Assembly: GCA_020627785.1 (NCBI GenBank)
Contig: JAHDGF010000007.1
Coordinates: forward strand, 1 to 64,000
Direction of reading: 5' to 3'
Source of the DNA: Saprospiraceae bacterium
GTDB taxonomy: Bacteria > Bacteroidota > Bacteroidia > Chitinophagales > Saprospiraceae
DNA length: 64,000 nucleotides
The first letter of the stretch is position 1; each line of letters begins with the position of its first letter. The position numbers and the translations under genes are program-made. Shown here in pieces: positions 1-64,000 of the stretch. The notes beneath the pieces were generated by a model. The model did no database searches, had not been told where the DNA came from, and saw only the letters and a program-made list of their open reading frames with translations.

Positions 1-22
1 AGGTGTCTTTTCTTTTGTTTCG

Positions 23-350
23 TTTTCTTTGGACAAGCAAAGAAAATGAAAAATAGAGTTCAAATAAGGAAAAGTCAATTTCACTATTGCAAATACAAAA
101 AAGAAATTAGTAATAAAAAAGAACCATTGGACAAGCAAAGAAAATGAAAAAAGTGGTTTCAATAAGAAGGTGCTCTCTTATCTAATAAATTTAAAGAAAT
201 GATTTTTAAAGAAACGACCACTTTAGACAAGCAAAGAAAATGAAAAAATAAGTCCATTTAAGGAAAGTGTTTTTCGCAATTGAAATCCTTAAAGAAATGA
301 GTCATTCTAAAGAACCTTTGGACAAGTAAAGAAAATGAAAAATAAAGTTC
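23..350. repeat. Tandem ~96-bp repeats around a CTTTGGACAAGCAAAG core
   Basis: Four copies of a (G/A)GACAAG(C/T)AAAGAAAATGAAAAA element start at 31, 129, 225 and 320, spaced 98, 96 and 95 bp. Between the cores there is weaker similarity (AAAGAAAT and AAAGAA(A/C) patches), so this looks like a decayed tandem repeat. Copy 1 contains a perfect inverted repeat: TTTTCTTTG at 23-31 and CAAAGAAAA at 38-46 around GACAAG. Copies 2-4 have lost part of the left arm. The array lies directly 3' of the CHAT gene and fills the first 366 bases. No gene is seen in it. Confidence 0.75.
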
Positions 351-366
351 ATGTGTTAGAATTTAT

Positions 367-3234
367 TTAATTGAAAACGGCTTGACAATCTCCTATTGTT
401 ATTAAATGAGACCACAAATGAGGTAAGGCTTCACTACTAAATTGGCATTGATCCAGATACTGCAATTTTGCTTGTTGGAGCGCTTGATCTATGGGCTGGT
501 TTTGTTTTAAATTTTCGAAGAAATTCAGGATTATTATTTTCGTTGAAAGATCCGGTGCTGCCCATAGACTGGCGGTGATATTAGAGCATCCGGCATAATT
601 AAATGCTCTGGCTAAGGATCTTATACCTTCACCTTTCTTAATTAATCCATCTCCGGTATGGCATGCGCTGAGTATGGTTATATTTGCTTTTAACTTGGTC
701 GTATATAAATCACTCGCTTTTAGGATAAAATCATCCTCTGAATTTTGTCGTGTGAAAATTAATCCTGAATTCAGTGGTTTTTCTTTAACCACAAATCCAT
801 GCATGGCTAAATGCAAAAATTCAGCATTGGTGGCTTGGCTAAGAAATTTTTCTTTTGTTGCCTTTTCATTTAAAAAAAATTTACCATTCATGATTTTGGA
901 CGATTCCAAGATCTCATCTACCGAATATTTTAATTTGCCTATCCCTCTTGTGAAGTTGGTATCTACTTCTGTAGGTAAAAGATTTTTTACACCTTCTAAG
1001 GTAAAATCATCATACGCTAATCCGAAACCAAGGTATGAATTAGCAGATGAATCTAAGCGTTTAGATTTTGCTTCATCAAATAACAATTGATTGTTGTAGG
1101 CGTAACTTAGTGCATATTTCCTTAATAAATAAGGAAGAGGTATTGTCCAATCGTTGCTACTTGTCTGATCATACTTTTCGGTTAACATCACGTCAAATGA
1201 AACCTGCATAAGTTTGTCGTCAGGGATTATGAATAATCGCTCGATTGAATCATCCAATTCTTCAAGGACATCCTTTAAAAGTAAATCAAAAACTCTGTTA
1301 GAAATTAGGGAGAATTCTTTTATGGTTTTTTCTCGCGTATTTTTACTTATTCGAATGAATTCTTCAATACTCGCCTTGAAGTTGTCATCATGTGCGAGCG
1401 TAAAAACCTTTAATGATAATTGTTTACTATAAGAAAATATATAGATGCTGTCTTGTCCCGCAAAGTATTCTATGACTGCTGCTTTCTCTGGTAGTAATTG
1501 TTGTTGTAATTTATAATTCGGCTCCTCGCTAATAGTATATTTTAGTTGGTAATACTCTGGGTATTCAAGCTCCATTTTGTCAATGAGTCTTTCATATTTT
1601 CTAGACTTTTCAAACCGTTCTTTTTTGAATTTATGGAGGTTCGTCTTTTGATCTGCCTGCTGACTTAATTCGAAGATCTTGGAGTCTAAGTCGTATATTT
1701 CTTTTTTGAGAATTGTTTCATTTCTTAAAGTCTCCTTGTCAATGTTTGAAAATTTTGCTTCTTCATCTTGAAGACCATCAAGCATTACGATGGCTTTATT
1801 TTTAGAGGCAAAATTATACGCTTGCTGAAGGTATTTCTCTTCTTTCGTCAGTCGATATAACTCTAGAGCAATATTTGTTGCCTTCTCGTATTCAGGTAAG
1901 TTTTTTTCTATCAATTCATATCGGGATGCAGCGGCCTTATAGCCTTGTCTCATTTGAGTCCAAATAAGATCCAGACCTTGATAAGAGTTTAAGACAATCT
2001 TGAGATCCTCCAAATTATTAGAGACCAGATATTTTTCATAACACGCTTCGATTTTAAGCGTGATTATTCGCTCTAAGTCTTCTGCATGAATAATTACATG
2101 ATCCTTTAGATTGGGGAGACTATGAATTTCGTCATCTTCAAATCCAATGCTCAGTGATCGGATGGCTTTTTGATAAAACTCGATGGAGTTGTCAAAATTA
2201 TTATGCCCAAAGGCTACATCTCCTAAGCCTTCATAGGCAAGTCCATGATAGATTGTATTTTCCGTTTCATTTAATTCTTTTGCTATCGAAAGTGCTTCGG
2301 AATAATATTGTTTGGCATCCTCTAGCACACCATTGTCATAGGCATCATAGGCAAGGTTATTTAGAATCAAGCATTTTTCTTGCAATAAATACTTTGTGTT
2401 TGGATTAAAATCCGATAAAAATTCTTGGGTTACTTTCTTTATTTCGTTGTAGGTTTTTCCATTTTGTAAAACACTCAGAAGGTTAAGCTCTGCCGCAAAG
2501 CCAATTTCTCTATTAACCTTATTTAACCTATATAGCCGAATGGAGTTTTCATAACTCTCTATAGCAATTTTATATTTTCCGTTAGCTTCTTGCATTTGTC
2601 CATAGTAATCTAAAAACTCTGCCCTCTGGATGCTATTTGAATCAAGGAGCATATTGGCTTGATCAAAATATTCCACAGCCTTTATATTTTCACCAAGTTG
2701 GTGAAAGTAGTGCGCTGTCTTCGCGAAATAATCTCCTCTGGCATTGTCCTGGTTTGGGATATCAATTAACCAGTTGTTGGCTTTCTGAATATTTTTTAAG
2801 GCTTCTCTGTAGTAAGATGAATTACTGTGACATACGGCAGTTACATAATAGCTATTTGCAAGGGCAATTTTATGTTGAATTTTTTTAGGCTTTCCCCAAA
2901 GTGTTATGGCAGTATCGAGATGTGCTAAAGCTTTAGGAATTTCTTTTTTTCGATAATAACAGCTTCCTAATTTGTGGTGTAAAAGAGCGGTATTGTATCT
3001 GTTTAGATTTGAATTACCATAAAGGCTCAAGTTTTTTGTCAGAATATTTATCGCAGAATTATGATCCAACGAATCTATAGATAGAATATCTGTTTGTACA
3101 ATAACAGCATTCAAAAGTGAGTCTAAATCACCTTGATCTTGAATGGATTGAATTTCACTCGCTGAATTTTCAGTGCTTTCACAACTTACAAAATAAAGGC
3201 AGAGTAGAAATAAAATTAGTTTTTGGAATAACAT
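367..3234 (-). CDS. Lipoprotein TPR-CHAT (caspase-like) peptidase
   Basis: 955 residues. The N-terminus is a lipoprotein signal with lipobox FVSC (Cys18), so the protein should be exported and lipid-anchored. Residues ~50-400 are helical TPR-type repeats (paired Tyr/Ala/Leu patterns such as ALAHLDTAITLW and NSIEFYQKAI). A charged coiled-coil-like stretch follows at ~500-560. The C-terminal ~290 residues are a CHAT domain (clan CD, caspase/separase-like) with the expected dyad: His812 in AMHGF and Cys858 in SACHTGDG, followed by GEGIRSLARAF and a conserved Trp in ASLW. CHAT peptidases are cysteine proteases often controlled by fused TPRs. The gene lies 92 bp behind the T9SS subtilisin gene on the same strand, with a terminator hairpin between them. 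The substrate is unknown; the neighbouring sigma factor and membrane TPR protein are obvious candidates (inference). Confidence 0.9.
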   Translation of the reverse strand: MLFQKLILFLLCLYFVSCESTENSASEIQSIQDQGDLDSLLNAVIVQTDILSIDSLDHNSAINILTKNLSLYGNSNLNRYNTALLHHKLGSCYYRKKEIPKALAHLDTAITLWGKPKKIQHKIALANSYYVTAVCHSNSSYYREALKNIQKANNWLIDIPNQDNARGDYFAKTAHYFHQLGENIKAVEYFDQANMLLDSNSIQRAEFLDYYGQMQEANGKYKIAIESYENSIRLYRLNKVNREIGFAAELNLLSVLQNGKTYNEIKKVTQEFLSDFNPNTKYLLQEKCLILNNLAYDAYDNGVLEDAKQYYSEALSIAKELNETENTIYHGLAYEGLGDVAFGHNNFDNSIEFYQKAIRSLSIGFEDDEIHSLPNLKDHVIIHAEDLERIITLKIEACYEKYLVSNNLEDLKIVLNSYQGLDLIWTQMRQGYKAAASRYELIEKNLPEYEKATNIALELYRLTKEEKYLQQAYNFASKNKAIVMLDGLQDEEAKFSNIDKETLRNETILKKEIYDLDSKIFELSQQADQKTNLHKFKKERFEKSRKYERLIDKMELEYPEYYQLKYTISEEPNYKLQQQLLPEKAAVIEYFAGQDSIYIFSYSKQLSLKVFTLAHDDNFKASIEEFIRISKNTREKTIKEFSLISNRVFDLLLKDVLEELDDSIERLFIIPDDKLMQVSFDVMLTEKYDQTSSNDWTIPLPYLLRKYALSYAYNNQLLFDEAKSKRLDSSANSYLGFGLAYDDFTLEGVKNLLPTEVDTNFTRGIGKLKYSVDEILESSKIMNGKFFLNEKATKEKFLSQATNAEFLHLAMHGFVVKEKPLNSGLIFTRQNSEDDFILKASDLYTTKLKANITILSACHTGDGLIKKGEGIRSLARAFNYAGCSNITASLWAAPDLSTKIIILNFFENLKQNQPIDQALQQAKLQYLDQCQFSSEALPHLWSHLITIGDCQAVFN

Positions 3235-3248
3235 TATGATGTTATGAT

Positions 3249-3284
3249 TAAAAAATGGAGTTAGGGTATTACGCCTAACTCCAT
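3249..3284 (-). terminator. Intrinsic terminator after the subtilisin gene
   Basis: Perfect 11-bp arms, ATGGAGTTAGG at 3255-3265 and CCTAACTCCAT at 3274-3284, with an 8-nt loop. On the minus strand the stem is followed by a run of T. It sits 42 bp after the subtilisin stop and only about 15-20 bp before the CHAT start codon. Confidence 0.8.
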
Positions 3285-3326
3285 AATTTATGGAAATTCT
3301 TTTAAGTCAAAAAAATAAATTAGGAA

Positions 3327-4841
3327 TTACTTAAAGATTTTGAAAGTCTTGTTGAGTTCATCTCCTTGAATATTTATCAGATATATTCCTCTTGAACCTG
3401 TTGGGATATCTTTAAACTCGTAACTATGTTTTCCTTCAAATAATTGTACTTTCTGCTTGAAAAAAACTCTACCCATAGGATCAATTATCTGCATGACGCA
3501 ATTCTGATTTTTATTTGATTGGATGGAATATGTCCCTGATTCTTCTTCTGTTAAATTGAATGCTTCCTCTTGATCATTCGAGTGTCCTATGTAGTTGCCA
3601 GTGCCACAAGGATTGTTTAAAAGAATGGCCATTGAATTCTCATAATTTATAAATCCATCTGTCAGTACTTTGCCGATACTAGGGCTTGGTTCGGTACCTT
3701 CAAGTATTGCACACTTTACATCTTCCCAATCAAAGATCGCTTGATTCATGCCAAGATACGTGGCGAGCTGGGTAACATAGGCCGTTGCTTGAGATGTTCC
3801 ACTAAGCACAAGCGGTTTACCAAATCGATCTTTTCCTATAATGTCTTCCCCTGGTGCAAAAACATCGACTGATTCTTGTCCATAATTTGAAAAACTAGAA
3901 ATCATTTTATTGCAATCAGCGCTTGCTACAGAAATTATATTATCGTTGGGCAATGAGGACGGAAATGCTGCTAATCCGGCGACATTATTTTGGAAATCAT
4001 TGTCGTTACTGTCATTGCCAGCAGATGCCACAAATAGTATTCCTCCCATTGATTCAGCTTCATCTATGGCTAATCTGATAGCAGATTTTGGTTCTGCTCC
4101 ATGCGTTGCTTCTACGTTATAGCTAAAGGACATGTTTACAATGTTTATTCCTTCAGAGATGGCTTTATCAATAGCCTTTATGGCATCAAAAACACTTCCT
4201 ACACCATCGTCGCCTTGTGTTTTATAAGCTGATAAAGTAAGTGCTCCATTTCCATTTACGATGTTCTGTGAAATGATGCTACTCATGTGCGTTCCATGAT
4301 TATGATTATCAGTTGGGTGATTACTGTTATAAACGAAATCGAAACCAAAAGAAGATGGATCATAATAGCCATTCCATACTCTTTTTGACTTAGTAATGCC
4401 CGTGTCAAAAATGCTGGTGTATATCGGGGAATTTCCAGTCAACTCTGCATCAAAAATACCATTACATGAATTAACCATTTCTACTACTTCCTGTCTCGCT
4501 TTTTTAGAATCTGTGGATACCAAAAAATTCAATCCTACTCCTGTTACTGCACTGTTTTGATTTGCTTTTTTCTTAGATCCGTTGATGGTGTCTTGTGGGT
4601 TGCCGCTCGCATATGGTAAATTCGGATCGTTGTATGCTAGAAGGTAGCAATTGAGAACTGGAGTTGGCCCCTCAACCACAAACATCCCTTCTTCAATAAG
4701 AAAATCTGAAAGATCTTGGGAGCTCGCGGTGTCTGAAAACATGATGATCAATTCGTCATAGGCATAAGGAGACAAACTAATCTGTGAGAATAAATGAATG
4801 GAAAAGAATAGGGTAAAAAATAAAGAGCTTATGTTTCGCAT
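3327..4841 (-). CDS. Secreted S8 (subtilisin-like) serine peptidase with T9SS type A tail
   Basis: 504 residues with a Sec signal peptide ending near HLFSQ. The subtilase triad is in the usual order: Asp146 (IFDTG), His185 (HNHGTHM) and Ser350 (GTSQA). An oxyanion-type Asn lies in ASAGNDSND. The last ~75 residues are a T9SS type A sorting domain (MQIIDPMGRVFF, then GIYLINIQG and a basic KTFKIFK end), so the protein should cross the outer membrane and be surface-attached or released. The ~120 residues before the Asp probably form a propeptide or inhibitor-like domain. It is divergent from the sigma-factor gene and has a copy of the TGTCACAA-N17-CTTGT element ~65-95 bp upstream. The subtilase assignment is firm; the substrate is unknown. 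Confidence 0.93.
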   Translation of the reverse strand: MRNISSLFFTLFFSIHLFSQISLSPYAYDELIIMFSDTASSQDLSDFLIEEGMFVVEGPTPVLNCYLLAYNDPNLPYASGNPQDTINGSKKKANQNSAVTGVGLNFLVSTDSKKARQEVVEMVNSCNGIFDAELTGNSPIYTSIFDTGITKSKRVWNGYYDPSSFGFDFVYNSNHPTDNHNHGTHMSSIISQNIVNGNGALTLSAYKTQGDDGVGSVFDAIKAIDKAISEGINIVNMSFSYNVEATHGAEPKSAIRLAIDEAESMGGILFVASAGNDSNDNDFQNNVAGLAAFPSSLPNDNIISVASADCNKMISSFSNYGQESVDVFAPGEDIIGKDRFGKPLVLSGTSQATAYVTQLATYLGMNQAIFDWEDVKCAILEGTEPSPSIGKVLTDGFINYENSMAILLNNPCGTGNYIGHSNDQEEAFNLTEEESGTYSIQSNKNQNCVMQIIDPMGRVFFKQKVQLFEGKHSYEFKDIPTGSRGIYLINIQGDELNKTFKIFK

Positions 4842-4903
4842 TATGGAGGTATTAAGGGTTAAGTAAAATTCTCTGACCTATCGACAGAATTATTGCATCA
4901 TAT

Positions 4904-4937
4904 GGAGACAAGGAGTTTTCATTTTAAAATTGTGACA
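4904..4937 (-). promoter_or_regulatory. Candidate sigma-regulon promoter, subtilisin copy
   Basis: On the minus strand TGTCACAA (4937-4930), 17 bp, then CTTGTCTCC (4912-4904). The first block sits inside a 13-bp palindrome, AATTGTGACAATT (4928-4940). A start of transcription just below 4904 would leave a ~55-nt leader before the ATG at 4841. Same layout as the copies at 5100, 6991, 11720 and 14177. Confidence 0.5.
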
Positions 4938-5099
4938 ATTAATGACTAAAATTTCAATTACACCTATTAATCAGTGAATTCTCAGGACAACGAACCTTAA
5001 ATAGGACCTTGACTCTTCTTAGAAAGTTAGGAATATTGAAAATTAAAAGGAATAAACTCCTTGAAAATCTATTAAATATGCAAGTTTATGTAGGGCGTT

Positions 5100-5133
5100 A
5101 GTCACAATTTGAGGAAAGTGAGACCTTATACTT
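5100..5133 (+). promoter_or_regulatory. Candidate sigma-regulon promoter, sigma-factor copy
   Basis: AGTCACAA (5100-5107), 17 bp, then CTTATACTT (5125-5133), matching 7/8 and 4/5 of the two blocks at the other copies. It ends 23 bp before the ATG at 5157, which would give a short leader. The upstream TTG at 5109 lies inside the element, which argues against it as the start. If real, the sigma factor drives its own gene. Confidence 0.5.
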
Positions 5134-5156
5134 CTAACCAACGAATAAAAAACCTG

Positions 5157-6092
5157 ATGTCCATGAGAAATATTAATTTAGAAGCTCACCTAAAGGATAC
5201 TTGCATCGAAAAATTAAGTCCAACAAAAGAGGTACTCATCCATATTAAGGCATCTTTGATGGATAAGGACATTGGTCCTTTCAATCAGATCATTGGAAAA
5301 TCAGTCCAAAATCAATTTGAAAACTGGATAATAAAAGAATATCCTAGTTTGATTTCTCAGAAAGAAGATTTGAAAAAGGCAATACTTAGAAGATTTAAAA
5401 ATTTAATTTTAAAAACTGAGATTGAAAATAACCCCATTGATTTTGATAAGCAATTTCTACAAATTTCAAAATTAGAATGTGAATCAAATTTACCAACGGA
5501 AGCCAACAGGAATAAAAATTTTGGGTTGAGTAAAAGTGAATTTGTTTTAATGCTTAAAAAACTTCGGGAAGGGAATGAAGAAATTATAGAACGGATATTC
5601 TTATCTGAATTTCAAAAATGCACTTCTATTTTGATGAGTCAGACGGGTTGTAACAAACAAGAAGCATATGATTTAACCATGGATGCTTTGGTCGAAATAC
5701 GGAAGGAGTTTCTAGGAGACAAGATTCTATACGGAAATTTGGAGAGTTATTTTATAACTAAATCAATGAATCAATTTTTTCGTAAAAATAATAAGAAAAG
5801 AATTGAGATAGCTAAGTTTAGTACAGATCACTATTTTATAGAAGACCCAATAGTTGAAGACGAGGGATTCAATCTTGAGCTAAAAGAATTAGTGCATCAG
5901 GCCATTGAAAGCTTAAGTGAAGAATGTCGTGATATTTTAAAACTGTACTATTTCCAAGAATGGAGTTTTCAAGATATAGCGATCAAATTAGAAAAAGGCT
6001 ATGACGCTATTAGGAAGCAAGCAACTAGATGTCGAGATAAATTTAAATCAAATTTGAAGGCTAAGTCTTTTATAAGATTTAAATCAATATAA
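5157..6092 (+). CDS. Sigma-70 family (ECF-like) RNA polymerase sigma factor
   Basis: 311 residues from the ATG at 5157; an in-frame TTG at 5109 (+16 residues) and an ATG at 5163 are alternatives. Region 2 is at ~132-220 (MLKKLREGNEEIIERIFL, then NLESYFITKSMNQFFRKN). Region 4 is at ~245-305, with the helix-turn-helix in LSEECRDILKLYYF, EWSFQDIAIKLEKGYDA and KQATRCRDKF. The first ~130 residues have no sigma domain I recognise and make it much longer than a typical ~180-residue ECF factor. A membrane TPR gene follows after 39 bp, the usual place for an anti-sigma factor. The gene has its own copy of the shared upstream element, consistent with autoregulation. Confidence 0.88.
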   Translation: MSMRNINLEAHLKDTCIEKLSPTKEVLIHIKASLMDKDIGPFNQIIGKSVQNQFENWIIKEYPSLISQKEDLKKAILRRFKNLILKTEIENNPIDFDKQFLQISKLECESNLPTEANRNKNFGLSKSEFVLMLKKLREGNEEIIERIFLSEFQKCTSILMSQTGCNKQEAYDLTMDALVEIRKEFLGDKILYGNLESYFITKSMNQFFRKNNKKRIEIAKFSTDHYFIEDPIVEDEGFNLELKELVHQAIESLSEECRDILKLYYFQEWSFQDIAIKLEKGYDAIRKQATRCRDKFKSNLKAKSFIRFKSI

Positions 6093-6131
6093 GTCTACTT
6101 CAACGAAGAAGTACTTTCAAAAATGTGAACA

Positions 6132-6872
6132 ATGAATTCAATAAATAATTTAAATAACTATCTAAAAAACCAACATATTTCTGTGACTGATGATGCGATT
6201 ACTAAAGGTTTAATTAAGTCCCATTTTGAAGATCTTGAGCTTAAACAAAAGTGGGGATCTATGCTAGATGATGAGTTTAATTTAAAGTCATTGAAAACAG
6301 CACCCATTGTTCCTCAGAATAAAAATCGAAACTTATTCTTGGTGTTGATCTCTGTCATTCTGCTAGCTTTAATTATTTTCTTTTCGCTATCAGTTCAAGA
6401 CAAAAGTAAAAATGAGAGCAAGCTTCAAGCTTTGTTGAATGATCATTATTCAAATCCTGTACCTAGAGAATTATTGAAAGGGCCAACGGAGACCATGCAT
6501 GTTGCACAAAATGCCTACGGACTATACCAGTCTCAAAAATATGAAGAAGCCATTCCAATCTTTGAAGAACTTATTGTCATAGAACCACTTAATGAGGAAC
6601 ATCATTTTTATCTTGGGTTATCTTATTTATATAATGAACAACCAAGAAAGGCAGTTCAAGAATTTGATTGGATGTTAAATGCTGAAAAGAGTAATCGAAT
6701 GGATATGGCTATGTGGTTTAAGGCTTTGGCCCTCACGGAAGCCAAAGAGTACAAAGAAGCAAAAATTCATTTGCAAGACATTGCTACATGGAATACAAAC
6801 AAAGGTAAATCCATCCTTGCAGAAAAAGCTTCTCAATTATTAATCTTAATACAAGAGGAACAAAACAAATAA
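6132..6872 (+). CDS. Single-pass membrane TPR protein, candidate anti-sigma factor
   Basis: 246 residues. About 63 N-terminal cytoplasmic residues are rich in charge. One transmembrane segment follows at ~64-86 (NLFLVLISVILLALIIFF). The ~160-residue C-terminal part should be periplasmic and contains TPR-like repeats (AYGLYQSQKYEEAIPIFEEL, then HFYLGLSYLYNEQPRKAVQE). It is 39 bp behind the sigma-factor gene with no terminator between, so co-transcription is likely, and a strong terminator follows. The topology (cytoplasmic head, one membrane pass, periplasmic sensor) is that of an anti-sigma factor, but I see no zinc anti-sigma HxxxCxxC motif and no FecR domain, so the role rests on position and topology only. 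Confidence 0.75.
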   Translation: MNSINNLNNYLKNQHISVTDDAITKGLIKSHFEDLELKQKWGSMLDDEFNLKSLKTAPIVPQNKNRNLFLVLISVILLALIIFFSLSVQDKSKNESKLQALLNDHYSNPVPRELLKGPTETMHVAQNAYGLYQSQKYEEAIPIFEELIVIEPLNEEHHFYLGLSYLYNEQPRKAVQEFDWMLNAEKSNRMDMAMWFKALALTEAKEYKEAKIHLQDIATWNTNKGKSILAEKASQLLILIQEEQNK

Positions 6873-6890
6873 ATTCCCACATTTTATCAT

Positions 6891-6932
6891 AAAAAAAGGA
6901 GTCATTGGCGCATGTCAATGACTCCTTTTTTT
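6891..6932 (+). terminator. Strong intrinsic terminator of the sigma/TPR operon
   Basis: Perfect 17-bp arms (AAAAAAAGGAGTCATTG at 6891-6907 and its complement at 6916-6932) around an 8-nt loop, ending in seven T. The A and T tracts make it usable on both strands. Confidence 0.9.
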
Positions 6933-6990
6933 ATTCCCTCTTTTTTATAACATACGATCGTTAAGTTGGTTAAAATAAATTGATAAAAAA

Positions 6991-7024
6991 TGTCACAAAT
7001 TAAATGGTTGGTCGCCTTCTCTTA
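6991..7024 (+). promoter_or_regulatory. Candidate sigma-regulon promoter, lipase-fusion copy
   Basis: TGTCACAA (6991-6998), 17 bp, then CTTCTCTTA (7016-7024), about 70 bp before the ATG at 7094. The first block is identical to those of the subtilisin and the two duplicated genes; the second differs at one base (CTTCT for CTTGT). Confidence 0.45.
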
Positions 7025-7093
7025 ATAATGGACTTGACGTCATCCTGATCAATAGCAAGAGTTATTGAATTTTATTAATTCAAAAAATCAATT

Positions 7094-10000
7094 ATGCAAA
7101 CTTACTTTTTGAAATTTGTGTTCATAATATTTTTATTCTTTGCGGCTTATTCAGCAAAAGCACAATTGCCAATAGATGCACAGCTTTATGATAAAATAGA
7201 ATATACATTATCTGCACTTGATAAATCGGAAATTACAAGCCAAACATTTTTTGATCAATCCATGGGATTCCAGGATTGGAATAAATTAAATGGAACAATA
7301 AGTAGTTCAAGTAATACGCTGAAGGCGAGTAGTTATGAATGGCTCAGGATTCAATTAGAATCTAGCTTTATAAATGGTTACGATCCTCTACCTCCATCCT
7401 CAAGTTATATGGAATTCTATTCTCCAAATTACAATAATCCAACAGTGCCACTGTCGATCATTCATTGGGAATATCAAAAATTTATTGATGATCCAGTGGG
7501 CGATGGACTTATCACAATTGATTATCAAGAGGAAAAATTTTATGACGTTCCTGATAGAACTGAAAGTCCTTATGAAGACTGCACCTTAGTTGCCATTTGT
7601 CCAGTAACTAATAAATCGTTGGTAGGACTATCTCAAACCTTTATGCTTTATGAAGATCTTTTGCTAACCAATCAAAATCAAGCAGTAAGTATTAAAGTTG
7701 ATTTTGGAGACGGTCAAGGGTTTGTTCAAATATTTGAAGACATTGAAACGGTGGTTCAATATTCAAGCCCAGGCTCAAAAACTTTGACCTTGGAATATGA
7801 TATGGGAAACTCAGAAGTTTTTTATGCTCAATGTTCGATAACCATAGAAGCAACTCCTCCTGCGAACCTTCAGACAAATGTAACAAGACAGGGGACTGAT
7901 TGTGGTCCAGGATATACAGTAGATGCGAACGGCGCCGATGAAAATAGAACGGATATTTCTCCTGGCATTATCGTCAACATCGCTTATAATTGCTTTGACG
8001 CGAATGGTGATGGTAAAATGCTAAAACCATTTATTATCATTGAAGGGTTTGATCCACCTTCCCTTGGCAAGCCTAACACTTATCCAGCCATGTATTCAAG
8101 ATTGGACTTGTTGCGCGCTAATCCCCTTTTTAATGCTGCCAATGGAAATCCAGTAGTACTTCCTAATAATAGGTCATTGAGAGAAGAATTATATTGCCAA
8201 GGTTATGACATCGTTTATATCGATTTTGACGACTTTGGGGCTGGTGACCTCTTACAAAATGCCAATAGAGTTCAACAAGTAATCGAATGGGTTAACATGA
8301 GAAAAGAAGAAGACGGAAGTGAAGAGGAAAATGTGCTACTTGGTACTAGTATGGGCGGTGTAATAGGCTATAGAGTTTTACAGCAAATGGAGCAAGCAGG
8401 TATTCCAGCAGAAGCTAAATATCTTATAACTTTTGACTCTCCGCTTCGTGGAGCTAATATTCCAATTGGTTTACAACATCTTGCGTCAACTTTTGCAGAT
8501 ACTAGGGTTTCAAATAGCACGACCATAGGCGATAAAGCTCAATTGCTGCAAGCATCAAGAGCAGCTTTAGAAAGTCCTGCAGCAAAGCAATTGCTTGTAA
8601 GAAATGTTTTTCATTCGAAAAATCAGAATGGTCAAACAGAATCAGATGTTTTTTATGCCACTCTTCATAGTTTGCCACCGCCTAGCTCAGCGGAGTTAGT
8701 ATATATAAGCAGTGGCTCTGGAATTGGAGCACCTCAATTACTTGGACCCGGTGGGCAATTTCTAAAGTTTGATATGTTTTGCTCTAATAATTGGGGAACC
8801 TTTTCAATTGATTATGTTGAGGTTTATTTTGAATCTAGTACTGGCAACTTCCCGGTTTATAAACAAGCATTTACGAAACGACTGTTGGGACATTTCATCA
8901 TCGAATTCGAATCATTTGAATATGGTATAAATCCAGCAACAGAGTATTCTTCTGCCCCAGGAGGTAGCAGTGATTTTGGAACCAGTATGGCCTTTGGTTC
9001 TGGAGCGGTAACAGTGGATGATTGCGATGCATTGAACGTCATAAATTTTCCAACCAATGGAAATTTTTGCTTCGTGCCGACCTATAGTGGTCTGAATGTT
9101 CCTGGCGTGACCAATCCAATGACCTTTGTTGCAGGTGCTTGTCCCTCACCAGCAATAGGTTGTTCTTTTTCAACAGATAATTCCGTCTGGTCTCATATTT
9201 CTGGAATTCAAGAACATAATCAATTCCATGTTTCATTAAATACTAGAACAACAAATTTTTTAATAGGTTATGTAAAGACCGGAAGCGATGGATGCGAGAT
9301 CAATCCAATAGAAGATGACATTTACAACTACGGTGAATCGGATGAACAGCCTATTATTAATCCAACGGCATTTGGCTATTATAAGACAGACAATGTTATC
9401 GATTTTGATTTAGAGATAAAACCTACTGGGAAACTTTGGGTTAACAGAAATGGAAGAGTAGATTTTGTATCAAATACCAATAATCAACAAAATCAAACCT
9501 CGGAACACTTTGAATTGTTTATCCAGAGCAATGATTGTGATGGATCAGAAACACTTGTTTCGGTTGAAAGTCAAGCCGATTTCCATATAGGACATTGGGA
9601 TGATCTTATCAATGTCACTAACAATGCAGATGTTTATGTGAAAGAGAATGCCACCATCGAAATCGAAAAAGATGGAGAGCTATACATCGAAAAATTTTCA
9701 AATTTAATCATTGATGGGGGAACGGTCATTGTAAGAAATGGAGGGTTATTAAAAGCTGGATGGCATGGAAAAATATTTGTAAGAAATGGTGGAGAACTTA
9801 TCATTGAGGATAATGGACGATTACGACTCACGGATAATGCTCAATTAATTGTTGAAGAACATGGGAAATTCACCTTTCTAAATAAGGCCAAATTTCAATT
9901 ATGGAATTCTCAAGTTGATGCCGATAATCCCATTAGATGTAATATTTGGATCAAAGAGAGAGGAAGCTTCAATTATGGTGGCCTTCCAAGGATTACTGGA

Positions 10001-11656
10001 TTAGGATACATACAATTTGATAAGTGGTCAGAAATAACAGCAGAACACAATGTCTCTGAAATTAAATTCGTTGGCCAAGGGAAAGAACATTTATTATTTC
10101 AGTTGAACGAAGGAGCTTCTTTAGTTTTGCCAGATGTTGATTTCAAATTACAAGGTGTTAGAGTTGAATATGAACAAGCGGCCGCAATAACTTTGGATGG
10201 AGATAGAAAACTGACACTTTTTACTTCCTATCTTTTGGGAAGAACAGATGTTGCAAACTTTGGGTTTATAGGACCTAAAAATAATAGTGTACATATTATT
10301 GATACAGATTTTGAAAACCTTGCAACAGGTCTATTAACCTATGAAATCGAAAGAGGAACCAGCTATCAAATTTCTGGTTCAAATTTCTTGAATAACAGGA
10401 CTGGTGTCTGGTCGATTGATGATGAAGCCTGCACCTTTACGGCTTGCCAATTTATTGGTGGCAAAAGAGGATTACTTTTAGAAGGAACGGGTGTCGCAAG
10501 ATTTAATGCCAATTGTATCATTTCAGGTTATCATGGTGATATTGATGAAGTATACAATGCAGAAGGAGGAATCGTAGCATTACTAAGTAATGAGAGAGCG
10601 ACTAGCATTAATCTTGATAATAGTGATGTAATGGGTAATGGCATCGGAATATTTTCGCCTCAAGGTCACAAATGCAGCGTAGGACTTTTTAATGATTCCA
10701 AAGTAGATGAAAATTTTTATGGAATCAGTATGCCAGGAACAATCGATGGGCCTGACTCTTCCGGGAAAGTATCTGCGGTAGTGACTGTTGATTGTTCAAG
10801 TATTTCTAAAAACAAAATTGCTGGCGTTCATGGATCAGGGATTCACTTAATCATCGATGCCTCTCAGCCTCACATTGGATCAAACACTTTTGAAAGGTCA
10901 GATGTTGGTAACGGTAAATTATTTGATTTATGGAACACTGATGTTTCATATTGTATGACTGGAATCGCGGCGCATAATAATTATTGGGGGCCGAATGATT
11001 ATTGCCCGGTTTCTCCGACAGATTATATTATCAAAGGATCTAATTTGTGTAATATATCATTGATCACTGAGTGCCCAGAAGAAATTTCTTGTGAGTATGG
11101 AGGAACACTGCCACCGTGTAACGATCCAGTAGATGGGGAAGGACGTTCTTGCCCTTGCGACTTGCCTCCTACTTTTCCTGCTTTCGCAAATATGAATGAA
11201 CAATGGAACGCAGGTGTAGCTGCTTATAGAAATGGAAATATGGATAAAATGGAACAATTATTTAGTCCTTTAGCTTCTGTTAGTAATGCTGATCGAGAAA
11301 TTGGTAATGGATTCTGTATAGCCTTGGTTGATCATGCAAGAGCCTTGGCTCCATTTACGATAGCACCGGATACAAATAATTCAATTAGCGAATCATCCAA
11401 ATCAACATCTAGATCAATTGACATGGATTCTAACTTTAAGCTATTTCCAAATCCATTTACAGAAAAATTAAACTTGATTATGGCGGGTGAAAATTTAGTA
11501 AAAATTTATGCCTTAGATGGAAAAATCATTTATCAAAATACTTCTGATAGCTCGCTTAGCATCGATACAAAGAACTGGCCTTCAGGCACCTACCTTGTGA
11601 AAATTTTAAACCATCAAACACAAGAAATCATTGACCATAAAATTATCAAAATTTAA
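7094..11656 (+). CDS. Secreted lipase-like alpha/beta-hydrolase fused to a beta-helix region, T9SS type A tail
   Basis: 1520 residues with a signal peptide cleaved near YSAKAQ. Residues ~310-480 look like an alpha/beta-hydrolase: KPFIIIEGFDPPS, a YDIVYIDFDDFGAGD strand, the nucleophile elbow GTSMGG with Ser419, and TFDSPLRGAN after it. Residues ~750-1330 are a long run of short hydrophobic/Asn/Gly repeats (for example VIVRNGGLL, IFVRNGGELIIEDNGRL) typical of right-handed beta-helices. An ELFSPLAS-type helical patch and a T9SS type A tail (FKLFPNPFTEKLNL to the end) close the protein. Carboxyl-ester hydrolase activity is an inference from the motif, and I could not place the catalytic Asp and His. 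The family of the N-terminal ~300 residues is not recognised. Confidence 0.82.
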   Translation: MQTYFLKFVFIIFLFFAAYSAKAQLPIDAQLYDKIEYTLSALDKSEITSQTFFDQSMGFQDWNKLNGTISSSSNTLKASSYEWLRIQLESSFINGYDPLPPSSSYMEFYSPNYNNPTVPLSIIHWEYQKFIDDPVGDGLITIDYQEEKFYDVPDRTESPYEDCTLVAICPVTNKSLVGLSQTFMLYEDLLLTNQNQAVSIKVDFGDGQGFVQIFEDIETVVQYSSPGSKTLTLEYDMGNSEVFYAQCSITIEATPPANLQTNVTRQGTDCGPGYTVDANGADENRTDISPGIIVNIAYNCFDANGDGKMLKPFIIIEGFDPPSLGKPNTYPAMYSRLDLLRANPLFNAANGNPVVLPNNRSLREELYCQGYDIVYIDFDDFGAGDLLQNANRVQQVIEWVNMRKEEDGSEEENVLLGTSMGGVIGYRVLQQMEQAGIPAEAKYLITFDSPLRGANIPIGLQHLASTFADTRVSNSTTIGDKAQLLQASRAALESPAAKQLLVRNVFHSKNQNGQTESDVFYATLHSLPPPSSAELVYISSGSGIGAPQLLGPGGQFLKFDMFCSNNWGTFSIDYVEVYFESSTGNFPVYKQAFTKRLLGHFIIEFESFEYGINPATEYSSAPGGSSDFGTSMAFGSGAVTVDDCDALNVINFPTNGNFCFVPTYSGLNVPGVTNPMTFVAGACPSPAIGCSFSTDNSVWSHISGIQEHNQFHVSLNTRTTNFLIGYVKTGSDGCEINPIEDDIYNYGESDEQPIINPTAFGYYKTDNVIDFDLEIKPTGKLWVNRNGRVDFVSNTNNQQNQTSEHFELFIQSNDCDGSETLVSVESQADFHIGHWDDLINVTNNADVYVKENATIEIEKDGELYIEKFSNLIIDGGTVIVRNGGLLKAGWHGKIFVRNGGELIIEDNGRLRLTDNAQLIVEEHGKFTFLNKAKFQLWNSQVDADNPIRCNIWIKERGSFNYGGLPRITGLGYIQFDKWSEITAEHNVSEIKFVGQGKEHLLFQLNEGASLVLPDVDFKLQGVRVEYEQAAAITLDGDRKLTLFTSYLLGRTDVANFGFIGPKNNSVHIIDTDFENLATGLLTYEIERGTSYQISGSNFLNNRTGVWSIDDEACTFTACQFIGGKRGLLLEGTGVARFNANCIISGYHGDIDEVYNAEGGIVALLSNERATSINLDNSDVMGNGIGIFSPQGHKCSVGLFNDSKVDENFYGISMPGTIDGPDSSGKVSAVVTVDCSSISKNKIAGVHGSGIHLIIDASQPHIGSNTFERSDVGNGKLFDLWNTDVSYCMTGIAAHNNYWGPNDYCPVSPTDYIIKGSNLCNISLITECPEEISCEYGGTLPPCNDPVDGEGRSCPCDLPPTFPAFANMNEQWNAGVAAYRNGNMDKMEQLFSPLASVSNADREIGNGFCIALVDHARALAPFTIAPDTNNSISESSKSTSRSIDMDSNFKLFPNPFTEKLNLIMAGENLVKIYALDGKIIYQNTSDSSLSIDTKNWPSGTYLVKILNHQTQEIIDHKIIKI

Positions 11657-11677
11657 TCATCACTAATTTATTTTTTG

Positions 11678-11713
11678 CCGCCATCCATTACTATGGGTGG
11701 CGGAATTTTTTTT
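11678..11713 (+). terminator. Terminator after the lipase-fusion gene
   Basis: CCGCCATCC (11678-11686) pairs with GGGTGGCGG (11695-11703), with one G-U pair, and is followed by AA and eight T. A diverged copy lies at 14135-14168 because the segment was duplicated. Confidence 0.85.
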
Positions 11714-11719
11714 CAAGAA

Positions 11720-11753
11720 TGTCACAATTATTAAAAAATTATTTCTTGTACTA
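11720..11753 (+). promoter_or_regulatory. Candidate sigma-regulon promoter, duplicated gene 1
   Basis: TGTCACAA (11720-11727), 17 bp, then CTTGTACTA (11745-11753). It ends 11 bp before the ATG, so the leader would be very short. The interval between the two blocks has diverged from the copy at 14177, while both blocks are unchanged. Confidence 0.5.
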
Positions 11754-11764
11754 GAAAATAAATA

Positions 11765-13897
11765 ATGATGAAAAATAATTTTACAATAATCTTAGCCATC
11801 TTTTTTGGCTTTTCAATAATGCTTACTCCTAAGCTTAGTTTAGCACAAGATGAAACTGGTTTTTTATGGTGTAAAGAAAATACATCGGCGGACATAGTGA
11901 TAGGTAAGGGCACAGCTTTCACACATTCATCACAGGTTCAATTTTTTAATGTCACTAATGTGCAAATAATAGGTAATTTTATAATTGACAACAATTTCAT
12001 TTTTGAAAATAAAAATGTGAGCATCAATAACGATGTTAGCATCATTGTCCAAAATGAAGGAAATCTAACATTGAGAAATTCCAACCTTTTTGCTTGTGAC
12101 CTATTGTGGAATGGAATTTTCTTAAGAGGCCAAACCAGTATTCAATCTTTTGATTCTAAAATTGAAGATGCAAAAACCGCGATTTTTTCCAAGAGTTCGA
12201 CGACCTTAAATCTCAATAATACAACCTTCAATAAAAATGTGATTGGGATTCAACTTGAGAAAGATTTTCTAGGAAGTCCTCAAATAAATACTTTTATCAA
12301 AAACAGTTTTACTTGTACGAGTCCCATCAATGGAACCTCTGATCAATTTACAGAGGCAGGAATACTGCTAAGAAAAGTCAACATAAACCTAAATCTAAAT
12401 ACCATTAGCCCTATTAATAATTCTATTTTTCAAGGGATTCAGAATGGAATTGTTGTTGAAGGCATTAATTCAAAACTTGTAGCCAATGGTCTCGAATTCC
12501 TAGATATTGAAGTCAATGGAATTGACATGTCAGGCAAAGAATTAAAGATAGAAAATTCGAAATTTGAAAATTGTGGAAGTAATGGTTTGTTGATGGAAAA
12601 TGTATATAAGCTAGATGTCCAGCAATCGGAGTTTGTTATCAATGAAGCAGTAAAAGGTATGAGACCAAGATCAGGAATCAGAACAAATGGATTTTTAGAC
12701 AATGCGATCTTGATTATTAAAGACAATACTCAAAATTATAATTTGATTGAGACAAGTTCTTCATCCAAGATTTACGGTATGCGGCTTATCGGAAATAGTA
12801 ATACCTCTAATGCCAATATTCTTTTTGAAGGAAACACTTCCAACCTTTATGATAAAAATTCTTCTGCTTGCATATTTTTGGATGGAGTTTTCCCAGCAAC
12901 CAGTAGTGTTGACATAAGGGTAAACAATTTCTATTGTTCCTCTTCCAGTTTCTTCTCGCCATCTGAGAATTACGCCATGGGAATTTATAGCTCAGGTGAT
13001 CGAGAAAATATGAACCTCCAAGCCAACTTCTTCGACAATTATAATGGAATCGATGACAAACTTCTCGGCATTTATCTTGAAAATTCGGGGGGAACAAACA
13101 ATTTAATTTCAGAAAATGATGCATTTGGATTCAATGGAGTATTTATGAAATTACAAGGATTTAGAAATTCCATCATTTGTTCAAATACACCTTTGTCAAG
13201 TATTTTTGGAGCGGTTTATCCTAGTACTGGTTTTGAATTTTCAGGGGATAATTCAGGAACACAATTTACAAGAAATATTATGTACGGTATGGGCTTTGCT
13301 GTTAAGCTAAATTCCGATGCAATCATTGGCCCCCAGATACATCAAGGGAATTTGTGGACTTCGTTTGGATTATTTGATGCTTCTCCACGTGGAATCCTAT
13401 GTGACAATTGCGATGTTGAAGAGAATAGGTTTGAAGTTCATACGGATCAATCCACCGCTGGGGTATATGAATATACTTATTACAGTCCTTACTTCCCACT
13501 TCGCACTTTCCCAGATGATATCATGATCAAAACAGATGGCGCACCTCCTACTTCTGGCTGTATCCAATTGTTTGCAAATCAAGAACCACCGGTTGAAGAA
13601 TTAATAGGTTCTTCAAATGATGAAAACCATAAGGCGATAAACCCGATCAATACCTTAATTCCCTCCGATCAAGTATTTAAAGTCTATCCCAATCCAACAG
13701 ATCATCAATTTACAATTGATGTGTTAGGTGAAGGAGTAAGTCAAATTTTTATCACAGATATTTCAGGGAAAGAATTGATCTCTCAAAAAGTGATAAATGT
13801 CAATTCATTTAATTTTGAATTAGAGCCTGGACTCTATTACGTTAGAGTAAGAATGAAGAGTGGGGAAATGGTCACCAAAAAACTCCAAGTCTTTTGA
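11765..13897 (+). CDS. Secreted beta-helix-like surface protein, T9SS type A tail (paralogue 1)
   Basis: 710 residues; the start is ATG ATG, and either Met works. Signal peptide to about KLSLAQ. The body is built of repeated short beta motifs (NVQIIGNFIIDNN, NVSINNDVSIIVQ, GIQNGIVVEGINS), the pattern of a right-handed parallel beta-helix, with several Cys in the C-terminal half. No catalytic motif is recognised. A T9SS type A domain starts at FKVYPNPTDHQF and ends in a basic MVTKKLQVF. It is the left member of a tandem pair with the gene at 14221; the first ~280 and last ~110 residues are nearly identical and the ~300-520 region is more diverged. An adhesin or polysaccharide-binding role is possible but unproven. 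Confidence 0.85.
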   Translation: MMKNNFTIILAIFFGFSIMLTPKLSLAQDETGFLWCKENTSADIVIGKGTAFTHSSQVQFFNVTNVQIIGNFIIDNNFIFENKNVSINNDVSIIVQNEGNLTLRNSNLFACDLLWNGIFLRGQTSIQSFDSKIEDAKTAIFSKSSTTLNLNNTTFNKNVIGIQLEKDFLGSPQINTFIKNSFTCTSPINGTSDQFTEAGILLRKVNINLNLNTISPINNSIFQGIQNGIVVEGINSKLVANGLEFLDIEVNGIDMSGKELKIENSKFENCGSNGLLMENVYKLDVQQSEFVINEAVKGMRPRSGIRTNGFLDNAILIIKDNTQNYNLIETSSSSKIYGMRLIGNSNTSNANILFEGNTSNLYDKNSSACIFLDGVFPATSSVDIRVNNFYCSSSSFFSPSENYAMGIYSSGDRENMNLQANFFDNYNGIDDKLLGIYLENSGGTNNLISENDAFGFNGVFMKLQGFRNSIICSNTPLSSIFGAVYPSTGFEFSGDNSGTQFTRNIMYGMGFAVKLNSDAIIGPQIHQGNLWTSFGLFDASPRGILCDNCDVEENRFEVHTDQSTAGVYEYTYYSPYFPLRTFPDDIMIKTDGAPPTSGCIQLFANQEPPVEELIGSSNDENHKAINPINTLIPSDQVFKVYPNPTDHQFTIDVLGEGVSQIFITDISGKELISQKVINVNSFNFELEPGLYYVRVRMKSGEMVTKKLQVF

Positions 13898-14134
13898 TTG
13901 ATTGGAACTTAAGACCTTATTATATTTTGGTAGGTATTTTCACTGAATGAGATTTCTTAATAAAAAATTTCAAAAGATAAATGATGACAATTCTCGTAGA
14001 TATAAATAAAGGGCAGGCTAGATGTTAATTCATTCATTGTGATTTTCTTGGTGTCTTGTTTCATATTGAGTTTAGAATTTTAGAAACGTCGCAAACTGCA
14101 TATCAAAATTTAATCATCACTGATTTATTTTTTA

Positions 14135-14168
14135 CCGCCAACCAGTACTTTGGATGGCGGTTTTTTTT
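14135..14168 (+). terminator. Duplicated terminator between the paralogues
   Basis: CCGCCAACCA (14135-14144) pairs with TGGATGGCGG (14151-14160) with one mismatch, followed by eight T. It is the copy of the terminator at 11678 and now separates the two paralogues. The rest of 13898-14220 holds ~65 bp of conserved downstream sequence and a spacer with no feature I can name. Confidence 0.75.
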
Positions 14169-14176
14169 CTCAAGAA

Positions 14177-14209
14177 TGTCACAAATTTTAAAAATTAATT
14201 CTTGTACTA
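14177..14209 (+). promoter_or_regulatory. Candidate sigma-regulon promoter, duplicated gene 2
   Basis: TGTCACAA (14177-14184), 16 bp, then CTTGTACTA (14201-14209). Same as unit 1 except that the spacer is one base shorter and has several substitutions. Confidence 0.5.
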
Positions 14210-14220
14210 TAAAATAAATA

Positions 14221-16359
14221 ATGATGAAAAATAATTTTACAACAATCTTAGCCATCTTTTTAGGCTTTTCAATGATGCTTGCTCCCAAGCTTAGTTTAGC
14301 GCAAGACGAAACAGGTTTTTTATGGTGTGCAGAAAACGCAACTGCAGATATAGTGATAGGCAAAGGCACTGGCCTCACGCATTCATCGCAGGTACAATTT
14401 TTCAATGTCACCAATGTGCAAATAATTGGTAATTTTATAATTGACAACAATTTCATTTTTGAAAATAAAAATGTGAGCATCAATAACGATGTTAGCATCA
14501 TTGTCCAAAATGAAGGAAATCTAACATTGAGAAATTCCAACCTTTTTGCTTGTGACCTATTGTGGAATGGAATTTTCTTAAGAGGCCAAACCAGTATCCA
14601 ATCTTTTGATTCCAAAATTGAAGATGCTAAAACTGCGATTTTTTCCAAGAGTTCAACGACCTTAAATCTTAGTAATACAACCTTCAATAAAAATGTGATT
14701 GGGATTCAACTTGAGAGAGATCTTTTTGGAAGCCCTCAAATAGATGTATTTATAAAAAATAGTTTTACTTGCACAGGCCCCATCAATGGAACCTATGATC
14801 AATTTACAGAAGCAGGAATACTGCTAAGAAAAGCCAACATCAACCTTAATCTAAATACCACTAGTCCTTTTGATAATTCTATATTTCAAGGGATTCAAAA
14901 TGGAATTGTTGTTGAAGGCATTAATTCAAAACTTGTTGCCAATGGAATCGAATTCGAAGATATTGAAGTCAATGGAATTGATATGTCAGGCAAAGAATTA
15001 ACGATAGTAAATTCGAAATTTGAAAATTGTGGGAGAAATGGATTGTTGATGGAAAATGTATTTAATCTAGATGTACAGCAATCTGAGTTTGTTATCAATA
15101 AAGCAGTAAAAGGTATGAGACCAAGATCAGGAATCAGAACAAATGGATTTTTAGATAATGCGACTATATTCATCAAGAATAATTACCAAAATTATAATTT
15201 AAATGAGTCAGCTTCTCAATGCCAGATTTATGGAATGAGGTTTACAGGAGATGGAAGTAGCACTAATGCGAGTATGCTTATTAGCGACAACATTTCCCTA
15301 CTTAAAGATAAAAATTCTTCTGCGTGTATTTTCTTAGAAGGAGAGTTCCCAATGAATAGCTCGATAGATTTGAGAGTAAATCAATTTAAATGTTCTTCTT
15401 ATATATTACACGAAACCCCATCAGTTAATTCTGCGATGGGAATATTTAGCTCAGGAGAAAGAGAAAATATGAATCTTCAAGCCAACGATTTTCAAGAATA
15501 TAATTCAACTGGTGAAAATCTTTTAGGAATTTTGCTTCAAGATTCGGAAGGTAGCAATAATTTTATTTCGGAGAATGAAACCTTAGGATTTAATGGTATT
15601 TTCATACAGCTGAATAATTTTAAAAATTCAGTCATTTGTTCAAATAAAGCAATCCAACCTATACTTAGTCGCAGAGGGATTGGGTTTGATTTTCTTGGAG
15701 ATAACTTAGGTACACAATTCACTCAAAATTCCATGCGTTGGGTAAAGATTGGAGTGAGACTAAGTGAGAATGCTATCATTGGTCCACAAATCCACCAAGG
15801 CAATACTTGGATTGCTAATTCTGTTTTTGATTTGTATACTGCCATTTTTTGTGATAATTGTGATGTAGACCAAAATAGGTTTGAAGTTCATACCGATCAA
15901 ACAGAAATTGCACCAGGACCATATAGCACAACCTTCAGTTATTATAGTCCGTATTATCCATTAGTTGTTATCCCACAGGATATCATGATCAAAACAGATG
16001 GCGCACCTCCTACTTCTGGCTGCATTCAATTGTTCGCAAATCAAGAACCACCGGTGGAAGAATTAACAGGTTCTTCAAATGATGAAAACCAAAAGGCGAT
16101 AAACCCGATCAATACCTTAATTCCCTCAGATCAAGTATTTAAAGTCTATCCCAATCCCACAGATCATCAATTCACAATTGATTTCTTAGGTGAAGGAGCA
16201 AGTCAAATTTTTATCACAGATATTTCAGGCAAAGAATTGATCTCTCAAAAAGTGATAAATGTCAATTCATTCAATTTTGAATTAGAGTCTGGACTTTATT
16301 GCGTTAGAGTAAGAATGAAGAGTGGGGAAATGGTCACTAAAAAACTTCAAGTCTTTTAA
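14221..16359 (+). CDS. Secreted beta-helix-like surface protein, T9SS type A tail (paralogue 2)
   Basis: 712 residues; tandem paralogue of the gene at 11765 with the same plan: signal peptide (KLSLAQ), beta-helix-like repeats, Cys-containing C-terminal half and T9SS type A tail from FKVYPNPTDHQF. The region around residues 300-520 differs most (for example GDGSSTNASMLISDNISL here). If the paralogues bind something, this variable part is the likely place of divergence (inference). It has its own copy of the upstream element and its own terminator before it. Long open frames on the opposite strand of both paralogues are shadows of the low-complexity coding sequence. Confidence 0.85.
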   Translation: MMKNNFTTILAIFLGFSMMLAPKLSLAQDETGFLWCAENATADIVIGKGTGLTHSSQVQFFNVTNVQIIGNFIIDNNFIFENKNVSINNDVSIIVQNEGNLTLRNSNLFACDLLWNGIFLRGQTSIQSFDSKIEDAKTAIFSKSSTTLNLSNTTFNKNVIGIQLERDLFGSPQIDVFIKNSFTCTGPINGTYDQFTEAGILLRKANINLNLNTTSPFDNSIFQGIQNGIVVEGINSKLVANGIEFEDIEVNGIDMSGKELTIVNSKFENCGRNGLLMENVFNLDVQQSEFVINKAVKGMRPRSGIRTNGFLDNATIFIKNNYQNYNLNESASQCQIYGMRFTGDGSSTNASMLISDNISLLKDKNSSACIFLEGEFPMNSSIDLRVNQFKCSSYILHETPSVNSAMGIFSSGERENMNLQANDFQEYNSTGENLLGILLQDSEGSNNFISENETLGFNGIFIQLNNFKNSVICSNKAIQPILSRRGIGFDFLGDNLGTQFTQNSMRWVKIGVRLSENAIIGPQIHQGNTWIANSVFDLYTAIFCDNCDVDQNRFEVHTDQTEIAPGPYSTTFSYYSPYYPLVVIPQDIMIKTDGAPPTSGCIQLFANQEPPVEELTGSSNDENQKAINPINTLIPSDQVFKVYPNPTDHQFTIDFLGEGASQIFITDISGKELISQKVINVNSFNFELESGLYCVRVRMKSGEMVTKKLQVF

Positions 16360-16408
16360 TTGATTGGAACTTAAGACCTTATTATATTTTGGTGGGAATT
16401 TTCAATGA

Positions 16409-16621
16409 ATGAGATATCTTGATCAGGATGGCTTTAATTTTTGCGAAGAATGCGATGATCAAAATCCAAGTATTAATCCTGCAGCCATGGAAATTTCTTG
16501 GAACAACATTGATGAAGATTGCGACGGTGTCCTTGCACGCAACCATGAATTACAAGAAGGAGCGTACCGGATTTCATTGTTAAAATTGAATAATGTTTCC
16601 TCTAAAAAATTATTGGTTTAG
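16409..16621 (+). pseudogene. Remnant of a MopE-motif T9SS protein
   Basis: The frame reads DQDGFNFCEECDD then INPAAMEISWNNIDEDCDGV, the DxDGDGF...CDD...INPGA.E...NIDEDCDG pattern of MopE-type putative metal-binding repeats. It then passes directly into GAYRISLLKLNNVSSKKLLV and a stop, which looks like the last ~20 residues of a type A sorting tail. Signal peptide, catalytic or binding body and most of the sorting domain are missing. The nominal ATG belongs to the duplicated downstream sequence of the paralogue, so this is a deletion remnant abutting the duplication end. An intact MopE-type motif occurs in the M36 protease at 27930. Confidence 0.7.
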
Positions 16622-16670
16622 TCATTCTTGCTTATCCTGTCTGTCTCGCTTGTAGAGACAATTCCCGAAG

Positions 16671-16723
16671 AATCCTGAAATCCTGTTCAAAAACTCTTTT
16701 GGAACAAGATTTCAGGATTTTTT
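16671..16723 (+). terminator. Long hairpin terminator
   Basis: A 22-23-bp nearly perfect stem (AATCCTGAAATC arm at 16671, matching GATTTCAGGATT up to 16719) with a small loop and a T run. It closes transcription from the paralogue/remnant region. The rest of 16724-17137 contains the minus-strand terminator at 16917 and a short CTCCTTA/TAAGGAG hairpin near 16820, but no gene I can support. Confidence 0.8.
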
Positions 16724-16916
16724 AAGTGAAGACAAGATTGTATCTCTCATTAAAAGACATACTCCAGTCCTATCTCAACCATCACGCGGCGAAATATTTG
16801 GATAATACTCCTTAATAACACGAGTATAAGGAGATTTTACTCAAGAAGGCCTTTGGAAGAGTGATAGAGCAGTTCACCCCTGATAATCTTATTAATCTTC
16901 TGAGACTTAGGGGCAT

Positions 16917-16947
16917 AAAAAAAGAGAATCCGTGTTGCCGAATTCTC
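16917..16947 (-). terminator. Terminator of the M28 peptidase gene
   Basis: On the minus strand GAGAATTCGG folds onto CGGATTCTC (9 pairs, one G-U) and is followed by seven T. It lies ~190 bp beyond the M28 stop. Confidence 0.65.
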
Positions 16948-17137
16948 CTCTTGTAAATTATTGATTTCATTTATTTTTTTACTACAAATACGACTAGCTG
17001 TAGAAGTAAAAATAAATTCATTAGCTAAGGTAAGAAGTCTCTGTTAATACGCAAGAAAATTGACCAAATAAAATCCAGAAACAAGTCGGTTTTTTAGTCC
17101 ATTTCCCATGAATATTGAACTTTTCAATGTCAGAAAC

Positions 17138-18397
17138 TTAATTTTTGGGTTCAAAAGTCACTATTTTCTCCATTTCTATCTCTCCTCTTTTGACTACAAC
17201 GTTAACGGTAGTGCCTGGTTCGAAGGCTGCTAGGGCTTTCATATAGGACATCATATCAAAGATTTCAAGCTCACCCATCTGAATAACCACATCACCTGCC
17301 ATGATGTCTGCCTTTATTGCTGGTCTATCCTCTAAGACCGCATCAATGCGCATTCCTTTACCTGTGTACATATAATCTGGCATAACCCCTAAGGTTACTT
17401 TAAAATCAGGGGTCTGGGTTGATTCATCCTTAGTTTTGCTGAAAGGGATCTCCTTTTTACGGTCCACATTGAGAATAACACCTTGCATTAGGTTTACAAT
17501 TTCCTGAATACCACTATAATTAATTTTATCACTGTCATCTGTGGGCTTATGGTAGTCTGAATGTTGCCCTGAGAAGAAAAATAGTACCGGAATATCAACT
17601 AAGTAAAAAGATGTGTGGTCAGAAGGACCAATTCCAGAGGGACTAAAGGAATAAACAAATCCGTTGTCGGCTTTAGCTATGGCGTCATTCCAAATAGGGG
17701 AGGTGCCATTCCCGTGGACTGATAATCTTTTATCTCTGTCCATTCTTCCTACCATATCAAGGTTAAACATGGCTTTAATGCTCGGTAAATGTATGGTCGA
17801 GTTATTAACGAAGTGCTTAGAACCCCATAAACCTTTTTCCTCTCCTGAGAAACCAATAAATAGGAAATTGTGGTTAAGATCAGATGCTTTTAGTCTTTTA
17901 GCTAAGAGTAATAGTGCTGCAACACCACTCGCATTATCATCTGCACCATTGTGTATTGCTTTTTCACCGGTATGTAGCGAACCTTCTTGACCATAACCAA
18001 GGTGGTCATAGTGTGCCCCAATAACAATGGTTTTATCCGCTCCCCGGTCAAGCATGCCGATGACGTTTCTTCCATTGATGACTGGATCATCAGGCGCGGG
18101 AGCTGAAGCGTGTGGATTTGATTTTAAATGGATTTTAAAGTGCTGAAAGTAACCGTCTTCTCCTTTTGGCGTTAAGCCGACTTCTTTCATTCTATTGGCT
18201 AAATATTCTGCTGCTAGTTCTTCACCTCTGGTTCCAATTTCCCGTCCTTCTAATTCATCTGAAGCTAGATACACTACATCAGATTTTAGTTGGGTTTTTT
18301 CCTCAATGTTATTGTTTATAATAACATAATTTGATTTACAAGCCATAAAGGATAAGCCGCACAGCAGGGAAATGAATGAAATATACTTTCTTTGCAT
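17138..18397 (-). CDS. M28-family zinc aminopeptidase lipoprotein with C-terminal PDZ domain
   Basis: 419 residues from the ATG at 18397. A start 7 codons further upstream (18418) is possible but would spoil the clean lipoprotein signal MQRKYISFISLLCG...FMAC. Zinc ligands of M28 are visible in order: His/Asp in GAHYDHLGYG, Asp in NGADDNASG, the catalytic Glu pair in GFSGEEKGLWG, Asp in NLDMVGRM, and the last His in SDYHKPTDD. The C-terminal ~95 residues (VTLGVMPDYMYTGKGMRI, then GDVVIQMGELEI) are a PDZ domain. Family members remove N-terminal residues from peptides; here probably at the periplasmic face of a membrane. It is divergent from the PD40 lipoprotein gene with only 39 bp between the start codons. 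Confidence 0.92.
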   Translation of the reverse strand: MQRKYISFISLLCGLSFMACKSNYVIINNNIEEKTQLKSDVVYLASDELEGREIGTRGEELAAEYLANRMKEVGLTPKGEDGYFQHFKIHLKSNPHASAPAPDDPVINGRNVIGMLDRGADKTIVIGAHYDHLGYGQEGSLHTGEKAIHNGADDNASGVAALLLLAKRLKASDLNHNFLFIGFSGEEKGLWGSKHFVNNSTIHLPSIKAMFNLDMVGRMDRDKRLSVHGNGTSPIWNDAIAKADNGFVYSFSPSGIGPSDHTSFYLVDIPVLFFFSGQHSDYHKPTDDSDKINYSGIQEIVNLMQGVILNVDRKKEIPFSKTKDESTQTPDFKVTLGVMPDYMYTGKGMRIDAVLEDRPAIKADIMAGDVVIQMGELEIFDMMSYMKALAAFEPGTTVNVVVKRGEIEMEKIVTFEPKN

Positions 18398-18436
18398 CAA
18401 TATTATATTAAGCCACAAATATCTAAATATAAAACG

Positions 18437-19756
18437 ATGAAATTTGCTTCATATTTGAAAATTCCCGCAATCTTACTTTTCGCGATACTTTTGACTTATT
18501 CCTGTGGAACAAGCAAAAGAACCGTTGAAACAAATAGGACTGATGAAGTTCAAACACAAAAAAGTGAAGATGATTACACCGTTGACGATGTTGTGGATGA
18601 AACCATTGAGGTAATTGACGAAATTGTGGATGAGGTGGTCAATGCCTTTGATGCCATCGTAGAAACGGTCGATGAAACCATAGATGGAATGAAAAAGGAT
18701 ACTTTAGGAATGAAGGATTCTGATAAGGTTATTGCAACCGGTACCTTAATCCAAGACACCTTGTCTTATCCAGAAGAAACGCATTTGAGAAATCTTAAAC
18801 AACTCACTTTCGGTGGAGATAATGCGGAGGCATATTGGAGTTTTGATAATAAGAAGTTGGTCTTTCAAGCAAGTAATAAAGATTGGGGGGCTGATTGCGA
18901 TCAAATATATATTATCGACCCATTCGGACCTGTGTCCAAAGATCAGAGACCTCAGCTTGTAAGTACAGGTGAGGGTAGAACCACTTGCAGTTATTATATG
19001 CCAGGTAATAAGGAGGTGATATATGCATCTACACATCAAGGAGATCCTAATTGTCCGCCTTCTCCTGAGCGTAGAGCTGATGGAAAGTATGTGTGGCCTA
19101 TTTATAGTGACTTTGACATCTTCGTTGCAGATGAGGAAGGTAAGCTTCTAAGACAGTTGACAGATACACCTGGCTATGATGCAGAGGCAACGGTCTCACC
19201 TCAAGGAGATTTAATTGTTTTTACTTCTATTCGAACAGGAGATTTAGAATTATATACCATGAAGATTGATGGTTCAGATGTGAAGCAAGTGACTTCAGGT
19301 CTTGGATACGATGGAGGTGCTTTCTTTTCTCCAGATGGAACTAAGTTAATCTTTAGATCTTCTCGTCCGCAGACTGATGAAGAAATTGCGGAATATCAAA
19401 ATCTATTAAAAGAAGGATTAGTTCAGCCTACGGAAATGGAATTGTATGTGTGCAATGTAGATGGTTCTGAACTGACAAAAATCACCGATTTAGGAAATGC
19501 GAATTGGGCACCATTCTTTCACCCATCTGGCGAAAAAGTAATTTTCAGCTCAAACCATAAATCAAAAAGAGGATTTCCTTTTAATTTATTTATGATCAAC
19601 CTCGATGGTACAGGTCTTGAGCAAATCACTTTTGACAATACCTTTGATTCATTTCCAATGTTCTCTCATGATGGTAAATATTTAGTTTTTGCCTCTAATC
19701 GGAATAATGGAGGAACAAGAGATACCAATCTATTTATTGCTGAGTGGGTTGATTAG
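18437..19756 (+). CDS. PD40/TolB-like beta-propeller lipoprotein
   Basis: 439 residues from the ATG at 18437; an upstream in-frame ATG (18392) overlaps the divergent gene and lacks a good signal. Lipobox TYSC. An acidic, Val/Ile-rich stretch follows (VDDVVDETIEVIDEIVDEVV, residues ~38-75), perhaps a coiled coil or spacer. From ~120 onward there are WD40-like PD40 repeats: AYWSFDNKKLVFQAS, ATVSPQGDLIVFTS, AFFSPDGTKLIFRSSR, PFFHPSGEKVIFSSN and PMFSHDGKYLVFASNRN. Such propellers bind proteins or glycans at the cell envelope; some are peptidase-associated. Its pairing with an M28 peptidase lipoprotein suggests a shared role in peptide handling (inference). Confidence 0.88.
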   Translation: MKFASYLKIPAILLFAILLTYSCGTSKRTVETNRTDEVQTQKSEDDYTVDDVVDETIEVIDEIVDEVVNAFDAIVETVDETIDGMKKDTLGMKDSDKVIATGTLIQDTLSYPEETHLRNLKQLTFGGDNAEAYWSFDNKKLVFQASNKDWGADCDQIYIIDPFGPVSKDQRPQLVSTGEGRTTCSYYMPGNKEVIYASTHQGDPNCPPSPERRADGKYVWPIYSDFDIFVADEEGKLLRQLTDTPGYDAEATVSPQGDLIVFTSIRTGDLELYTMKIDGSDVKQVTSGLGYDGGAFFSPDGTKLIFRSSRPQTDEEIAEYQNLLKEGLVQPTEMELYVCNVDGSELTKITDLGNANWAPFFHPSGEKVIFSSNHKSKRGFPFNLFMINLDGTGLEQITFDNTFDSFPMFSHDGKYLVFASNRNNGGTRDTNLFIAEWVD

Positions 19757-19790
19757 ATTGAAGGTTTAGAAGGCTGAAACTTTTGTTTCA

Positions 19791-21503
19791 TTAATATTTG
19801 ACAATTTTCTTTGCTTTAATGATTTCACCGTCTCTGATAATTTTGACGAAGTACATATTACTTGCAAAATTTGAAAACGGAATGCTCACTTGATTTTCAT
19901 TATTCACAGTCTGAGAATGTAATAACCGACCTTCTAAATCCATGATTTGAATCTTTACAGAGCTAGGATTCGGGAACTTTAGCTGTAGTTTATCATGAAC
20001 TGGGTTTGGGAAAATATCTACTTCAAAATCTGATAGTAATTCTTCATTGGACACACCAATTCCTGTGATACATTTACCCAAGAAGTTAGGGTTAGATTTT
20101 AGTTCTGAATAAATGTCTTTTACTTTATTGATTTTGTTTTCATACTCATCAAATAATGCAATCGAAGTTGACATTCCATCAAAAATAATGTGATTAGCAA
20201 GGTCAATACTTATCATTTGGCCAGGTATCAGAATGTCATTGTCCAAACCAATATTAGTGACAGACCTTCTATCTCCAGGAGGAAGATCAATATTAGCCAT
20301 ACTCCAACCTGTAGGATCGTTCGGTAAATCAGAGAAGGCATATAAAGTTTGATCAATAGATCCAGGATTAACTCCATTGCCTCCAATAGTCATGGGAGAA
20401 CCGTCGAGCCAAAATCCATTTAGGTAATTAAAGTATTGAATAGGTATGGTCGGGTCAACGGCTACAGGTGGAGGCATCCCTACCGTCAGATTATTGATGA
20501 AAATATAAGATGATAAGGAGTTGTTTAAGAGAATGGTGCTTTGGATCGCTCCTATATCATTGGCTAATGTATTTTCAAATGGTGGACAAGATTGGGAGTT
20601 TTCAATATTATATACAAAACTAGCATTTAAATCTGGTGAACATCCTATCAGGTTATCTTGGAAGCATATAAGATCACTGTCCTCCCAAAGGCCAACACGG
20701 AAGTCTCTTAAGTCCTCTACACCTCGGTTAATTAATTTAAAGTTTGTAAATAAAGTTTGAGCAATTTCAGAATCTTCCTCAGCACATTCAAGCATGTAAT
20801 TTAATTGCTGAATTTCAATGTCTAGAGGTGCCCCTTGTGATTGTTGGTGAATTGTTTGGTCATTGTAAACACTAAAGGTCATCAGTGAAGGAATAAATAC
20901 CTGTTCTAAATTTTTATAATTGATCGAATTGTCATGAATGGGCAGGTCACCCGATAAGACATCATAAAAGCCGTCCAGATCATGATCATAAAATGGTGCT
21001 AAATCTTGTTGAAGTATAGATCCATTTTCTGATCCTATATCAAATCTATTGTTGCCTTTTGCGGGCCATTCTAAAATATCTAAAGGAATATTTTCGGACT
21101 GAAGATTTCCGGCTTGAAACGCTTCTTTCACACTTTCAACTTCTTCTGATTTAATAATCCAAAGACGACCAAAGTAGTTGCAATTATTTACAAATCCACT
21201 GCTAGTAATTTCAGAAATGGGACCTGGAACATAATCAGAATTGGGAAGGAATTGCGTGTAAGCTGGTCCCGCAATTTTTAAATTACCAGAAGGGTCTAAG
21301 GCTCCTACCCAAAGGTTAGAGCTAAATGTAGCACTATACTCAAGGGAGTCTGCTCCTAGCTTTATGAAATCTTCACCAATTGATCCTGATGGTTTCATAT
21401 CAAAAGATCTAGTTGGAGTTGATATTCGAAATATCTCATCGCATTGTGAAAGAATAACCAATGGGAAGAAAACACATAATAGTATAGCTGAAAGTTTGTT
21501 CAT
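19791..21503 (-). CDS. Secreted protein of unknown function with T9SS type A tail
   Basis: 570 residues, signal peptide MNKLSAILLCVFFPLVILSQ. The body has no catalytic motif I recognise: N-terminal SNLWVGALDPSGNLKIAG, then DGFYDVLSGDLP (a Ca-binding-loop-like DHDLDGFYD), then a Pro-rich middle. The last ~80 residues are a type A sorting domain (DFEVDIFPNPVHDKL...GEIIKAKKIVKY). Proteins with this N-terminal pattern are common in Bacteroidota T9SS cargo but are not characterised as far as I know. It is convergent with the PD40 gene (34 bp between stops) and no clear terminator is visible between them. Confidence 0.82.
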   Translation of the reverse strand: MNKLSAILLCVFFPLVILSQCDEIFRISTPTRSFDMKPSGSIGEDFIKLGADSLEYSATFSSNLWVGALDPSGNLKIAGPAYTQFLPNSDYVPGPISEITSSGFVNNCNYFGRLWIIKSEEVESVKEAFQAGNLQSENIPLDILEWPAKGNNRFDIGSENGSILQQDLAPFYDHDLDGFYDVLSGDLPIHDNSINYKNLEQVFIPSLMTFSVYNDQTIHQQSQGAPLDIEIQQLNYMLECAEEDSEIAQTLFTNFKLINRGVEDLRDFRVGLWEDSDLICFQDNLIGCSPDLNASFVYNIENSQSCPPFENTLANDIGAIQSTILLNNSLSSYIFINNLTVGMPPPVAVDPTIPIQYFNYLNGFWLDGSPMTIGGNGVNPGSIDQTLYAFSDLPNDPTGWSMANIDLPPGDRRSVTNIGLDNDILIPGQMISIDLANHIIFDGMSTSIALFDEYENKINKVKDIYSELKSNPNFLGKCITGIGVSNEELLSDFEVDIFPNPVHDKLQLKFPNPSSVKIQIMDLEGRLLHSQTVNNENQVSIPFSNFASNMYFVKIIRDGEIIKAKKIVKY

Positions 21504-21735
21504 TATTCTACAATTTTCAATAAATATAGAGAATCAAAACCTGTCCGAACTTTCTGGGAAGAATTTAATCGATTTAAGAATTTATAACTACAAGGTCTCA
21601 AATTGAATTAGTACTAATTATTTAAATCATGACTATTTGGCTAAATTTTTTATAACCCGAAAACCATCTTTTGGCCTTAATTCAATGGTTCAGGTAGAAA
21701 TACATGGACAGATAAATTGGTTCTAACTCAATTAG

Positions 21736-22917
21736 ATGCTTTCAAGGTGCTTGTTAATAAATTTCAAATTACCATTCCATTGTTGGTTGCTAGTTCTAGG
21801 TGCACTAACTTCATTACCAATGAAGGCAACTACGAGTTTTGACCAGAAATTTCAGTTTCTTACTGGATTTTTATGTTCCTGCTGTTTGGCTATAGGAATG
21901 GTTAGATTCAGTTGGTCAATTGAAGATGGCTGTATAGATATATTACCCAATTTTAATCTTCTTGCCCGTAACCTTATGGTTGTGGCTGGAACTTACTTGT
22001 TCTTGTTATTCTTGAAAGATGCAGATGGTAAGATTTCCGACCTTGGAATGATTAACTGGATTTTATGTAGATATATGTTAATCTACGCGCTCATCCCAGG
22101 AGCCATTAACAAGCTATCCAATATACATTATCAATATAGCTATTCTAATGCAAGCGAACGGATGATGGATCTAGATCCAAGTGGTCTCTTGTGGCAACTT
22201 TATTCTGCCTCTGATAATTACGAGTGGTTGATAGGTCTAGGGCAGGTCCTCATTATTTTGATGTTAACTTTCAGGAAAACGACACCGATAGCAACCTTAT
22301 TATTGTTGCCAATTTTGATTAATAATTTAGCATTTGCAATCGTGTTTGATTCATGTAATTTATTGAGTTATTTAAGTTATCTGTCATTTACACTCGGAGG
22401 AATTATTTACATGTTGCCAAAATTTTTGCGATGGATGCGGACTTTAAAATTCCATAAATTGCTAGGATTAAATCCTAAGCAGCGCAGCCATGTTCTAAAG
22501 TCTTTTGGTATATTTAAAATCATCATTATTACAGGTCTGATGATGCAACAACTTTGGATGGTAGATCGATCAAGAAACTATTATCGCACGCATAAAAATC
22601 ATCCATTAATAGGCGTATGGGACGTTGATACCTTGCGAGCAAGCACGGAGAATTTTCCTAAGTTTAATCGCCTCATATTTGAGCAAAGTATTGTAGGAAA
22701 TGTAGAGGTATCTGATTCCTTATCTAAATTTTACTACATCGTTGATACGAATTATCATCAAATGGAGTTCTATAATTTCCATGAATTTAGGGCCCTTGAC
22801 TTGAAGGGTAAATATAAATTGATTGACTCTAATCGGGTAGAGTACGTCGGAAGAAATAACAAGGATTCAATTTACTTTAGCCTAATAAAGCAAGAAGATA
22901 AACTGAAAAAGGAATAG
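21736..22917 (+). CDS. Polytopic membrane protein of unknown function
   Basis: 393 residues. About seven to eight hydrophobic segments lie within residues 10-275 (for example FLTGFLCSCCLAIGMVRF, LMVVAGTYLFLLFL, WLIGLGQVLIILMLTF, PIATLLLLPILINNLAFAIV, IFKIIIITGLMMQ). A soluble tail of ~115 residues follows (WMVDRSRNYYRTHKN to the Lys-rich end). The layout is loosely like DoxX/HTTM-type membrane proteins, but I do not recognise a diagnostic motif. The tail (LIGVWDVDTLRAS, YKLIDSNRVEYVG) resembles small lipocalin-like folds. The next gene, a helicase, is convergent, with 7 bp between the stops. Confidence 0.7.
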   Translation: MLSRCLLINFKLPFHCWLLVLGALTSLPMKATTSFDQKFQFLTGFLCSCCLAIGMVRFSWSIEDGCIDILPNFNLLARNLMVVAGTYLFLLFLKDADGKISDLGMINWILCRYMLIYALIPGAINKLSNIHYQYSYSNASERMMDLDPSGLLWQLYSASDNYEWLIGLGQVLIILMLTFRKTTPIATLLLLPILINNLAFAIVFDSCNLLSYLSYLSFTLGGIIYMLPKFLRWMRTLKFHKLLGLNPKQRSHVLKSFGIFKIIIITGLMMQQLWMVDRSRNYYRTHKNHPLIGVWDVDTLRASTENFPKFNRLIFEQSIVGNVEVSDSLSKFYYIVDTNYHQMEFYNFHEFRALDLKGKYKLIDSNRVEYVGRNNKDSIYFSLIKQEDKLKKE

Positions 22918-22924
22918 AAAATAA

Positions 22925-25186
22925 CTATTCTATGATTTCAAGCTTGGCGTATCTAAGTGCAATTCTTTTTTCTTGATTTTCTACGAGGTCGTAAAATTCT
23001 ATGGTTGCAATTTTACTTTCATCAATACTTATAATTTCTCCTTTCCCAAATCTCAAATGCAGGACCTTCATACCTTCTTTTAATTTATGTGAAGGCACCG
23101 GATTGAAATTTTCCGGATCGATGTAGTCCAATTTTTTCTGAATCCTTGGAGCTCGAAGACCACCTAAACTTTTTGGTTCAGCGAATCTGTCTGGGTTTCT
23201 CATGGTTATGATTGCATCATAATTGTCCACTGGAATTTCCTCTATGAATCTTGATGGTTCATTATTTCTTACAGAACCATATTGATATCGTGTATTAGCA
23301 TAGGATAAAGTGAGGTATTCCTCCGCTCTTGTGATTGCCACATAAAAGAGTCGTCGTTCTTCATCAATCTGTGCAGGGTCACTTAGTGACATGTAAGAAG
23401 GAAATAGATTTTCCTCTAGACCTACGACGAACACTGATCTATATTCAAGTCCCTTCGCAGCATGTGTAGACATTAAGGTAATGGAATCATTGTCGTTTTC
23501 TTCATTATCTTGATCAGTCATAAGGCTTATCCCTTGAAGATACTTCGCTAGACTTCTGTCCTGATTATATTCTTCTCCATCTTCAATGAGATCATCTTCA
23601 ACAAATTCTTGGATACCATCGAGCAGTGAGTTGATGTTTTCTAAACGATTCATGCTTTCCATGCTTCCCTCGTTTTTATACAACTCAGTAATCCCACTTT
23701 TTCTTGCAATAAGACAGGCAGCCTCATAGGCAGTCATCGTCGTAATTTTCGCTCTGAAGGCGTGAATCATTTTTACAAACTCAACCAACTTAGTCCTGGC
23801 TCGACCTTTAAATTCAATGGCACTCAATGCTTGCATGATGCTCATTTCATTATCATCCGCTAATTGCAATAATTGATCAACGGTTGTTTTTCCTATGCCC
23901 CTTTTAGGAAAATTTATAACACGCTTAAATGCTTCATTGTCATCTAAGTTTACTGCCAATCTAAAGTAAGCAATGAGGTCTTTTATTTCTTTTCTTTGGT
24001 AAAACGATAGGCCACCAAAAATCACATAGGGCAAATTATACCGCCGCAGATATTCCTCAAAAATTCTCGATTGAGAATTGGTTCGATATAGAATGGCAAT
24101 GTCTGAATTTGAAACATTAAATCTATTCTTATGCTCAACAATAGAATCGGCAATTCTTTTTCCCTCTTCCGTGTCCGTCATTGCCTTGATCAATTTGATC
24201 TTTTCACCTCCGTCTTTTTCTGTCCAGATTTTCTTTTGAATCTGTCGCTTATTGTGATTTATAACTTGGTTGGCAGCTTCAACTATATAATTTGTTGATC
24301 GATAGTTCTGTTCTAATTTATAGACCTGTACATTCTTGTAATCAGTTTCAAATTGTAAAATGTTTTCTATCGTTGCTCCACGGAAAGAATAAATACTTTG
24401 CGCATCATCTCCTACGATGCAAACATTCTCTTCGCTCCCTTCATATTGGCTTAAGAGCTTTAAGATTTCATACTGAAGGTAATTGGTGTCTTGAAACTCA
24501 TCTACCAAAACATATCTAAATTGACTTTGGTACTTGGTTCGGATTTCTGGAACTTGATAGAGTAACTTAAACATATTCAGTAAAAGATCATCGAAGTCCA
24601 TTGCACCCGCTTGTTTGCACTTATCAACATATTTCTGATAAATCACTTGAATCATTGGCCGGTTGCCCATTCTATCTTGGCTCATCAAATCTTCATTCAC
24701 GGCATACATCTTAGGTGTAATGAGATTGCTCTTAGCACTGCTGATTCTTGATCTTACCAAACCATTGGGATAATTCTTTGTGTTTAATCCTAGGCTTTTG
24801 ATGATTTCAGTAACAAGGCTTTTACTATCTGTAGTGTCATAAATGGAAAAATCGTTAGGGAAACCTATGTGTTGTGCCTCAACTCTCAGTATTCTAGCAA
24901 ATAATGAGTGAAAGGTTCCTGCCCATACTCTATTGGCTACTGATCCCACGACTTTTTCTATTCTATCCTTCATTTCTCTTGCCGCCTTATTGGTAAAGGT
25001 TAAAGCAAGAATATTCCAAGGTGCAACCCCGAGCTTAATGAGGTGGGCTATTTTAAAGGTGAGAACTCTGGTTTTACCTGAGCCTGGTCCAGCAATAACC
25101 ATTACTGGTCCATCACTTGCTAATACAGCTTGTCGCTGGATTTCGTTAAGCTCGTGCAAATATGTTTGGGCAATTTCTTGAGACAT
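22925..25186 (-). CDS. uvrD: UvrD/PcrA-type superfamily 1A DNA helicase
   Basis: 753 residues, the full length expected of UvrD/PcrA. All SF1A motifs are visible in order: Q-motif region LNEIQRQAV, Walker A GPGSGKTRVL, Ia TFTNKAAREMKDR, Walker B VDEFQDTN, III DDAQSIYSFRGA, IV LEQNYRSTNYI, V STHAAKGLEYRSVFVVG, and VI RRLFYVAITRAEEYL. It unwinds DNA 3' to 5' in nucleotide excision and mismatch repair and removes proteins from DNA. The C-terminal Tudor-like part (VLHLRFGKGEIISIDESKIA) is the PcrA-type RNA polymerase contact. The start codon overlaps a palindrome at 25185-25204. Confidence 0.95.
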   Translation of the reverse strand: MSQEIAQTYLHELNEIQRQAVLASDGPVMVIAGPGSGKTRVLTFKIAHLIKLGVAPWNILALTFTNKAAREMKDRIEKVVGSVANRVWAGTFHSLFARILRVEAQHIGFPNDFSIYDTTDSKSLVTEIIKSLGLNTKNYPNGLVRSRISSAKSNLITPKMYAVNEDLMSQDRMGNRPMIQVIYQKYVDKCKQAGAMDFDDLLLNMFKLLYQVPEIRTKYQSQFRYVLVDEFQDTNYLQYEILKLLSQYEGSEENVCIVGDDAQSIYSFRGATIENILQFETDYKNVQVYKLEQNYRSTNYIVEAANQVINHNKRQIQKKIWTEKDGGEKIKLIKAMTDTEEGKRIADSIVEHKNRFNVSNSDIAILYRTNSQSRIFEEYLRRYNLPYVIFGGLSFYQRKEIKDLIAYFRLAVNLDDNEAFKRVINFPKRGIGKTTVDQLLQLADDNEMSIMQALSAIEFKGRARTKLVEFVKMIHAFRAKITTMTAYEAACLIARKSGITELYKNEGSMESMNRLENINSLLDGIQEFVEDDLIEDGEEYNQDRSLAKYLQGISLMTDQDNEENDNDSITLMSTHAAKGLEYRSVFVVGLEENLFPSYMSLSDPAQIDEERRLFYVAITRAEEYLTLSYANTRYQYGSVRNNEPSRFIEEIPVDNYDAIITMRNPDRFAEPKSLGGLRAPRIQKKLDYIDPENFNPVPSHKLKEGMKVLHLRFGKGEIISIDESKIATIEFYDLVENQEKRIALRYAKLEIIE

Positions 25187-25204
25187 TTCACAAAAGTGTG
25201 AAAT
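25185..25204. promoter_or_regulatory. Palindrome over the uvrD start codon
   Basis: ATTTCACAAAAGTGTGAAAT: perfect 8-bp arms with a 4-nt centre. It overlaps the uvrD ATG (25184-25186 on the complement), so a bound protein would block uvrD initiation or transcription. Candidate operator. Confidence 0.5.
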
Positions 25205-25227
25205 ATATATATTTCAATCATATAAAT

Positions 25228-25244
25228 TTGTGATTTTATCACAA
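25228..25244. promoter_or_regulatory. Second palindrome before the CPBP gene
   Basis: TTGTGATTTTATCACAA: perfect 7-bp arms, 3-nt centre. It uses the same TGTGA/TCACA half-site as the palindrome at 25185 and resembles a CRP/FNR-type site with spacing 5 instead of 6. The two centres are 41.5 bp apart, close to four helical turns. It covers the alternative GTG start at 25230. Confidence 0.5.
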
Positions 25245-25253
25245 GGAAGTTCT

Positions 25254-25961
25254 ATGCAAGCCATCAAAGAGTGTATTTCATTTTTAAATTTTCCTCAACG
25301 GGAGATTAGTTTACCAAAAGTAGAATCTCCACTGAGTTACATCTTCACTCTATTCATTTTTGCATTTATTTTAAACATAGTACTTCTTTCCCTTGTATCA
25401 AGTTTTGTCAATTTCGAATCAATGGATAATGGCATTCTAGCTTTAAAGGATACAGTAGGGTTCGCCTCTTTGTTTGCTCTAGCAGTTATTGGAGCTCCGG
25501 TTATTGAGGAGATAATTTTTAGGTACCCTTTAAAAAATGTAATTGTCCTCAGCTTTTTATTGATTGGTTTAGATGCAATCATTGTCAGTATTTTTTGTCA
25601 AGCCTTTGGTTGGCAGCAATTGGCTGTCATTTTACCCGTAGTCACTGCACTACTTAGTGTGGCTATGATTTTCTTTTTTAAACCTTTGCAGGAAGATTGG
25701 TATCAAGCCCTTGATGATTGGTATCCTTATATTTTCTTTTTTGTAGCAGCTATGTTTGGGTTTGTCCACATATACAACTACGGCGAAGGTGGTTTTGAAT
25801 GGTGGATGACACCGTTTATAGTCATTCCACAATTTGTGTTGGGACTTATTTTAGGATTTGTTAGGATACGCATTGGGCTATGGGCCTGCATACTTATGCA
25901 TGCGATGAATAATGCCATCCCGATGTCCTTACTTCTTATGCAAGATAAGATGGCTTTTTAA
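25254..25961 (+). CDS. CPBP-family (CAAX-like) intramembrane metalloprotease
   Basis: 235 residues from the ATG at 25254, preferred over an in-frame GTG at 25230 because AAGGAAG lies just before the ATG and the GTG falls within a palindrome. Several transmembrane segments. The CPBP/Abi signature is present: EE in APVIEEIIFRYPL, a membrane His in MFGFVHIYNYG, and a last His/Asn in ILMHAMNNAIP. Family members are membrane proteases (relatives of Rce1) used in processing or in bacteriocin immunity; the substrate here is unknown. The gene is divergent from uvrD, and its stop is shared with the convergent antiporter gene in one TTAA. Confidence 0.88.
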   Translation: MQAIKECISFLNFPQREISLPKVESPLSYIFTLFIFAFILNIVLLSLVSSFVNFESMDNGILALKDTVGFASLFALAVIGAPVIEEIIFRYPLKNVIVLSFLLIGLDAIIVSIFCQAFGWQQLAVILPVVTALLSVAMIFFFKPLQEDWYQALDDWYPYIFFFVAAMFGFVHIYNYGEGGFEWWMTPFIVIPQFVLGLILGFVRIRIGLWACILMHAMNNAIPMSLLLMQDKMAF

Positions 25962-27787
25962 GCGGTTGCAAAATCAAATTTTTTACCCATGTAAACCAAT
26001 TTACAGCCTTGAGTAACTTCCTCTGTTGTTGAAAACGATCCGAGTATTTTAAGGATGCCATCTTTGGTTTTTAAAAAGACAGGTATTGATCTTTCATTGG
26101 CATGTAAACCTGCGATGTACTTTTTATATTGTTCGCTGGAGTTAACTTCCACTTCATGAAATTCTGGGTGATCTCTGGCTACCTCACTAAAATTGATATA
26201 ATCATCCGTGTGAGAAAATAATCCGACTTCAGGATTATTACTAGAATCCATCATCTCTTCTGATGATACCAATCTATGTGCTCCGTTTTCACCATAATCT
26301 GCAGCGTATCGATCAAGCACATAGTTGTTTACCTCATTACTTGAGGTCATGGCCATTAGAAAACCGACATTGTTAAGTTCGATATTGTCTACTAAGTCAT
26401 CAGAATATACATTGGCTTGAAAAGCGGACATCCCCATTTTTTTGGAAATTTCCACGTTGGTTAGGTTGCTATCAATGAGGACAACATCTCTCTTATTATC
26501 TGTTAGATATTTACCAAGTAATCGAGCGGCCTTATGAGCTCCTACAATTAATATCGCATTGGATTTTTGTAAGGTAACACCGAGCCACTTTGCTATTAGA
26601 CCTGCGGTAGATGCATTTAATACAACGGTACCTAGAACAATCATAAATACGAGCGGCGTTATAATCTCTGCATATGGAATTTCTAACTGAGTTAATTTTA
26701 AACCAAATAAAGAGGCGATACCAGCAGCTACAATTCCACGCGGACCTACCCAACTAATAAATAATTTGTCATTGGTTGTTAACTCAGAACCTCTTGTGCT
26801 AAGGAAAACTGCAGCAGGACGAATAACTAAGATGACTACTAAGAACAAGAGAAAATATTTGAATTCAAGGAGTAATTGTAAATCCTGTAAATCAATATTT
26901 GCCGAAAGGAGGATGAAAAGTATTGAGATTAATAAAATGGATAAGGCTTCTTTAAACTCTAATATTTCTTTTAGGTTAGGGACATCCATGTTTCCTAAAA
27001 CCATTCCCATTACAACTACAGTCAATAGACCTGACTCATGCACCAATTGATCTGATAGAACAAAAACACCTACTACGAGTGCCAGCGTAAATAGATTTAA
27101 AAGGTAGTGTGGAATCCATTTTCTTTTGATCATTTGATACAAGCCATACGCGGCTACAAATCCTAGTGTAAATCCTATCAATAGAATCATTCCAAATTGG
27201 GACAGGGCGTGGGCTGTGAAATTTTCACCTTCGGTAGTTTTAATAAACTCAAATACCAAGACAGCCACCAATGCTCCAATTGGATCAATTAATATTCCTT
27301 CCCACTTTAGAACAGTGGAGATGTTTTTTTTCAATGGTACATTCCTAAGGATCGGGGCAATTACGGTAGGACCAGTTACGATAATCAAGGCTGAAAATAA
27401 AAAAGCGATGGTCCAAGGTATGTCTAGGATAAATTTGGCTGCAAGTCCTGCACCGATAAATGTCACCGCTGAACCGAGACTGATTAATTTCCCAATGGCG
27501 GGTCCGACTCCTTTAATCTCTTGTCTTTTTAAAGTTAGTCCACCCTCAAAAAGGATGATTCCAATAGATAAGCTGACAAAATAAAAAAGGGTTTCACCAG
27601 GAAATAGTCCTTTTGTACCAGTAAAAATGGGTTCTAACCACTTACTTCCATCTGCTGTACGTAAAGTGGACAGCGGTCCGACCACCAAACCAATCAAAAT
27701 TAAGGGTAAAATAGCCGGGACTTTTATTCTCCAAGCGAGCCATTGGGCAAAGATTCCTAATATAATGATTGAAGCTATTTCTAACAT
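25958..27787 (-). CDS. CPA1-type cation:proton antiporter with C-terminal TrkA-N-like domain
   Basis: 609 residues. Residues 1-400 hold about 12 hydrophobic helices of the NhaP/NhaP2 type (LAWRIKVPAILPLILIGLVV, LFEGGLTLKRQEIKG, FLFSALIIVTGPTVIAPIL, FISWVGPRGIVAAGIASLFG). Residues ~405-490 are a Rossmann domain like TrkA-N (NAILIVGAHKAARLLGKYL, VVLIDSN). Such proteins exchange Na+ or K+ for H+ and the cytoplasmic domain senses nucleotides. The ~120-residue tail may be a further regulatory domain. Its 3' end overlaps the CPBP gene by 4 nt, tail to tail. Ion specificity cannot be read from the sequence. Confidence 0.92.
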   Translation of the reverse strand: MLEIASIIILGIFAQWLAWRIKVPAILPLILIGLVVGPLSTLRTADGSKWLEPIFTGTKGLFPGETLFYFVSLSIGIILFEGGLTLKRQEIKGVGPAIGKLISLGSAVTFIGAGLAAKFILDIPWTIAFLFSALIIVTGPTVIAPILRNVPLKKNISTVLKWEGILIDPIGALVAVLVFEFIKTTEGENFTAHALSQFGMILLIGFTLGFVAAYGLYQMIKRKWIPHYLLNLFTLALVVGVFVLSDQLVHESGLLTVVVMGMVLGNMDVPNLKEILEFKEALSILLISILFILLSANIDLQDLQLLLEFKYFLLFLVVILVIRPAAVFLSTRGSELTTNDKLFISWVGPRGIVAAGIASLFGLKLTQLEIPYAEIITPLVFMIVLGTVVLNASTAGLIAKWLGVTLQKSNAILIVGAHKAARLLGKYLTDNKRDVVLIDSNLTNVEISKKMGMSAFQANVYSDDLVDNIELNNVGFLMAMTSSNEVNNYVLDRYAADYGENGAHRLVSSEEMMDSSNNPEVGLFSHTDDYINFSEVARDHPEFHEVEVNSSEQYKKYIAGLHANERSIPVFLKTKDGILKILGSFSTTEEVTQGCKLVYMGKKFDFATA

Positions 27788-27838
27788 GGCATTGATTTGA
27801 TGTACATAAATATAGCAATCTCATTGGTTTTTGATCGA

Positions 27839-27860
27839 AATTGTAATCTTCGTTACAATT
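27839..27860. promoter_or_regulatory. Inverted repeat between antiporter and M36 protease
   Basis: AATTGTAA (27839-27846), 6-nt spacer TCTTCG, TTACAATT (27853-27860): perfect 8-bp arms. It lies in the 142-bp divergent intergenic region, 52 bp from the antiporter start and 70 bp from the protease start. Either an operator or a hairpin in one of the leaders. Confidence 0.4.
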
Positions 27861-27929
27861 GAATAGAGCTTTAATTTTTAACTTTAGGCACATTCAATTA
27901 GGCATTAAATCGTTAACACCCAGTTTTAA

Positions 27930-30900
27930 ATGAGGAATACCACAAAATTAGTTTTTGTATTATTTGTTTTTTTAATATCAAAAGCTTCCATTGCTCAATC
28001 AGACTTAGAGAACGAGGTTTTTGATTATTTAAAGAACTCTGATGACAATTTCTCCCTAGATTTAACAGACTTTGTAAACACCATTGAGGCAGATAGTTAC
28101 ACCTCAAGAGGCATTGAGCATAAGTATTTAAATCAAACCTGGGAAGGCGTTCCGATCTTTACAAAGATATTATCAGCGGCTCTAAAGGATGACAAGCTCT
28201 TTTACGCCAGCCATGATTTTTTATCCCTAAGTGATTATTCAAAAACAAGTTTTACCGAAGACCTTAATCCTATCCAAGTTTTAAATCTGGCCCAAGAAAT
28301 TATTGGAGAAAATTATGCTCCTGAATTTCAAGTCCTAGAATCCACAAATCCTTTCAAGATTAAAGGAGAAAGCCCATTAAATATTGAACCAATTTTTCTT
28401 GAAAAAGCCTACGTGGTTGTAGAAAAATCGTTGGTTCCTGCATGGTTGATTGGTGTGTTTCACAATGACACTTCTGAATGGTGGCAATATCAATTGGATG
28501 CAAGAACAGGACAACTGATTGATAAAATTAGTTGGACCCTTGAATGCGGTCATCTAGATCATAGTTATGGTGTTGTAAATAGGAGTGATAAAGATGGACA
28601 TGGTTGTATAGGGCATGACCACATTTGCGAAAGCGAAAATAAAAATGTGGAAGCGGAAAATTTAAGCATGGTTGCAAGTAGCTATGAAGTATTCGGTCTA
28701 CCATTAATGACGCCTCAAGAAGGATATCGATCAATACAAACATTGCCATGGAACGATGCGTTGAACGCTTCGCCTTTTGGATGGCATGATACAAATGGAG
28801 CTGCAGGAGCAGAAAGCACATTGACTCAAGGGAACAATGTACGTGCCGTTGAAGATGCTAATGCCAATAATTCAGGTGGGTATTCTCCTGATGGTGGGAC
28901 CAGCCTGACTTTCCATTACCCAATGGACCTAACGACTGCACCAGCCGTTTATCAAGATGCTGCCATTACTAATTTATTCTACTATAATAACATCTTGCAT
29001 GATGTATGGTATCAATATGGTTTTGATGAACCAAGTGGTAACTTTCAAGAAAATAATTACGGTAATGGAGGATCATCTTCTGATCGGGTGAACGCAGATG
29101 CTCAAGATGGTTCAGGCACAAACAATGCAAATTTTTCTACACCGCCAGATGGATCTAATCCTCGGATGCAGATGTACATTTGGAATGTTGGAGACGAAGT
29201 AACTTTTGAAGTGGAATCACCGGCTTCTATTGAAGGAATATATTATGCTGCGCCGGCCAATTTTGGTCCTAGTACCGGAAATTTTTCAGGAGAACTTGTT
29301 GAAGCAATTCCTGCAACAGCTTGTAGTCCTATTACTAATACGGCAGCCATTAATGGAAAAATTGCAGTGATAGATAGAGGTGGATGTACCTTTGTAAATA
29401 AAGTTTTAGCAGCTCAAAATGCTGGAGCCATAGCTGCCATCATTTGTAACAATACAGGTGGAGCACCCACTCCATTAGGAGGAACCAATGGTTCAATAAA
29501 TATTCCTTCTTTTATGTTGTCGCAAGCGGATTGTAATTTGATAACGGCACAGATCCCAACCGTTGATGTTGAATTCTGGTTAAATGATACAGGTGAAGTA
29601 GATAGTGATATGGATAATGGTGTCATTGCTCATGAATATGGTCATGGAATTTCTAATAGATTAACGGGTGGACCTTCTACCTCTTCATGCTTAAGTGGAA
29701 GTGAGCAGATGGGTGAAGGCTGGTCAGATTATATGGGACTTATCATGTCCATTAAAACTGGAGATGCTGGTGTTGATCCGAGAGGAATGGGTACCTACTT
29801 AAATTCTGAAGCGCCTTATGAAAACGGTATACGATCATATCCATATACGACTGATATGAATATTAATCCGCATACTTACGATGATATAAAAACAGAATCA
29901 GTACCTCATGGGGTTGGAACGGTATGGGCTGCAATGCTTTGGGAGATGACCTGGGCATTGATTGATGAGCATGGTTTTGATTCAGATATTTATGATGGAA
30001 CTGGAGGGAACAATATTGCGATGAATCTTGTCATTGAAGGTATGAAACTTCAACCTTGTAATCCGGGGTTTGTCGATGGTAGAGATGCCATCATTGCAGC
30101 AGATGCTGCTCTTTACGCTGGCGCAAATGAATGTATTATTTGGGACGCATTTTCCAAAAGAGGTTTAGGTTTTTCTGCTTCTCAAGGATCAAGTTCGAGT
30201 AGATCAGATGGTGTAGAGGCATTTGATCTTCCGCCTGGTTGTACTGATCCTTTACTAGTAACGAAATTTGGTAATGAGGTGGCTGGAGCCAATGGCATTA
30301 TCAATTATGATATTAATTTTTCTAATAATTCAGGAATCGCTCAGACGAATGTTGTGATGACTGATGTACTACCTTCTGGATTAGCCCTAGTTCCAAATAC
30401 ACTAAATCTTGGTACTGAGTCTGGAGGCACAATTACCTACACGCAGTCGAGTATGCCAGATGGTAATACAGCTAACGTAACCTTCGATGCACAATTAGAT
30501 GGAACCAATGAATCGAGCCTCATCGAGTTTGAAGGTTTTGAAAGTGACTGGTCTAACTGGTTGGTTACGTCAGGGCAAGGAACTGCAGATTTTGGTTCTA
30601 CAATAAATAATACCTTCAGGGGCGATTCAACAATCTTTGTACAGAATGTTGGAGCGAATAACACACAATTTCTAACGATAGAAAATCTAACGCTACCAAG
30701 TAATCCATTCTTGACCTTCTACCATAATTACAACACGGAAAGTGGATGGGATGGTGGATTCGTTGAGATCAGTCAAGACGGAGGAAACAGCTGGCAAGAC
30801 ATTCAAGCAATGTTTACTGTGAATGGGTACAATGGCAGTTTAGGAAACGGAAGTAACAATGATATAGATAATAGAGCCGCCTATACTGGAAGTAGTTTAG

Positions 30901-31574
30901 GGTATATTAGAAGTTGGGCTGACCTTTCAGCTGTAGCGAATCAAACCATTGATTTAAGATTTGTATTTGGATCGGACAATAATACCTTCGTTGAAGGATG
31001 GTACATTGATGACATCATGGTATACGACATGTATCAAATCAATAATGAAGTGTGTGTAACAACTTTACAAGGACTCAATCAATGTGCTACAGCAATTACT
31101 TATGTTGTTCCAGATTGTGAATTGTATTTAGATGTATTTGTGGATGCAGATGGAGATGGATATGGAGATCCAACGACTTCTTCATATTCATGTACGTATG
31201 GAACTGGGTTTGTAGCCAATGGGCTTGATTGTGATGATACAAATAATTTAGTTGCTCCAGGTGCAGCAGAACTCTGTGATGGCATAGATAATAATTGCGA
31301 TGGACAAGTCGATGAAGGTTGTGGTGGTCCAACATTGATATGCGATGATGTTGTATTATTTGTAAACCCGATTGTCAACAATGCCTATCATGCTGAAATT
31401 GAATTACGTTCAGATGCCGTAGTTCCAGATAATTTTAGTTTAGATTTTACTGGTGGTCAAGAAGTCCTTTTAATGCCTGGATTCGAAACGCTTGATAATA
31501 CAGATTTTCATGCTTGGATTGAGGCTTGTATTTCAACACTACAGAACGAAGAAGATGATTCCAGCGGGAATTAA
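27930..31574 (+). CDS. Secreted M36 (fungalysin-type) zinc metalloprotease with PA insert and MopE motif
   Basis: 1214 residues; signal peptide to about SKASIAQ. An FTP-type propeptide lies at ~20-210. The M36 catalytic domain has HEYGH at 568-572 and the downstream Glu in GEGWSDYMG. A PA domain is inserted before it (NGKIAVIDRGGCTFVNKVL). Next come a DUF11-like stretch (FSNNSGIAQTNVVMTDVLPSG), a jelly-roll-like region (FLTFYHNYNTESGWDGGFVE) and a MopE-type Cys/Asp motif (DADGDGYGDP, DCDDTNN, GIDNNCDGQVDEGC). The C-terminal ~75 residues (MPGFETLDNTDFHAWIEAC) do not look like a type A sorting tail; they resemble another C-terminal module seen in Bacteroidota secreted proteins. It should degrade extracellular protein. 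Confidence 0.92.
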   Translation: MRNTTKLVFVLFVFLISKASIAQSDLENEVFDYLKNSDDNFSLDLTDFVNTIEADSYTSRGIEHKYLNQTWEGVPIFTKILSAALKDDKLFYASHDFLSLSDYSKTSFTEDLNPIQVLNLAQEIIGENYAPEFQVLESTNPFKIKGESPLNIEPIFLEKAYVVVEKSLVPAWLIGVFHNDTSEWWQYQLDARTGQLIDKISWTLECGHLDHSYGVVNRSDKDGHGCIGHDHICESENKNVEAENLSMVASSYEVFGLPLMTPQEGYRSIQTLPWNDALNASPFGWHDTNGAAGAESTLTQGNNVRAVEDANANNSGGYSPDGGTSLTFHYPMDLTTAPAVYQDAAITNLFYYNNILHDVWYQYGFDEPSGNFQENNYGNGGSSSDRVNADAQDGSGTNNANFSTPPDGSNPRMQMYIWNVGDEVTFEVESPASIEGIYYAAPANFGPSTGNFSGELVEAIPATACSPITNTAAINGKIAVIDRGGCTFVNKVLAAQNAGAIAAIICNNTGGAPTPLGGTNGSINIPSFMLSQADCNLITAQIPTVDVEFWLNDTGEVDSDMDNGVIAHEYGHGISNRLTGGPSTSSCLSGSEQMGEGWSDYMGLIMSIKTGDAGVDPRGMGTYLNSEAPYENGIRSYPYTTDMNINPHTYDDIKTESVPHGVGTVWAAMLWEMTWALIDEHGFDSDIYDGTGGNNIAMNLVIEGMKLQPCNPGFVDGRDAIIAADAALYAGANECIIWDAFSKRGLGFSASQGSSSSRSDGVEAFDLPPGCTDPLLVTKFGNEVAGANGIINYDINFSNNSGIAQTNVVMTDVLPSGLALVPNTLNLGTESGGTITYTQSSMPDGNTANVTFDAQLDGTNESSLIEFEGFESDWSNWLVTSGQGTADFGSTINNTFRGDSTIFVQNVGANNTQFLTIENLTLPSNPFLTFYHNYNTESGWDGGFVEISQDGGNSWQDIQAMFTVNGYNGSLGNGSNNDIDNRAAYTGSSLGYIRSWADLSAVANQTIDLRFVFGSDNNTFVEGWYIDDIMVYDMYQINNEVCVTTLQGLNQCATAITYVVPDCELYLDVFVDADGDGYGDPTTSSYSCTYGTGFVANGLDCDDTNNLVAPGAAELCDGIDNNCDGQVDEGCGGPTLICDDVVLFVNPIVNNAYHAEIELRSDAVVPDNFSLDFTGGQEVLLMPGFETLDNTDFHAWIEACISTLQNEEDDSSGN

Positions 31575-31595
31575 AAAAAATAAATAATAGTTTAA

Positions 31596-31632
31596 ATACT
31601 CTCTTTCATATAATGGAAGAGAGTATTTTTTT
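31596..31632 (+). terminator. Terminator after the M36 protease gene
   Basis: ATACTCTCTTTC (31596-31607) pairs with GGAAGAGAGTAT (31615-31626), one G-U, 7-nt loop, followed by a run of T. Confidence 0.85.
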
Positions 31633-31750
31633 ATCTAGTTTTTTCTTTTGTAAAGCCTAGAGTCGCTAATGAGTTTAGTATTTCGTTTTGAGGTTCGTTC
31701 GTTATTGATAGCTTGTCTATTTTTAGAAACTGTTAGGATAAAGCCAAAGC

Positions 31751-32812
31751 ATGAACGATAGATATTCACGACAAATAATCTTGCCTGAAATCGGCCAATT
31801 CGGTCAGCAAAAACTCTCCAGAAGTCACATAGCCATTGTTGGTTGTGGAGGTCTTGGTGCGATTGCAGCGGCGTACTTGGCTGGCGTAGGAATCGGGAAA
31901 CTTACTTTAATTGATGGCGATGTACCAGATGTTAGCAATCTGCATAGACAAGTATTTTTTACTTCAGAAGATAAGCAACCAAAGGTTGAACATCTAAAGA
32001 ATAGGTTGAATGCCTTAAATCCTGAAATTAAAATTGAAGGTTTTCCTGTGAAACTAACTAAAGCAAACATTGATCATCATTTAACAGGGGTCGATTTAGT
32101 TCTTGAATGTACGGATGACCAAATGTGCAAGTATCTCGTCAATGACTTTTGTGCCTTGGAGAACATTCCATTAGTATATGGTGCGATTCATAAGTATGAA
32201 GGCTATGTTTCACTTTTTCAAAACAAAGACGACAACGATATACACTTAAGAGATATTTTTCCAGTGCCTGATCCCAACATTCCTGTTTGTTCAGAAGTGG
32301 GAGTATTAAATACCATAGCAGGTTTGATCGGCTTATTACAGGCGAACGAAGCGATCAAGTTTATTTTGGGTGTGGGAACGTCTTTGTATGGGAAGCTACT
32401 TACGTACGATATACTTAGTCTACGGCAATTTATTTTGACATTACAGAAAACTTGGGAGGCTGATTTAGAAGATCTCTATGAGTCTAACGATTACTTGACC
32501 CCTGCTTGCGACCATGTCTTAGAAATTGAGGTTGGAGAATTAATGAAGATGAGGGAGAGGGTACAGTTGATATCCGTAATGCCAAGTGAAGAACATAAAT
32601 CAATTGATGAGCAATGTTTGCATGTTGCTGATACAAACCTAGGTGTAAACATGTTGGATCGTAAAAAAGAAAAGGTTGTCGTCTATTGTCGTAGCGGTAG
32701 GATTTCGAAAATTGTGGTCAGTCGCCTGCTAAAAGAGGATCCAAGTTTAGAAATATTAAGTTTGAAAGATGGATATCGGGCTTTTCAAAAATTTCAGAAT
32801 GCCCTTAGGTAA
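31751..32812 (+). CDS. moeB: MoeB/ThiF-type adenylyltransferase with rhodanese-like tail
   Basis: 353 residues. RYSRQIILPEIG and the nucleotide-binding GCGGLGAIAAAYLAGVG, then DGDVPDVSNLHRQ, are diagnostic for MoeB/ThiF E1-like enzymes, which adenylate the C-terminal Gly of MoaD. The residues that normally hold the structural zinc are changed: the first CxxC position reads LRDIFPVPDP and only single Cys remain in PVCSEVGVL and TPACDHV, so the zinc site appears lost. The C-terminal ~80 residues are a shortened rhodanese domain with an intact CRSGR active-site loop but a degenerate N-half (SVMPSEEHK in place of DVREPEEHE). It is convergent with moaE, 2 bp between the stops. Context supports MoeB over ThiF. 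Confidence 0.9.
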   Translation: MNDRYSRQIILPEIGQFGQQKLSRSHIAIVGCGGLGAIAAAYLAGVGIGKLTLIDGDVPDVSNLHRQVFFTSEDKQPKVEHLKNRLNALNPEIKIEGFPVKLTKANIDHHLTGVDLVLECTDDQMCKYLVNDFCALENIPLVYGAIHKYEGYVSLFQNKDDNDIHLRDIFPVPDPNIPVCSEVGVLNTIAGLIGLLQANEAIKFILGVGTSLYGKLLTYDILSLRQFILTLQKTWEADLEDLYESNDYLTPACDHVLEIEVGELMKMRERVQLISVMPSEEHKSIDEQCLHVADTNLGVNMLDRKKEKVVVYCRSGRISKIVVSRLLKEDPSLEILSLKDGYRAFQKFQNALR

Positions 32813-32814
32813 AA

Positions 32815-33249
32815 TTAAGGCCTTGAATTGACCCAGTAACTACCATCTTTAAGAAATTCCTTCTTCCAAATTGGCACATCTTTTTTAAGAGTATCTATGG
32901 CATACTCACAAGCTTCGATAGCAGCTTTTCTATGTTTGGATGAGGTGGCAATAATCACAGCTATTTCTTCTAATCCTACTTTTCCTGTTCGGTGATGAAT
33001 GCTAATTTTTTCTAGGTTAAATTGTTCAATGGCAGCGCTAGCAATTTTTTTCATTTCTTTAATTGCCATTTCAACATAAGCTTCAAAAAATAAATGGGTG
33101 ACCTCTTCTCCTTTATTCCAGCGCCTGACAGTACCTACAAAAAGATTAATCCCTCCGCATTTTTCATTTAAGACAAACTTATAGCAATCATCAATGGAGA
33201 GTGCGCCTGGTAAAATCTGTATATCAATATTTTTATTGTTATCCGCCAC
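32815..33249 (-). CDS. moaE: Molybdopterin synthase catalytic subunit
   Basis: 144 residues, normal MoaE length. Conserved features: GGINLFVGTVRRWNKGEEV, LFFEAYVEMAIKEM, IHHRTGKVGLEE and the active-site Lys in DVPIWKKEFLKDGSYWV. MoaE transfers sulfur from MoaD to cyclic pyranopterin phosphate to make molybdopterin. The only reasonable start is a GTG lying inside the last codons of moaD (11-nt overlap), so the two are probably translationally coupled and made in equal amounts. Confidence 0.95.
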   Translation of the reverse strand: MADNNKNIDIQILPGALSIDDCYKFVLNEKCGGINLFVGTVRRWNKGEEVTHLFFEAYVEMAIKEMKKIASAAIEQFNLEKISIHHRTGKVGLEEIAVIIATSSKHRKAAIEACEYAIDTLKKDVPIWKKEFLKDGSYWVNSRP

Positions 33250-33475
33250 TTACAGGAGGTATTATGGCAATCTCATCGCTAGATGAAATGGTTGCATGGT
33301 CATTTGCGTAAGCTTGGTTTACTGCTACCATGTAATTTTTGTATTTTAAAAATTCAGGGTAGGATTTATTCAAGTAGATTTTTAAATCTGCAACGGTGAT
33401 GACTGCTTCTTTATTTAAAATTATTTCTGAGCCACCAACAATATCTTTAGCGACTCCAAAGCACAACACTTTCAT
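33239..33475 (-). CDS. moaD: Molybdopterin synthase sulfur-carrier subunit
   Basis: 78 residues, ubiquitin-like fold length, ending in the obligatory double glycine (AIIPPVSGG) that is adenylated by MoeB and thiocarboxylated. N-terminal MKVLCFGVAKDIVGG is typical of MoaD. It overlaps moaE by 11 nt and follows the TauE-like gene by 23 bp. Confidence 0.95.
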   Translation of the reverse strand: MKVLCFGVAKDIVGGSEIILNKEAVITVADLKIYLNKSYPEFLKYKNYMVAVNQAYANDHATISSSDEIAIIPPVSGG

Positions 33476-33498
33476 AATTAGGTTTTAAGGATTTTTTA

Positions 33499-34233
33499 TT
33501 AAAGATATTTAAATAATAATCGAAGCGAAATAATTAAAATGACAATGGCAGTTATTCTTCTAACAAGAATAGGATTAAATCTAAAAATGGTAAGCCGTAC
33601 TCCAATTTGGCCACCTAGAAAAACGCCAAGTATCAAAACTATTAACCTATTCAGATCAATATTAAAACCATAAGTTGCATATTGTCCTAAGATTCCAGCG
33701 ATGGAGTTGACTAAAATAAATATGGCAGAAGTCGCAGCAATTGTTTTGGGTTTCCCCCATCGTCCAAGATGTAATAAGGGAGAAAGAAAGATTCCACCTC
33801 CTATTCCAACAACACCAGATAAAAATCCAATTCCGCCTCCTATGAAGGCATTACCGTATTTAGGAATTTTGACCACTGAGGTTCTTTTATCAAACATCAT
33901 CGCCATTGAAGCCAAGAGGAGAGAAATGGCTAAGAGTAAAAAGAAGAATCGTTCTTGTATTAATAATTGACCTCCCAAAAATGCCATAGGGATACTAAAA
34001 ACGATTAATGGTATGATTCTCTTCCAATGGAGGTATTGATACTTATTAAATAAAAACACGGAAGAGCAGACCACAATAACATTGCAAATCAACGCAGTCA
34101 TCCTCATGTTTTCAAATGGTATTGACAAAAGGCTTAACGTAGCTAAATAGCTTGAGCCTCCGCCAAAGCCAGCTGCTGAATAGATGGCGGCTATAAAGAA
34201 AAAGATCAGAGCTAAAATTAATAGTTCACCCAT
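33499..34233 (-). CDS. TauE/SafE-family sulfite/anion exporter-like membrane protein
   Basis: 244 residues, about seven to eight hydrophobic helices. The TauE/SafE pattern is clear: AAGFGGGSSYLATL near the N-terminus and its internal repeat GVVGIGGGIFLSPLLHLG in the second half. Members move sulfite, sulfoacetate or related anions across the inner membrane. It is the first gene of the operon with moaD and moaE. A sulfur-anion or oxyanion exporter in a cofactor operon may serve a sulfite-related molybdoenzyme located elsewhere (inference). Confidence 0.88.
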   Translation of the reverse strand: MGELLILALIFFFIAAIYSAAGFGGGSSYLATLSLLSIPFENMRMTALICNVIVVCSSVFLFNKYQYLHWKRIIPLIVFSIPMAFLGGQLLIQERFFFLLLAISLLLASMAMMFDKRTSVVKIPKYGNAFIGGGIGFLSGVVGIGGGIFLSPLLHLGRWGKPKTIAATSAIFILVNSIAGILGQYATYGFNIDLNRLIVLILGVFLGGQIGVRLTIFRFNPILVRRITAIVILIISLRLLFKYL

Positions 34234-34263
34234 TTTTATGGCATAACATACTTTTGATTCCTG

Positions 34264-34282
34264 ATTAAATCTGAGATTTAAT
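34264..34282. promoter_or_regulatory. 19-bp perfect palindrome upstream of the tauE-moaD-moaE operon
   Basis: ATTAAATCTGAGATTTAAT: 9-bp arms around a single central G. It is 31-49 bp upstream of the TauE-like start and lies in the 267-bp region shared with the divergent moaC. Size and symmetry are those of a dimeric regulator site. A smaller hairpin, CCTTTA-ACGAG-TAAAGG (34447-34463), lies 38 bp before moaC. Nothing else is recognised in this interval. Confidence 0.5.
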
Positions 34283-34500
34283 TACAAGTAACATACAAGA
34301 AATTATATCATTCATTATCAGTAAATATTGTTTGAAAGATTATAACAGAACAATTTTAATATAAAATACTTATAAAGAAGAAATGATAATATTTTACCTT
34401 TCTAACAGTATGATAGCATGTGCTAAGACAAAAATTTGATATTATTCCTTTAACGAGTAAAGGCGCTTGTATATCTTAAAACAATTATCTTTATTTTTCT

Positions 34501-34977
34501 ATGAAGAAGTTTACACATTTAGATAAAGAAGATAATCCTACAATGGTGGATGTAGGTGAAAAAAAAATTACTGAAAGGATAGCTGTTGCTCGAGCAGTAA
34601 TGAATGTCGAAGATGAAATTCTAGATTTGCTAGAAGATGACGAAATTCAAACTAAAAAAGGGCCTATATTTCAAACTGCAATCCTTGCTGGTATAATGGC
34701 TACAAAAAAAACCAGTGACCTGATTCCACTTTGTCACCCTTTGGCCATAAATAAGTCAACTGTGAATATACGGGTAAATGAGGATCGAAAAATTGAAATC
34801 GATTGTCTAGTAAAATTAACAGGTAAAACTGGGGTTGAAATGGAGGCTCTTACTGGAGCATCAATCGCAGCATTAACGATCTATGATATGTGTAAGGGGT
34901 TTTCGCATAATATCGTTATTGAAGAAATTAAATTAATGAAAAAGACAGGTGGAAAAAGTGATTTTGAAAGAGACTAA
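34501..34977 (+). CDS. moaC: Cyclic pyranopterin monophosphate synthase
   Basis: 158 residues, standard MoaC length. Signature motifs: KKGPIFQTAILAGIMATKKT, DLIPLCHPL, and GKTGVEMEALTGAS followed by ALTIYDMCKG. MoaC converts the MoaA product into cyclic pyranopterin monophosphate. Its 3' end overlaps the MobA-fusion gene by 29 nt, so the two form an operon divergent from tauE-moaD-moaE. Confidence 0.96.
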   Translation: MKKFTHLDKEDNPTMVDVGEKKITERIAVARAVMNVEDEILDLLEDDEIQTKKGPIFQTAILAGIMATKKTSDLIPLCHPLAINKSTVNIRVNEDRKIEIDCLVKLTGKTGVEMEALTGASIAALTIYDMCKGFSHNIVIEEIKLMKKTGGKSDFERD

Positions 34978-36094
34978 AAAACATAAGAAACATACTGCCC
35001 TTACTAAACCCCTAGGTGGAGACTTTCATCAAAACGAATGGGCCCTTCTTGGAGCTCCTTGCAGTGTAATCAATAAATTTGCCAACGATTTAGGAGTGCT
35101 TCTTTCTAAAAATAGAAAGGTAGGGTATGTTGACGCTTCGCATGAGGAAGTTGAAACGGAACACCCATTTGATATTTATTATCATGACAAACAAGCTTTC
35201 GCTCAAATTGATACACATACTGCATTTGCTGAAAAGCAAAATCGAAAGCACTTTTCCTCCTTAGATCTTTTACTAATTAATGGAAACCATTTTAAGGGGG
35301 ATAAACAAATCGTTTTTATTAATGACAAGAAGAAGGAATCTCTAAATAGAAAATTGGACCGCCTGACAGATTTAAGGATGGTAATTGTTGAGAATCATAA
35401 ACAGGATATTCACGATTTTATCAAACCCCTTGTTACTGAACAAGTTGCAATTTTTAAGATTACTGAATTAAAAGAAATTCTTAACTCAATTATTCATGAT
35501 TGTAAAAGATATATTCCAAAATTAAATGGACTTGTCCTAGCTGGAGGTAAAAGTTCACGAATGGGAAAAGATAAAGGAACACTCATGTACCATGATAAAC
35601 CTCAAAGAGAATATGAGGCAGATCTTCTAAAGGGATTTTGTGAAGGTGTTTTTTTATCCCTAAGTCAGAACCAAAAAATTGATGGTAGTGAAAGTTATCC
35701 AATCATTAAAGATTCCTTTATTGGGCTTGGGCCATATGGCGCTATTCTATCTGCATTTAGAGCTTATCCTAATCAAGCTTGGCTCACTGTTGCTTGTGAT
35801 CTTTCTCTTTTAAATAATGAATCTTTGAGTTTACTTGTTGAAAAAAGAAATCCTTCCAAACTAGCGACTTGTTTTCATAATCCCGATACAAATTTTCCGG
35901 AACCATTAATTACTATCTGGGAGCCAAGAGCATATCCTGTACTTTTAGAATTTTTAAGTCATGGTTATTCTTGCCCTCGAAAAGTTTTAATCAATACTGA
36001 AATCGAAGAAATCCATGTAGATCAAGTCGAATTTATGGCTAATGTCAATGACCCTAAAACTTACGAATTAATTTTAGGAAAAATTAGAAACTAA
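34949..36094 (+). CDS. mobA: Degenerate MobB-like domain fused to MobA
   Basis: 381 residues from GTG 34949 (GTG 34958 and TTG 34964 are alternatives). Residues ~192-381 are MobA: LNGLVLAGGKSSRMGKDKG binds GTP, and VACDLSLLNN and FPEPLITIWEP follow as expected. MobA attaches GMP to Mo-molybdopterin to make the guanine dinucleotide cofactor. Residues ~25-185 read like MobB (WALLGAPCSVINKFANDLG, KVGYVDASHEEVE, LDLLLINGNHFKG, LRMVIVENHK) but the P-loop GxxxxGK(S/T) is replaced by GAPCSVINKF, so GTPase activity is unlikely. The stop is 5 bp from the convergent moeA stop. Confidence 0.85.
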   Translation: MEKVILKETKKHKKHTALTKPLGGDFHQNEWALLGAPCSVINKFANDLGVLLSKNRKVGYVDASHEEVETEHPFDIYYHDKQAFAQIDTHTAFAEKQNRKHFSSLDLLLINGNHFKGDKQIVFINDKKKESLNRKLDRLTDLRMVIVENHKQDIHDFIKPLVTEQVAIFKITELKEILNSIIHDCKRYIPKLNGLVLAGGKSSRMGKDKGTLMYHDKPQREYEADLLKGFCEGVFLSLSQNQKIDGSESYPIIKDSFIGLGPYGAILSAFRAYPNQAWLTVACDLSLLNNESLSLLVEKRNPSKLATCFHNPDTNFPEPLITIWEPRAYPVLLEFLSHGYSCPRKVLINTEIEEIHVDQVEFMANVNDPKTYELILGKIRN

Positions 36095-36099
36095 GATTC

Positions 36100-37293
36100 T
36101 TACTTGTAGAAATAGATGGGGTATACCTCTCCTTTCAAGAAGGTGTTTTTTCCTCTTGGTAATTCTATAATTGCTTCAGCCTCTACTAAATTTGCAAGGT
36201 CTCCAGAACCATTTCCCTTTTGTGGGCTTGCCCATAATTCACCCGTTGATGAAGAAGAAATATTTACTTCTAGGAAGTAGGTTAGGTCCCGGTTGAAATT
36301 CACATCATGTGTAAGCTTAGCATATAATTTCTTTCTTAGAGGAGTACCTAAGGAGTGCCCCAACCACTCTATAAAATATCTATGCATGCAAATGAAAGAG
36401 GAAACAGGATTTCCAGGAAAGGCAAATATCGTGCACTTTTTTCTCCGTCCAAACCAAAATGGTTTGCCAGGCCTTTGTGCAATTTTATGAAATAGTTTAT
36501 CTGCGCCAAGTTCTTTGAGTACTTCTGGAAGAAAATCAAATTTGCCTTTGGATACACCTCCACTTATTAAAACTATATCATATTGGTTAAGATAGCTTTC
36601 CATTTTATTTTTGATTTCCTCTTTTAAATCATCGAGGTGTGAAATGTCACATTCTATTCCTAGTGAAGCTAAGAGAGTGCTTATCCGGTACACATTCGAT
36701 TTTCTGATTTGGTGAGGTAAAGGGCTTTTATCTATATCAACCAATTCATTACCCGTGGAAATGACGATTGCTGTAGGTAATTTTGCCACCTTAACTTCTG
36801 TTTTTCCTATACTTGCTCCTAAGCCAATTTCTGCAGATGATATGACCGTATTTATCCTAGATACTCGTTCGCCAAGAGATCTATCTGAACCTTTGAAATG
36901 AACATTTTGATCTTTTGTTATTCGATCTAAATTGATGGTCGCTTTGTTGTTTTCAATGGCTAGATCTTCATATCTAATGATCGTGTCACAACCTATTGGT
37001 AGAATGGCTCCTGTCATGATCTCAAAACAAAAACCATTTTTTTTCTTTTCTTTTTGTTGGTCACCGGCTGCAGCAATTCCTTCAATTTCAAAAGTTCGGA
37101 CTCCATTTTCAAAATCTTTATATGAAATAGCTATCCCATCCATAGTCCCTCTATTGTATGGAGGTAAGGCTCTATCAGTATGCCAATCCTCTTTTAGAAT
37201 TCTACCGATTGATTTGGAAAGTGTGACTAGCTCTGTGCCAAAAGATCCAGGGTTTTTTTTGATGATTTCTAAAGCCTCATTTACATTTATCAT
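36100..37293 (-). CDS. moeA: Molybdopterin molybdenumtransferase
   Basis: 397 residues from the ATG at 37293; a TTG one codon upstream is less likely. MoeA features: LPPYNRGTMDGIAI (usual form PxxxxSxMDGYA), GAILPIGCDTIIRYED, VISTGNELV, LISGGVSKGKFDF and FAFPGNPVSSFICMHRYF. It inserts molybdate into adenylated molybdopterin. The start overlaps the moaA stop by one base (TGATG), indicating coupled translation in an XdhC-family gene-moaA-moeA operon. Confidence 0.95.
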   Translation of the reverse strand: MINVNEALEIIKKNPGSFGTELVTLSKSIGRILKEDWHTDRALPPYNRGTMDGIAISYKDFENGVRTFEIEGIAAAGDQQKEKKKNGFCFEIMTGAILPIGCDTIIRYEDLAIENNKATINLDRITKDQNVHFKGSDRSLGERVSRINTVISSAEIGLGASIGKTEVKVAKLPTAIVISTGNELVDIDKSPLPHQIRKSNVYRISTLLASLGIECDISHLDDLKEEIKNKMESYLNQYDIVLISGGVSKGKFDFLPEVLKELGADKLFHKIAQRPGKPFWFGRRKKCTIFAFPGNPVSSFICMHRYFIEWLGHSLGTPLRKKLYAKLTHDVNFNRDLTYFLEVNISSSSTGELWASPQKGNGSGDLANLVEAEAIIELPRGKNTFLKGEVYPIYFYK

Positions 37294-38288
37294 CAACCTC
37301 CAATTGTTGTCATAGATTCACTAATATTTGGTAGTTTTTTTCTTTTTGACTCAGCAACAAAACCATCTCTGAATTTTTGGCCTATGGCTGATTGAATGGC
37401 TTCTAATAATTGTCCATCATTTGCACCTGCGCGTATCAAATCTTTTAGGTTGAATATTCCTTCATCATATAAGCATGTTTTTATGGTGCCTAATGGAGTC
37501 ATTCTTATTCTGTTACATGTGCCACAAAAAGTTCTAGAGTAAGCTGGAATGATTCCAAAGCTACCGGTGTGCCCTGGAACTCTGTAGTTAAGGGAAGTTG
37601 AATTTTTATCGTCATTAAGTTTAATGACTTTCCCATAATGAGCTTCGAGGTGCTGTAATATTTTCTTATAGTCCCATTCTAGACTTGTGTAATTTGCACC
37701 TTTACCATTGAAGGGCATTTCTTCTATTAAACGGACTGAAACATTATGAGCTTTTGTTAATCCAACCATTGGAATAAGATCTTCAATGTTTCTATCCTTT
37801 ATAACAACTGCATTTAACTTTAGGTCTAAGTCATGCTTAGTTAATTCTACAAAACAATTCCATACCGTATCAAAAAGATCTCTCCTTGTAAGTTCAAAAA
37901 ATCGCTGTTTATCTATAGAGTCTATGCTAAGATTTATTTTTCTTACGCCATATTTTATTAATCCGTCTAGATGTTTTAAAGTATGGGTTCCGTTTGTTGT
38001 AATAGCAATGGTATTAATCCCTTTCATCTCACTTAGGGATTTTATAAAATACATTATATCCTTTCTAAGAAAAGGCTCTCCACCAGTAATTCTAACTTTG
38101 GAAACTCCTTGTTTGCTTAGGATACTACACACTCTCAATATTTCTTCATAACTCATTAATTGATTTTGTTTTACAAAATCAATTCCTTCATTAGGCATAC
38201 AATAAAAGCATCTTAAATTGCACTTATCAGTAACCGCAATTCTTATGTAATCAACAACTCTATTATGTTTGTCTACTAATTTTTTCAT
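37293..38288 (-). CDS. moaA: GTP 3',8-cyclase (radical SAM)
   Basis: 331 residues. N-terminal radical-SAM cluster motif CNLRCFYCMP, a GGEPFLRKD motif that contacts SAM, and the C-terminal second cluster CGTCNRIRMTPLGTIKTC. The chain ends in TTIGG, the conserved Gly-Gly tail needed for activity. MoaA catalyses the first step of molybdopterin synthesis from GTP. The start overlaps the XdhC-family gene by four bases (ATGA). Confidence 0.97.
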   Translation of the reverse strand: MKKLVDKHNRVVDYIRIAVTDKCNLRCFYCMPNEGIDFVKQNQLMSYEEILRVCSILSKQGVSKVRITGGEPFLRKDIMYFIKSLSEMKGINTIAITTNGTHTLKHLDGLIKYGVRKINLSIDSIDKQRFFELTRRDLFDTVWNCFVELTKHDLDLKLNAVVIKDRNIEDLIPMVGLTKAHNVSVRLIEEMPFNGKGANYTSLEWDYKKILQHLEAHYGKVIKLNDDKNSTSLNYRVPGHTGSFGIIPAYSRTFCGTCNRIRMTPLGTIKTCLYDEGIFNLKDLIRAGANDGQLLEAIQSAIGQKFRDGFVAESKRKKLPNISESMTTIGG

Positions 38289-39376
38289 TGCAATCTTTCA
38301 TGAATGGGTCCTTCCTTCAGTTTCAAAGATTGTCCGTTTTTATTTCTAAAGACAGCCAAGATTTCTGAGGCAATGGAATGTGAGATTTCTTCCGATGATT
38401 CTGCTCCAATTTCTAGACCTGTAGGACTATGAATAAATTCCAAGGATGAAAGATCCACATTCAGTAATTCCTTATCCATTTTTTTAAACCTTTTTTTCGG
38501 TCCAAGTATTCCTAGGTATGGAGGATGTTCTTTTAGAAAGTGTTGTAATATGGTAAGGTCCCATTTATAATCGTGAGACATTAGAACAACAGCAGTATAA
38601 TCATGTGGCTTTACCTTACTGTGCTCCTCAAAAGAAATGATACGCGCAACCTTACTTACGAGCTCTTTATTTAGTTTCTTAAGTCTACCTACTACCCAAA
38701 TTTCCCAGCCTAGTGTGTAAGCAACATTAGCCATCGCATTGACATCATAGTTGTCTCCTACAATGACGATTCTGGTTTCAGGTCTAATAAACTCTAATAA
38801 GACTTTCACTTCATTTTCTCCTGATTTTAGATCAAATATTCTAGGAGATTTTTTTTGTAAGACAGTTTGAATAGCATTATTTAAACTTGATGAATCAATG
38901 TTTAAATATTTTGGTAATTCTTGATGATAATCTATTAATTGACTTTTGGAAAGTAATTCGCTATCTCCTGAAATTGTCTTAGCAATAATAGTTGGGCTTT
39001 CTGCATGAAGAATCGAACGTAGCACTTCAATTTCGTTACTAGGGTCCCCAGGATCTATTGGGGTAAGTAAGACTTCAATTCTCCCATTGCAACCGAGACC
39101 TACACCAATCTGATTGTTGTCATCTTCCATGGTATCATAAACAACCAAGGAAGATTCATTTTTATATATGGCGTTTAAAGACTGTTTTAGCGCATCGCCT
39201 TCTAAACAACCTCCACTTATTCCACCAGTCCATATTCCATTACTTCTGACAAGCATTCTTGCTCCGATTCGTCTATAGGAAGATTCTTCTAGGCTAACAA
39301 CCGAGGCTAAAGCAACTTTTTCATTGCTGTGGTCAATTTTGTCGTATTCTGAAATTATTTTTCTTATTTCAAGCAC
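38285..39376 (-). CDS. XdhC/CoxI-family molybdenum-cofactor maturation protein
   Basis: 363 residues from a GTG at 39376; no nearby ATG. The N-terminal XdhC domain has RIGARMLVRSNGIWTGGISG and GGCLEGDAL. The C-terminal Rossmann part has TRIVIVGDNYDVNAMANVAY and the late PPYLGILGPKKR and SPTGLEIGAESSEEIS motifs. XdhC proteins bind the finished cofactor, promote its sulfuration and insert it into xanthine-dehydrogenase-family enzymes. This predicts such an enzyme elsewhere in the genome; none is in the window. First gene of the operon with moaA and moeA. Confidence 0.92.
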   Translation of the reverse strand: MLEIRKIISEYDKIDHSNEKVALASVVSLEESSYRRIGARMLVRSNGIWTGGISGGCLEGDALKQSLNAIYKNESSLVVYDTMEDDNNQIGVGLGCNGRIEVLLTPIDPGDPSNEIEVLRSILHAESPTIIAKTISGDSELLSKSQLIDYHQELPKYLNIDSSSLNNAIQTVLQKKSPRIFDLKSGENEVKVLLEFIRPETRIVIVGDNYDVNAMANVAYTLGWEIWVVGRLKKLNKELVSKVARIISFEEHSKVKPHDYTAVVLMSHDYKWDLTILQHFLKEHPPYLGILGPKKRFKKMDKELLNVDLSSLEFIHSPTGLEIGAESSEEISHSIASEILAVFRNKNGQSLKLKEGPIHERLQ

Positions 39377-39509
39377 CTAGCTAGGTATTGATTTTTAAAA
39401 GAGGAACATGCTGTTCCCAGTTTCTACAAGATATGTAATCGAAATTGATTCTTAGAATTCTATTTTTTATTACACGTAGACCTAAATTATTCTTAATAGT
39501 GAATAATAA

Positions 39510-39545
39510 AAAAACCTCCTCTCAAAATTTAGAGAGGAGGTTTTT
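39510..39545 (-). terminator. Terminator of the reprolysin-like protease gene
   Basis: Perfect 14-bp arms (AAAAACCTCCTCTC at 39510-39523 and its complement at 39532-39545) around 8 nt, 20 bp beyond the stop at 39566. A and T tracts flank the stem, so it can act in both directions. The remaining ~130 bp up to the XdhC-family start show no further feature. Confidence 0.9.
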
Positions 39546-39565
39546 AATGATGTATTTAATAAATA

Positions 39566-42500
39566 CTATTTAGTTACACTCAATTTTAAATTCTTAACAA
39601 ACCTTTCAGATTCTATGCTTAATAAATATACACCAGAAGGAATCTGCGTTGCATCGATCTCAATCTGTTGGTCTCCTCTGAGTCTTTTCTGAATAATCAC
39701 TTGACCATTCATACTTATCAATTGGAAATTATATTCTAGACCCAAAGTGTTATTAACGCTTACAAAACTTACATCTGAAGTAGGATTAGGAATAATATCC
39801 ACCATTAAAAGATCAGATAAATCTTCAACACCTGATGTGAAATCATCTCCCATGGAAATGTCAAATTCAGTTATATCAATCCAACCACCTTTACCGTCTA
39901 TAACAGTAAAGCTAAAGCTATCACTGTCAACAGAAGTATCTGTATTCATATATCTAATCTTACCACTCTGAATGTCAGATTGGGTAAATTGAGTTCCTAC
40001 AGCTGCTTCTGTCCCATCTACTTGCATCGTTCCATAAAGAGGCATTGTTATGATTGTATAAATAAGTTCTTCAGCCGTATTGTCATCATCTTCAGTCAGT
40101 AGTAAATCTGAAGTCAATCTATTAGCCATTCCAGTAGGAACTTCAAGGGTGTTGTTATTAACAAGGTATGGTGTGTTCAATGCCGCGTTAGAACATATCT
40201 GAAGGGTGAATTCTTGGAACTGACCTCCAGCTCCTGCTGTTGCATCATTAATGTTTAATTTCCAATCTCCCATAATAGGCTCACCAATAAAAGCTGATAA
40301 TGGTTCTTCAGGCTTATAATTTTTATTAAACGGACAATCAATTTCCTGCGGAGACGCATCTGAGAATGAGCAATTAAAGTTTTGTGCATTTAAACATTTA
40401 TTTGCCACAAGCACAACCTCTGTGTTGGACGGACTGATTACACTTAGTGTAAGATTAGATAGTCGCTCATGTAATCCTCTTACTTTCTTTATAGATATAC
40501 CTGCAACCTCACCCTCATCAAATATTGATACTATTGAGAACACATCACTCGGTGGTCCTTGAGTAATGTTTTTTGGTAAATCATCTGACTCTAAGTCTCT
40601 ACAACTTAAAGCGATGGTGCTGAAAATATTTATATCTGTTGCTTTGCCTAAGGTGCAATCATTTACAGGAATGACTCTCCAGTAATATAAAGTACTCACA
40701 TCTAAAGCAAGTTCAGGGGTATAAGAAGTTCCTTCTATCCCTTCTTGGTAGGCAATATTTGTTGTGCCAAAAGATGGATTGTCGGAAAGTTCAAATATAT
40801 ACTCTTGTGCATTTCTAGCCTCCGTCCAAGTGAAAGTAGGTAATTGGTCAACTCCTACTGAAGATGGAGAAGGACTTATCAAAGATAAATCATCAAATAA
40901 GCTTGAAACTACTTCAAAGGTTACCAGTTGCGTTGTTGTATCTGTGCCACTGATGGCTTGTAATTCCAATTCATAAGTACCTGTGGTAATGTTATCTGCT
41001 ATATCAAAGTTTATTTGAATTTCACCGTCTGGATCTATTGTAGTTTCAGAGAAATTAGCAACCATACCATCTGGTAAGCTATTAGAAAACGAAAACTCAA
41101 GTGGGTCACTGTAGCCACCAAAAGCTGAAGCATCTACATCCAAAATAAGATTAGCAGGAGAACAAATATTATTAAAATAACTTTCAGAAAGCGTATAGAA
41201 GTAAACCGGCTCAGTTGCCTCATCAATAATGAATGCATCATTGTTGATGTCAAAGAAAATATTCTCTGATGCCTTAATCTTAATCCGTGCATTAAGAGAA
41301 ACTGCATTAGGAATATTTATAATCTCCTCACCATCATTTGGTGTGCTAATTTTTACAGGATAATTAAAATCATTTCCATTGTTATCTGAAACATAAATAT
41401 CGACTCGCTCACAATTTATAGGAGCCTGATCGGTACCTGCAACATCCCAGGTTACTAACACCTCTTCTCCAACGGTATAGTCCGGGGTGTTGAAATTCTG
41501 CGTTTCAATGAAAAATGGTCCAGTTCCTGGGGCAGTATGAAAGGCAATTTCCTCCCAAACAGTAGCACCTCCACCTGGGAAATTATCTCTTACAACAAAC
41601 CTAAAATTTAAATCTCTTTCATATGCTGGAAGTACTTCTGTTCTATTTGAAACTCCACTTAATATCGCTTGAAGTCTTGGGAAAATTCTTTTCGTATCGT
41701 CATTCGGTGGGTATGACCTGAAACTAGGTGCATTACCAACAGGATTACCCAACGTAGAAACAGGTCCTAGGTTAAATTGATCCCATCCATATGTTAGTTG
41801 ATCTCCATCCTTATCAACGGCACTAGCATCCAATTCAAATGGAGTAAATAGAGGAATATAGAAACCATTCTCATATGGCCAGTTGATTTCAGGAAGATGA
41901 TTTCCAAGGTCCATAATTTCTGAACAATCACCAGCACCATCAGTGTAATAGTCCATAATATTAAAAATTGACCCAGCACTGAAGTAATCATCATCTGCCC
42001 CTACATTATTATCTGGGCCACAAGCTCCTGAATAAGACATAATGGTCGATCCTGATCCTGGTTCATATGCATTTCCTGCAGACAGTTGTCCCATGGCTGG
42101 TGGACAATTACTCCAACTATGTCCTGCGGATAATTGATGACCAACTTCGTGCGCCATTGTGCTTGCTGCAAAATTTCCTGTATTATTATTACCTATACAA
42201 GAGATACCTCCCCCTTTATCATTTCTACATGCATTTGCCCCTGAGGCAACTCCTCCTACATCATCACAATTTCTAGTGAACAAATGTCCTATGTCGTAAC
42301 TGTTCGATGGAATAATTGAATTTATTACGCCGGTGTTTTGACCCAATAGAGTAATCCCAATTCCAGTTTCAAATGGTTCAAGTGAAGGATTAAATGGAGG
42401 GACAAAATATGGATCATTATCCTTATCTACATGAATCAATAAATCATTATCTGCAATTAACATGTGTCTCACACCTACATTTGATTCGTATACTTCATTC

Positions 42501-43210
42501 AAACGTGTCATGGCAATATTGAATCGTTCCATGACTGCCTCTTTAGTACCACCAACAATATCTGCATATTCACCTGTACAAGCCAAAGCAAATCTAAAAA
42601 CAGTAAGCATGTGAGGAATATTTCCTCTGCTTATAGATGAACTTGGTTTATATCCATTTTGAATTAATTCAGCTTCATCCTGATACCCACAAAATGAATT
42701 ATAATCTGCCGGTATCTCTTGATCTTTGATATAGTAAGTTTGATATATCGTTGGATTATCTAAAAATATTGGATCGACATAAATTTTCCCTTCGTTTGAT
42801 GTAATTGCTGCATGGAATCCTACATCACCTGTACTGAATCTTATGTTATGTTTTTTGTCGATTGACTGTCCGGCAAAACTACCGAGCTGAGGAAATTTTT
42901 TGGCTAAGCCATCTTCCATAACTTTTGCTTCCCATACTCTGTACTTCACGATTTCACCATTTGGGTGAGGTACGTCAATGATTAATTCCTTTTCTCCTTT
43001 TAATCCCACTACTTCCTCTGGAGCTTTGTTTAAGTCATTGTAAAGAGCTGCAAGGTCAAGAGTAAAAACCTCATATTTTAGAGGGTTAATTAATCTTTCT
43101 CCAGATCTATATTTTTCAATCTCAGACACATTTGATTTAGTCCAATGTGATTGAGAAAAAGATGTTGAAACAAAAAAGAAGAGAGTAACGATTGAATACA
43201 AGTATTTCAT
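39566..43210 (-). CDS. Secreted reprolysin-like (M12B) zinc metalloprotease with P domain and T9SS type A tail
   Basis: 1214 residues from the ATG at 43210; an upstream ATG at 43300 adds 30 residues that spoil the signal peptide (MKYLYSIVTLFFFVSTSFSQ). The metzincin zinc motif HEVGHQLSAGH is at 354-364. A proprotein-convertase P domain follows (LHERLSNLTLSVISPSNTEV, GEPIMGDWKLNINDATAG). Fibronectin/Ig-like segments lie between, and a cadherin-like repeat comes later (PLYGTMQVDGTEAAVGTQFT). The C-terminal tail (DIIPNPTSDVSFV to the end) is a type A sorting signal. It should act outside the cell on proteins. It lies 100 bp behind the beta-barrel gene, on the same strand. Confidence 0.93.
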   Translation of the reverse strand: MKYLYSIVTLFFFVSTSFSQSHWTKSNVSEIEKYRSGERLINPLKYEVFTLDLAALYNDLNKAPEEVVGLKGEKELIIDVPHPNGEIVKYRVWEAKVMEDGLAKKFPQLGSFAGQSIDKKHNIRFSTGDVGFHAAITSNEGKIYVDPIFLDNPTIYQTYYIKDQEIPADYNSFCGYQDEAELIQNGYKPSSSISRGNIPHMLTVFRFALACTGEYADIVGGTKEAVMERFNIAMTRLNEVYESNVGVRHMLIADNDLLIHVDKDNDPYFVPPFNPSLEPFETGIGITLLGQNTGVINSIIPSNSYDIGHLFTRNCDDVGGVASGANACRNDKGGGISCIGNNNTGNFAASTMAHEVGHQLSAGHSWSNCPPAMGQLSAGNAYEPGSGSTIMSYSGACGPDNNVGADDDYFSAGSIFNIMDYYTDGAGDCSEIMDLGNHLPEINWPYENGFYIPLFTPFELDASAVDKDGDQLTYGWDQFNLGPVSTLGNPVGNAPSFRSYPPNDDTKRIFPRLQAILSGVSNRTEVLPAYERDLNFRFVVRDNFPGGGATVWEEIAFHTAPGTGPFFIETQNFNTPDYTVGEEVLVTWDVAGTDQAPINCERVDIYVSDNNGNDFNYPVKISTPNDGEEIINIPNAVSLNARIKIKASENIFFDINNDAFIIDEATEPVYFYTLSESYFNNICSPANLILDVDASAFGGYSDPLEFSFSNSLPDGMVANFSETTIDPDGEIQINFDIADNITTGTYELELQAISGTDTTTQLVTFEVVSSLFDDLSLISPSPSSVGVDQLPTFTWTEARNAQEYIFELSDNPSFGTTNIAYQEGIEGTSYTPELALDVSTLYYWRVIPVNDCTLGKATDINIFSTIALSCRDLESDDLPKNITQGPPSDVFSIVSIFDEGEVAGISIKKVRGLHERLSNLTLSVISPSNTEVVLVANKCLNAQNFNCSFSDASPQEIDCPFNKNYKPEEPLSAFIGEPIMGDWKLNINDATAGAGGQFQEFTLQICSNAALNTPYLVNNNTLEVPTGMANRLTSDLLLTEDDDNTAEELIYTIITMPLYGTMQVDGTEAAVGTQFTQSDIQSGKIRYMNTDTSVDSDSFSFTVIDGKGGWIDITEFDISMGDDFTSGVEDLSDLLMVDIIPNPTSDVSFVSVNNTLGLEYNFQLISMNGQVIIQKRLRGDQQIEIDATQIPSGVYLLSIESERFVKNLKLSVTK

Positions 43211-43310
43211 TTGCCTTGTGGGTTTATTATAATTACAAATAGTACTTACAAATATAAAATACCTACAAGATAAATGGTTGAAATTGAGTGTATTACTCAC
43301 GACTCGTAGA

Positions 43311-46300
43311 CTAAAATAGGATTTTCATCTGCGCACTTAAGGTATGAATCGTCCGACTACCATCAGATTGACGTCCCCGATAGCTAAAATTAGCATCAAT
43401 AGACTTAGCAATTCGCTGAGTATAGTTCAAAGACCACAACCAATTATTACCAGTTTTTAGGCCTTGTAGCATATCTAATTCTATCGGAGATCCACTAATT
43501 CCATCAAAATCATTGAGAATATAACTAACCTGTGCTGTGAGATTGGACTTGTTTCCCCTACGCCAGGTGATGTCCGAAATCAATTCTTGATTGACACTTG
43601 ATGCAGTTAAGTCTTGACTTTCTTGAACCCCATATTGGTAAGCAAAACTGGTCCTGAAATTTTGACTAGCTCGCCAAACAATCTTAGGTTGCCAACGGTA
43701 GAAATCTATAATGAAATTTTTTGCTTGATAATTTTCAGCAGCACTAAGTCGACTGCCTTGCTCCGCTTCGAATGAAAGATCAACAATTTTTTTAATGTTG
43801 TACCTCATTCGACCAAAAATACTTTCCTTCTGACGTTCCTCAAATCCACTAATGAGTAGAACCTTTGTATGGTTGTTTCTCAAACTTATCTCCCCATTTA
43901 CTACACTCGATCCTTGGTTTATAAATATGGTATGATCATAATTATTTATAAAACTTACGATGTCAGAACCTTCTACGGAAAGGTCAATGACATCAAGAAA
44001 GTTATTGCTCGATCCTTCAGTTTTTTTAATCACATGATATCTCGTTCGCCAGTAAAGTTTAGTCAACCATTGCAATTGTTTTTTCTTCTCACTAATAAAT
44101 TTCTCAGGTTTGAAATCTATTAGTTGCTTAAACTCAGTTTTACTTGTTCTTATAAACTCATTATTAAAAACTACAAACCGTTCAAAATTACCTAAGTCCC
44201 CAAAAGGAGCAATCTCAAATTCATTCACCTGCTCAATACTATCCTGATTATAATCATTCCAGATGTAACTCCCTTCACCTTGCTGAACCATGAGATATCT
44301 AAACTCTTGTTTTGGTTCTTGCCCTGACCCAGTTTCCAGTAAAGTTTCAGTTTTTAGCCCCTTGTTTAATAATAAAAAACCTTGATTCATCCTTCCGAAA
44401 AAACCTTTATTACTTGCCGATTCAAGGATTGAATTATCGACCACATTAAAATCTCGGTACGTGGCATTAAGATCAACATAAGTCCATTCCTTCGCTTGCC
44501 ATGCCAGTTTTAACTTGATTTCGTCTGTTTCACTGGCAGTAGCAAAGGCACTTTTATCATCCATAATTCCCCAGTCAATCCGTCTATTAAATTGGATTTC
44601 AGAAGTCAATTTTTTATTGATCTGCCTTCCGGCAAATATACCCATCCTTTCAAATTGTTGACTTTGATCATTGAGTAAGAAACTGGTGTTAATTAATCTT
44701 GTATTGGTTTCTTTATTGTAGTAACCACCATAGCTCCATCCATCCTTTGCTATTTTATTTTTTATCTCAAATGAAGGAATTAGAAATTCACTTTGGAGTA
44801 GGGTAGAGTTGGCTTTTAAAAAATCAAGACTACCTTTAAGAAGCCAATTTTGGTCTTCGTAACTTAGAGAAGTTTGATGCTTGTTACCTTGATAAAGTTC
44901 CTCTTGTATAAATTGTTTAAATGAATATTCCCACTTCAATTTGTTTTTAAAACTTGATCTAAATTGTAAGGAAGAAAGTAATTCAGAAGCCGGTTGTTGC
45001 ATTTCTTCTAAACTCCAAATTCTATTAAATTCTTGAGCACGATATGGATTCAACGCTTGGAAATTTTGGCCAGCGTATTCAACAAAAGCAAAGGTTTCGA
45101 AAAGCCAATTTGGATTAGACTTTAGCTTCTTTGAAAGTCGATGATTAATAGTTATACCTAGACCCTCATTATCTTCATTGTCAATGTTTGAAAATCGATT
45201 TAAGTCTGTTCTGCTTAAGGCAACTTCAGCTCCCAGATTTCCGGCTTTTTCACTTCTTAATTCACCATAAAAATTCAATAGCTGTCTTTGTACTGGCGTT
45301 GACAATTGTACTTGAGGAAGATAGTTTCCTTCATTTATACCCACATACTTATACACCCTTTGATTTATAGCTATTTCTTCATCAATAATATAATGGCCAG
45401 TAAATGCTTCGACTTCTGAAAATATAGCACTAACCGTCGCACTAGTTTTTTCTTCACTATAGGCTAAAAATTGAAAACTGTTTACAGCATCAACCTCGAT
45501 GGTATAGTTTACAACATCTTGGTCATCCTCTGGAATAAAAATACCTGAAATGACAGATTCCGTTGGATCATCACCACTTTGCCTTAAGATTTCAAGTCGT
45601 GTTGAATCTAAAGCTGCAAAGCCTGATACATTCGTATTGTCTTGCTCTGAATATAAATTAAAACCAATACTGTGTTTTTCTCCATGTACAGCCGCATCTC
45701 CAGCATATACAGTTCTTAAGAAATCTTGATCTGTGTATTCATATTCAACAATGATTCGGCTGAACTGATTTATAATTTGATTAAATGTGAATTCTATCTC
45801 TGCAGAGTTGTAGTCTATCACGTAATCATACTGCTCACCTCTTTCAAGCAATTTTCCATCAGAATAAACCTTTTCAGTCCCCGATAGCACAATCAGAAAT
45901 CTTTCTCCAGCATTTCCCGTAAGTTTATATGGTCCTTGATTTCCATCCTGAACTTCTAGCACTTGGCGTGCAAATATTCCTCTCGATACAGCATAACTAA
46001 CTTGAGAATTAACTCGCTGATTTTTCCATGTAGATTCATGACCGATGGTTGCTCCTTGAAGTTTTTTCAGATATCTAGTAAAATATCTATCCTTTTGCGA
46101 AAGCGTATAATCCCCAGCTCTCATAAAAGTCTTATTCTTACTTAATTCAATAAAAACCTTATCAAATTCCCGCAATTGTTGCGTATTTCCTTCCGCTTGG
46201 ATTGGAATATTGTCGTCAGAAATCACCCCTTTAATCTGCAGTCCTCCTCCTAAGTCTCCCTGTAAAGTCATATCAAAATTGGAGTTTAGTACAAGGTCCT

Positions 46301-46736
46301 GGTTGTTTCCAACAGATAGACCTCTGGAAAAACTTCCACGATAGTCCATGCCTGGAGAATCAATAATATCCTGTTGCCTAACACTATTTTGACCAAGGTC
46401 AGCAGCAATGTTGATTACTTTGTCGTTTGTAAGCATAGAGCTTGAATCAATTAGGCAGAATTTTTGCTCTAGTAGACTTGGAAATGATCTAAATAAGACC
46501 CAAACACTATCTATATCTTTTTTGTTATTATTTAACGATTTGATAGTCAATGATTTATTTTCGATTTCTACAGATAAATTCTCTATTTGGTTGCTAGGAA
46601 TTATTTGCAAAGATGAAGGAATAATAAATCCTTTTGAGTAAAGAACAGTATCACTATCCAGTGAAATATGGTGTAGTTGGGAATTGCTTAACTCACGCTG
46701 TGAAAGAAGACAATTTGTCGTCATTAACACGAGCAA
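43311..46736 (-). CDS. Large outer-membrane beta-barrel-like surface protein, function unknown
   Basis: 1141 residues from TTG 46736. The frame stays open further upstream, and codons up to an ATT at 46769 would complete a good signal peptide (KYKLLTLLVLMTTNCLLSQ), yet no ATG or GTG precedes it. The body is rich in alternating aromatic/polar strands and ends in a strand typical of barrels (TIHTLSAQMKILF). N-terminal motifs: GDLGGGLQIKGVISDDNIPI, EFDKVFIELSK and the GERFLIVLSGTEKVYSDGKL / RGEQYDYVIDYNSAEIEF block. This block recurs in large Bacteroidota surface proteins without known function. Possibly an outer-membrane channel or assembly factor; I cannot assign it. Confidence 0.75.
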   Translation of the reverse strand: MLVLMTTNCLLSQRELSNSQLHHISLDSDTVLYSKGFIIPSSLQIIPSNQIENLSVEIENKSLTIKSLNNNKKDIDSVWVLFRSFPSLLEQKFCLIDSSSMLTNDKVINIAADLGQNSVRQQDIIDSPGMDYRGSFSRGLSVGNNQDLVLNSNFDMTLQGDLGGGLQIKGVISDDNIPIQAEGNTQQLREFDKVFIELSKNKTFMRAGDYTLSQKDRYFTRYLKKLQGATIGHESTWKNQRVNSQVSYAVSRGIFARQVLEVQDGNQGPYKLTGNAGERFLIVLSGTEKVYSDGKLLERGEQYDYVIDYNSAEIEFTFNQIINQFSRIIVEYEYTDQDFLRTVYAGDAAVHGEKHSIGFNLYSEQDNTNVSGFAALDSTRLEILRQSGDDPTESVISGIFIPEDDQDVVNYTIEVDAVNSFQFLAYSEEKTSATVSAIFSEVEAFTGHYIIDEEIAINQRVYKYVGINEGNYLPQVQLSTPVQRQLLNFYGELRSEKAGNLGAEVALSRTDLNRFSNIDNEDNEGLGITINHRLSKKLKSNPNWLFETFAFVEYAGQNFQALNPYRAQEFNRIWSLEEMQQPASELLSSLQFRSSFKNKLKWEYSFKQFIQEELYQGNKHQTSLSYEDQNWLLKGSLDFLKANSTLLQSEFLIPSFEIKNKIAKDGWSYGGYYNKETNTRLINTSFLLNDQSQQFERMGIFAGRQINKKLTSEIQFNRRIDWGIMDDKSAFATASETDEIKLKLAWQAKEWTYVDLNATYRDFNVVDNSILESASNKGFFGRMNQGFLLLNKGLKTETLLETGSGQEPKQEFRYLMVQQGEGSYIWNDYNQDSIEQVNEFEIAPFGDLGNFERFVVFNNEFIRTSKTEFKQLIDFKPEKFISEKKKQLQWLTKLYWRTRYHVIKKTEGSSNNFLDVIDLSVEGSDIVSFINNYDHTIFINQGSSVVNGEISLRNNHTKVLLISGFEERQKESIFGRMRYNIKKIVDLSFEAEQGSRLSAAENYQAKNFIIDFYRWQPKIVWRASQNFRTSFAYQYGVQESQDLTASSVNQELISDITWRRGNKSNLTAQVSYILNDFDGISGSPIELDMLQGLKTGNNWLWSLNYTQRIAKSIDANFSYRGRQSDGSRTIHTLSAQMKILF

Positions 46737-46810
46737 TGTAAGGAGTTTATATTTTGAGAAGAAATGAATAAATTCTTGTTAAAATGTTGACTTAAAATGA
46801 GTTATATGTT

Positions 46811-46833
46811 ACAAATATATTATATATATTTGT
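46811..46833. promoter_or_regulatory. Symmetric divergent promoter/operator candidate
   Basis: ACAAATATAT (46811-46820), TAT, ATATATTTGT (46824-46833): perfect 10-bp arms. Because of the symmetry each strand carries TATATTTG, a match to the Bacteroidota -7 motif TAnnTTTG, pointing outward at the barrel gene and at the peroxidase gene. I see no good -33 box on either side. Confidence 0.4.
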
Positions 46834-46847
46834 TATCAATCTCAGCA

Positions 46848-46868
46848 ATACCTGTTTTACACAGGTAT
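46848..46868 (+). promoter_or_regulatory. Hairpin in the peroxidase leader region
   Basis: ATACCTGT (46848-46855), loop TTTAC, ACAGGTAT (46861-46868): perfect 8-bp arms, located 164 bp before the peroxidase ATG. It would be an early leader hairpin if transcription starts at the symmetric element, or a second operator. Confidence 0.4.
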
Positions 46869-47031
46869 ACTAACGTTTCCCATCTCATTTAGTCGTTGCA
46901 GATTACATAAATCGATTAAAAATATCTTTGATTTAGCTATTTATGGTGCTTAAACTGAAATTTTATTGTCTATATTTACACGCTGGAAACCAATCGTGAA
47001 ACTCAATAAACCCTCTGGGCGAATATTAGAT

Positions 47032-48942
47032 ATGCAGCGTGTTATCGTGAATGTGGCGAGTATACTAGTAATATTACTTATTACGTATCCTCTAATGGCG
47101 CAAGAATTCAGGTCTATTGATGGATCTGGAAATAATCTTGACAATGTTGAATGGGGAGCTACCCATGGTCTGTTACAAAGAGTTACTACTGTTAACTACT
47201 CTGATGGAATGAGTGCCTTAGCTGATGAGGACCTACCCAACCCCAGAAATGTTTCTAATAAAATATTTGCCCAAGAATTCAAGATAAATGATCCAGACAA
47301 CCATTCAGACTTTGTTTGGGCATTCGGTCAATTCATAGATCATGACATTTCTCTGATTGAAAATGACAATTCTGAAGCATTATTCATCGATATTCCTTTA
47401 GACGATGAGGTAATGACTCCTGGAGGAGCCATCGCAATGTCCAGATCAATAGCAGTAGAAGGTTCAGGAACAGACCCTAATAATCCAAGGCAATATAGCA
47501 ACGAAGTAACATCATTCTTAGATGGTAGTGTTGTATATGGCTCAACAATTGAAAGAGCAACTTGGTTAAGAACAAACGATGGAAGCGGAAAATTAAAAGT
47601 TACCTCTGATAACTTACTTCCATGGAATACAATCTCAGGTGAAAGAAATGATCAAATTGATTCATCTGCACCACACATGGCAGACGATACCAGACAATTA
47701 GAATATTTATTCGTTGCTGGAGACGTCAGAGCTAATGAGAATCCACTATTAATTTCTCTGCACACGCTATTTGTTAGAGAGCACAATCGATTATGTGACC
47801 ACTTCAGGGATTTAAATCCAAATTGGTCTGGCGATCAACTTTACGAGAAGTCAAGAAAGATGATTGGCGCTTACTTACAAGCCATAACCTACGAAGAATG
47901 GTTGCCATCTATAGATGTATTTATCCCTCCTTATACTGGATATAGACCAGAAGTCAATCCCAATATAACAAACGTATTTTCTGCTGCAGCCTTTAGAATG
48001 GGGCATACACTTTTGAATAGTGAAGTTATCCGAATGGATAATGATGGTAGCATCATTCCATTAGGAAATATTTCGCTAAAAGAATCATTCTTCCAACCAA
48101 GAGAGGTGCTTTTTGCTGGAGGAATTGAGTCTTATATCAAAGGAATGGCGACACAGGTGCAGCAAGAAATGGATGCTAAAGTCATTGATGATGTCCGGAA
48201 TTTTTTGTTTGGGTCAGGCCCTTTTGGAGGCTTAGATTTAGCAGCAATTAATATCAATAGAGGAAGAGATCGTGGTTTAGCTGATTACAATACACTAAGG
48301 GATGATTTCGGCTTGAATAAGCTAAATAGTTTTTCAAATCTTACAACAACTGAAGAAGAAGCACAACAATTAGAGGCTTTATATGGAGATATTAATAAAC
48401 TGGATGCATGGGTAGGAATGTTAGCTGAAAAACACATAACTGGCTCCATGTTTGGTGAACTTGTCAATACCATAATAGAAAAGCAATTCCAAGATTTAAG
48501 AGATGGCGATAGGTTTTATTATGAAAATGATCAATCATTAACGCCAGGTGAAAAAGAAGCCATCAAGGCAACTAGGCTTCATGATATTATCATGCGTAAT
48601 TGTGCCATAGAAGTCATGCAATATGATGTGTTTAATGCTATGCCGCATGGAGACATACCTACAGGTCCAGATCTTGTTGAATCTCACTTAGAAGCTGCAT
48701 TATACCCTAATCCAGTTGGTAGTCAGGCACAACTTAAAGTACTTGCTCAAAAAGCTGAAGAAGTAACGGTTACTATCTTTGACATGCATGGACGTATAAT
48801 GTTTTCATTAGAGGGTGAGTTGCTGAATGGTGAAAATTTCTTAACACTTGATTTCGACCATAATACGTGGCATAGAGGCCTTTACACCTTGGTTATTCGG
48901 ACAGAAAATGACTTCAATACTCTTAAACTTATCCTAGAGTAA
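47032..48942 (+). CDS. Secreted animal-type heme peroxidase with T9SS type A tail
   Basis: 636 residues from the ATG at 47032 (signal peptide VASILVILLITYPLMAQ); an upstream TTG would add 22 residues. It has the signature motifs of the animal heme peroxidase superfamily (peroxinectin, myeloperoxidase, cyclooxygenase): distal His104 in FGQFIDHD, LFVREHNRLC, the proximal His325 in AFRMGHTLLNS, and NINRGRDRGLADYNTLRDDF (usual RGRDHG; here Arg replaces His). Members oxidise halides or phenols with peroxide. The last ~80 residues are a type A sorting domain (AALYPNPVGSQAQL to the end), so the enzyme is placed on or outside the cell. It is divergent from the barrel gene. Confidence 0.93.
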   Translation: MQRVIVNVASILVILLITYPLMAQEFRSIDGSGNNLDNVEWGATHGLLQRVTTVNYSDGMSALADEDLPNPRNVSNKIFAQEFKINDPDNHSDFVWAFGQFIDHDISLIENDNSEALFIDIPLDDEVMTPGGAIAMSRSIAVEGSGTDPNNPRQYSNEVTSFLDGSVVYGSTIERATWLRTNDGSGKLKVTSDNLLPWNTISGERNDQIDSSAPHMADDTRQLEYLFVAGDVRANENPLLISLHTLFVREHNRLCDHFRDLNPNWSGDQLYEKSRKMIGAYLQAITYEEWLPSIDVFIPPYTGYRPEVNPNITNVFSAAAFRMGHTLLNSEVIRMDNDGSIIPLGNISLKESFFQPREVLFAGGIESYIKGMATQVQQEMDAKVIDDVRNFLFGSGPFGGLDLAAININRGRDRGLADYNTLRDDFGLNKLNSFSNLTTTEEEAQQLEALYGDINKLDAWVGMLAEKHITGSMFGELVNTIIEKQFQDLRDGDRFYYENDQSLTPGEKEAIKATRLHDIIMRNCAIEVMQYDVFNAMPHGDIPTGPDLVESHLEAALYPNPVGSQAQLKVLAQKAEEVTVTIFDMHGRIMFSLEGELLNGENFLTLDFDHNTWHRGLYTLVIRTENDFNTLKLILE

Positions 48943-49287
48943 ACTAACATTAATTTTTTTCATATTTCTTTTCTACCCTTTTTTTGGTATATTGCTAAAG
49001 TAGAGGATAGCTTTTCTATGTCATTATCTGATATACTTATCAATCGATGCATGGATTGCCTGTTTTCTAAAATTGAAGAGGAGCAACGGTTTTTTTAATG
49101 ACCTTATTATTTATAGCTTCTTTTTAATAACTTCTTGACAATTAGCAATAAAGATATATCCATTTATAATCATGTGTTTTATCTAAAGATTTACCTATTA
49201 CTTTGGCACTAGTTTTGCTTTTAAAGGAATGAGTTAATGGGCGAGGTACATCCATTAATGGATATTTTATAATTATATAGCTTATAC
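48943..49287 (+). other. 345-bp intergenic region
   Basis: No gene seen. Contains pyrimidine-rich tracts just after the peroxidase stop and one TAGTTTTG (49210-49217) that fits the TAnnTTTG -7 motif, 71 bp before the regulator gene; no convincing -33 box. Confidence 0.4.
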
Positions 49288-49968
49288 ATGACATCTATCA
49301 AAACCGTAATTGTTGACCCGCAAAAAATGTTTGTTGAAGGCATCCAATGTCACTTCAATATGCAAAAGGATCAGTCTATAGATGTACTTGCTAATATTCC
49401 TGACGGAAGAAATATCCGACAGGATTTATCTAAATTCCCGCAGATAGACCTACTTATCATTGAATTGAATTTAAACGGTCAAGACGGTCTAGAAATAATC
49501 CCATCAATTCGTAAGTACTTTCAAGACATGAAAATTCTTGTTTGTACTTCTTATACGGACTATAAATATGTTAAGGAGGCTTTAATTAGTGGAGCTGATG
49601 GATATATCGTAAAATCTAATTCAATGGAAGACATGTTTGCTGGTATTGCAGACATTATGAAAGGGAAAAGATACATAGGCCCTGGCCTACACATCACTCC
49701 TCCCAATCCAAGGAACCACGTTGGTGATCAAAATCCAAAAAGTAGATTTGAAGATCGATTTATAATCAAAAGGAAACTGACTAAAAGAGAGCATGAAGTT
49801 TTGGCTTTGATTGCTCAGGCAAAAAATAATAAAGAGATTGCTGAACAACTATTTATTAGTGATCAGACAGTCTGTGTCCACAGAAAAAATATAATGAGAA
49901 AGTTAGGGGTGAAGAACACCGTTAACTTGATAAAATTAGCCCTTGAACATCAAATAGTTCAAGGATAA
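49288..49968 (+). CDS. NarL/LuxR-type response regulator with atypical receiver
   Basis: 226 residues. The N-terminal receiver-like domain has the usual fold cues (LIIELNLNGQDGLEIIPSI, LVCTSYTDYKYVKEAL, GADGYIVKSN with Lys109) but the phospho-acceptor is Glu59 (normally Asp), and the acidic pair at the N-terminus is reduced to Asp10-Pro11. The C-terminal LuxR/GerE helix-turn-helix is intact (LTKREHEVLALIAQAKNNKE then DQTVCVHRKNIMRKLGV). No histidine kinase is adjacent. The Glu suggests phosphate-independent or constitutive activity. It precedes the surface-scaffold genes in the same direction, 114 bp before the first, and may control them (inference). Confidence 0.9.
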   Translation: MTSIKTVIVDPQKMFVEGIQCHFNMQKDQSIDVLANIPDGRNIRQDLSKFPQIDLLIIELNLNGQDGLEIIPSIRKYFQDMKILVCTSYTDYKYVKEALISGADGYIVKSNSMEDMFAGIADIMKGKRYIGPGLHITPPNPRNHVGDQNPKSRFEDRFIIKRKLTKREHEVLALIAQAKNNKEIAEQLFISDQTVCVHRKNIMRKLGVKNTVNLIKLALEHQIVQG

Positions 49969-50082
49969 AATATAGAACCTTTGCCCCCCGCTTAGGTAAA
50001 TTCTTCTTCCATACTTCTGAACGTTTGGTAATAATTAAAAGATTATTTGCGAAAGCGAATAGACCCAAAACCGATTTTAAGA

Positions 50083-53000
50083 ATGAAATCACAAACGTTT
50101 TTTTCAAAGAAGACAATGAAGTCAATGTTCGGCATACTATGCTTTGGAATGTTCCTATTGTCCACTATCCAGATCAGTGCTCAATGCACGCTAACTTGCG
50201 TCGATAGACAAATCTCCGTAAATGGTGAATGCATGGCGGAAATAACTCCCTCAAGCATCTTATCAGCGCCTACTTCAGGCTGCGACTACAGAGTATCTAT
50301 TTCTGATTTAGATGGTAATTTAATTGCTGAATCAGAAACTGTTGGTTCAGGAATAGGAATGATGTTGGTACATCCAACAATTTCTTTAGCAGACGGCTCA
50401 GAATTTGAGGTAAGTATCGCGTATACTGACTCTGATGGAGTTGAATTTTTTTGTTGGAGTATACTAACATTAGAAGACAAACTAAGCCCAACGGTTGCTT
50501 GTCTAGATGATGTTACTGTTGCTTGTACAAGAGAGCATCAAGAAGATTTAATGTCTAACACAGACCAAAGTGAGTCTGCCGCAGAGACAGAGGATATTGA
50601 TGATGCAGATGGAAATTATTCCTTTTGTGTCAATGTTGTAAATGAGGCTTTCCCTTGGGAATTAATCTCAGAAGCAACGCTAGACTTGGCTGTACTTCCA
50701 GCAACAGTGGATGTTGAAACTCTGACAGTAACAGTCCAAGGACCTGATGGTACAACGTATCCGGCAACCTATGGAACGAGTGATTTTTCATTAGAAGACT
50801 TAGAAGCAGAACAAGCGATCGATGCAACTTTAAGTGGTAAATGGACCATTACAATTGCAGGACTTAGTGTAACTGAAGTTACTTCAGCTTCATTAAGTTT
50901 TAGCAGTACATCAGTCTTTTTAGATTCTCCAGAACTTGATGATAATTGTTCAGATGATGTAGAATTTGAGTTTCTATTAGACCAGGTGATAGATGTCGAC
51001 TGTGATGGACAGACAGATCCAATTTGTGCATATAACCGAGTGATTTCTTACCGTGCCATAGATGGGTCTGGAAATATTTCTCCTACTTGTGATTTTACAA
51101 TTTGCTACAATAAACCTTCGATTAATAGCATCGATTTTGAATTTCCGGAAAATGTCACATTAATGTGTGAGGTCTTAGATAGTGATGGAGATGGTATTCC
51201 AGATACTAGTTTTAGTTCTTGGGATACAAATGGAGATGGTTATCCTGATCCAGGAGAAGACGGAATTGGTTACCCAAGTATTGATGGAATACCTTTGATT
51301 CCTGGTGAAGAAAATCTATGTAAAATTAGTGTTACTTATGAAGACACAAGAATATCAATTTGTGGAAATGCATCATTTAAATTATTAAGAAGATGGAGCA
51401 TTTTAGATTGGTGTGAATCAGAGTCAAGAACTTGGATTCAAACCATTAAAATTGAAGATGAACAACCACCATTCTTAGTATGTCCACCAGACACGTTAAC
51501 TTTTGAAGTCGGTGCTTCAGAATGTTTTGGTGATGTTATTTTTGAGCCATTAAATCCTGCAGCAAGTACTGGTGTACAGTTCATTTATGATTGTTCAGAA
51601 GTTGACATGACAGTAGAATTTTTAACTGCGGATGATAGAGATGTAAATGACGTAGATCAGCCTTTTAATCCAACCATTGATAACGGGGATGGAACCTTCA
51701 CGGCTGAAGATGTCCCAGCAGGATTGTTCTGGATAAAGTATGTTGCAACAGATGGTTGTGGCAATGTAACGGAGTGTAGGTTTGAGGGAATGATGAAAGA
51801 TAGAACTGCCCCATTGGCCATATGTGATCAGTTTACAGCAGTAGCATTAAGTGAAGATGGATGGGCTAGAGCAAATGCAATTTCTTTTGATGATGGTTCT
51901 TATGATGGTTGTGGAGGTGAACTTACCTACGAAGTTAGAAGACCAACTACACCGTGTAGCTCATTAGCTGATTACGATAGAAATGATAGAAATTTTGGAG
52001 AATATATACAATTCTGTTGCTCTGATGCTGCAGAGGAATTTGTCCAAGTTGAGCTAAGAGTTACTGATGAATGTGGCAATTCAAGTACCTGCATGGTAAA
52101 TGTTCAAGTGCAAGATAAATTTGGGCCATTCATTGACCAATGTCCTCAAGCCACTTTAACCATTCCATGTACTCAGTATGATGAAGATACTCTATATGGA
52201 ACTCCTTCATCACCTTCTGTTACAGATAATTGTGTAGATCCGATTACACCATTGTATGAAGATTCTGCCAACATTGACCCAAGCTGCCAGATCGGAACCG
52301 TTACAAGAAGATGGTATTATGAACTGGGTGATTCTAAAGTATATTTAGAAGATTGTCAACAAGTATTTACAATAGGAAGCGATTTTAACGGAATTATAAA
52401 TTTCCCGAATGATAAGACCGTAGATTGTACGCAAGCAAGCGTTGTTGATATTCCTAGAGCTGGTACAGAATTAGTGACAGAGTATTCTGGTTGTGCTAAT
52501 TTAGCCTACACAAGTGAAGATCAAACATTTTATGATGTTGAAGGTATTTGCTTTAAAATAAGAAGAACACACACAGTTATTGATTGGTGTGTTTATGCTC
52601 CTAACTCTGGAAGTAATGCAGGGTTTTATCAAGACGTTCAAATTATTCAAGTAACGAATCAAGCGGAACCAACAATCCAAGAGTGTGCGATGGAGGTTTC
52701 ACAAAGTCTTGATGATGCCACTTGCAATAATAGAGTACGACTAAATGTTCCATGGGGGTATGACGATTGTATCGATGCACCCATTCAGCCTGAAGATATG
52801 GGTTACCATGTTGTCTCAAATGGACAAATTGTAGAGGAGGTTGCATCAATAAGCACCACTGATGGTACAATTACTTTACAACCACTTCCTAAAGGAACGC
52901 ACCAAGCTAATTTCTATATCTACAATAGTTGTGATAATGTAGCAACCTGCAGTTTAGATATTGTAATTACAGAAACAGATACTATCAAACCGGTACCTTA

Positions 53001-54636
53001 TTGCCTTGGAGGCATTACTACGGTAGTCATGGGTCAAAGTCAAGGTGGAGATCCATCAGTAGAAATATGGGCTTCTGACTTTAATCTTGGAAGTACTGAT
53101 AACTGTACAGATAGCTCAGACCTTACCTATTCTTTTGAAAATGGTAGCCAGTTTATGAGTTTTGATTGTACTGAGTTAGGTATTCACTCGTTGGATGTAT
53201 ATGTTTCCGATGAATGTGGTAATTCTGACTTTTGTACTACGTCAATCATTATTCAAGCCAATGGAGATATCTGCGATACTATCATAGTACCAATCGATAC
53301 AACCACTAATCCAATGGACACAATGATAAATCCAATGGATACCATGGTGAACCCGATGGATACTATGGTGAATCCAATGGATACAACAATGATTGATTCT
53401 AATAATGCTCGAGTTTTAATTGCTGGATCAATATTTACAGAAAATGAACAAATGCTTGAGGAGTTAGAAATCTTGCTAAATAGTATGGAAGATGGATCGA
53501 CTGTCTCAGAAGAAACAGATTTAGAAGGACATTACCTTTTCGATGACATGACAGCTAGTGGGGATTACATGATTGAACCTGTGAGCTCTAATGATTATCT
53601 AAATGGTGTTTCTACCTTGGATATCGTTGTGATACAGAGACATATACTTGGGTTAGAGGCTTTGAATAGTCCATATAAGATAATTGCAGCAGATGTAAAT
53701 AACTCAGAATCAGTATCAGCCATTGATTTGGTACAAATACGAAAGCTGATATTAGGTGTAGAGAATAACTTTGAAGGCACCAATAGCTGGAGATTTGTAG
53801 ATTCAGACTTTGTATTTGCTGATCAGACCTCACCTTGGCCATTTATGGAACAAATTGAGCTCAATGATCTTGCAGAAAATACAATGACTAATGACTTTGT
53901 TGCAGTTAAGATGGGAGATGTTACGAGTGATGCTGCAGTGACTTTAGTAGGGAACCAATCTGTGGATTCCAGAGGATTAGCAACGTTTACAACAGAAAAT
54001 CAAGAATTTGTTGAAGGAGAAACGGTAGAAATCAGATTAAATCCTTCATTTGATAACCTTTTAGGATTACAATTTGCTCTTAATTATGACTTCCATATGT
54101 TGAAATTAGAAGACATAAGTACAGCTTCATTTGCCTTGAGCACAGAAAATTATCATGTTAAAAGCCCAGGAATACTGGTATTCTCGTGGAGTAATGCCAA
54201 ATTAACTTCAATGGATAGTGATCTTGTTTTGAGCTTTAAAGCACTTAAAAATGGAACATTGTCAGAATCTTCTTTAAGTTTTGTGGACGATGTGCTAAAA
54301 GCTGAGTATTACAATACGACAAGTACATCGCAGGCCCTTGATTTAATTGTTAAGAATCCGCTTACGCAAATAGATGAGTTAAGATTATTACAAAATAATC
54401 CGAATCCATTCAGTGAAAGCACTGATATATCATTCTATCTCCCGGAGGCGGCCGATGCAACAATTAATCTAATTGATCTATCAGGAAAGCTGATTTATAG
54501 CACAAATGGAAGCTTTTCTAAGGGTTTAAACCAAGTAATAATAGAATCAGAGGCCATAAATGGCCATGGATTAATCTATTACCAGCTTGACACTGAATTT
54601 GGAACAGAGACGAGAAAAATGTTGCTAATAAAATAG
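50083..54636 (+). CDS. Large secreted HYR-type protein with dockerin, cohesin and T9SS type A tail
   Basis: 1517 residues from the ATG at 50083; the frame opens earlier at TTG 50047, and an ATG at 50116 is also possible. Signal peptide to about STIQISAQ. Residues ~30-1060 are Cys-rich Ig/HYR-like modules, with recurring RRWSILDWCES, TVIDWC and DECGNSSTC-type motifs. A four-unit NPMDTM linker follows at ~1076-1103. A dockerin-like pair lies at ~1170-1233 (NGVSTLDIVVIQRHILGLE and DVNNSESVSAIDLVQIRKLI). A cohesin-like domain is at ~1285-1426 and the type A tail at ~1427-1517. It probably forms part of a surface or matrix structure; no enzyme motif is seen. Confidence 0.85.
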   Translation: MKSQTFFSKKTMKSMFGILCFGMFLLSTIQISAQCTLTCVDRQISVNGECMAEITPSSILSAPTSGCDYRVSISDLDGNLIAESETVGSGIGMMLVHPTISLADGSEFEVSIAYTDSDGVEFFCWSILTLEDKLSPTVACLDDVTVACTREHQEDLMSNTDQSESAAETEDIDDADGNYSFCVNVVNEAFPWELISEATLDLAVLPATVDVETLTVTVQGPDGTTYPATYGTSDFSLEDLEAEQAIDATLSGKWTITIAGLSVTEVTSASLSFSSTSVFLDSPELDDNCSDDVEFEFLLDQVIDVDCDGQTDPICAYNRVISYRAIDGSGNISPTCDFTICYNKPSINSIDFEFPENVTLMCEVLDSDGDGIPDTSFSSWDTNGDGYPDPGEDGIGYPSIDGIPLIPGEENLCKISVTYEDTRISICGNASFKLLRRWSILDWCESESRTWIQTIKIEDEQPPFLVCPPDTLTFEVGASECFGDVIFEPLNPAASTGVQFIYDCSEVDMTVEFLTADDRDVNDVDQPFNPTIDNGDGTFTAEDVPAGLFWIKYVATDGCGNVTECRFEGMMKDRTAPLAICDQFTAVALSEDGWARANAISFDDGSYDGCGGELTYEVRRPTTPCSSLADYDRNDRNFGEYIQFCCSDAAEEFVQVELRVTDECGNSSTCMVNVQVQDKFGPFIDQCPQATLTIPCTQYDEDTLYGTPSSPSVTDNCVDPITPLYEDSANIDPSCQIGTVTRRWYYELGDSKVYLEDCQQVFTIGSDFNGIINFPNDKTVDCTQASVVDIPRAGTELVTEYSGCANLAYTSEDQTFYDVEGICFKIRRTHTVIDWCVYAPNSGSNAGFYQDVQIIQVTNQAEPTIQECAMEVSQSLDDATCNNRVRLNVPWGYDDCIDAPIQPEDMGYHVVSNGQIVEEVASISTTDGTITLQPLPKGTHQANFYIYNSCDNVATCSLDIVITETDTIKPVPYCLGGITTVVMGQSQGGDPSVEIWASDFNLGSTDNCTDSSDLTYSFENGSQFMSFDCTELGIHSLDVYVSDECGNSDFCTTSIIIQANGDICDTIIVPIDTTTNPMDTMINPMDTMVNPMDTMVNPMDTTMIDSNNARVLIAGSIFTENEQMLEELEILLNSMEDGSTVSEETDLEGHYLFDDMTASGDYMIEPVSSNDYLNGVSTLDIVVIQRHILGLEALNSPYKIIAADVNNSESVSAIDLVQIRKLILGVENNFEGTNSWRFVDSDFVFADQTSPWPFMEQIELNDLAENTMTNDFVAVKMGDVTSDAAVTLVGNQSVDSRGLATFTTENQEFVEGETVEIRLNPSFDNLLGLQFALNYDFHMLKLEDISTASFALSTENYHVKSPGILVFSWSNAKLTSMDSDLVLSFKALKNGTLSESSLSFVDDVLKAEYYNTTSTSQALDLIVKNPLTQIDELRLLQNNPNPFSESTDISFYLPEAADATINLIDLSGKLIYSTNGSFSKGLNQVIIESEAINGHGLIYYQLDTEFGTETRKMLLIK
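53308..53391 (+). repeat. Four 21-bp coding repeats (NPMDTM linker)
   Basis: Four successive 21-bp units encode NPMDTM(I/V), the last one slightly altered (NPMDTTM). They form a spacer between the HYR part and the dockerin/cohesin part. Third-position differences between units show that the array is not newly expanded. Confidence 0.85.
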
Positions 54637-54657
54637 AATACAAGAAACATTAAATAA

Positions 54658-54697
54658 AAGTCGGGTTCAAATTCATTTTGGATCCGACTTTGTTTTT
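54658..54697 (+). terminator. Terminator after the dockerin/cohesin gene
   Basis: AAAGTCGG (54658-54665) pairs with CCGACTTT (54684-54691), the stem extends inward through weaker pairs, and GTTTTT follows. Confidence 0.75.
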
Positions 54698-54811
54698 ATA
54701 AGAGCCTCATTTTGATGGACATATGCGTTTTTATTCAAGAAATATAATCCAAGCAGAATTGCTAAAAACCAGATAGTAATATTAATTTTGCTTACTATTA
54801 TTAAAATCCCG

Positions 54812-57800
54812 ATGATGCACAGATTCATTATCCTTACACTAATCACCTTCTTTTTTTCCTCAGCAAGCTTTGGACAATTAGAAGTCAACTTTGCCACCAA
54901 TGATAATCCAACCCCTGGTGGGACTATGGACATTGATGTTTCAGTAAACAATTTTGATGAAATTGTTTCGCTTCAATATTTCATAATGTGGGATTCTTTG
55001 GTCCTAACCTATGATTCTATTATTTCTGTTACTACAGATCTACCAGAATTTTTGGTAAGCAATGTTGGTACACCTCTCACAACTGTAGCAGGTGTTGATG
55101 GTGTCTTAACAGTGAGCTGGAGTCAGCAGAGCACTTTACCAGCCTCTATTCCTGATGGAACAACCTTATTTACTGTCAGGTTGAATGTAGAGGGAGCAGC
55201 TTGTGATTCTACAGCATTGACCATTGGAAATATTCCTCCTTTTCAGAATATAGAAGTTGTAGACGCAAGTTTCAATGACATTGGAGCTGTTGCAACACCT
55301 TTACCCGTAGCTATACCTGGTACCGACTGTGAAAACGGCGGTGGTGGTGGCGGCGGTGGCGGTGGTACTCCCACTGTGACTTTAAATGCTCCAAACCTAT
55401 CTGGAGATCCGGGTGGAAATATTTGTGTGCCGATAACTGTCAATGGATTTACTGATATTCAAAGTGCACAGGCAGGTTTGATGTGGGACCCTAGTGTTTT
55501 AAGCTTTTTTGGTTTTCAAAACTTTGGTCTAACAGGTTTGACCCCAGGATCATTTAATTTAAATGACGTAGACAATGGGATGACAGGATTTACTTGGATT
55601 GATAATTCAGGAACAAATCCTGCAACACTGCCAAATGGTGGTACTTTATTTGAAATTTGCTTTGAGGTAGTCGGCGCTGCAGGCTCTTCTTCTACCTTAA
55701 AATTTATAGATAATCCAGACATAGAATTCTCTGATTCTGCTGGAACCGTATTAAATGCTACAAGTTCTACCGGAACGATCTCCATCAATGATGATGGCGG
55801 CGGTGGCGGCGGTGGCGGCGGTGATGGTGACATTGGCCTAATTGCAGGTAATGTGACGGTTGCGACTGGTTCTAATGTTTGTGTGCCTATTTCTGTTGAA
55901 GGATTTAGTGATGTACAAAGCGCTCAGGCAGGGATAATGTTTGATCCTAGTTTGTTGAGTTTTTCATCTACTGGCAATTTTGGTTTACCAGGCATGTCTG
56001 CAGGTTCTTTTAATACAAATAATGCCTCTGCAGGTATGATCGGCTTCATTTGGTTTGATGGAACAGGTGTAACACCTCAAACCCTACCAGATGGTACCGT
56101 AATATTTGAAGTTTGCTTCGATGCAATAGGTGCTGGAGGTTCATCAGCTGAAGTTAAATTTATTGATTCTCCAGATATCGAATTCTCAGATTCTAATTCT
56201 GAGTTAATAACACCATTCTTTACAACGCCTGGAACTGTTACAATCACAGGCGATCCTGGTGGTGGAGGTATCTTCTCTTTGGAAGGCGATGATTTGGTCA
56301 TCGAAGAAAATCAAGACTCAGCTTGTATTGATATTACAACCGTAAATTTCAATAATATTGCTGCCATCCAACTTTCAATGACTTGGTCGTCGAATGTGTT
56401 AACAAATCCTCGAATCAATAATACTAATCAATCCATTGGGCTTGCCCCAGGATTGTTTAATCAAACAGGCGCCAATGAATTAGGTTTAAGTTGGGCTAGT
56501 CCTACTGGAACAGGGCAGACCTTAGCTGATGGTACTTTGTTATATACAATTTGCTTTGATGTCGTAGACTGTGCAGATGGTTCTTTCCAATTTGTGGATG
56601 GTAGCCAAGTACAAATAGAAATAGGAGATGGTGATGCCAATCCAGTTCAATTTCAATTTTCACCAATTGGCGTAAGTTGCGATGATGACGGGGGTACTGG
56701 TGGTGGAAATCCTCCAGTTATTGGTACAGCCAACATTGATCAAGTAGACTGCTTTGGAGGAACAGATGGTTCAATATCTATAAATCCTACGGGAGGTACA
56801 GGTACTTTAACCTGTACATGGCATGCTGGGAATGTTGCAGGACCAATTATTCCTACTACAGGTCATAATTTAACAAACCAACCCGCAGGTATTTATACTG
56901 TGGTCCTTTCAGATGCATTAGAGAGTGTAACCGCTGAATTTGAAATCACTCAAAGAGACCCAATGGTCATTTCTGGTCAAGTATTTCCAGTGAGCTGTGG
57001 TAATTTAGGAAGCATAAATGTGACGGTAACACAGACTTCAGGAAACTTTTCATGTGAATGGAATACGGGAGCTACAGGATGTAATATCGGTGGTTTAGCC
57101 TCTGGGACATACTCAGTAACAGTAACCGACAATCTCTTTGGTTGTCAACAAGTTGAAAGCTATTCTGTGGGATCACAAAACGATTTAACGGTAACAGCAA
57201 CAAGCGTTCCTGCCAGTTGTGATGGTGGTGGAATATCACTTTCAGTAAGCCCTCCAGGGAATTATAATTATACCTGGAATATAGCAGATGCTACCAACGG
57301 GCCTACTCAGACCCAACTAACTCCAGGTGTTTACTCATATACAGTTACCAATGAGGATGGTACATGCTCAACTGCAGGAAGCGTTGAAGTTACCTCTGAA
57401 ATTACGGCTGTAGAACTAGGGGAGCTTACGACAATTGATGCTACTTGTGCAGGTGATGATGGTTCGGCTTCTTTTTTAATCTTAGGTGGTTGTCCTCCTT
57501 TTGATTGTATGATTACAAGTCCAGATGGGACCATCTCTAGCTGTGATGATTTAACTGGTCTTGCGCCAGGAGCTTACACAGTAGTTATAAATGACAATTT
57601 CTCTACGCCTGCTTTTGTGGGTAGTTTTCAGATAAATGGTGCAACACCAATTGTGATAGTCCCTACAATTACTCAACCTTCAGGAGGTATTGGAGGCTCT
57701 ATAGATTTAGATGTTACTGGTGGTGTGTCTCCTTATATCTACACCTGGTCAACTGGAGATATTACAACTACACCTAGTCTAGGAGATTTAGGTAACGGAA

Positions 57801-58663
57801 TGTATAGTGTTACTGTAACCGACACGTCAGGTTGTTCAGAAGTATTATCTGGCATTGAAATAATTGGCGATTGTTCAAGTCCAATAATTTCAGAAACAAT
57901 AGCAACTACTCTGTCTTGTGGAAATGACTGCGATGGAGAATGGATGGCTAATATATCAGGTTGTGCTCCTTTCCAAGTTGTTTTCACAGATAGTAATGGC
58001 GAAAGTTCAGCTTTTGAAGTATTAACTTCTAATGCTTTAATAACAGGACTTTGTGCAGGTGACTATGCCATATTAATAACAGATGTTGAAGGGAATGCAT
58101 CTAATGCTGTTACAAGTATTGTAGCTCCAGAACCTTTGGTTGTAACACTAGATAATACAGTGTGCGATGATGGTACGGACAGTGGCTCTATTACTATTGC
58201 TACTAGTGGAGGTTCAGGTGGATTGACATATAGCTGGTCTCCAATTGGAGGAACCGGTACTACGGCATTGAACTTAGTCGCAGGAACTTACGAAGTTCAA
58301 GTAACAGATGTGAATGGTTGTTCAGTATCACAGGTTTATGCTGTAGAAGATTGTGCTGATGGGGGACCTGGTGGAAGTTTAGCATGTGGAGAAAGTAATA
58401 CACTTTTAACACCTAATGGAGATAATCAGAATAGTACACTTTTCATTGAATGTGCACTCGATAATGATAACACCTTAGCAGTTTATGATCGATGGGGTAG
58501 ATTGGTCCATGAAGCTGTTAACTACACCAATGATTGGGGAGGTGTTAACCTTGATGGTAATACGTTGACAGAAGGCGCATATTATTGGGTAATGGATGTA
58601 ATTTTTCCATCCGGTGAATCAAGAATATTTAAAGGTTACGTAAACGTAATAAGAGAAAATTAA
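54812..58663 (+). CDS. Four-cohesin surface protein with SprB-like repeats and CHU_C (T9SS type B) tail
   Basis: 1283 residues from the ATG at 54812 (ATG ATG; an upstream TTG at 54788 is unlikely). Signal peptide to SSASFGQ. Four cohesin-like beta modules lie at about 20-175, 186-328, 342-480 and 488-623 (shared motifs SAQAGLMWDPSVLSFFGF, SAQAGIMFDPSLLSFSS, LPNGGTLFEICFEVVGA). They are joined by poly-Gly linkers, two of them 9-10 Gly long. Residues ~636-1185 are SprB-like repeats (QVDCFGGTDGSISINPTGG, GTYSVTVTD, GVSPYIYTWSTGD). The C-terminus (LLTPNGDNQNSTLFI, VYDRWGRLVHE) is the CHU_C sorting domain. The next gene is a PorP/SprF partner, the usual pairing for type B cargo. A scaffold or gliding-adhesin-like role is likely. 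Confidence 0.9.
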   Translation: MMHRFIILTLITFFFSSASFGQLEVNFATNDNPTPGGTMDIDVSVNNFDEIVSLQYFIMWDSLVLTYDSIISVTTDLPEFLVSNVGTPLTTVAGVDGVLTVSWSQQSTLPASIPDGTTLFTVRLNVEGAACDSTALTIGNIPPFQNIEVVDASFNDIGAVATPLPVAIPGTDCENGGGGGGGGGGTPTVTLNAPNLSGDPGGNICVPITVNGFTDIQSAQAGLMWDPSVLSFFGFQNFGLTGLTPGSFNLNDVDNGMTGFTWIDNSGTNPATLPNGGTLFEICFEVVGAAGSSSTLKFIDNPDIEFSDSAGTVLNATSSTGTISINDDGGGGGGGGGDGDIGLIAGNVTVATGSNVCVPISVEGFSDVQSAQAGIMFDPSLLSFSSTGNFGLPGMSAGSFNTNNASAGMIGFIWFDGTGVTPQTLPDGTVIFEVCFDAIGAGGSSAEVKFIDSPDIEFSDSNSELITPFFTTPGTVTITGDPGGGGIFSLEGDDLVIEENQDSACIDITTVNFNNIAAIQLSMTWSSNVLTNPRINNTNQSIGLAPGLFNQTGANELGLSWASPTGTGQTLADGTLLYTICFDVVDCADGSFQFVDGSQVQIEIGDGDANPVQFQFSPIGVSCDDDGGTGGGNPPVIGTANIDQVDCFGGTDGSISINPTGGTGTLTCTWHAGNVAGPIIPTTGHNLTNQPAGIYTVVLSDALESVTAEFEITQRDPMVISGQVFPVSCGNLGSINVTVTQTSGNFSCEWNTGATGCNIGGLASGTYSVTVTDNLFGCQQVESYSVGSQNDLTVTATSVPASCDGGGISLSVSPPGNYNYTWNIADATNGPTQTQLTPGVYSYTVTNEDGTCSTAGSVEVTSEITAVELGELTTIDATCAGDDGSASFLILGGCPPFDCMITSPDGTISSCDDLTGLAPGAYTVVINDNFSTPAFVGSFQINGATPIVIVPTITQPSGGIGGSIDLDVTGGVSPYIYTWSTGDITTTPSLGDLGNGMYSVTVTDTSGCSEVLSGIEIIGDCSSPIISETIATTLSCGNDCDGEWMANISGCAPFQVVFTDSNGESSAFEVLTSNALITGLCAGDYAILITDVEGNASNAVTSIVAPEPLVVTLDNTVCDDGTDSGSITIATSGGSGGLTYSWSPIGGTGTTALNLVAGTYEVQVTDVNGCSVSQVYAVEDCADGGPGGSLACGESNTLLTPNGDNQNSTLFIECALDNDNTLAVYDRWGRLVHEAVNYTNDWGGVNLDGNTLTEGAYYWVMDVIFPSGESRIFKGYVNVIREN

Positions 58664-58685
58664 TCAGATAATAGAATTAAAAGTG

Positions 58686-59651
58686 ATGAACATAATTAGA
58701 AATATTAGTCTGACAGTCTTATTTGTCTTTACGACAATGTACCTGTTTTCTCAAGCGAGATATTTTGATGAAAGATATATTACCACCCAAGCTTACCTCA
58801 ATCCAGTTTTGGTGAATCCAGGAGCGGTTGGTAATGGTGATTTTCATAGATTAATAGGTAACTATAGAAGTAATTGGTCTTCTTTTCCAGGAGCTCCAAA
58901 GAGTTATTGGTTAAGTTATGATGGGAATGTTGGAAATAGAATAGGTTTAGGTGGGTTAATCCTGTCCGATGGCAATGGAGACTTAAAAACAACCAAAGGC
59001 CAGGGAACCATTAGTTATACCATAGATTCTCCAAATAACAAACTAGGTTTTGGACTTTCCGGAGAGTTTATCCAACATTTGTTAGCTGGCTCGGCGATAT
59101 CCAATCCGTTAAATGGGGCAGATGACCCAGAAATAGCGAATAGATTAAATGGTGTTAGATTTTTTGATGTCTCCTTTGGAGTCTATGGATTGTATAACAA
59201 TAACATAACCTATGGTCTAGTACTACCATCCTTGGTTAGTTCGCGATTGGATGAAACGACATCTACCTTTGAGAATGAATTTGGTTACATTGCACATGTT
59301 GGTTACATATGGGATGTGGATGGATATGGAATGAAATTAGAGCCTTCAATATTCATAAAGCAATTAAATTATGTTCCGCTTCATATTGATCTAAATGTAA
59401 TTGGAAGATTTTTAGATGATAAACTATTGGGAGGTATCAGTTACACCATTGGGGCTGATGAAAGATTTGGCTTTTCAATAGGAACTAGAGTAAATGCTTT
59501 AAATTTCACTTATTCTTACAATGTTTCAAGAAATCAATTCCAAACTTATAATAATGGAGGACATGAATTTTCATTCAAAGTTGATATTGGACGTAAGGAT
59601 AAGGTCGATACGATGGAAGGAATGGAAATAATGGAGGAGGATAAAATGTAA
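58686..59651 (+). CDS. PorP/SprF-family type IX secretion outer-membrane protein
   Basis: 321 residues from the ATG at 58686 (a GTG lies one codon upstream). Signal peptide MNIIRNISLTVLFVFTTMYL followed by SQ. It has the PorP/SprF pattern: TQAYLNPVLVNPGAVGNGDF near the N-terminus, YRSNWSSFPGAPKSYWLSYD, GLGGLILSDGNGDL and barrel-like strands to GGHEFSFKVDIG, then a short acidic tail. SprF-type proteins are needed for secretion or surface attachment of their adjacent type B cargo, here the four-cohesin protein 22 bp upstream. Confidence 0.92.
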   Translation: MNIIRNISLTVLFVFTTMYLFSQARYFDERYITTQAYLNPVLVNPGAVGNGDFHRLIGNYRSNWSSFPGAPKSYWLSYDGNVGNRIGLGGLILSDGNGDLKTTKGQGTISYTIDSPNNKLGFGLSGEFIQHLLAGSAISNPLNGADDPEIANRLNGVRFFDVSFGVYGLYNNNITYGLVLPSLVSSRLDETTSTFENEFGYIAHVGYIWDVDGYGMKLEPSIFIKQLNYVPLHIDLNVIGRFLDDKLLGGISYTIGADERFGFSIGTRVNALNFTYSYNVSRNQFQTYNNGGHEFSFKVDIGRKDKVDTMEGMEIMEEDKM

Positions 59652-59677
59652 AATTTCAAGAGAAATTTAAGATAAAT

Positions 59678-59712
59678 AAAGGGGTAAATATGTAAATATT
59701 TGCCCCTTTTCT
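59678..59712 (+). terminator. Terminator of the cohesin/PorP-like operon
   Basis: AAAGGGGTAAATAT (59678-59691) pairs with ATATTTGCCCCTTT (59696-59709), one T-G position, 4-nt loop, then T-rich. Confidence 0.85.
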
Positions 59713-59899
59713 TTTGCCTAAAATGGCCATAATTTGGTTTCTTTACAATAAGACGCGAAGTTCAGTATTTTAAGGGAATCTTAGTTTTTTTTAAACTATT
59801 TACAACCTAATGTATTATGGGTATGAAACTTAAATATTATAAAAATAACTAATATTTAATTTACCCATTTATTAGTGGTCTAAAAGATTTCCGAAAATG

Positions 59900-59907
59900 T
59901 ATCTTTG
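59900..59907 (+). promoter_or_regulatory. Candidate -7 box of the large-protein operon
   Basis: TATCTTTG fits the Bacteroidota TAnnTTTG consensus. The -33 position (around 59876) reads AGTGGT, a weak match. Transcription from here would give a leader of ~255 nt before the ATG at 60170. Confidence 0.45.
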
Positions 59908-60169
59908 TTGTTATCTAAGTGTAGATACCAATAAGTTGGTATCGAAAGACGAATATCACTAAGATCACTAAGCATATAATTAAGAGGGCGAACGCTTGAA
60001 AGACGACGACGAAATCTCACTTCCAAGTTTTCCCTTTTGTTATGATACAAGTTTGGTTCACTAAGCTACCATGTGGAAGCCATAAAGATGGTTGTCGACG
60101 TGCATGTATATATTTGCTAAGAACCGATAAAGACTATTAGTTAACTTAATTAAATCAAAACTCAATCTC
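59908..60169 (+). ncRNA. Long structured 5' leader
   Basis: About 260 nt without a gene between the candidate promoter and the small secreted protein. At its beginning lies a perfect hairpin, GATACCAA (59924-59931), loop TAAG, TTGGTATC (59936-59943). The rest is relatively GC-rich for this window in places (GGGCGAACGC, GACGACGACG, GTCGACGTGCATG), unlike ordinary A/T-rich spacers here. It could stabilise the mRNA of a highly expressed surface protein or act as a cis-regulatory RNA. No known riboswitch class is recognised. Confidence 0.4.
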
Positions 60170-60634
60170 ATGAAAAGTGTATTTACGACCTTTTCGCAAA
60201 ACGTGGGGAATTTAGCCAGCAAGCTTTGCTTAGCGGTTCTTTGTGTTTTTGTATTCTCTTCAGTGGGGAACGCCCAGAGTTTTAAAAACCTTGATGAATC
60301 AAGACAGACGATCGTGAATGCGGTACTATCAGTTGATGGTAAACTGCAAAATTCTTCGTTTGATGGTTCACCAATGGTAATTAAAACCGAGGACGCCCAA
60401 GGTCAGGCAACTACTGCCTCAATTGAACCGAGCCAAATTGATGGAGCTCAAAATCCAGATGTTACAAGACACTACCTAAGAAGCCTTTTAGGCTATTTGG
60501 GTACTTCCGAAAAACCTAATGTCATTTCTGTTGCTATACAAGAAAATCATGACAGAATGCTTAGCACGTATAGTAGCGAGACTAACTATCTCGAAGCTTT
60601 GAAGCAGGAGGTTATTGAACTTTTATCAATATAA
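60170..60634 (+). CDS. Small secreted protein of unknown function
   Basis: 154 residues; a long n-region, then a hydrophobic core (LCLAVLCVFVFSSVGNAQ) and predicted cleavage near residue 36-37. The mature ~118 residues are polar, without Cys, and partly helical (DESRQTIVNAVLSVDGKL, SETNYLEALKQEVIELL). No family recognised. It is 32 bp before the very large secreted protein in the same direction, so it is probably co-transcribed and may be its chaperone, partner or matrix component (inference). Confidence 0.75.
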   Translation: MKSVFTTFSQNVGNLASKLCLAVLCVFVFSSVGNAQSFKNLDESRQTIVNAVLSVDGKLQNSSFDGSPMVIKTEDAQGQATTASIEPSQIDGAQNPDVTRHYLRSLLGYLGTSEKPNVISVAIQENHDRMLSTYSSETNYLEALKQEVIELLSI

Positions 60635-60666
60635 TAATTAAAACAAAGCTCAAAACAGTAAATAAT

Positions 60667-63600
60667 ATGAATAAGATATTACGTAACTTAATGACAATGT
60701 GCTGCCTTGCCGCTTTCACGGCTTTCAGTGCATTTGCGTCAGGAACGTATACTGTCGAATTAACTGATTTATTCGGTGACGGATGGAACGGTGGTTATTT
60801 AACAGTAAACGTGAATGGCTCAGCTGTGTCTCCTGCAGGTGGTTGGACCATCGTAGACGGCGCTTCTGAGACTTATACTTTTAATGCAGTCGATGGTGAC
60901 CTTATTGAGGCTTACTACAGCGATTGCGCTTATGATTCTGAAAACATTTGGAAGATCATTGATTGTCAAGGAGTTGATGCCATTCTTGGTAAAGGTTCTG
61001 ATTTTGATGATAATACATGTGGTAACGGAGAAGTATTCGTTGGAGATTATCAAAGAGCAGTAGTAGCAATTGCCCCAGGTGATTGTGAAGTTGACTTTGT
61101 GATTTCAATGACGGATGCATTTGGTGACGGATGGCAAGGAGCTTCAGTTGAAGTAGAGGCGCTTGACGCATCAGGAGCTGTAGTTTCTACACTTTCAGCA
61201 TCTATGCCAAGTGGTGGATTTCCTGGTAATACAGGACCTACCTTAGTGCCTTTTAATGTGATAATTCCAGCTGGAGGAACAGTTAATATTTCTTCAGGAG
61301 GTACTGATACTTGGGCCGGAGAGCCTGGTTATACTGTAACTGGTACTGCTACTAGCTATGGAGCTGATGGTGTTCCTGGTGGTGGTGATGATGGTGTAAC
61401 ACCAATCAGTATTGAAGTTGCAGCAGGAACTTATAATAATACCGCTAATCAAGTACAGTTTAGCTTCTTCTGTCCAGATTGTATGATTATTTGTCCAGTT
61501 GCTGGTTCAGGAACTTGGACTGACCAATATTTCTTACAAGCTGGCGAATGTTGTGTTCAAGCAACCATTCCTTTAGAAGTTTCTGGAACATGTGAAATAA
61601 TTGCTGAAACAACTGTTACAGATGTTTCTAATCTACCTGTTGAAGATGGATTAGTTTCTCCTGCAAATGGTGCAGATCCAGCGGTTTGTCCTGATACTAA
61701 TGCATTTGTTGATGCTGGTACAGGAGTTATGTTTTTAGAAGAATCAGATCCAGTAGCCTTTGGTGGTGGTGGAGCAAATACGTGTACTCAATTTGCTGCT
61801 ATTTACAACTACATATCACCAGGTGATGGAGAAGTTTGCTTTGACTGGTCTACAAATGATCTAGCATCAGCTCAAGGTGGAATTTTTGGTTATACTGTTG
61901 GTGTTCAATGGTCTGTACTAATAGCAAGTGGTGCTAACTTAGCAGCAGAAGTAAATGAATTAGCAACTTACGCTAACCCAGGAGGAGCTACGGCTGGTTC
62001 TGAGTGTATTGCAATTGCAAAAGGTGAGTTCTTTTCATGGATAGTATATACTGATTTCAATACTTTAGGTAATGTAGGACTAGGTGCTTTACAGGCTACT
62101 ATGAGTGGTGTTGAGTTTAACGGAACTTGTACTGAAGTTGTATGTGAAACTTTACCACAAGGTACGGTAAACTACCAAGTTGAACTTTGCGAAGGTGAAG
62201 ATCAAATAGTTCCTATCTCATATGAATTTAAAGACGGTACAGTTTTCGAATGTGAAGTTGAAGTAGATGTATTCCCTTATACGGGTCCAATCTCTGATGC
62301 ATTAGCATGTAACGATAACGTGAACATCTCTTTAGATGAAGATTGTGGTGTAACTTTTGGAGCTGATATGTTCCTAGAAGGTGGACCATACAAATGTTAT
62401 GATGACTACGTAGTAAGAATTAGACCTTTCGGTGGTAACGATTACTTAGTAATTGACCCAGCAACTGGATCAACTGATGTGAATACTTTATTCGTAGCAG
62501 ATCTTCCTTTAGGTCAACATATATATGAGGTTATCTGTCTTGAAACAGGTAATACTTGTTGGGGATACTTCACTATCGAAGATAAATTCGCTCCTGCTTT
62601 AGCTTGCGAATGTCCAATCGGTGGAGATTTCTTCACTCCAGATCCAGTAACTGGAACAACTGCAGGTGCAGCTGATCAAGCTAACTGGGATTTAGCTAAC
62701 ACATGTGGTGTTGGTGGAGGTGATGGCGTATCTGCTATTGCTGGAAATACTGATTATGTAGAATTTACATTTACAACGAATTGTACTCAATTTGTAGAAA
62801 TTGGAGCTACAACTGCATGGGGTGACGGTCAATTATATGTTTATGATCAGCCACTTGATCCTACGAATATTTGTGATGGTTTAGTTGGATGGGATGGAGA
62901 TTCAGGACCTGGATTTGATCCATTAACTAATGTACTATTAGATGCTGGAACTTACTACTTGTATCTTTCAAGTTGGGCTCCTGGACAGAGTGGAGATTTC
63001 ACGATCACTGCTAGTGGAGAATGCTGTGGATTAATCATCGACGGTGCAGGTTTTGCTCAAGAAGTTTCACCTAAATGTGAATTCTCTTGTACTGATGAAT
63101 TTAACTGGGAAGTAATTGATGAATTACCTGTACCAGAAGTTATAGATAATTGTGGAACTGGAGATCTAAGCAATACTGATATTTGGTTAGACGGTGCTGA
63201 GTGTGGACAAAGAATCTTACTAAGAAACTGGTTATTGACTGATCCGAATACCGGAGAGACAACAACTTGTACGCAGGAGTTCCATTTCAATGGAATTACA
63301 GCTGGTGATTTATTGTTACCTCCTTCACCTATTGCTATACCATGCGGTGAGGACGCATCACCTGCAGATATTGCAGCTTCATTAGGATTAGAGTCTGCTT
63401 ACCCTCATTACATAGTAGGAGATAAGACTTTTGATGACAACGGAAACTTCATTGGTTATACTGATAGAGCTGTAGCTGTAACAGAAACTGAAGGAGTATG
63501 TAACTTATTTGTAAGCTATACAGATGTTGTAATCCCTACTTGTGCAGGTTGTCCTGGAAACAGCAAGATTATTAGATCTTGGGAAATCCTAGACTGGTGT

Positions 63601-64000
63601 GATAGTAGTGTTACTCCTTACACACAAATTATTGACGCAGCGGATTACGATGCTCCTGAAATTAGTGCTCCAGATGTTACTGTATCTGTAGAGCCATGGA
63701 CTTGTACTGCTGACTTTTACCTTCCTTGCCCTGAACACTTACATGATGATTGTTATGGTGAGAATTTAGGTTATGAGGTTTTCGGACCAGCGGGTGTTAC
63801 TGTTACGCAAGTACCAAGTACACTTTGTTCTACAGGTTACCAGTATGTTGCTTCTGGTGCACCTAAAACTATGGTCGGAAACCCACACATATTCAAATAT
63901 GTTGCTACAGATTGCTGTGGAAATGTTGGAGAATATGAGATGGCAGTTACCGTACTAGATAACACGCCTCCTGTTGCTATTGCTAAAGAAAATATTGTAA
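60667..64000 (+). CDS. Very large Cys-rich secreted HYR-type protein, 3' end beyond the window
   Basis: Open from the ATG at 60667 to the last base: 1111 full codons with no stop. Signal peptide NLMTMCCLAAFTAFSAFA. Two N-terminal modules start with the same motif, DLFGDGWNGG (~residue 36) and DAFGDGWQGA (~152). Later modules are Cys-rich with recurrent SWEILDWCD, ATDCCGNVG and DNTPPVAIA motifs, the last two typical of HYR/Ig-like repeats; RSWEILDWC is shared with the protein at 50083. Codon choice is strongly uniform (GGT/GGA, GCT/GCA, ACT/ACA), suggesting high expression. No enzyme motif seen. It probably forms a surface layer, filament or matrix; its sorting signal would lie outside the window. 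Confidence 0.88.
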   Translation, partial: MNKILRNLMTMCCLAAFTAFSAFASGTYTVELTDLFGDGWNGGYLTVNVNGSAVSPAGGWTIVDGASETYTFNAVDGDLIEAYYSDCAYDSENIWKIIDCQGVDAILGKGSDFDDNTCGNGEVFVGDYQRAVVAIAPGDCEVDFVISMTDAFGDGWQGASVEVEALDASGAVVSTLSASMPSGGFPGNTGPTLVPFNVIIPAGGTVNISSGGTDTWAGEPGYTVTGTATSYGADGVPGGGDDGVTPISIEVAAGTYNNTANQVQFSFFCPDCMIICPVAGSGTWTDQYFLQAGECCVQATIPLEVSGTCEIIAETTVTDVSNLPVEDGLVSPANGADPAVCPDTNAFVDAGTGVMFLEESDPVAFGGGGANTCTQFAAIYNYISPGDGEVCFDWSTNDLASAQGGIFGYTVGVQWSVLIASGANLAAEVNELATYANPGGATAGSECIAIAKGEFFSWIVYTDFNTLGNVGLGALQATMSGVEFNGTCTEVVCETLPQGTVNYQVELCEGEDQIVPISYEFKDGTVFECEVEVDVFPYTGPISDALACNDNVNISLDEDCGVTFGADMFLEGGPYKCYDDYVVRIRPFGGNDYLVIDPATGSTDVNTLFVADLPLGQHIYEVICLETGNTCWGYFTIEDKFAPALACECPIGGDFFTPDPVTGTTAGAADQANWDLANTCGVGGGDGVSAIAGNTDYVEFTFTTNCTQFVEIGATTAWGDGQLYVYDQPLDPTNICDGLVGWDGDSGPGFDPLTNVLLDAGTYYLYLSSWAPGQSGDFTITASGECCGLIIDGAGFAQEVSPKCEFSCTDEFNWEVIDELPVPEVIDNCGTGDLSNTDIWLDGAECGQRILLRNWLLTDPNTGETTTCTQEFHFNGITAGDLLLPPSPIAIPCGEDASPADIAASLGLESAYPHYIVGDKTFDDNGNFIGYTDRAVAVTETEGVCNLFVSYTDVVIPTCAGCPGNSKIIRSWEILDWCDSSVTPYTQIIDAADYDAPEISAPDVTVSVEPWTCTADFYLPCPEHLHDDCYGENLGYEVFGPAGVTVTQVPSTLCSTGYQYVASGAPKTMVGNPHIFKYVATDCCGNVGEYEMAVTVLDNTPPVAIAKENIV

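Follow-up and report, generated by a model that had tools for sequence, protein, structure and literature searches.

The window analysed here, a 64 kb stretch of Saprospiraceae DNA, contains five copies of a two-block element, GTCACAA-N16/17-CTTnT, all situated between 4.9 and 14.2 kb. One copy precedes the gene of an ECF-type sigma factor that shows an additional N-terminal sigma2-like domain, which is atypical for ECF factors. The reading favoured here, with a probability of about 0.75, is that the elements are promoters of an autoregulated envelope-signalling system, in which the sigma factor would be held by an anti-sigma TPR protein, released by proteolysis and insulated from a paralogous sigma factor by spacer length. 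Features of the window are listed in Table 1.

Table 1. Elements and open reading frames of the window discussed in the text
Feature	Position	Strand	Properties
TPR-CHAT caspase-like protease, lipoprotein-like N-terminus	367..3234	-	PF12770 5.8e-47; His812 and Cys858 present
Secreted subtilase (S8) with type IX sorting tail	3327..4841	-	Peptidase_S8 1.7e-28; Por_Secre_tail 25.4 bits (cut-off 23)
Element 5′ of subtilase	4904..4937	-	GTCACA-N18-CTTGTC; read directly; intergenic, 67 bp before ATG
Element 5′ of sigma gene	5100..5133	+	GTCACA-N18-CTTATA; read directly; 28 bp before ATG
ECF-type sigma factor	5157..6092	+	309-311 aa (first ATG 5157, second 5163); Sigma70_r4_2; TIGR02937
Degenerate sigma2-like N-terminal extension of sigma (predicted)	5223..5486	+	hhalign, AF2, PDB matches
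Putative anti-sigma	6132..6872	+	N-terminal part of ~65 aa, one predicted TM helix, TPR domain; Pfam TPR_2
Element 5′ of lipase/beta-helix gene	6991..7024	+	GTCACA-N18-CTTCTC; read directly; 74 bp before ATG
Type IX-secreted lipase-like (GTSMGG)/beta-helix-like protein	7094..11656	+	Por_Secre_tail 3.2e-10; other domains read from sequence
Element 5′ of beta-helix paralogue 1	11720..11753	+	GTCACA-N18-CTTGTA; read directly; 16 bp before ATG
Type IX-secreted beta-helix-like protein 1	11765..13897	+	Por_Secre_tail 2.4e-7
Element 5′ of beta-helix paralogue 2	14177..14209	+	GTCACA-N17-CTTGTA; read directly; duplicated copy, spacer diverged
Type IX-secreted beta-helix-like protein 2, tandem duplicate	14221..16359	+	Por_Secre_tail 3.9e-8

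The same five sites can be written GTCACAA-N16/17-CTTnT or GTCACA-N18-CTT (N17 in one case). In 400 dinucleotide shuffles of the window the first form averages 0.1 occurrences and never exceeds 1. All five elements are intergenic and end 15–74 bp 5′ of a start codon. The second block is variable, with CTTGTC, CTTATA and CTTCTC found once each and CTTGTA twice. An earlier note on this DNA gave the positions, strands and spacings of the five elements, and all of these are correct when re-read from the sequence. The five sites are not independent, as alignment shows the two beta-helix copies to be a tandem duplication of promoter plus gene. The spacer of the duplicated copy has diverged while both blocks are unchanged, as the earlier note had described, and has in addition lost 1 bp. 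The note also listed a GTCACAA at 36985, which is present in coding sequence, but the total of six that it implied is too low. There are nine copies in the window, and those at 10665 (+), 12100 (-) and 14556 (-), likewise in coding sequence, lack the second block.

The sigma factor scores 49.5 bits against the ECF model TIGR02937 (cut-off 42.9) and its AF2 model has a pLDDT of 87. The Pfam region 4 match, the AF2 helices and PDB matches to ECF factors give an architecture of sigma2 plus sigma4 without sigma3. Alignment of the N-terminal extension with the core sigma2 by hhalign yields E-values of 3e-4 to 5e-4 at a probability of just 31–40%. Modelled alone, the extension gives a pLDDT of 93 and sigma2 domains lead its PDB matches (TM 0.67), while the Foldseek E-values of this domain alone are weak, about 1. 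Z-scores are 6.0–9.3 to sigma2 domains versus at most 5.5 to unrelated folds, values in a range (below about 13) where, as the comparison tool cautions, a common arrangement among helical bundles can be reflected. Because the top structural matches are all sigma2, the helices have the same order and similar length, and the Z-scores show this gap, the extension is likely to fold like a second sigma region 2.

The element is also found outside this genome. GTCACA followed by a spacer and (A/C)TTRTA is present 5′ of homologous sigma loci in other genera, and the homologous sigma genes of genomes G137, G106 and L141 show GTCACA-N18-(A/C)TTRTA at the same position. At sequence level, an autoregulated two-box promoter appears both at the window sigma gene and at its homologues, and the motif that the earlier note proposed to scan for in related genomes is present beside related sigma genes of other Saprospiraceae. 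In a comparison covering 149 other genomes, TGTCACA..CTTATA occurs 68 times versus 30 in the control in genomes with the sigma family, and 65 versus 89 times in those without it (p = 3e-5), an excess that is limited to genomes holding the family. A spacer peak at 16 bp is likewise concentrated in the sigma-family genomes (44/68 versus 17/65, p = 1e-5).

Spacer length correlates with the sigma clade. Sigma factors with the N-terminal extension form a monophyletic clade (99/100). The 18-bp spacer is found at all five extended-clade loci with a readable promoter and the 16-bp spacer at 12 of 12 non-extended loci with the motif (two of these also show 15 or 17); as the six known loci of the extended clade represent a single evolutionary event, the link of spacer to domain may be a coincidence. 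Four other genomes with an extended sigma have a spacer peak at 18 (18/89, p = 2e-5), which persists without previously known sites (p = 0.004). Four genomes with short sigmas only show a peak at 16 (27/119, p = 2e-8) and none at 18 (p = 0.27). ECF factors are reported to demand a rigid spacer (PMC6411747). Many short-sigma loci display no matching box within 500 bp. The extended sigma is absent from the closest genomes of the genus, so that these offer no orthologous promoter for a close-range comparison.

The window's own genome encodes another, shorter member of the sigma family (G000:C6), whose recognition helices are similar to those of the window sigma. GTCACA-N16-CTTATA is strongly enriched in this genome, with 16 further sites versus 0 in the control, while none of the window sites has a 16-bp spacer. 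The loose pattern GTCACAAN{15,18}CTT was rejected as a genome-wide signal because its 29 occurrences in the whole genome barely exceed the 23 of the control; the non-random part therefore lies in the clustering and positioning of the sites.

The sigma genes are part of a conserved cassette. Sigma is paired in it with a TPR protein, for which a single membrane helix is predicted, and is accompanied by a type-IX-secreted subtilase and a TPR-CHAT protease. In nearly all loci the TPR protein is placed behind sigma and shows a hydrophobic segment after about 60–80 residues; it has no match to the known anti-sigma models searched. A TPR-CHAT gene is found within 10 kb of 26 of the 29 sigma genes, where about 1 is expected, and the CHAT His/Cys dyad is kept in 31 of 31 homologues.

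In the favoured reading, TGTCACA and CTTnT would be the −35 and −10 blocks of promoters read by the sigma factor of the window with a spacer of 18 bp (once 17). Sigma would transcribe its own operon, consisting of sigma and the TPR protein, and would also drive the divergent subtilase-CHAT operon together with the genes of the three surface proteins secreted by the type IX system; the result would be an envelope response under positive autoregulation. Most likely, the TPR protein would be an anti-sigma factor tethering sigma at the membrane. An envelope signal would lead to cleavage of the TPR protein, by way of TPR-CHAT, the subtilase or both, and would free sigma. The paralogous sigma would share this −35 box but use a spacing of 16 bp, and the two regulons would thus be insulated by spacer length, perhaps helped by features of the −10 block. 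The proposal of the earlier note that the local sigma reads the shared promoter, including that of its own gene, fits all comparative tests run, and recognition is probable on these comparative grounds; that interpretation omitted the paralogous sigma with its larger 16-bp-spacer regulon, the 18-bp spacer as a distinguishing mark, and the protease cassette.

The same −35 box, a similar −10 block, the N16 regulon in the same genome and the alike recognition helices would also suit a reading in which the short paralogue mainly reads the window promoters, tolerating 17–18 bp, and the local sigma has a different target. However, 16 bp is found at none of the five window sites yet at 16 other sites of the genome, and 18 bp recurs at all readable extended-sigma promoters of other genera, so that this arrangement is considered unlikely. 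It is still less probable that GTCACAA is a transcription-factor operator, e.g. CRP/FNR-like, rather than a −35 box. The known CRP site is TGTGA-N6-TCACA, and TCACA resembles half of it, the window copies being single half-sites. But the palindrome is absent, a second block stands at constant spacing, spacer lengths show a sharp maximum at either 16 or 18 according to sigma clade, and presence of the motif tracks the sigma family. The least probable explanation is that the five sites arose by chance or as copies of one original spread by local duplication. Tandem duplication does account for two of the five, but the flanks and spacers of the other three are unrelated, shuffles yield at most one site, and recurrence of the motif at homologous loci in other genera contradicts a local copying origin.

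The cassette can be compared with several known systems. The E. coli sigmaE/RseA/DegS type joins an ECF (group IV) sigma to a membrane anti-sigma and regulated proteolysis. As in that type, there is an ECF sigma with an autoregulated promoter, an adjacent protein with one predicted TM segment and dedicated proteases nearby. The cassette departs from it in its putative anti-sigma, which has a TPR domain and is hit by none of the anti-sigma models searched, in the CHAT protease and type-IX subtilase that accompany it, and in the extra sigma2-like domain of the window sigma. Linkage of CHAT proteins to ECF factors is already known from ECF54 and Craspase. The ECF54 group shares subtilase and CHAT proteins in its genetic context, which in that group also includes a carboxypeptidase; the review describing it cites a case from actinobacteria and suggests that no anti-sigma takes part in regulation (PMC8999054), whereas here a TPR membrane protein lies behind sigma at nearly every locus. 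In Craspase, cleavage of the inhibitor of an ECF sigma by a TPR-CHAT protease is documented (PMC10028731). That type III-E CRISPR system (CASP-sigma/Csx30/Csx29) resembles the cassette in combining TPR-CHAT and an ECF sigma with a third protein, the proposed sigma inhibitor, and in autoregulated sigma sites within the locus. In type III-E, the CHAT gene adjoins a Cas7-11 effector and a CRISPR array. It differs in that none of the eight neighbouring proteins scanned over 18 kb here belongs to a Cas family, and in that CHAT has a lipoprotein-like start or, in paralogues, a C-terminal TM helix, sequence features by which the protease is probably located in the envelope. PorXY-SigP of P. gingivalis is likewise a Bacteroidota case in which an ECF sigma is linked to type IX secretion; SigP is reported to control genes of the secretion machine by way of a two-component system (PMC4800418), while the predicted targets here are cargo proteins that are secreted, along with the cassette's own genes.

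On this reading, TPR-CHAT caspase-like proteases are neighbours of ECF sigma factors throughout a family of bacteria in a setting other than CRISPR, which suggests that an envelope-signalling counterpart of the Craspase sigma switch may exist. If the favoured reading is true, one cell would hold a natural pair of sigma factors with a common −35 box, separated by spacer length, and the correlation of spacer length with an added sigma2-like domain would make spacer measuring by ECF factors testable. A more specific version is speculative and rather doubtful: that a tandem-sigma2 sigma chooses a spacer exceeding that of its paralogue by 2 bp and is released from the TPR anti-sigma by CHAT, in a non-CRISPR, Craspase-like switch widespread in Saprospiraceae and found also in Kordia.

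Rfam gives zero RNA matches over positions 1–18000. At two further places in the genome, C45 and C47, where more distant ECF genes are linked to CHAT, inspection by eye shows no GTCACA box paired with a fitting −10 block. Most of the remaining N17/18 matches of the genome fall within coding sequence. One site, GTCACAA-N17-CTTATA at G000:C17:5983, was considered as a sixth member of the 18-bp regulon but left uncounted as the gene looks broken. The site is intergenic and 5′ of two short frames, and a metalloprotease-like stretch, HEIAHNLG, appears in a different frame.

Direct reading of the sequence places the five elements, (T/A)GTCACAA followed by a spacer and CTTnT, exactly where the earlier note had put them, and its finding is real. 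The pattern GTCACAA-N16/17-CTTnT gives five matches in the 64 kb, all confined to 9.3 kb; across 400 dinucleotide shuffles the number of matches averages 0.1 and is at most one. All five are intergenic, and their ends lie 15–74 bp upstream of a start codon. The earlier note mentioned one coding GTCACAA copy without the second block; that copy is present, but the tally is nine GTCACAA in the window, four of them coding and lacking the second block. In the duplicated pair the spacer is altered and both blocks are kept, as had been described, and the spacer is also one base shorter. Two of the five sites are one duplicated promoter-plus-gene unit. The elements probably form a regulon of the window sigma factor, as originally proposed.

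Coordinates of features in the window and at other loci
Feature	Location	Strand
Five bipartite elements (extent)	window 4904–14209	
Window sigma gene	window 5157..6092	+
Four copies of a ~46-nt repeat	window 27–361	
Repeat core near another CHAT cassette	C6:9309	
TPR-CHAT locus L186	G000:C45:24000-40000	
TPR-CHAT locus L187	G000:C47:18000-34000	
GTCACAA-N17-CTTATA, metalloprotease-like gene	L091:5983-7020	

The window sigma is ECF-type (TIGR02937, over cut-off), with AlgU, SigL and sigmaE as PDB matches. Its gene is followed by one for a TPR protein with a single hydrophobic segment, and diverges from those of a TPR-CHAT protein and a subtilase that bears a type IX sorting tail. Such tails are also C-terminal in the lipase-like and two beta-helix-like proteins. 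The genome assembly is 4.69 Mb in 81 contigs, and named homologous records are Saprospiraceae MAGs, Chitinophagales MAGs and Kordia.

The sigma protein, searched against 150 family genomes, has close relatives in three other genera as well as numerous more distant homologues. The motif was checked at these homologous loci, where TGTCACA, a spacer and CTTATA or ATTATA/ATTGTA recur. The pattern TGTCACAN{14,20}CTTATA was counted in the 149 other genomes, with the reversed pattern as control: 68 vs 30 controls in genomes with the sigma family and 65 vs 89 in those without (p = 3e-5). Of these sites, 44/68 and 17/65, respectively, have a 16-bp spacer (p = 1e-5). At the level of sequence, motif presence thus tracks the sigma family.

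Two spacer classes are found. The window's genome carries 16 copies of GTCACA-N16-CTTNTA, all CTTATA (controls 0), most upstream of genes, many for proteins with signal-peptide-like starts; a paralogous 195 aa sigma on contig C6 has its own box. The window's five sites are a separate class, with GTCACA-to-CTT spacers of 18, 18, 18, 18 and 17 bp. Among sigma loci, the spacer is 18 at 5/5 loci of extended sigmas (those with an N-terminal extension, as in the window sigma) with readable promoters and 16 at 12/12 other sigma loci with the motif, two of which also show 15 or 17 (Fisher p = 1.6e-4, loci counted regardless of relatedness). In the tree the extended sigmas group together in a single clade (support 99/100). 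The genome-wide spacer peak is 18 in four other extended-sigma genomes (18/89, p = 2e-5; p = 0.004 with previously known sites excluded); in four short-sigma genomes it is 16, with no peak at 18. Ten of 15 N18 sites fetched from extended-sigma genomes and genome G137 lie outside predicted frames of at least 80 aa, several upstream of secreted proteins. Since ECF factors require a rigid spacer (PMC6411747), spacer-based insulation of regulons is plausible. At L091 a GTCACAA-N17-CTTATA site lies upstream of a metalloprotease-like gene that appears frame-broken.

The extension, ~110 residues, is likely a second sigma2 domain. When the full-length protein is modelled with AF2 (pLDDT 87), the extension has helices 22-33, 38-59, 61-84 and 94-108, and core sigma2 has helices 124-135, 140-161, 165-184 and 193-217. 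Aligned to core sigma2 by hhalign, it gives E 3e-4 to 5e-4 but a probability of only 31–40%. Modelled in isolation (pLDDT 93), its top PDB matches are sigma2 domains (4lup, TM 0.67). In a second structural comparison region 2 of sigma factors fills the best 19 rows (Z 9.3 to 6.0), and the first unrelated row follows at Z 5.5; helical bundles reach middling Z easily, so the assignment stops short of proof.

A CHAT gene lies within 10 kb of 26/29 sigma genes (16 genomes; about one expected), and the arrangement of sigma and TPR(TM) genes beside secreted protease and CHAT genes is found again across Saprospiraceae and in Kordia. CHAT His and Cys are kept in 31/31. The CHAT proteins either begin like lipoproteins or, as is the case for many paralogues, carry a hydrophobic helix at the C-terminus, features that suggest they sit in the envelope. 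Ahead of their helix, many of the TPR proteins have in common a short N-terminal stretch, roughly KY..G.LS..E......LI. The extended sigma has no match at E <= 1e-25 in the five same-genus genomes searched (G017, G124, G198, G246, G280), thus the cassette is patchy. At two Kordia (Flavobacteriaceae) loci, L149 and L150, the sigma/TPR/CHAT cassette has GTCACA-N16-TTTATA upstream of sigma; the Kordia sigmas nest within the Saprospiraceae tree, which suggests acquisition by transfer.

The data are best read as an envelope-signalling ECF system. The window sigma would transcribe its own gene and those of the TPR partner, proteases and surface proteins; this recognition of DNA is well supported by sequence comparison. 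The TPR protein may act as an anti-sigma that holds sigma in check, and proteolysis could free it. Craspase, in which CHAT acts on an inhibitor of sigma, provides a precedent (PMC10028731); it likewise pairs CHAT with sigma, but the cassette here is non-CRISPR. The ECF54 group combines CHAT and subtilase in an ECF context (PMC8999054). Class I anti-sigma domains adjoin only 6% of Bacteroidetes ECFs (PMC7406223), which leaves room for other regulators. No description of this sigma/TPR-CHAT family was found in the open-access literature searched; unusual here are paralogues split by spacer, sigma2-like domains in tandem and a TPR-CHAT/sigma cassette outside CRISPR.

L186 and L187 of the window's genome each hold one further TPR-CHAT gene, <6 kb from more distant ECF sigma genes, thus the CHAT-ECF pairing is wider than the window sigma family. 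The repeat at the start of the window (core GGACAAGCAAAGAAAATGAAAA) is spaced at 95–98 bp; the core has 19 copies in the genome on several contigs, several of them <300 bp from a contig end.
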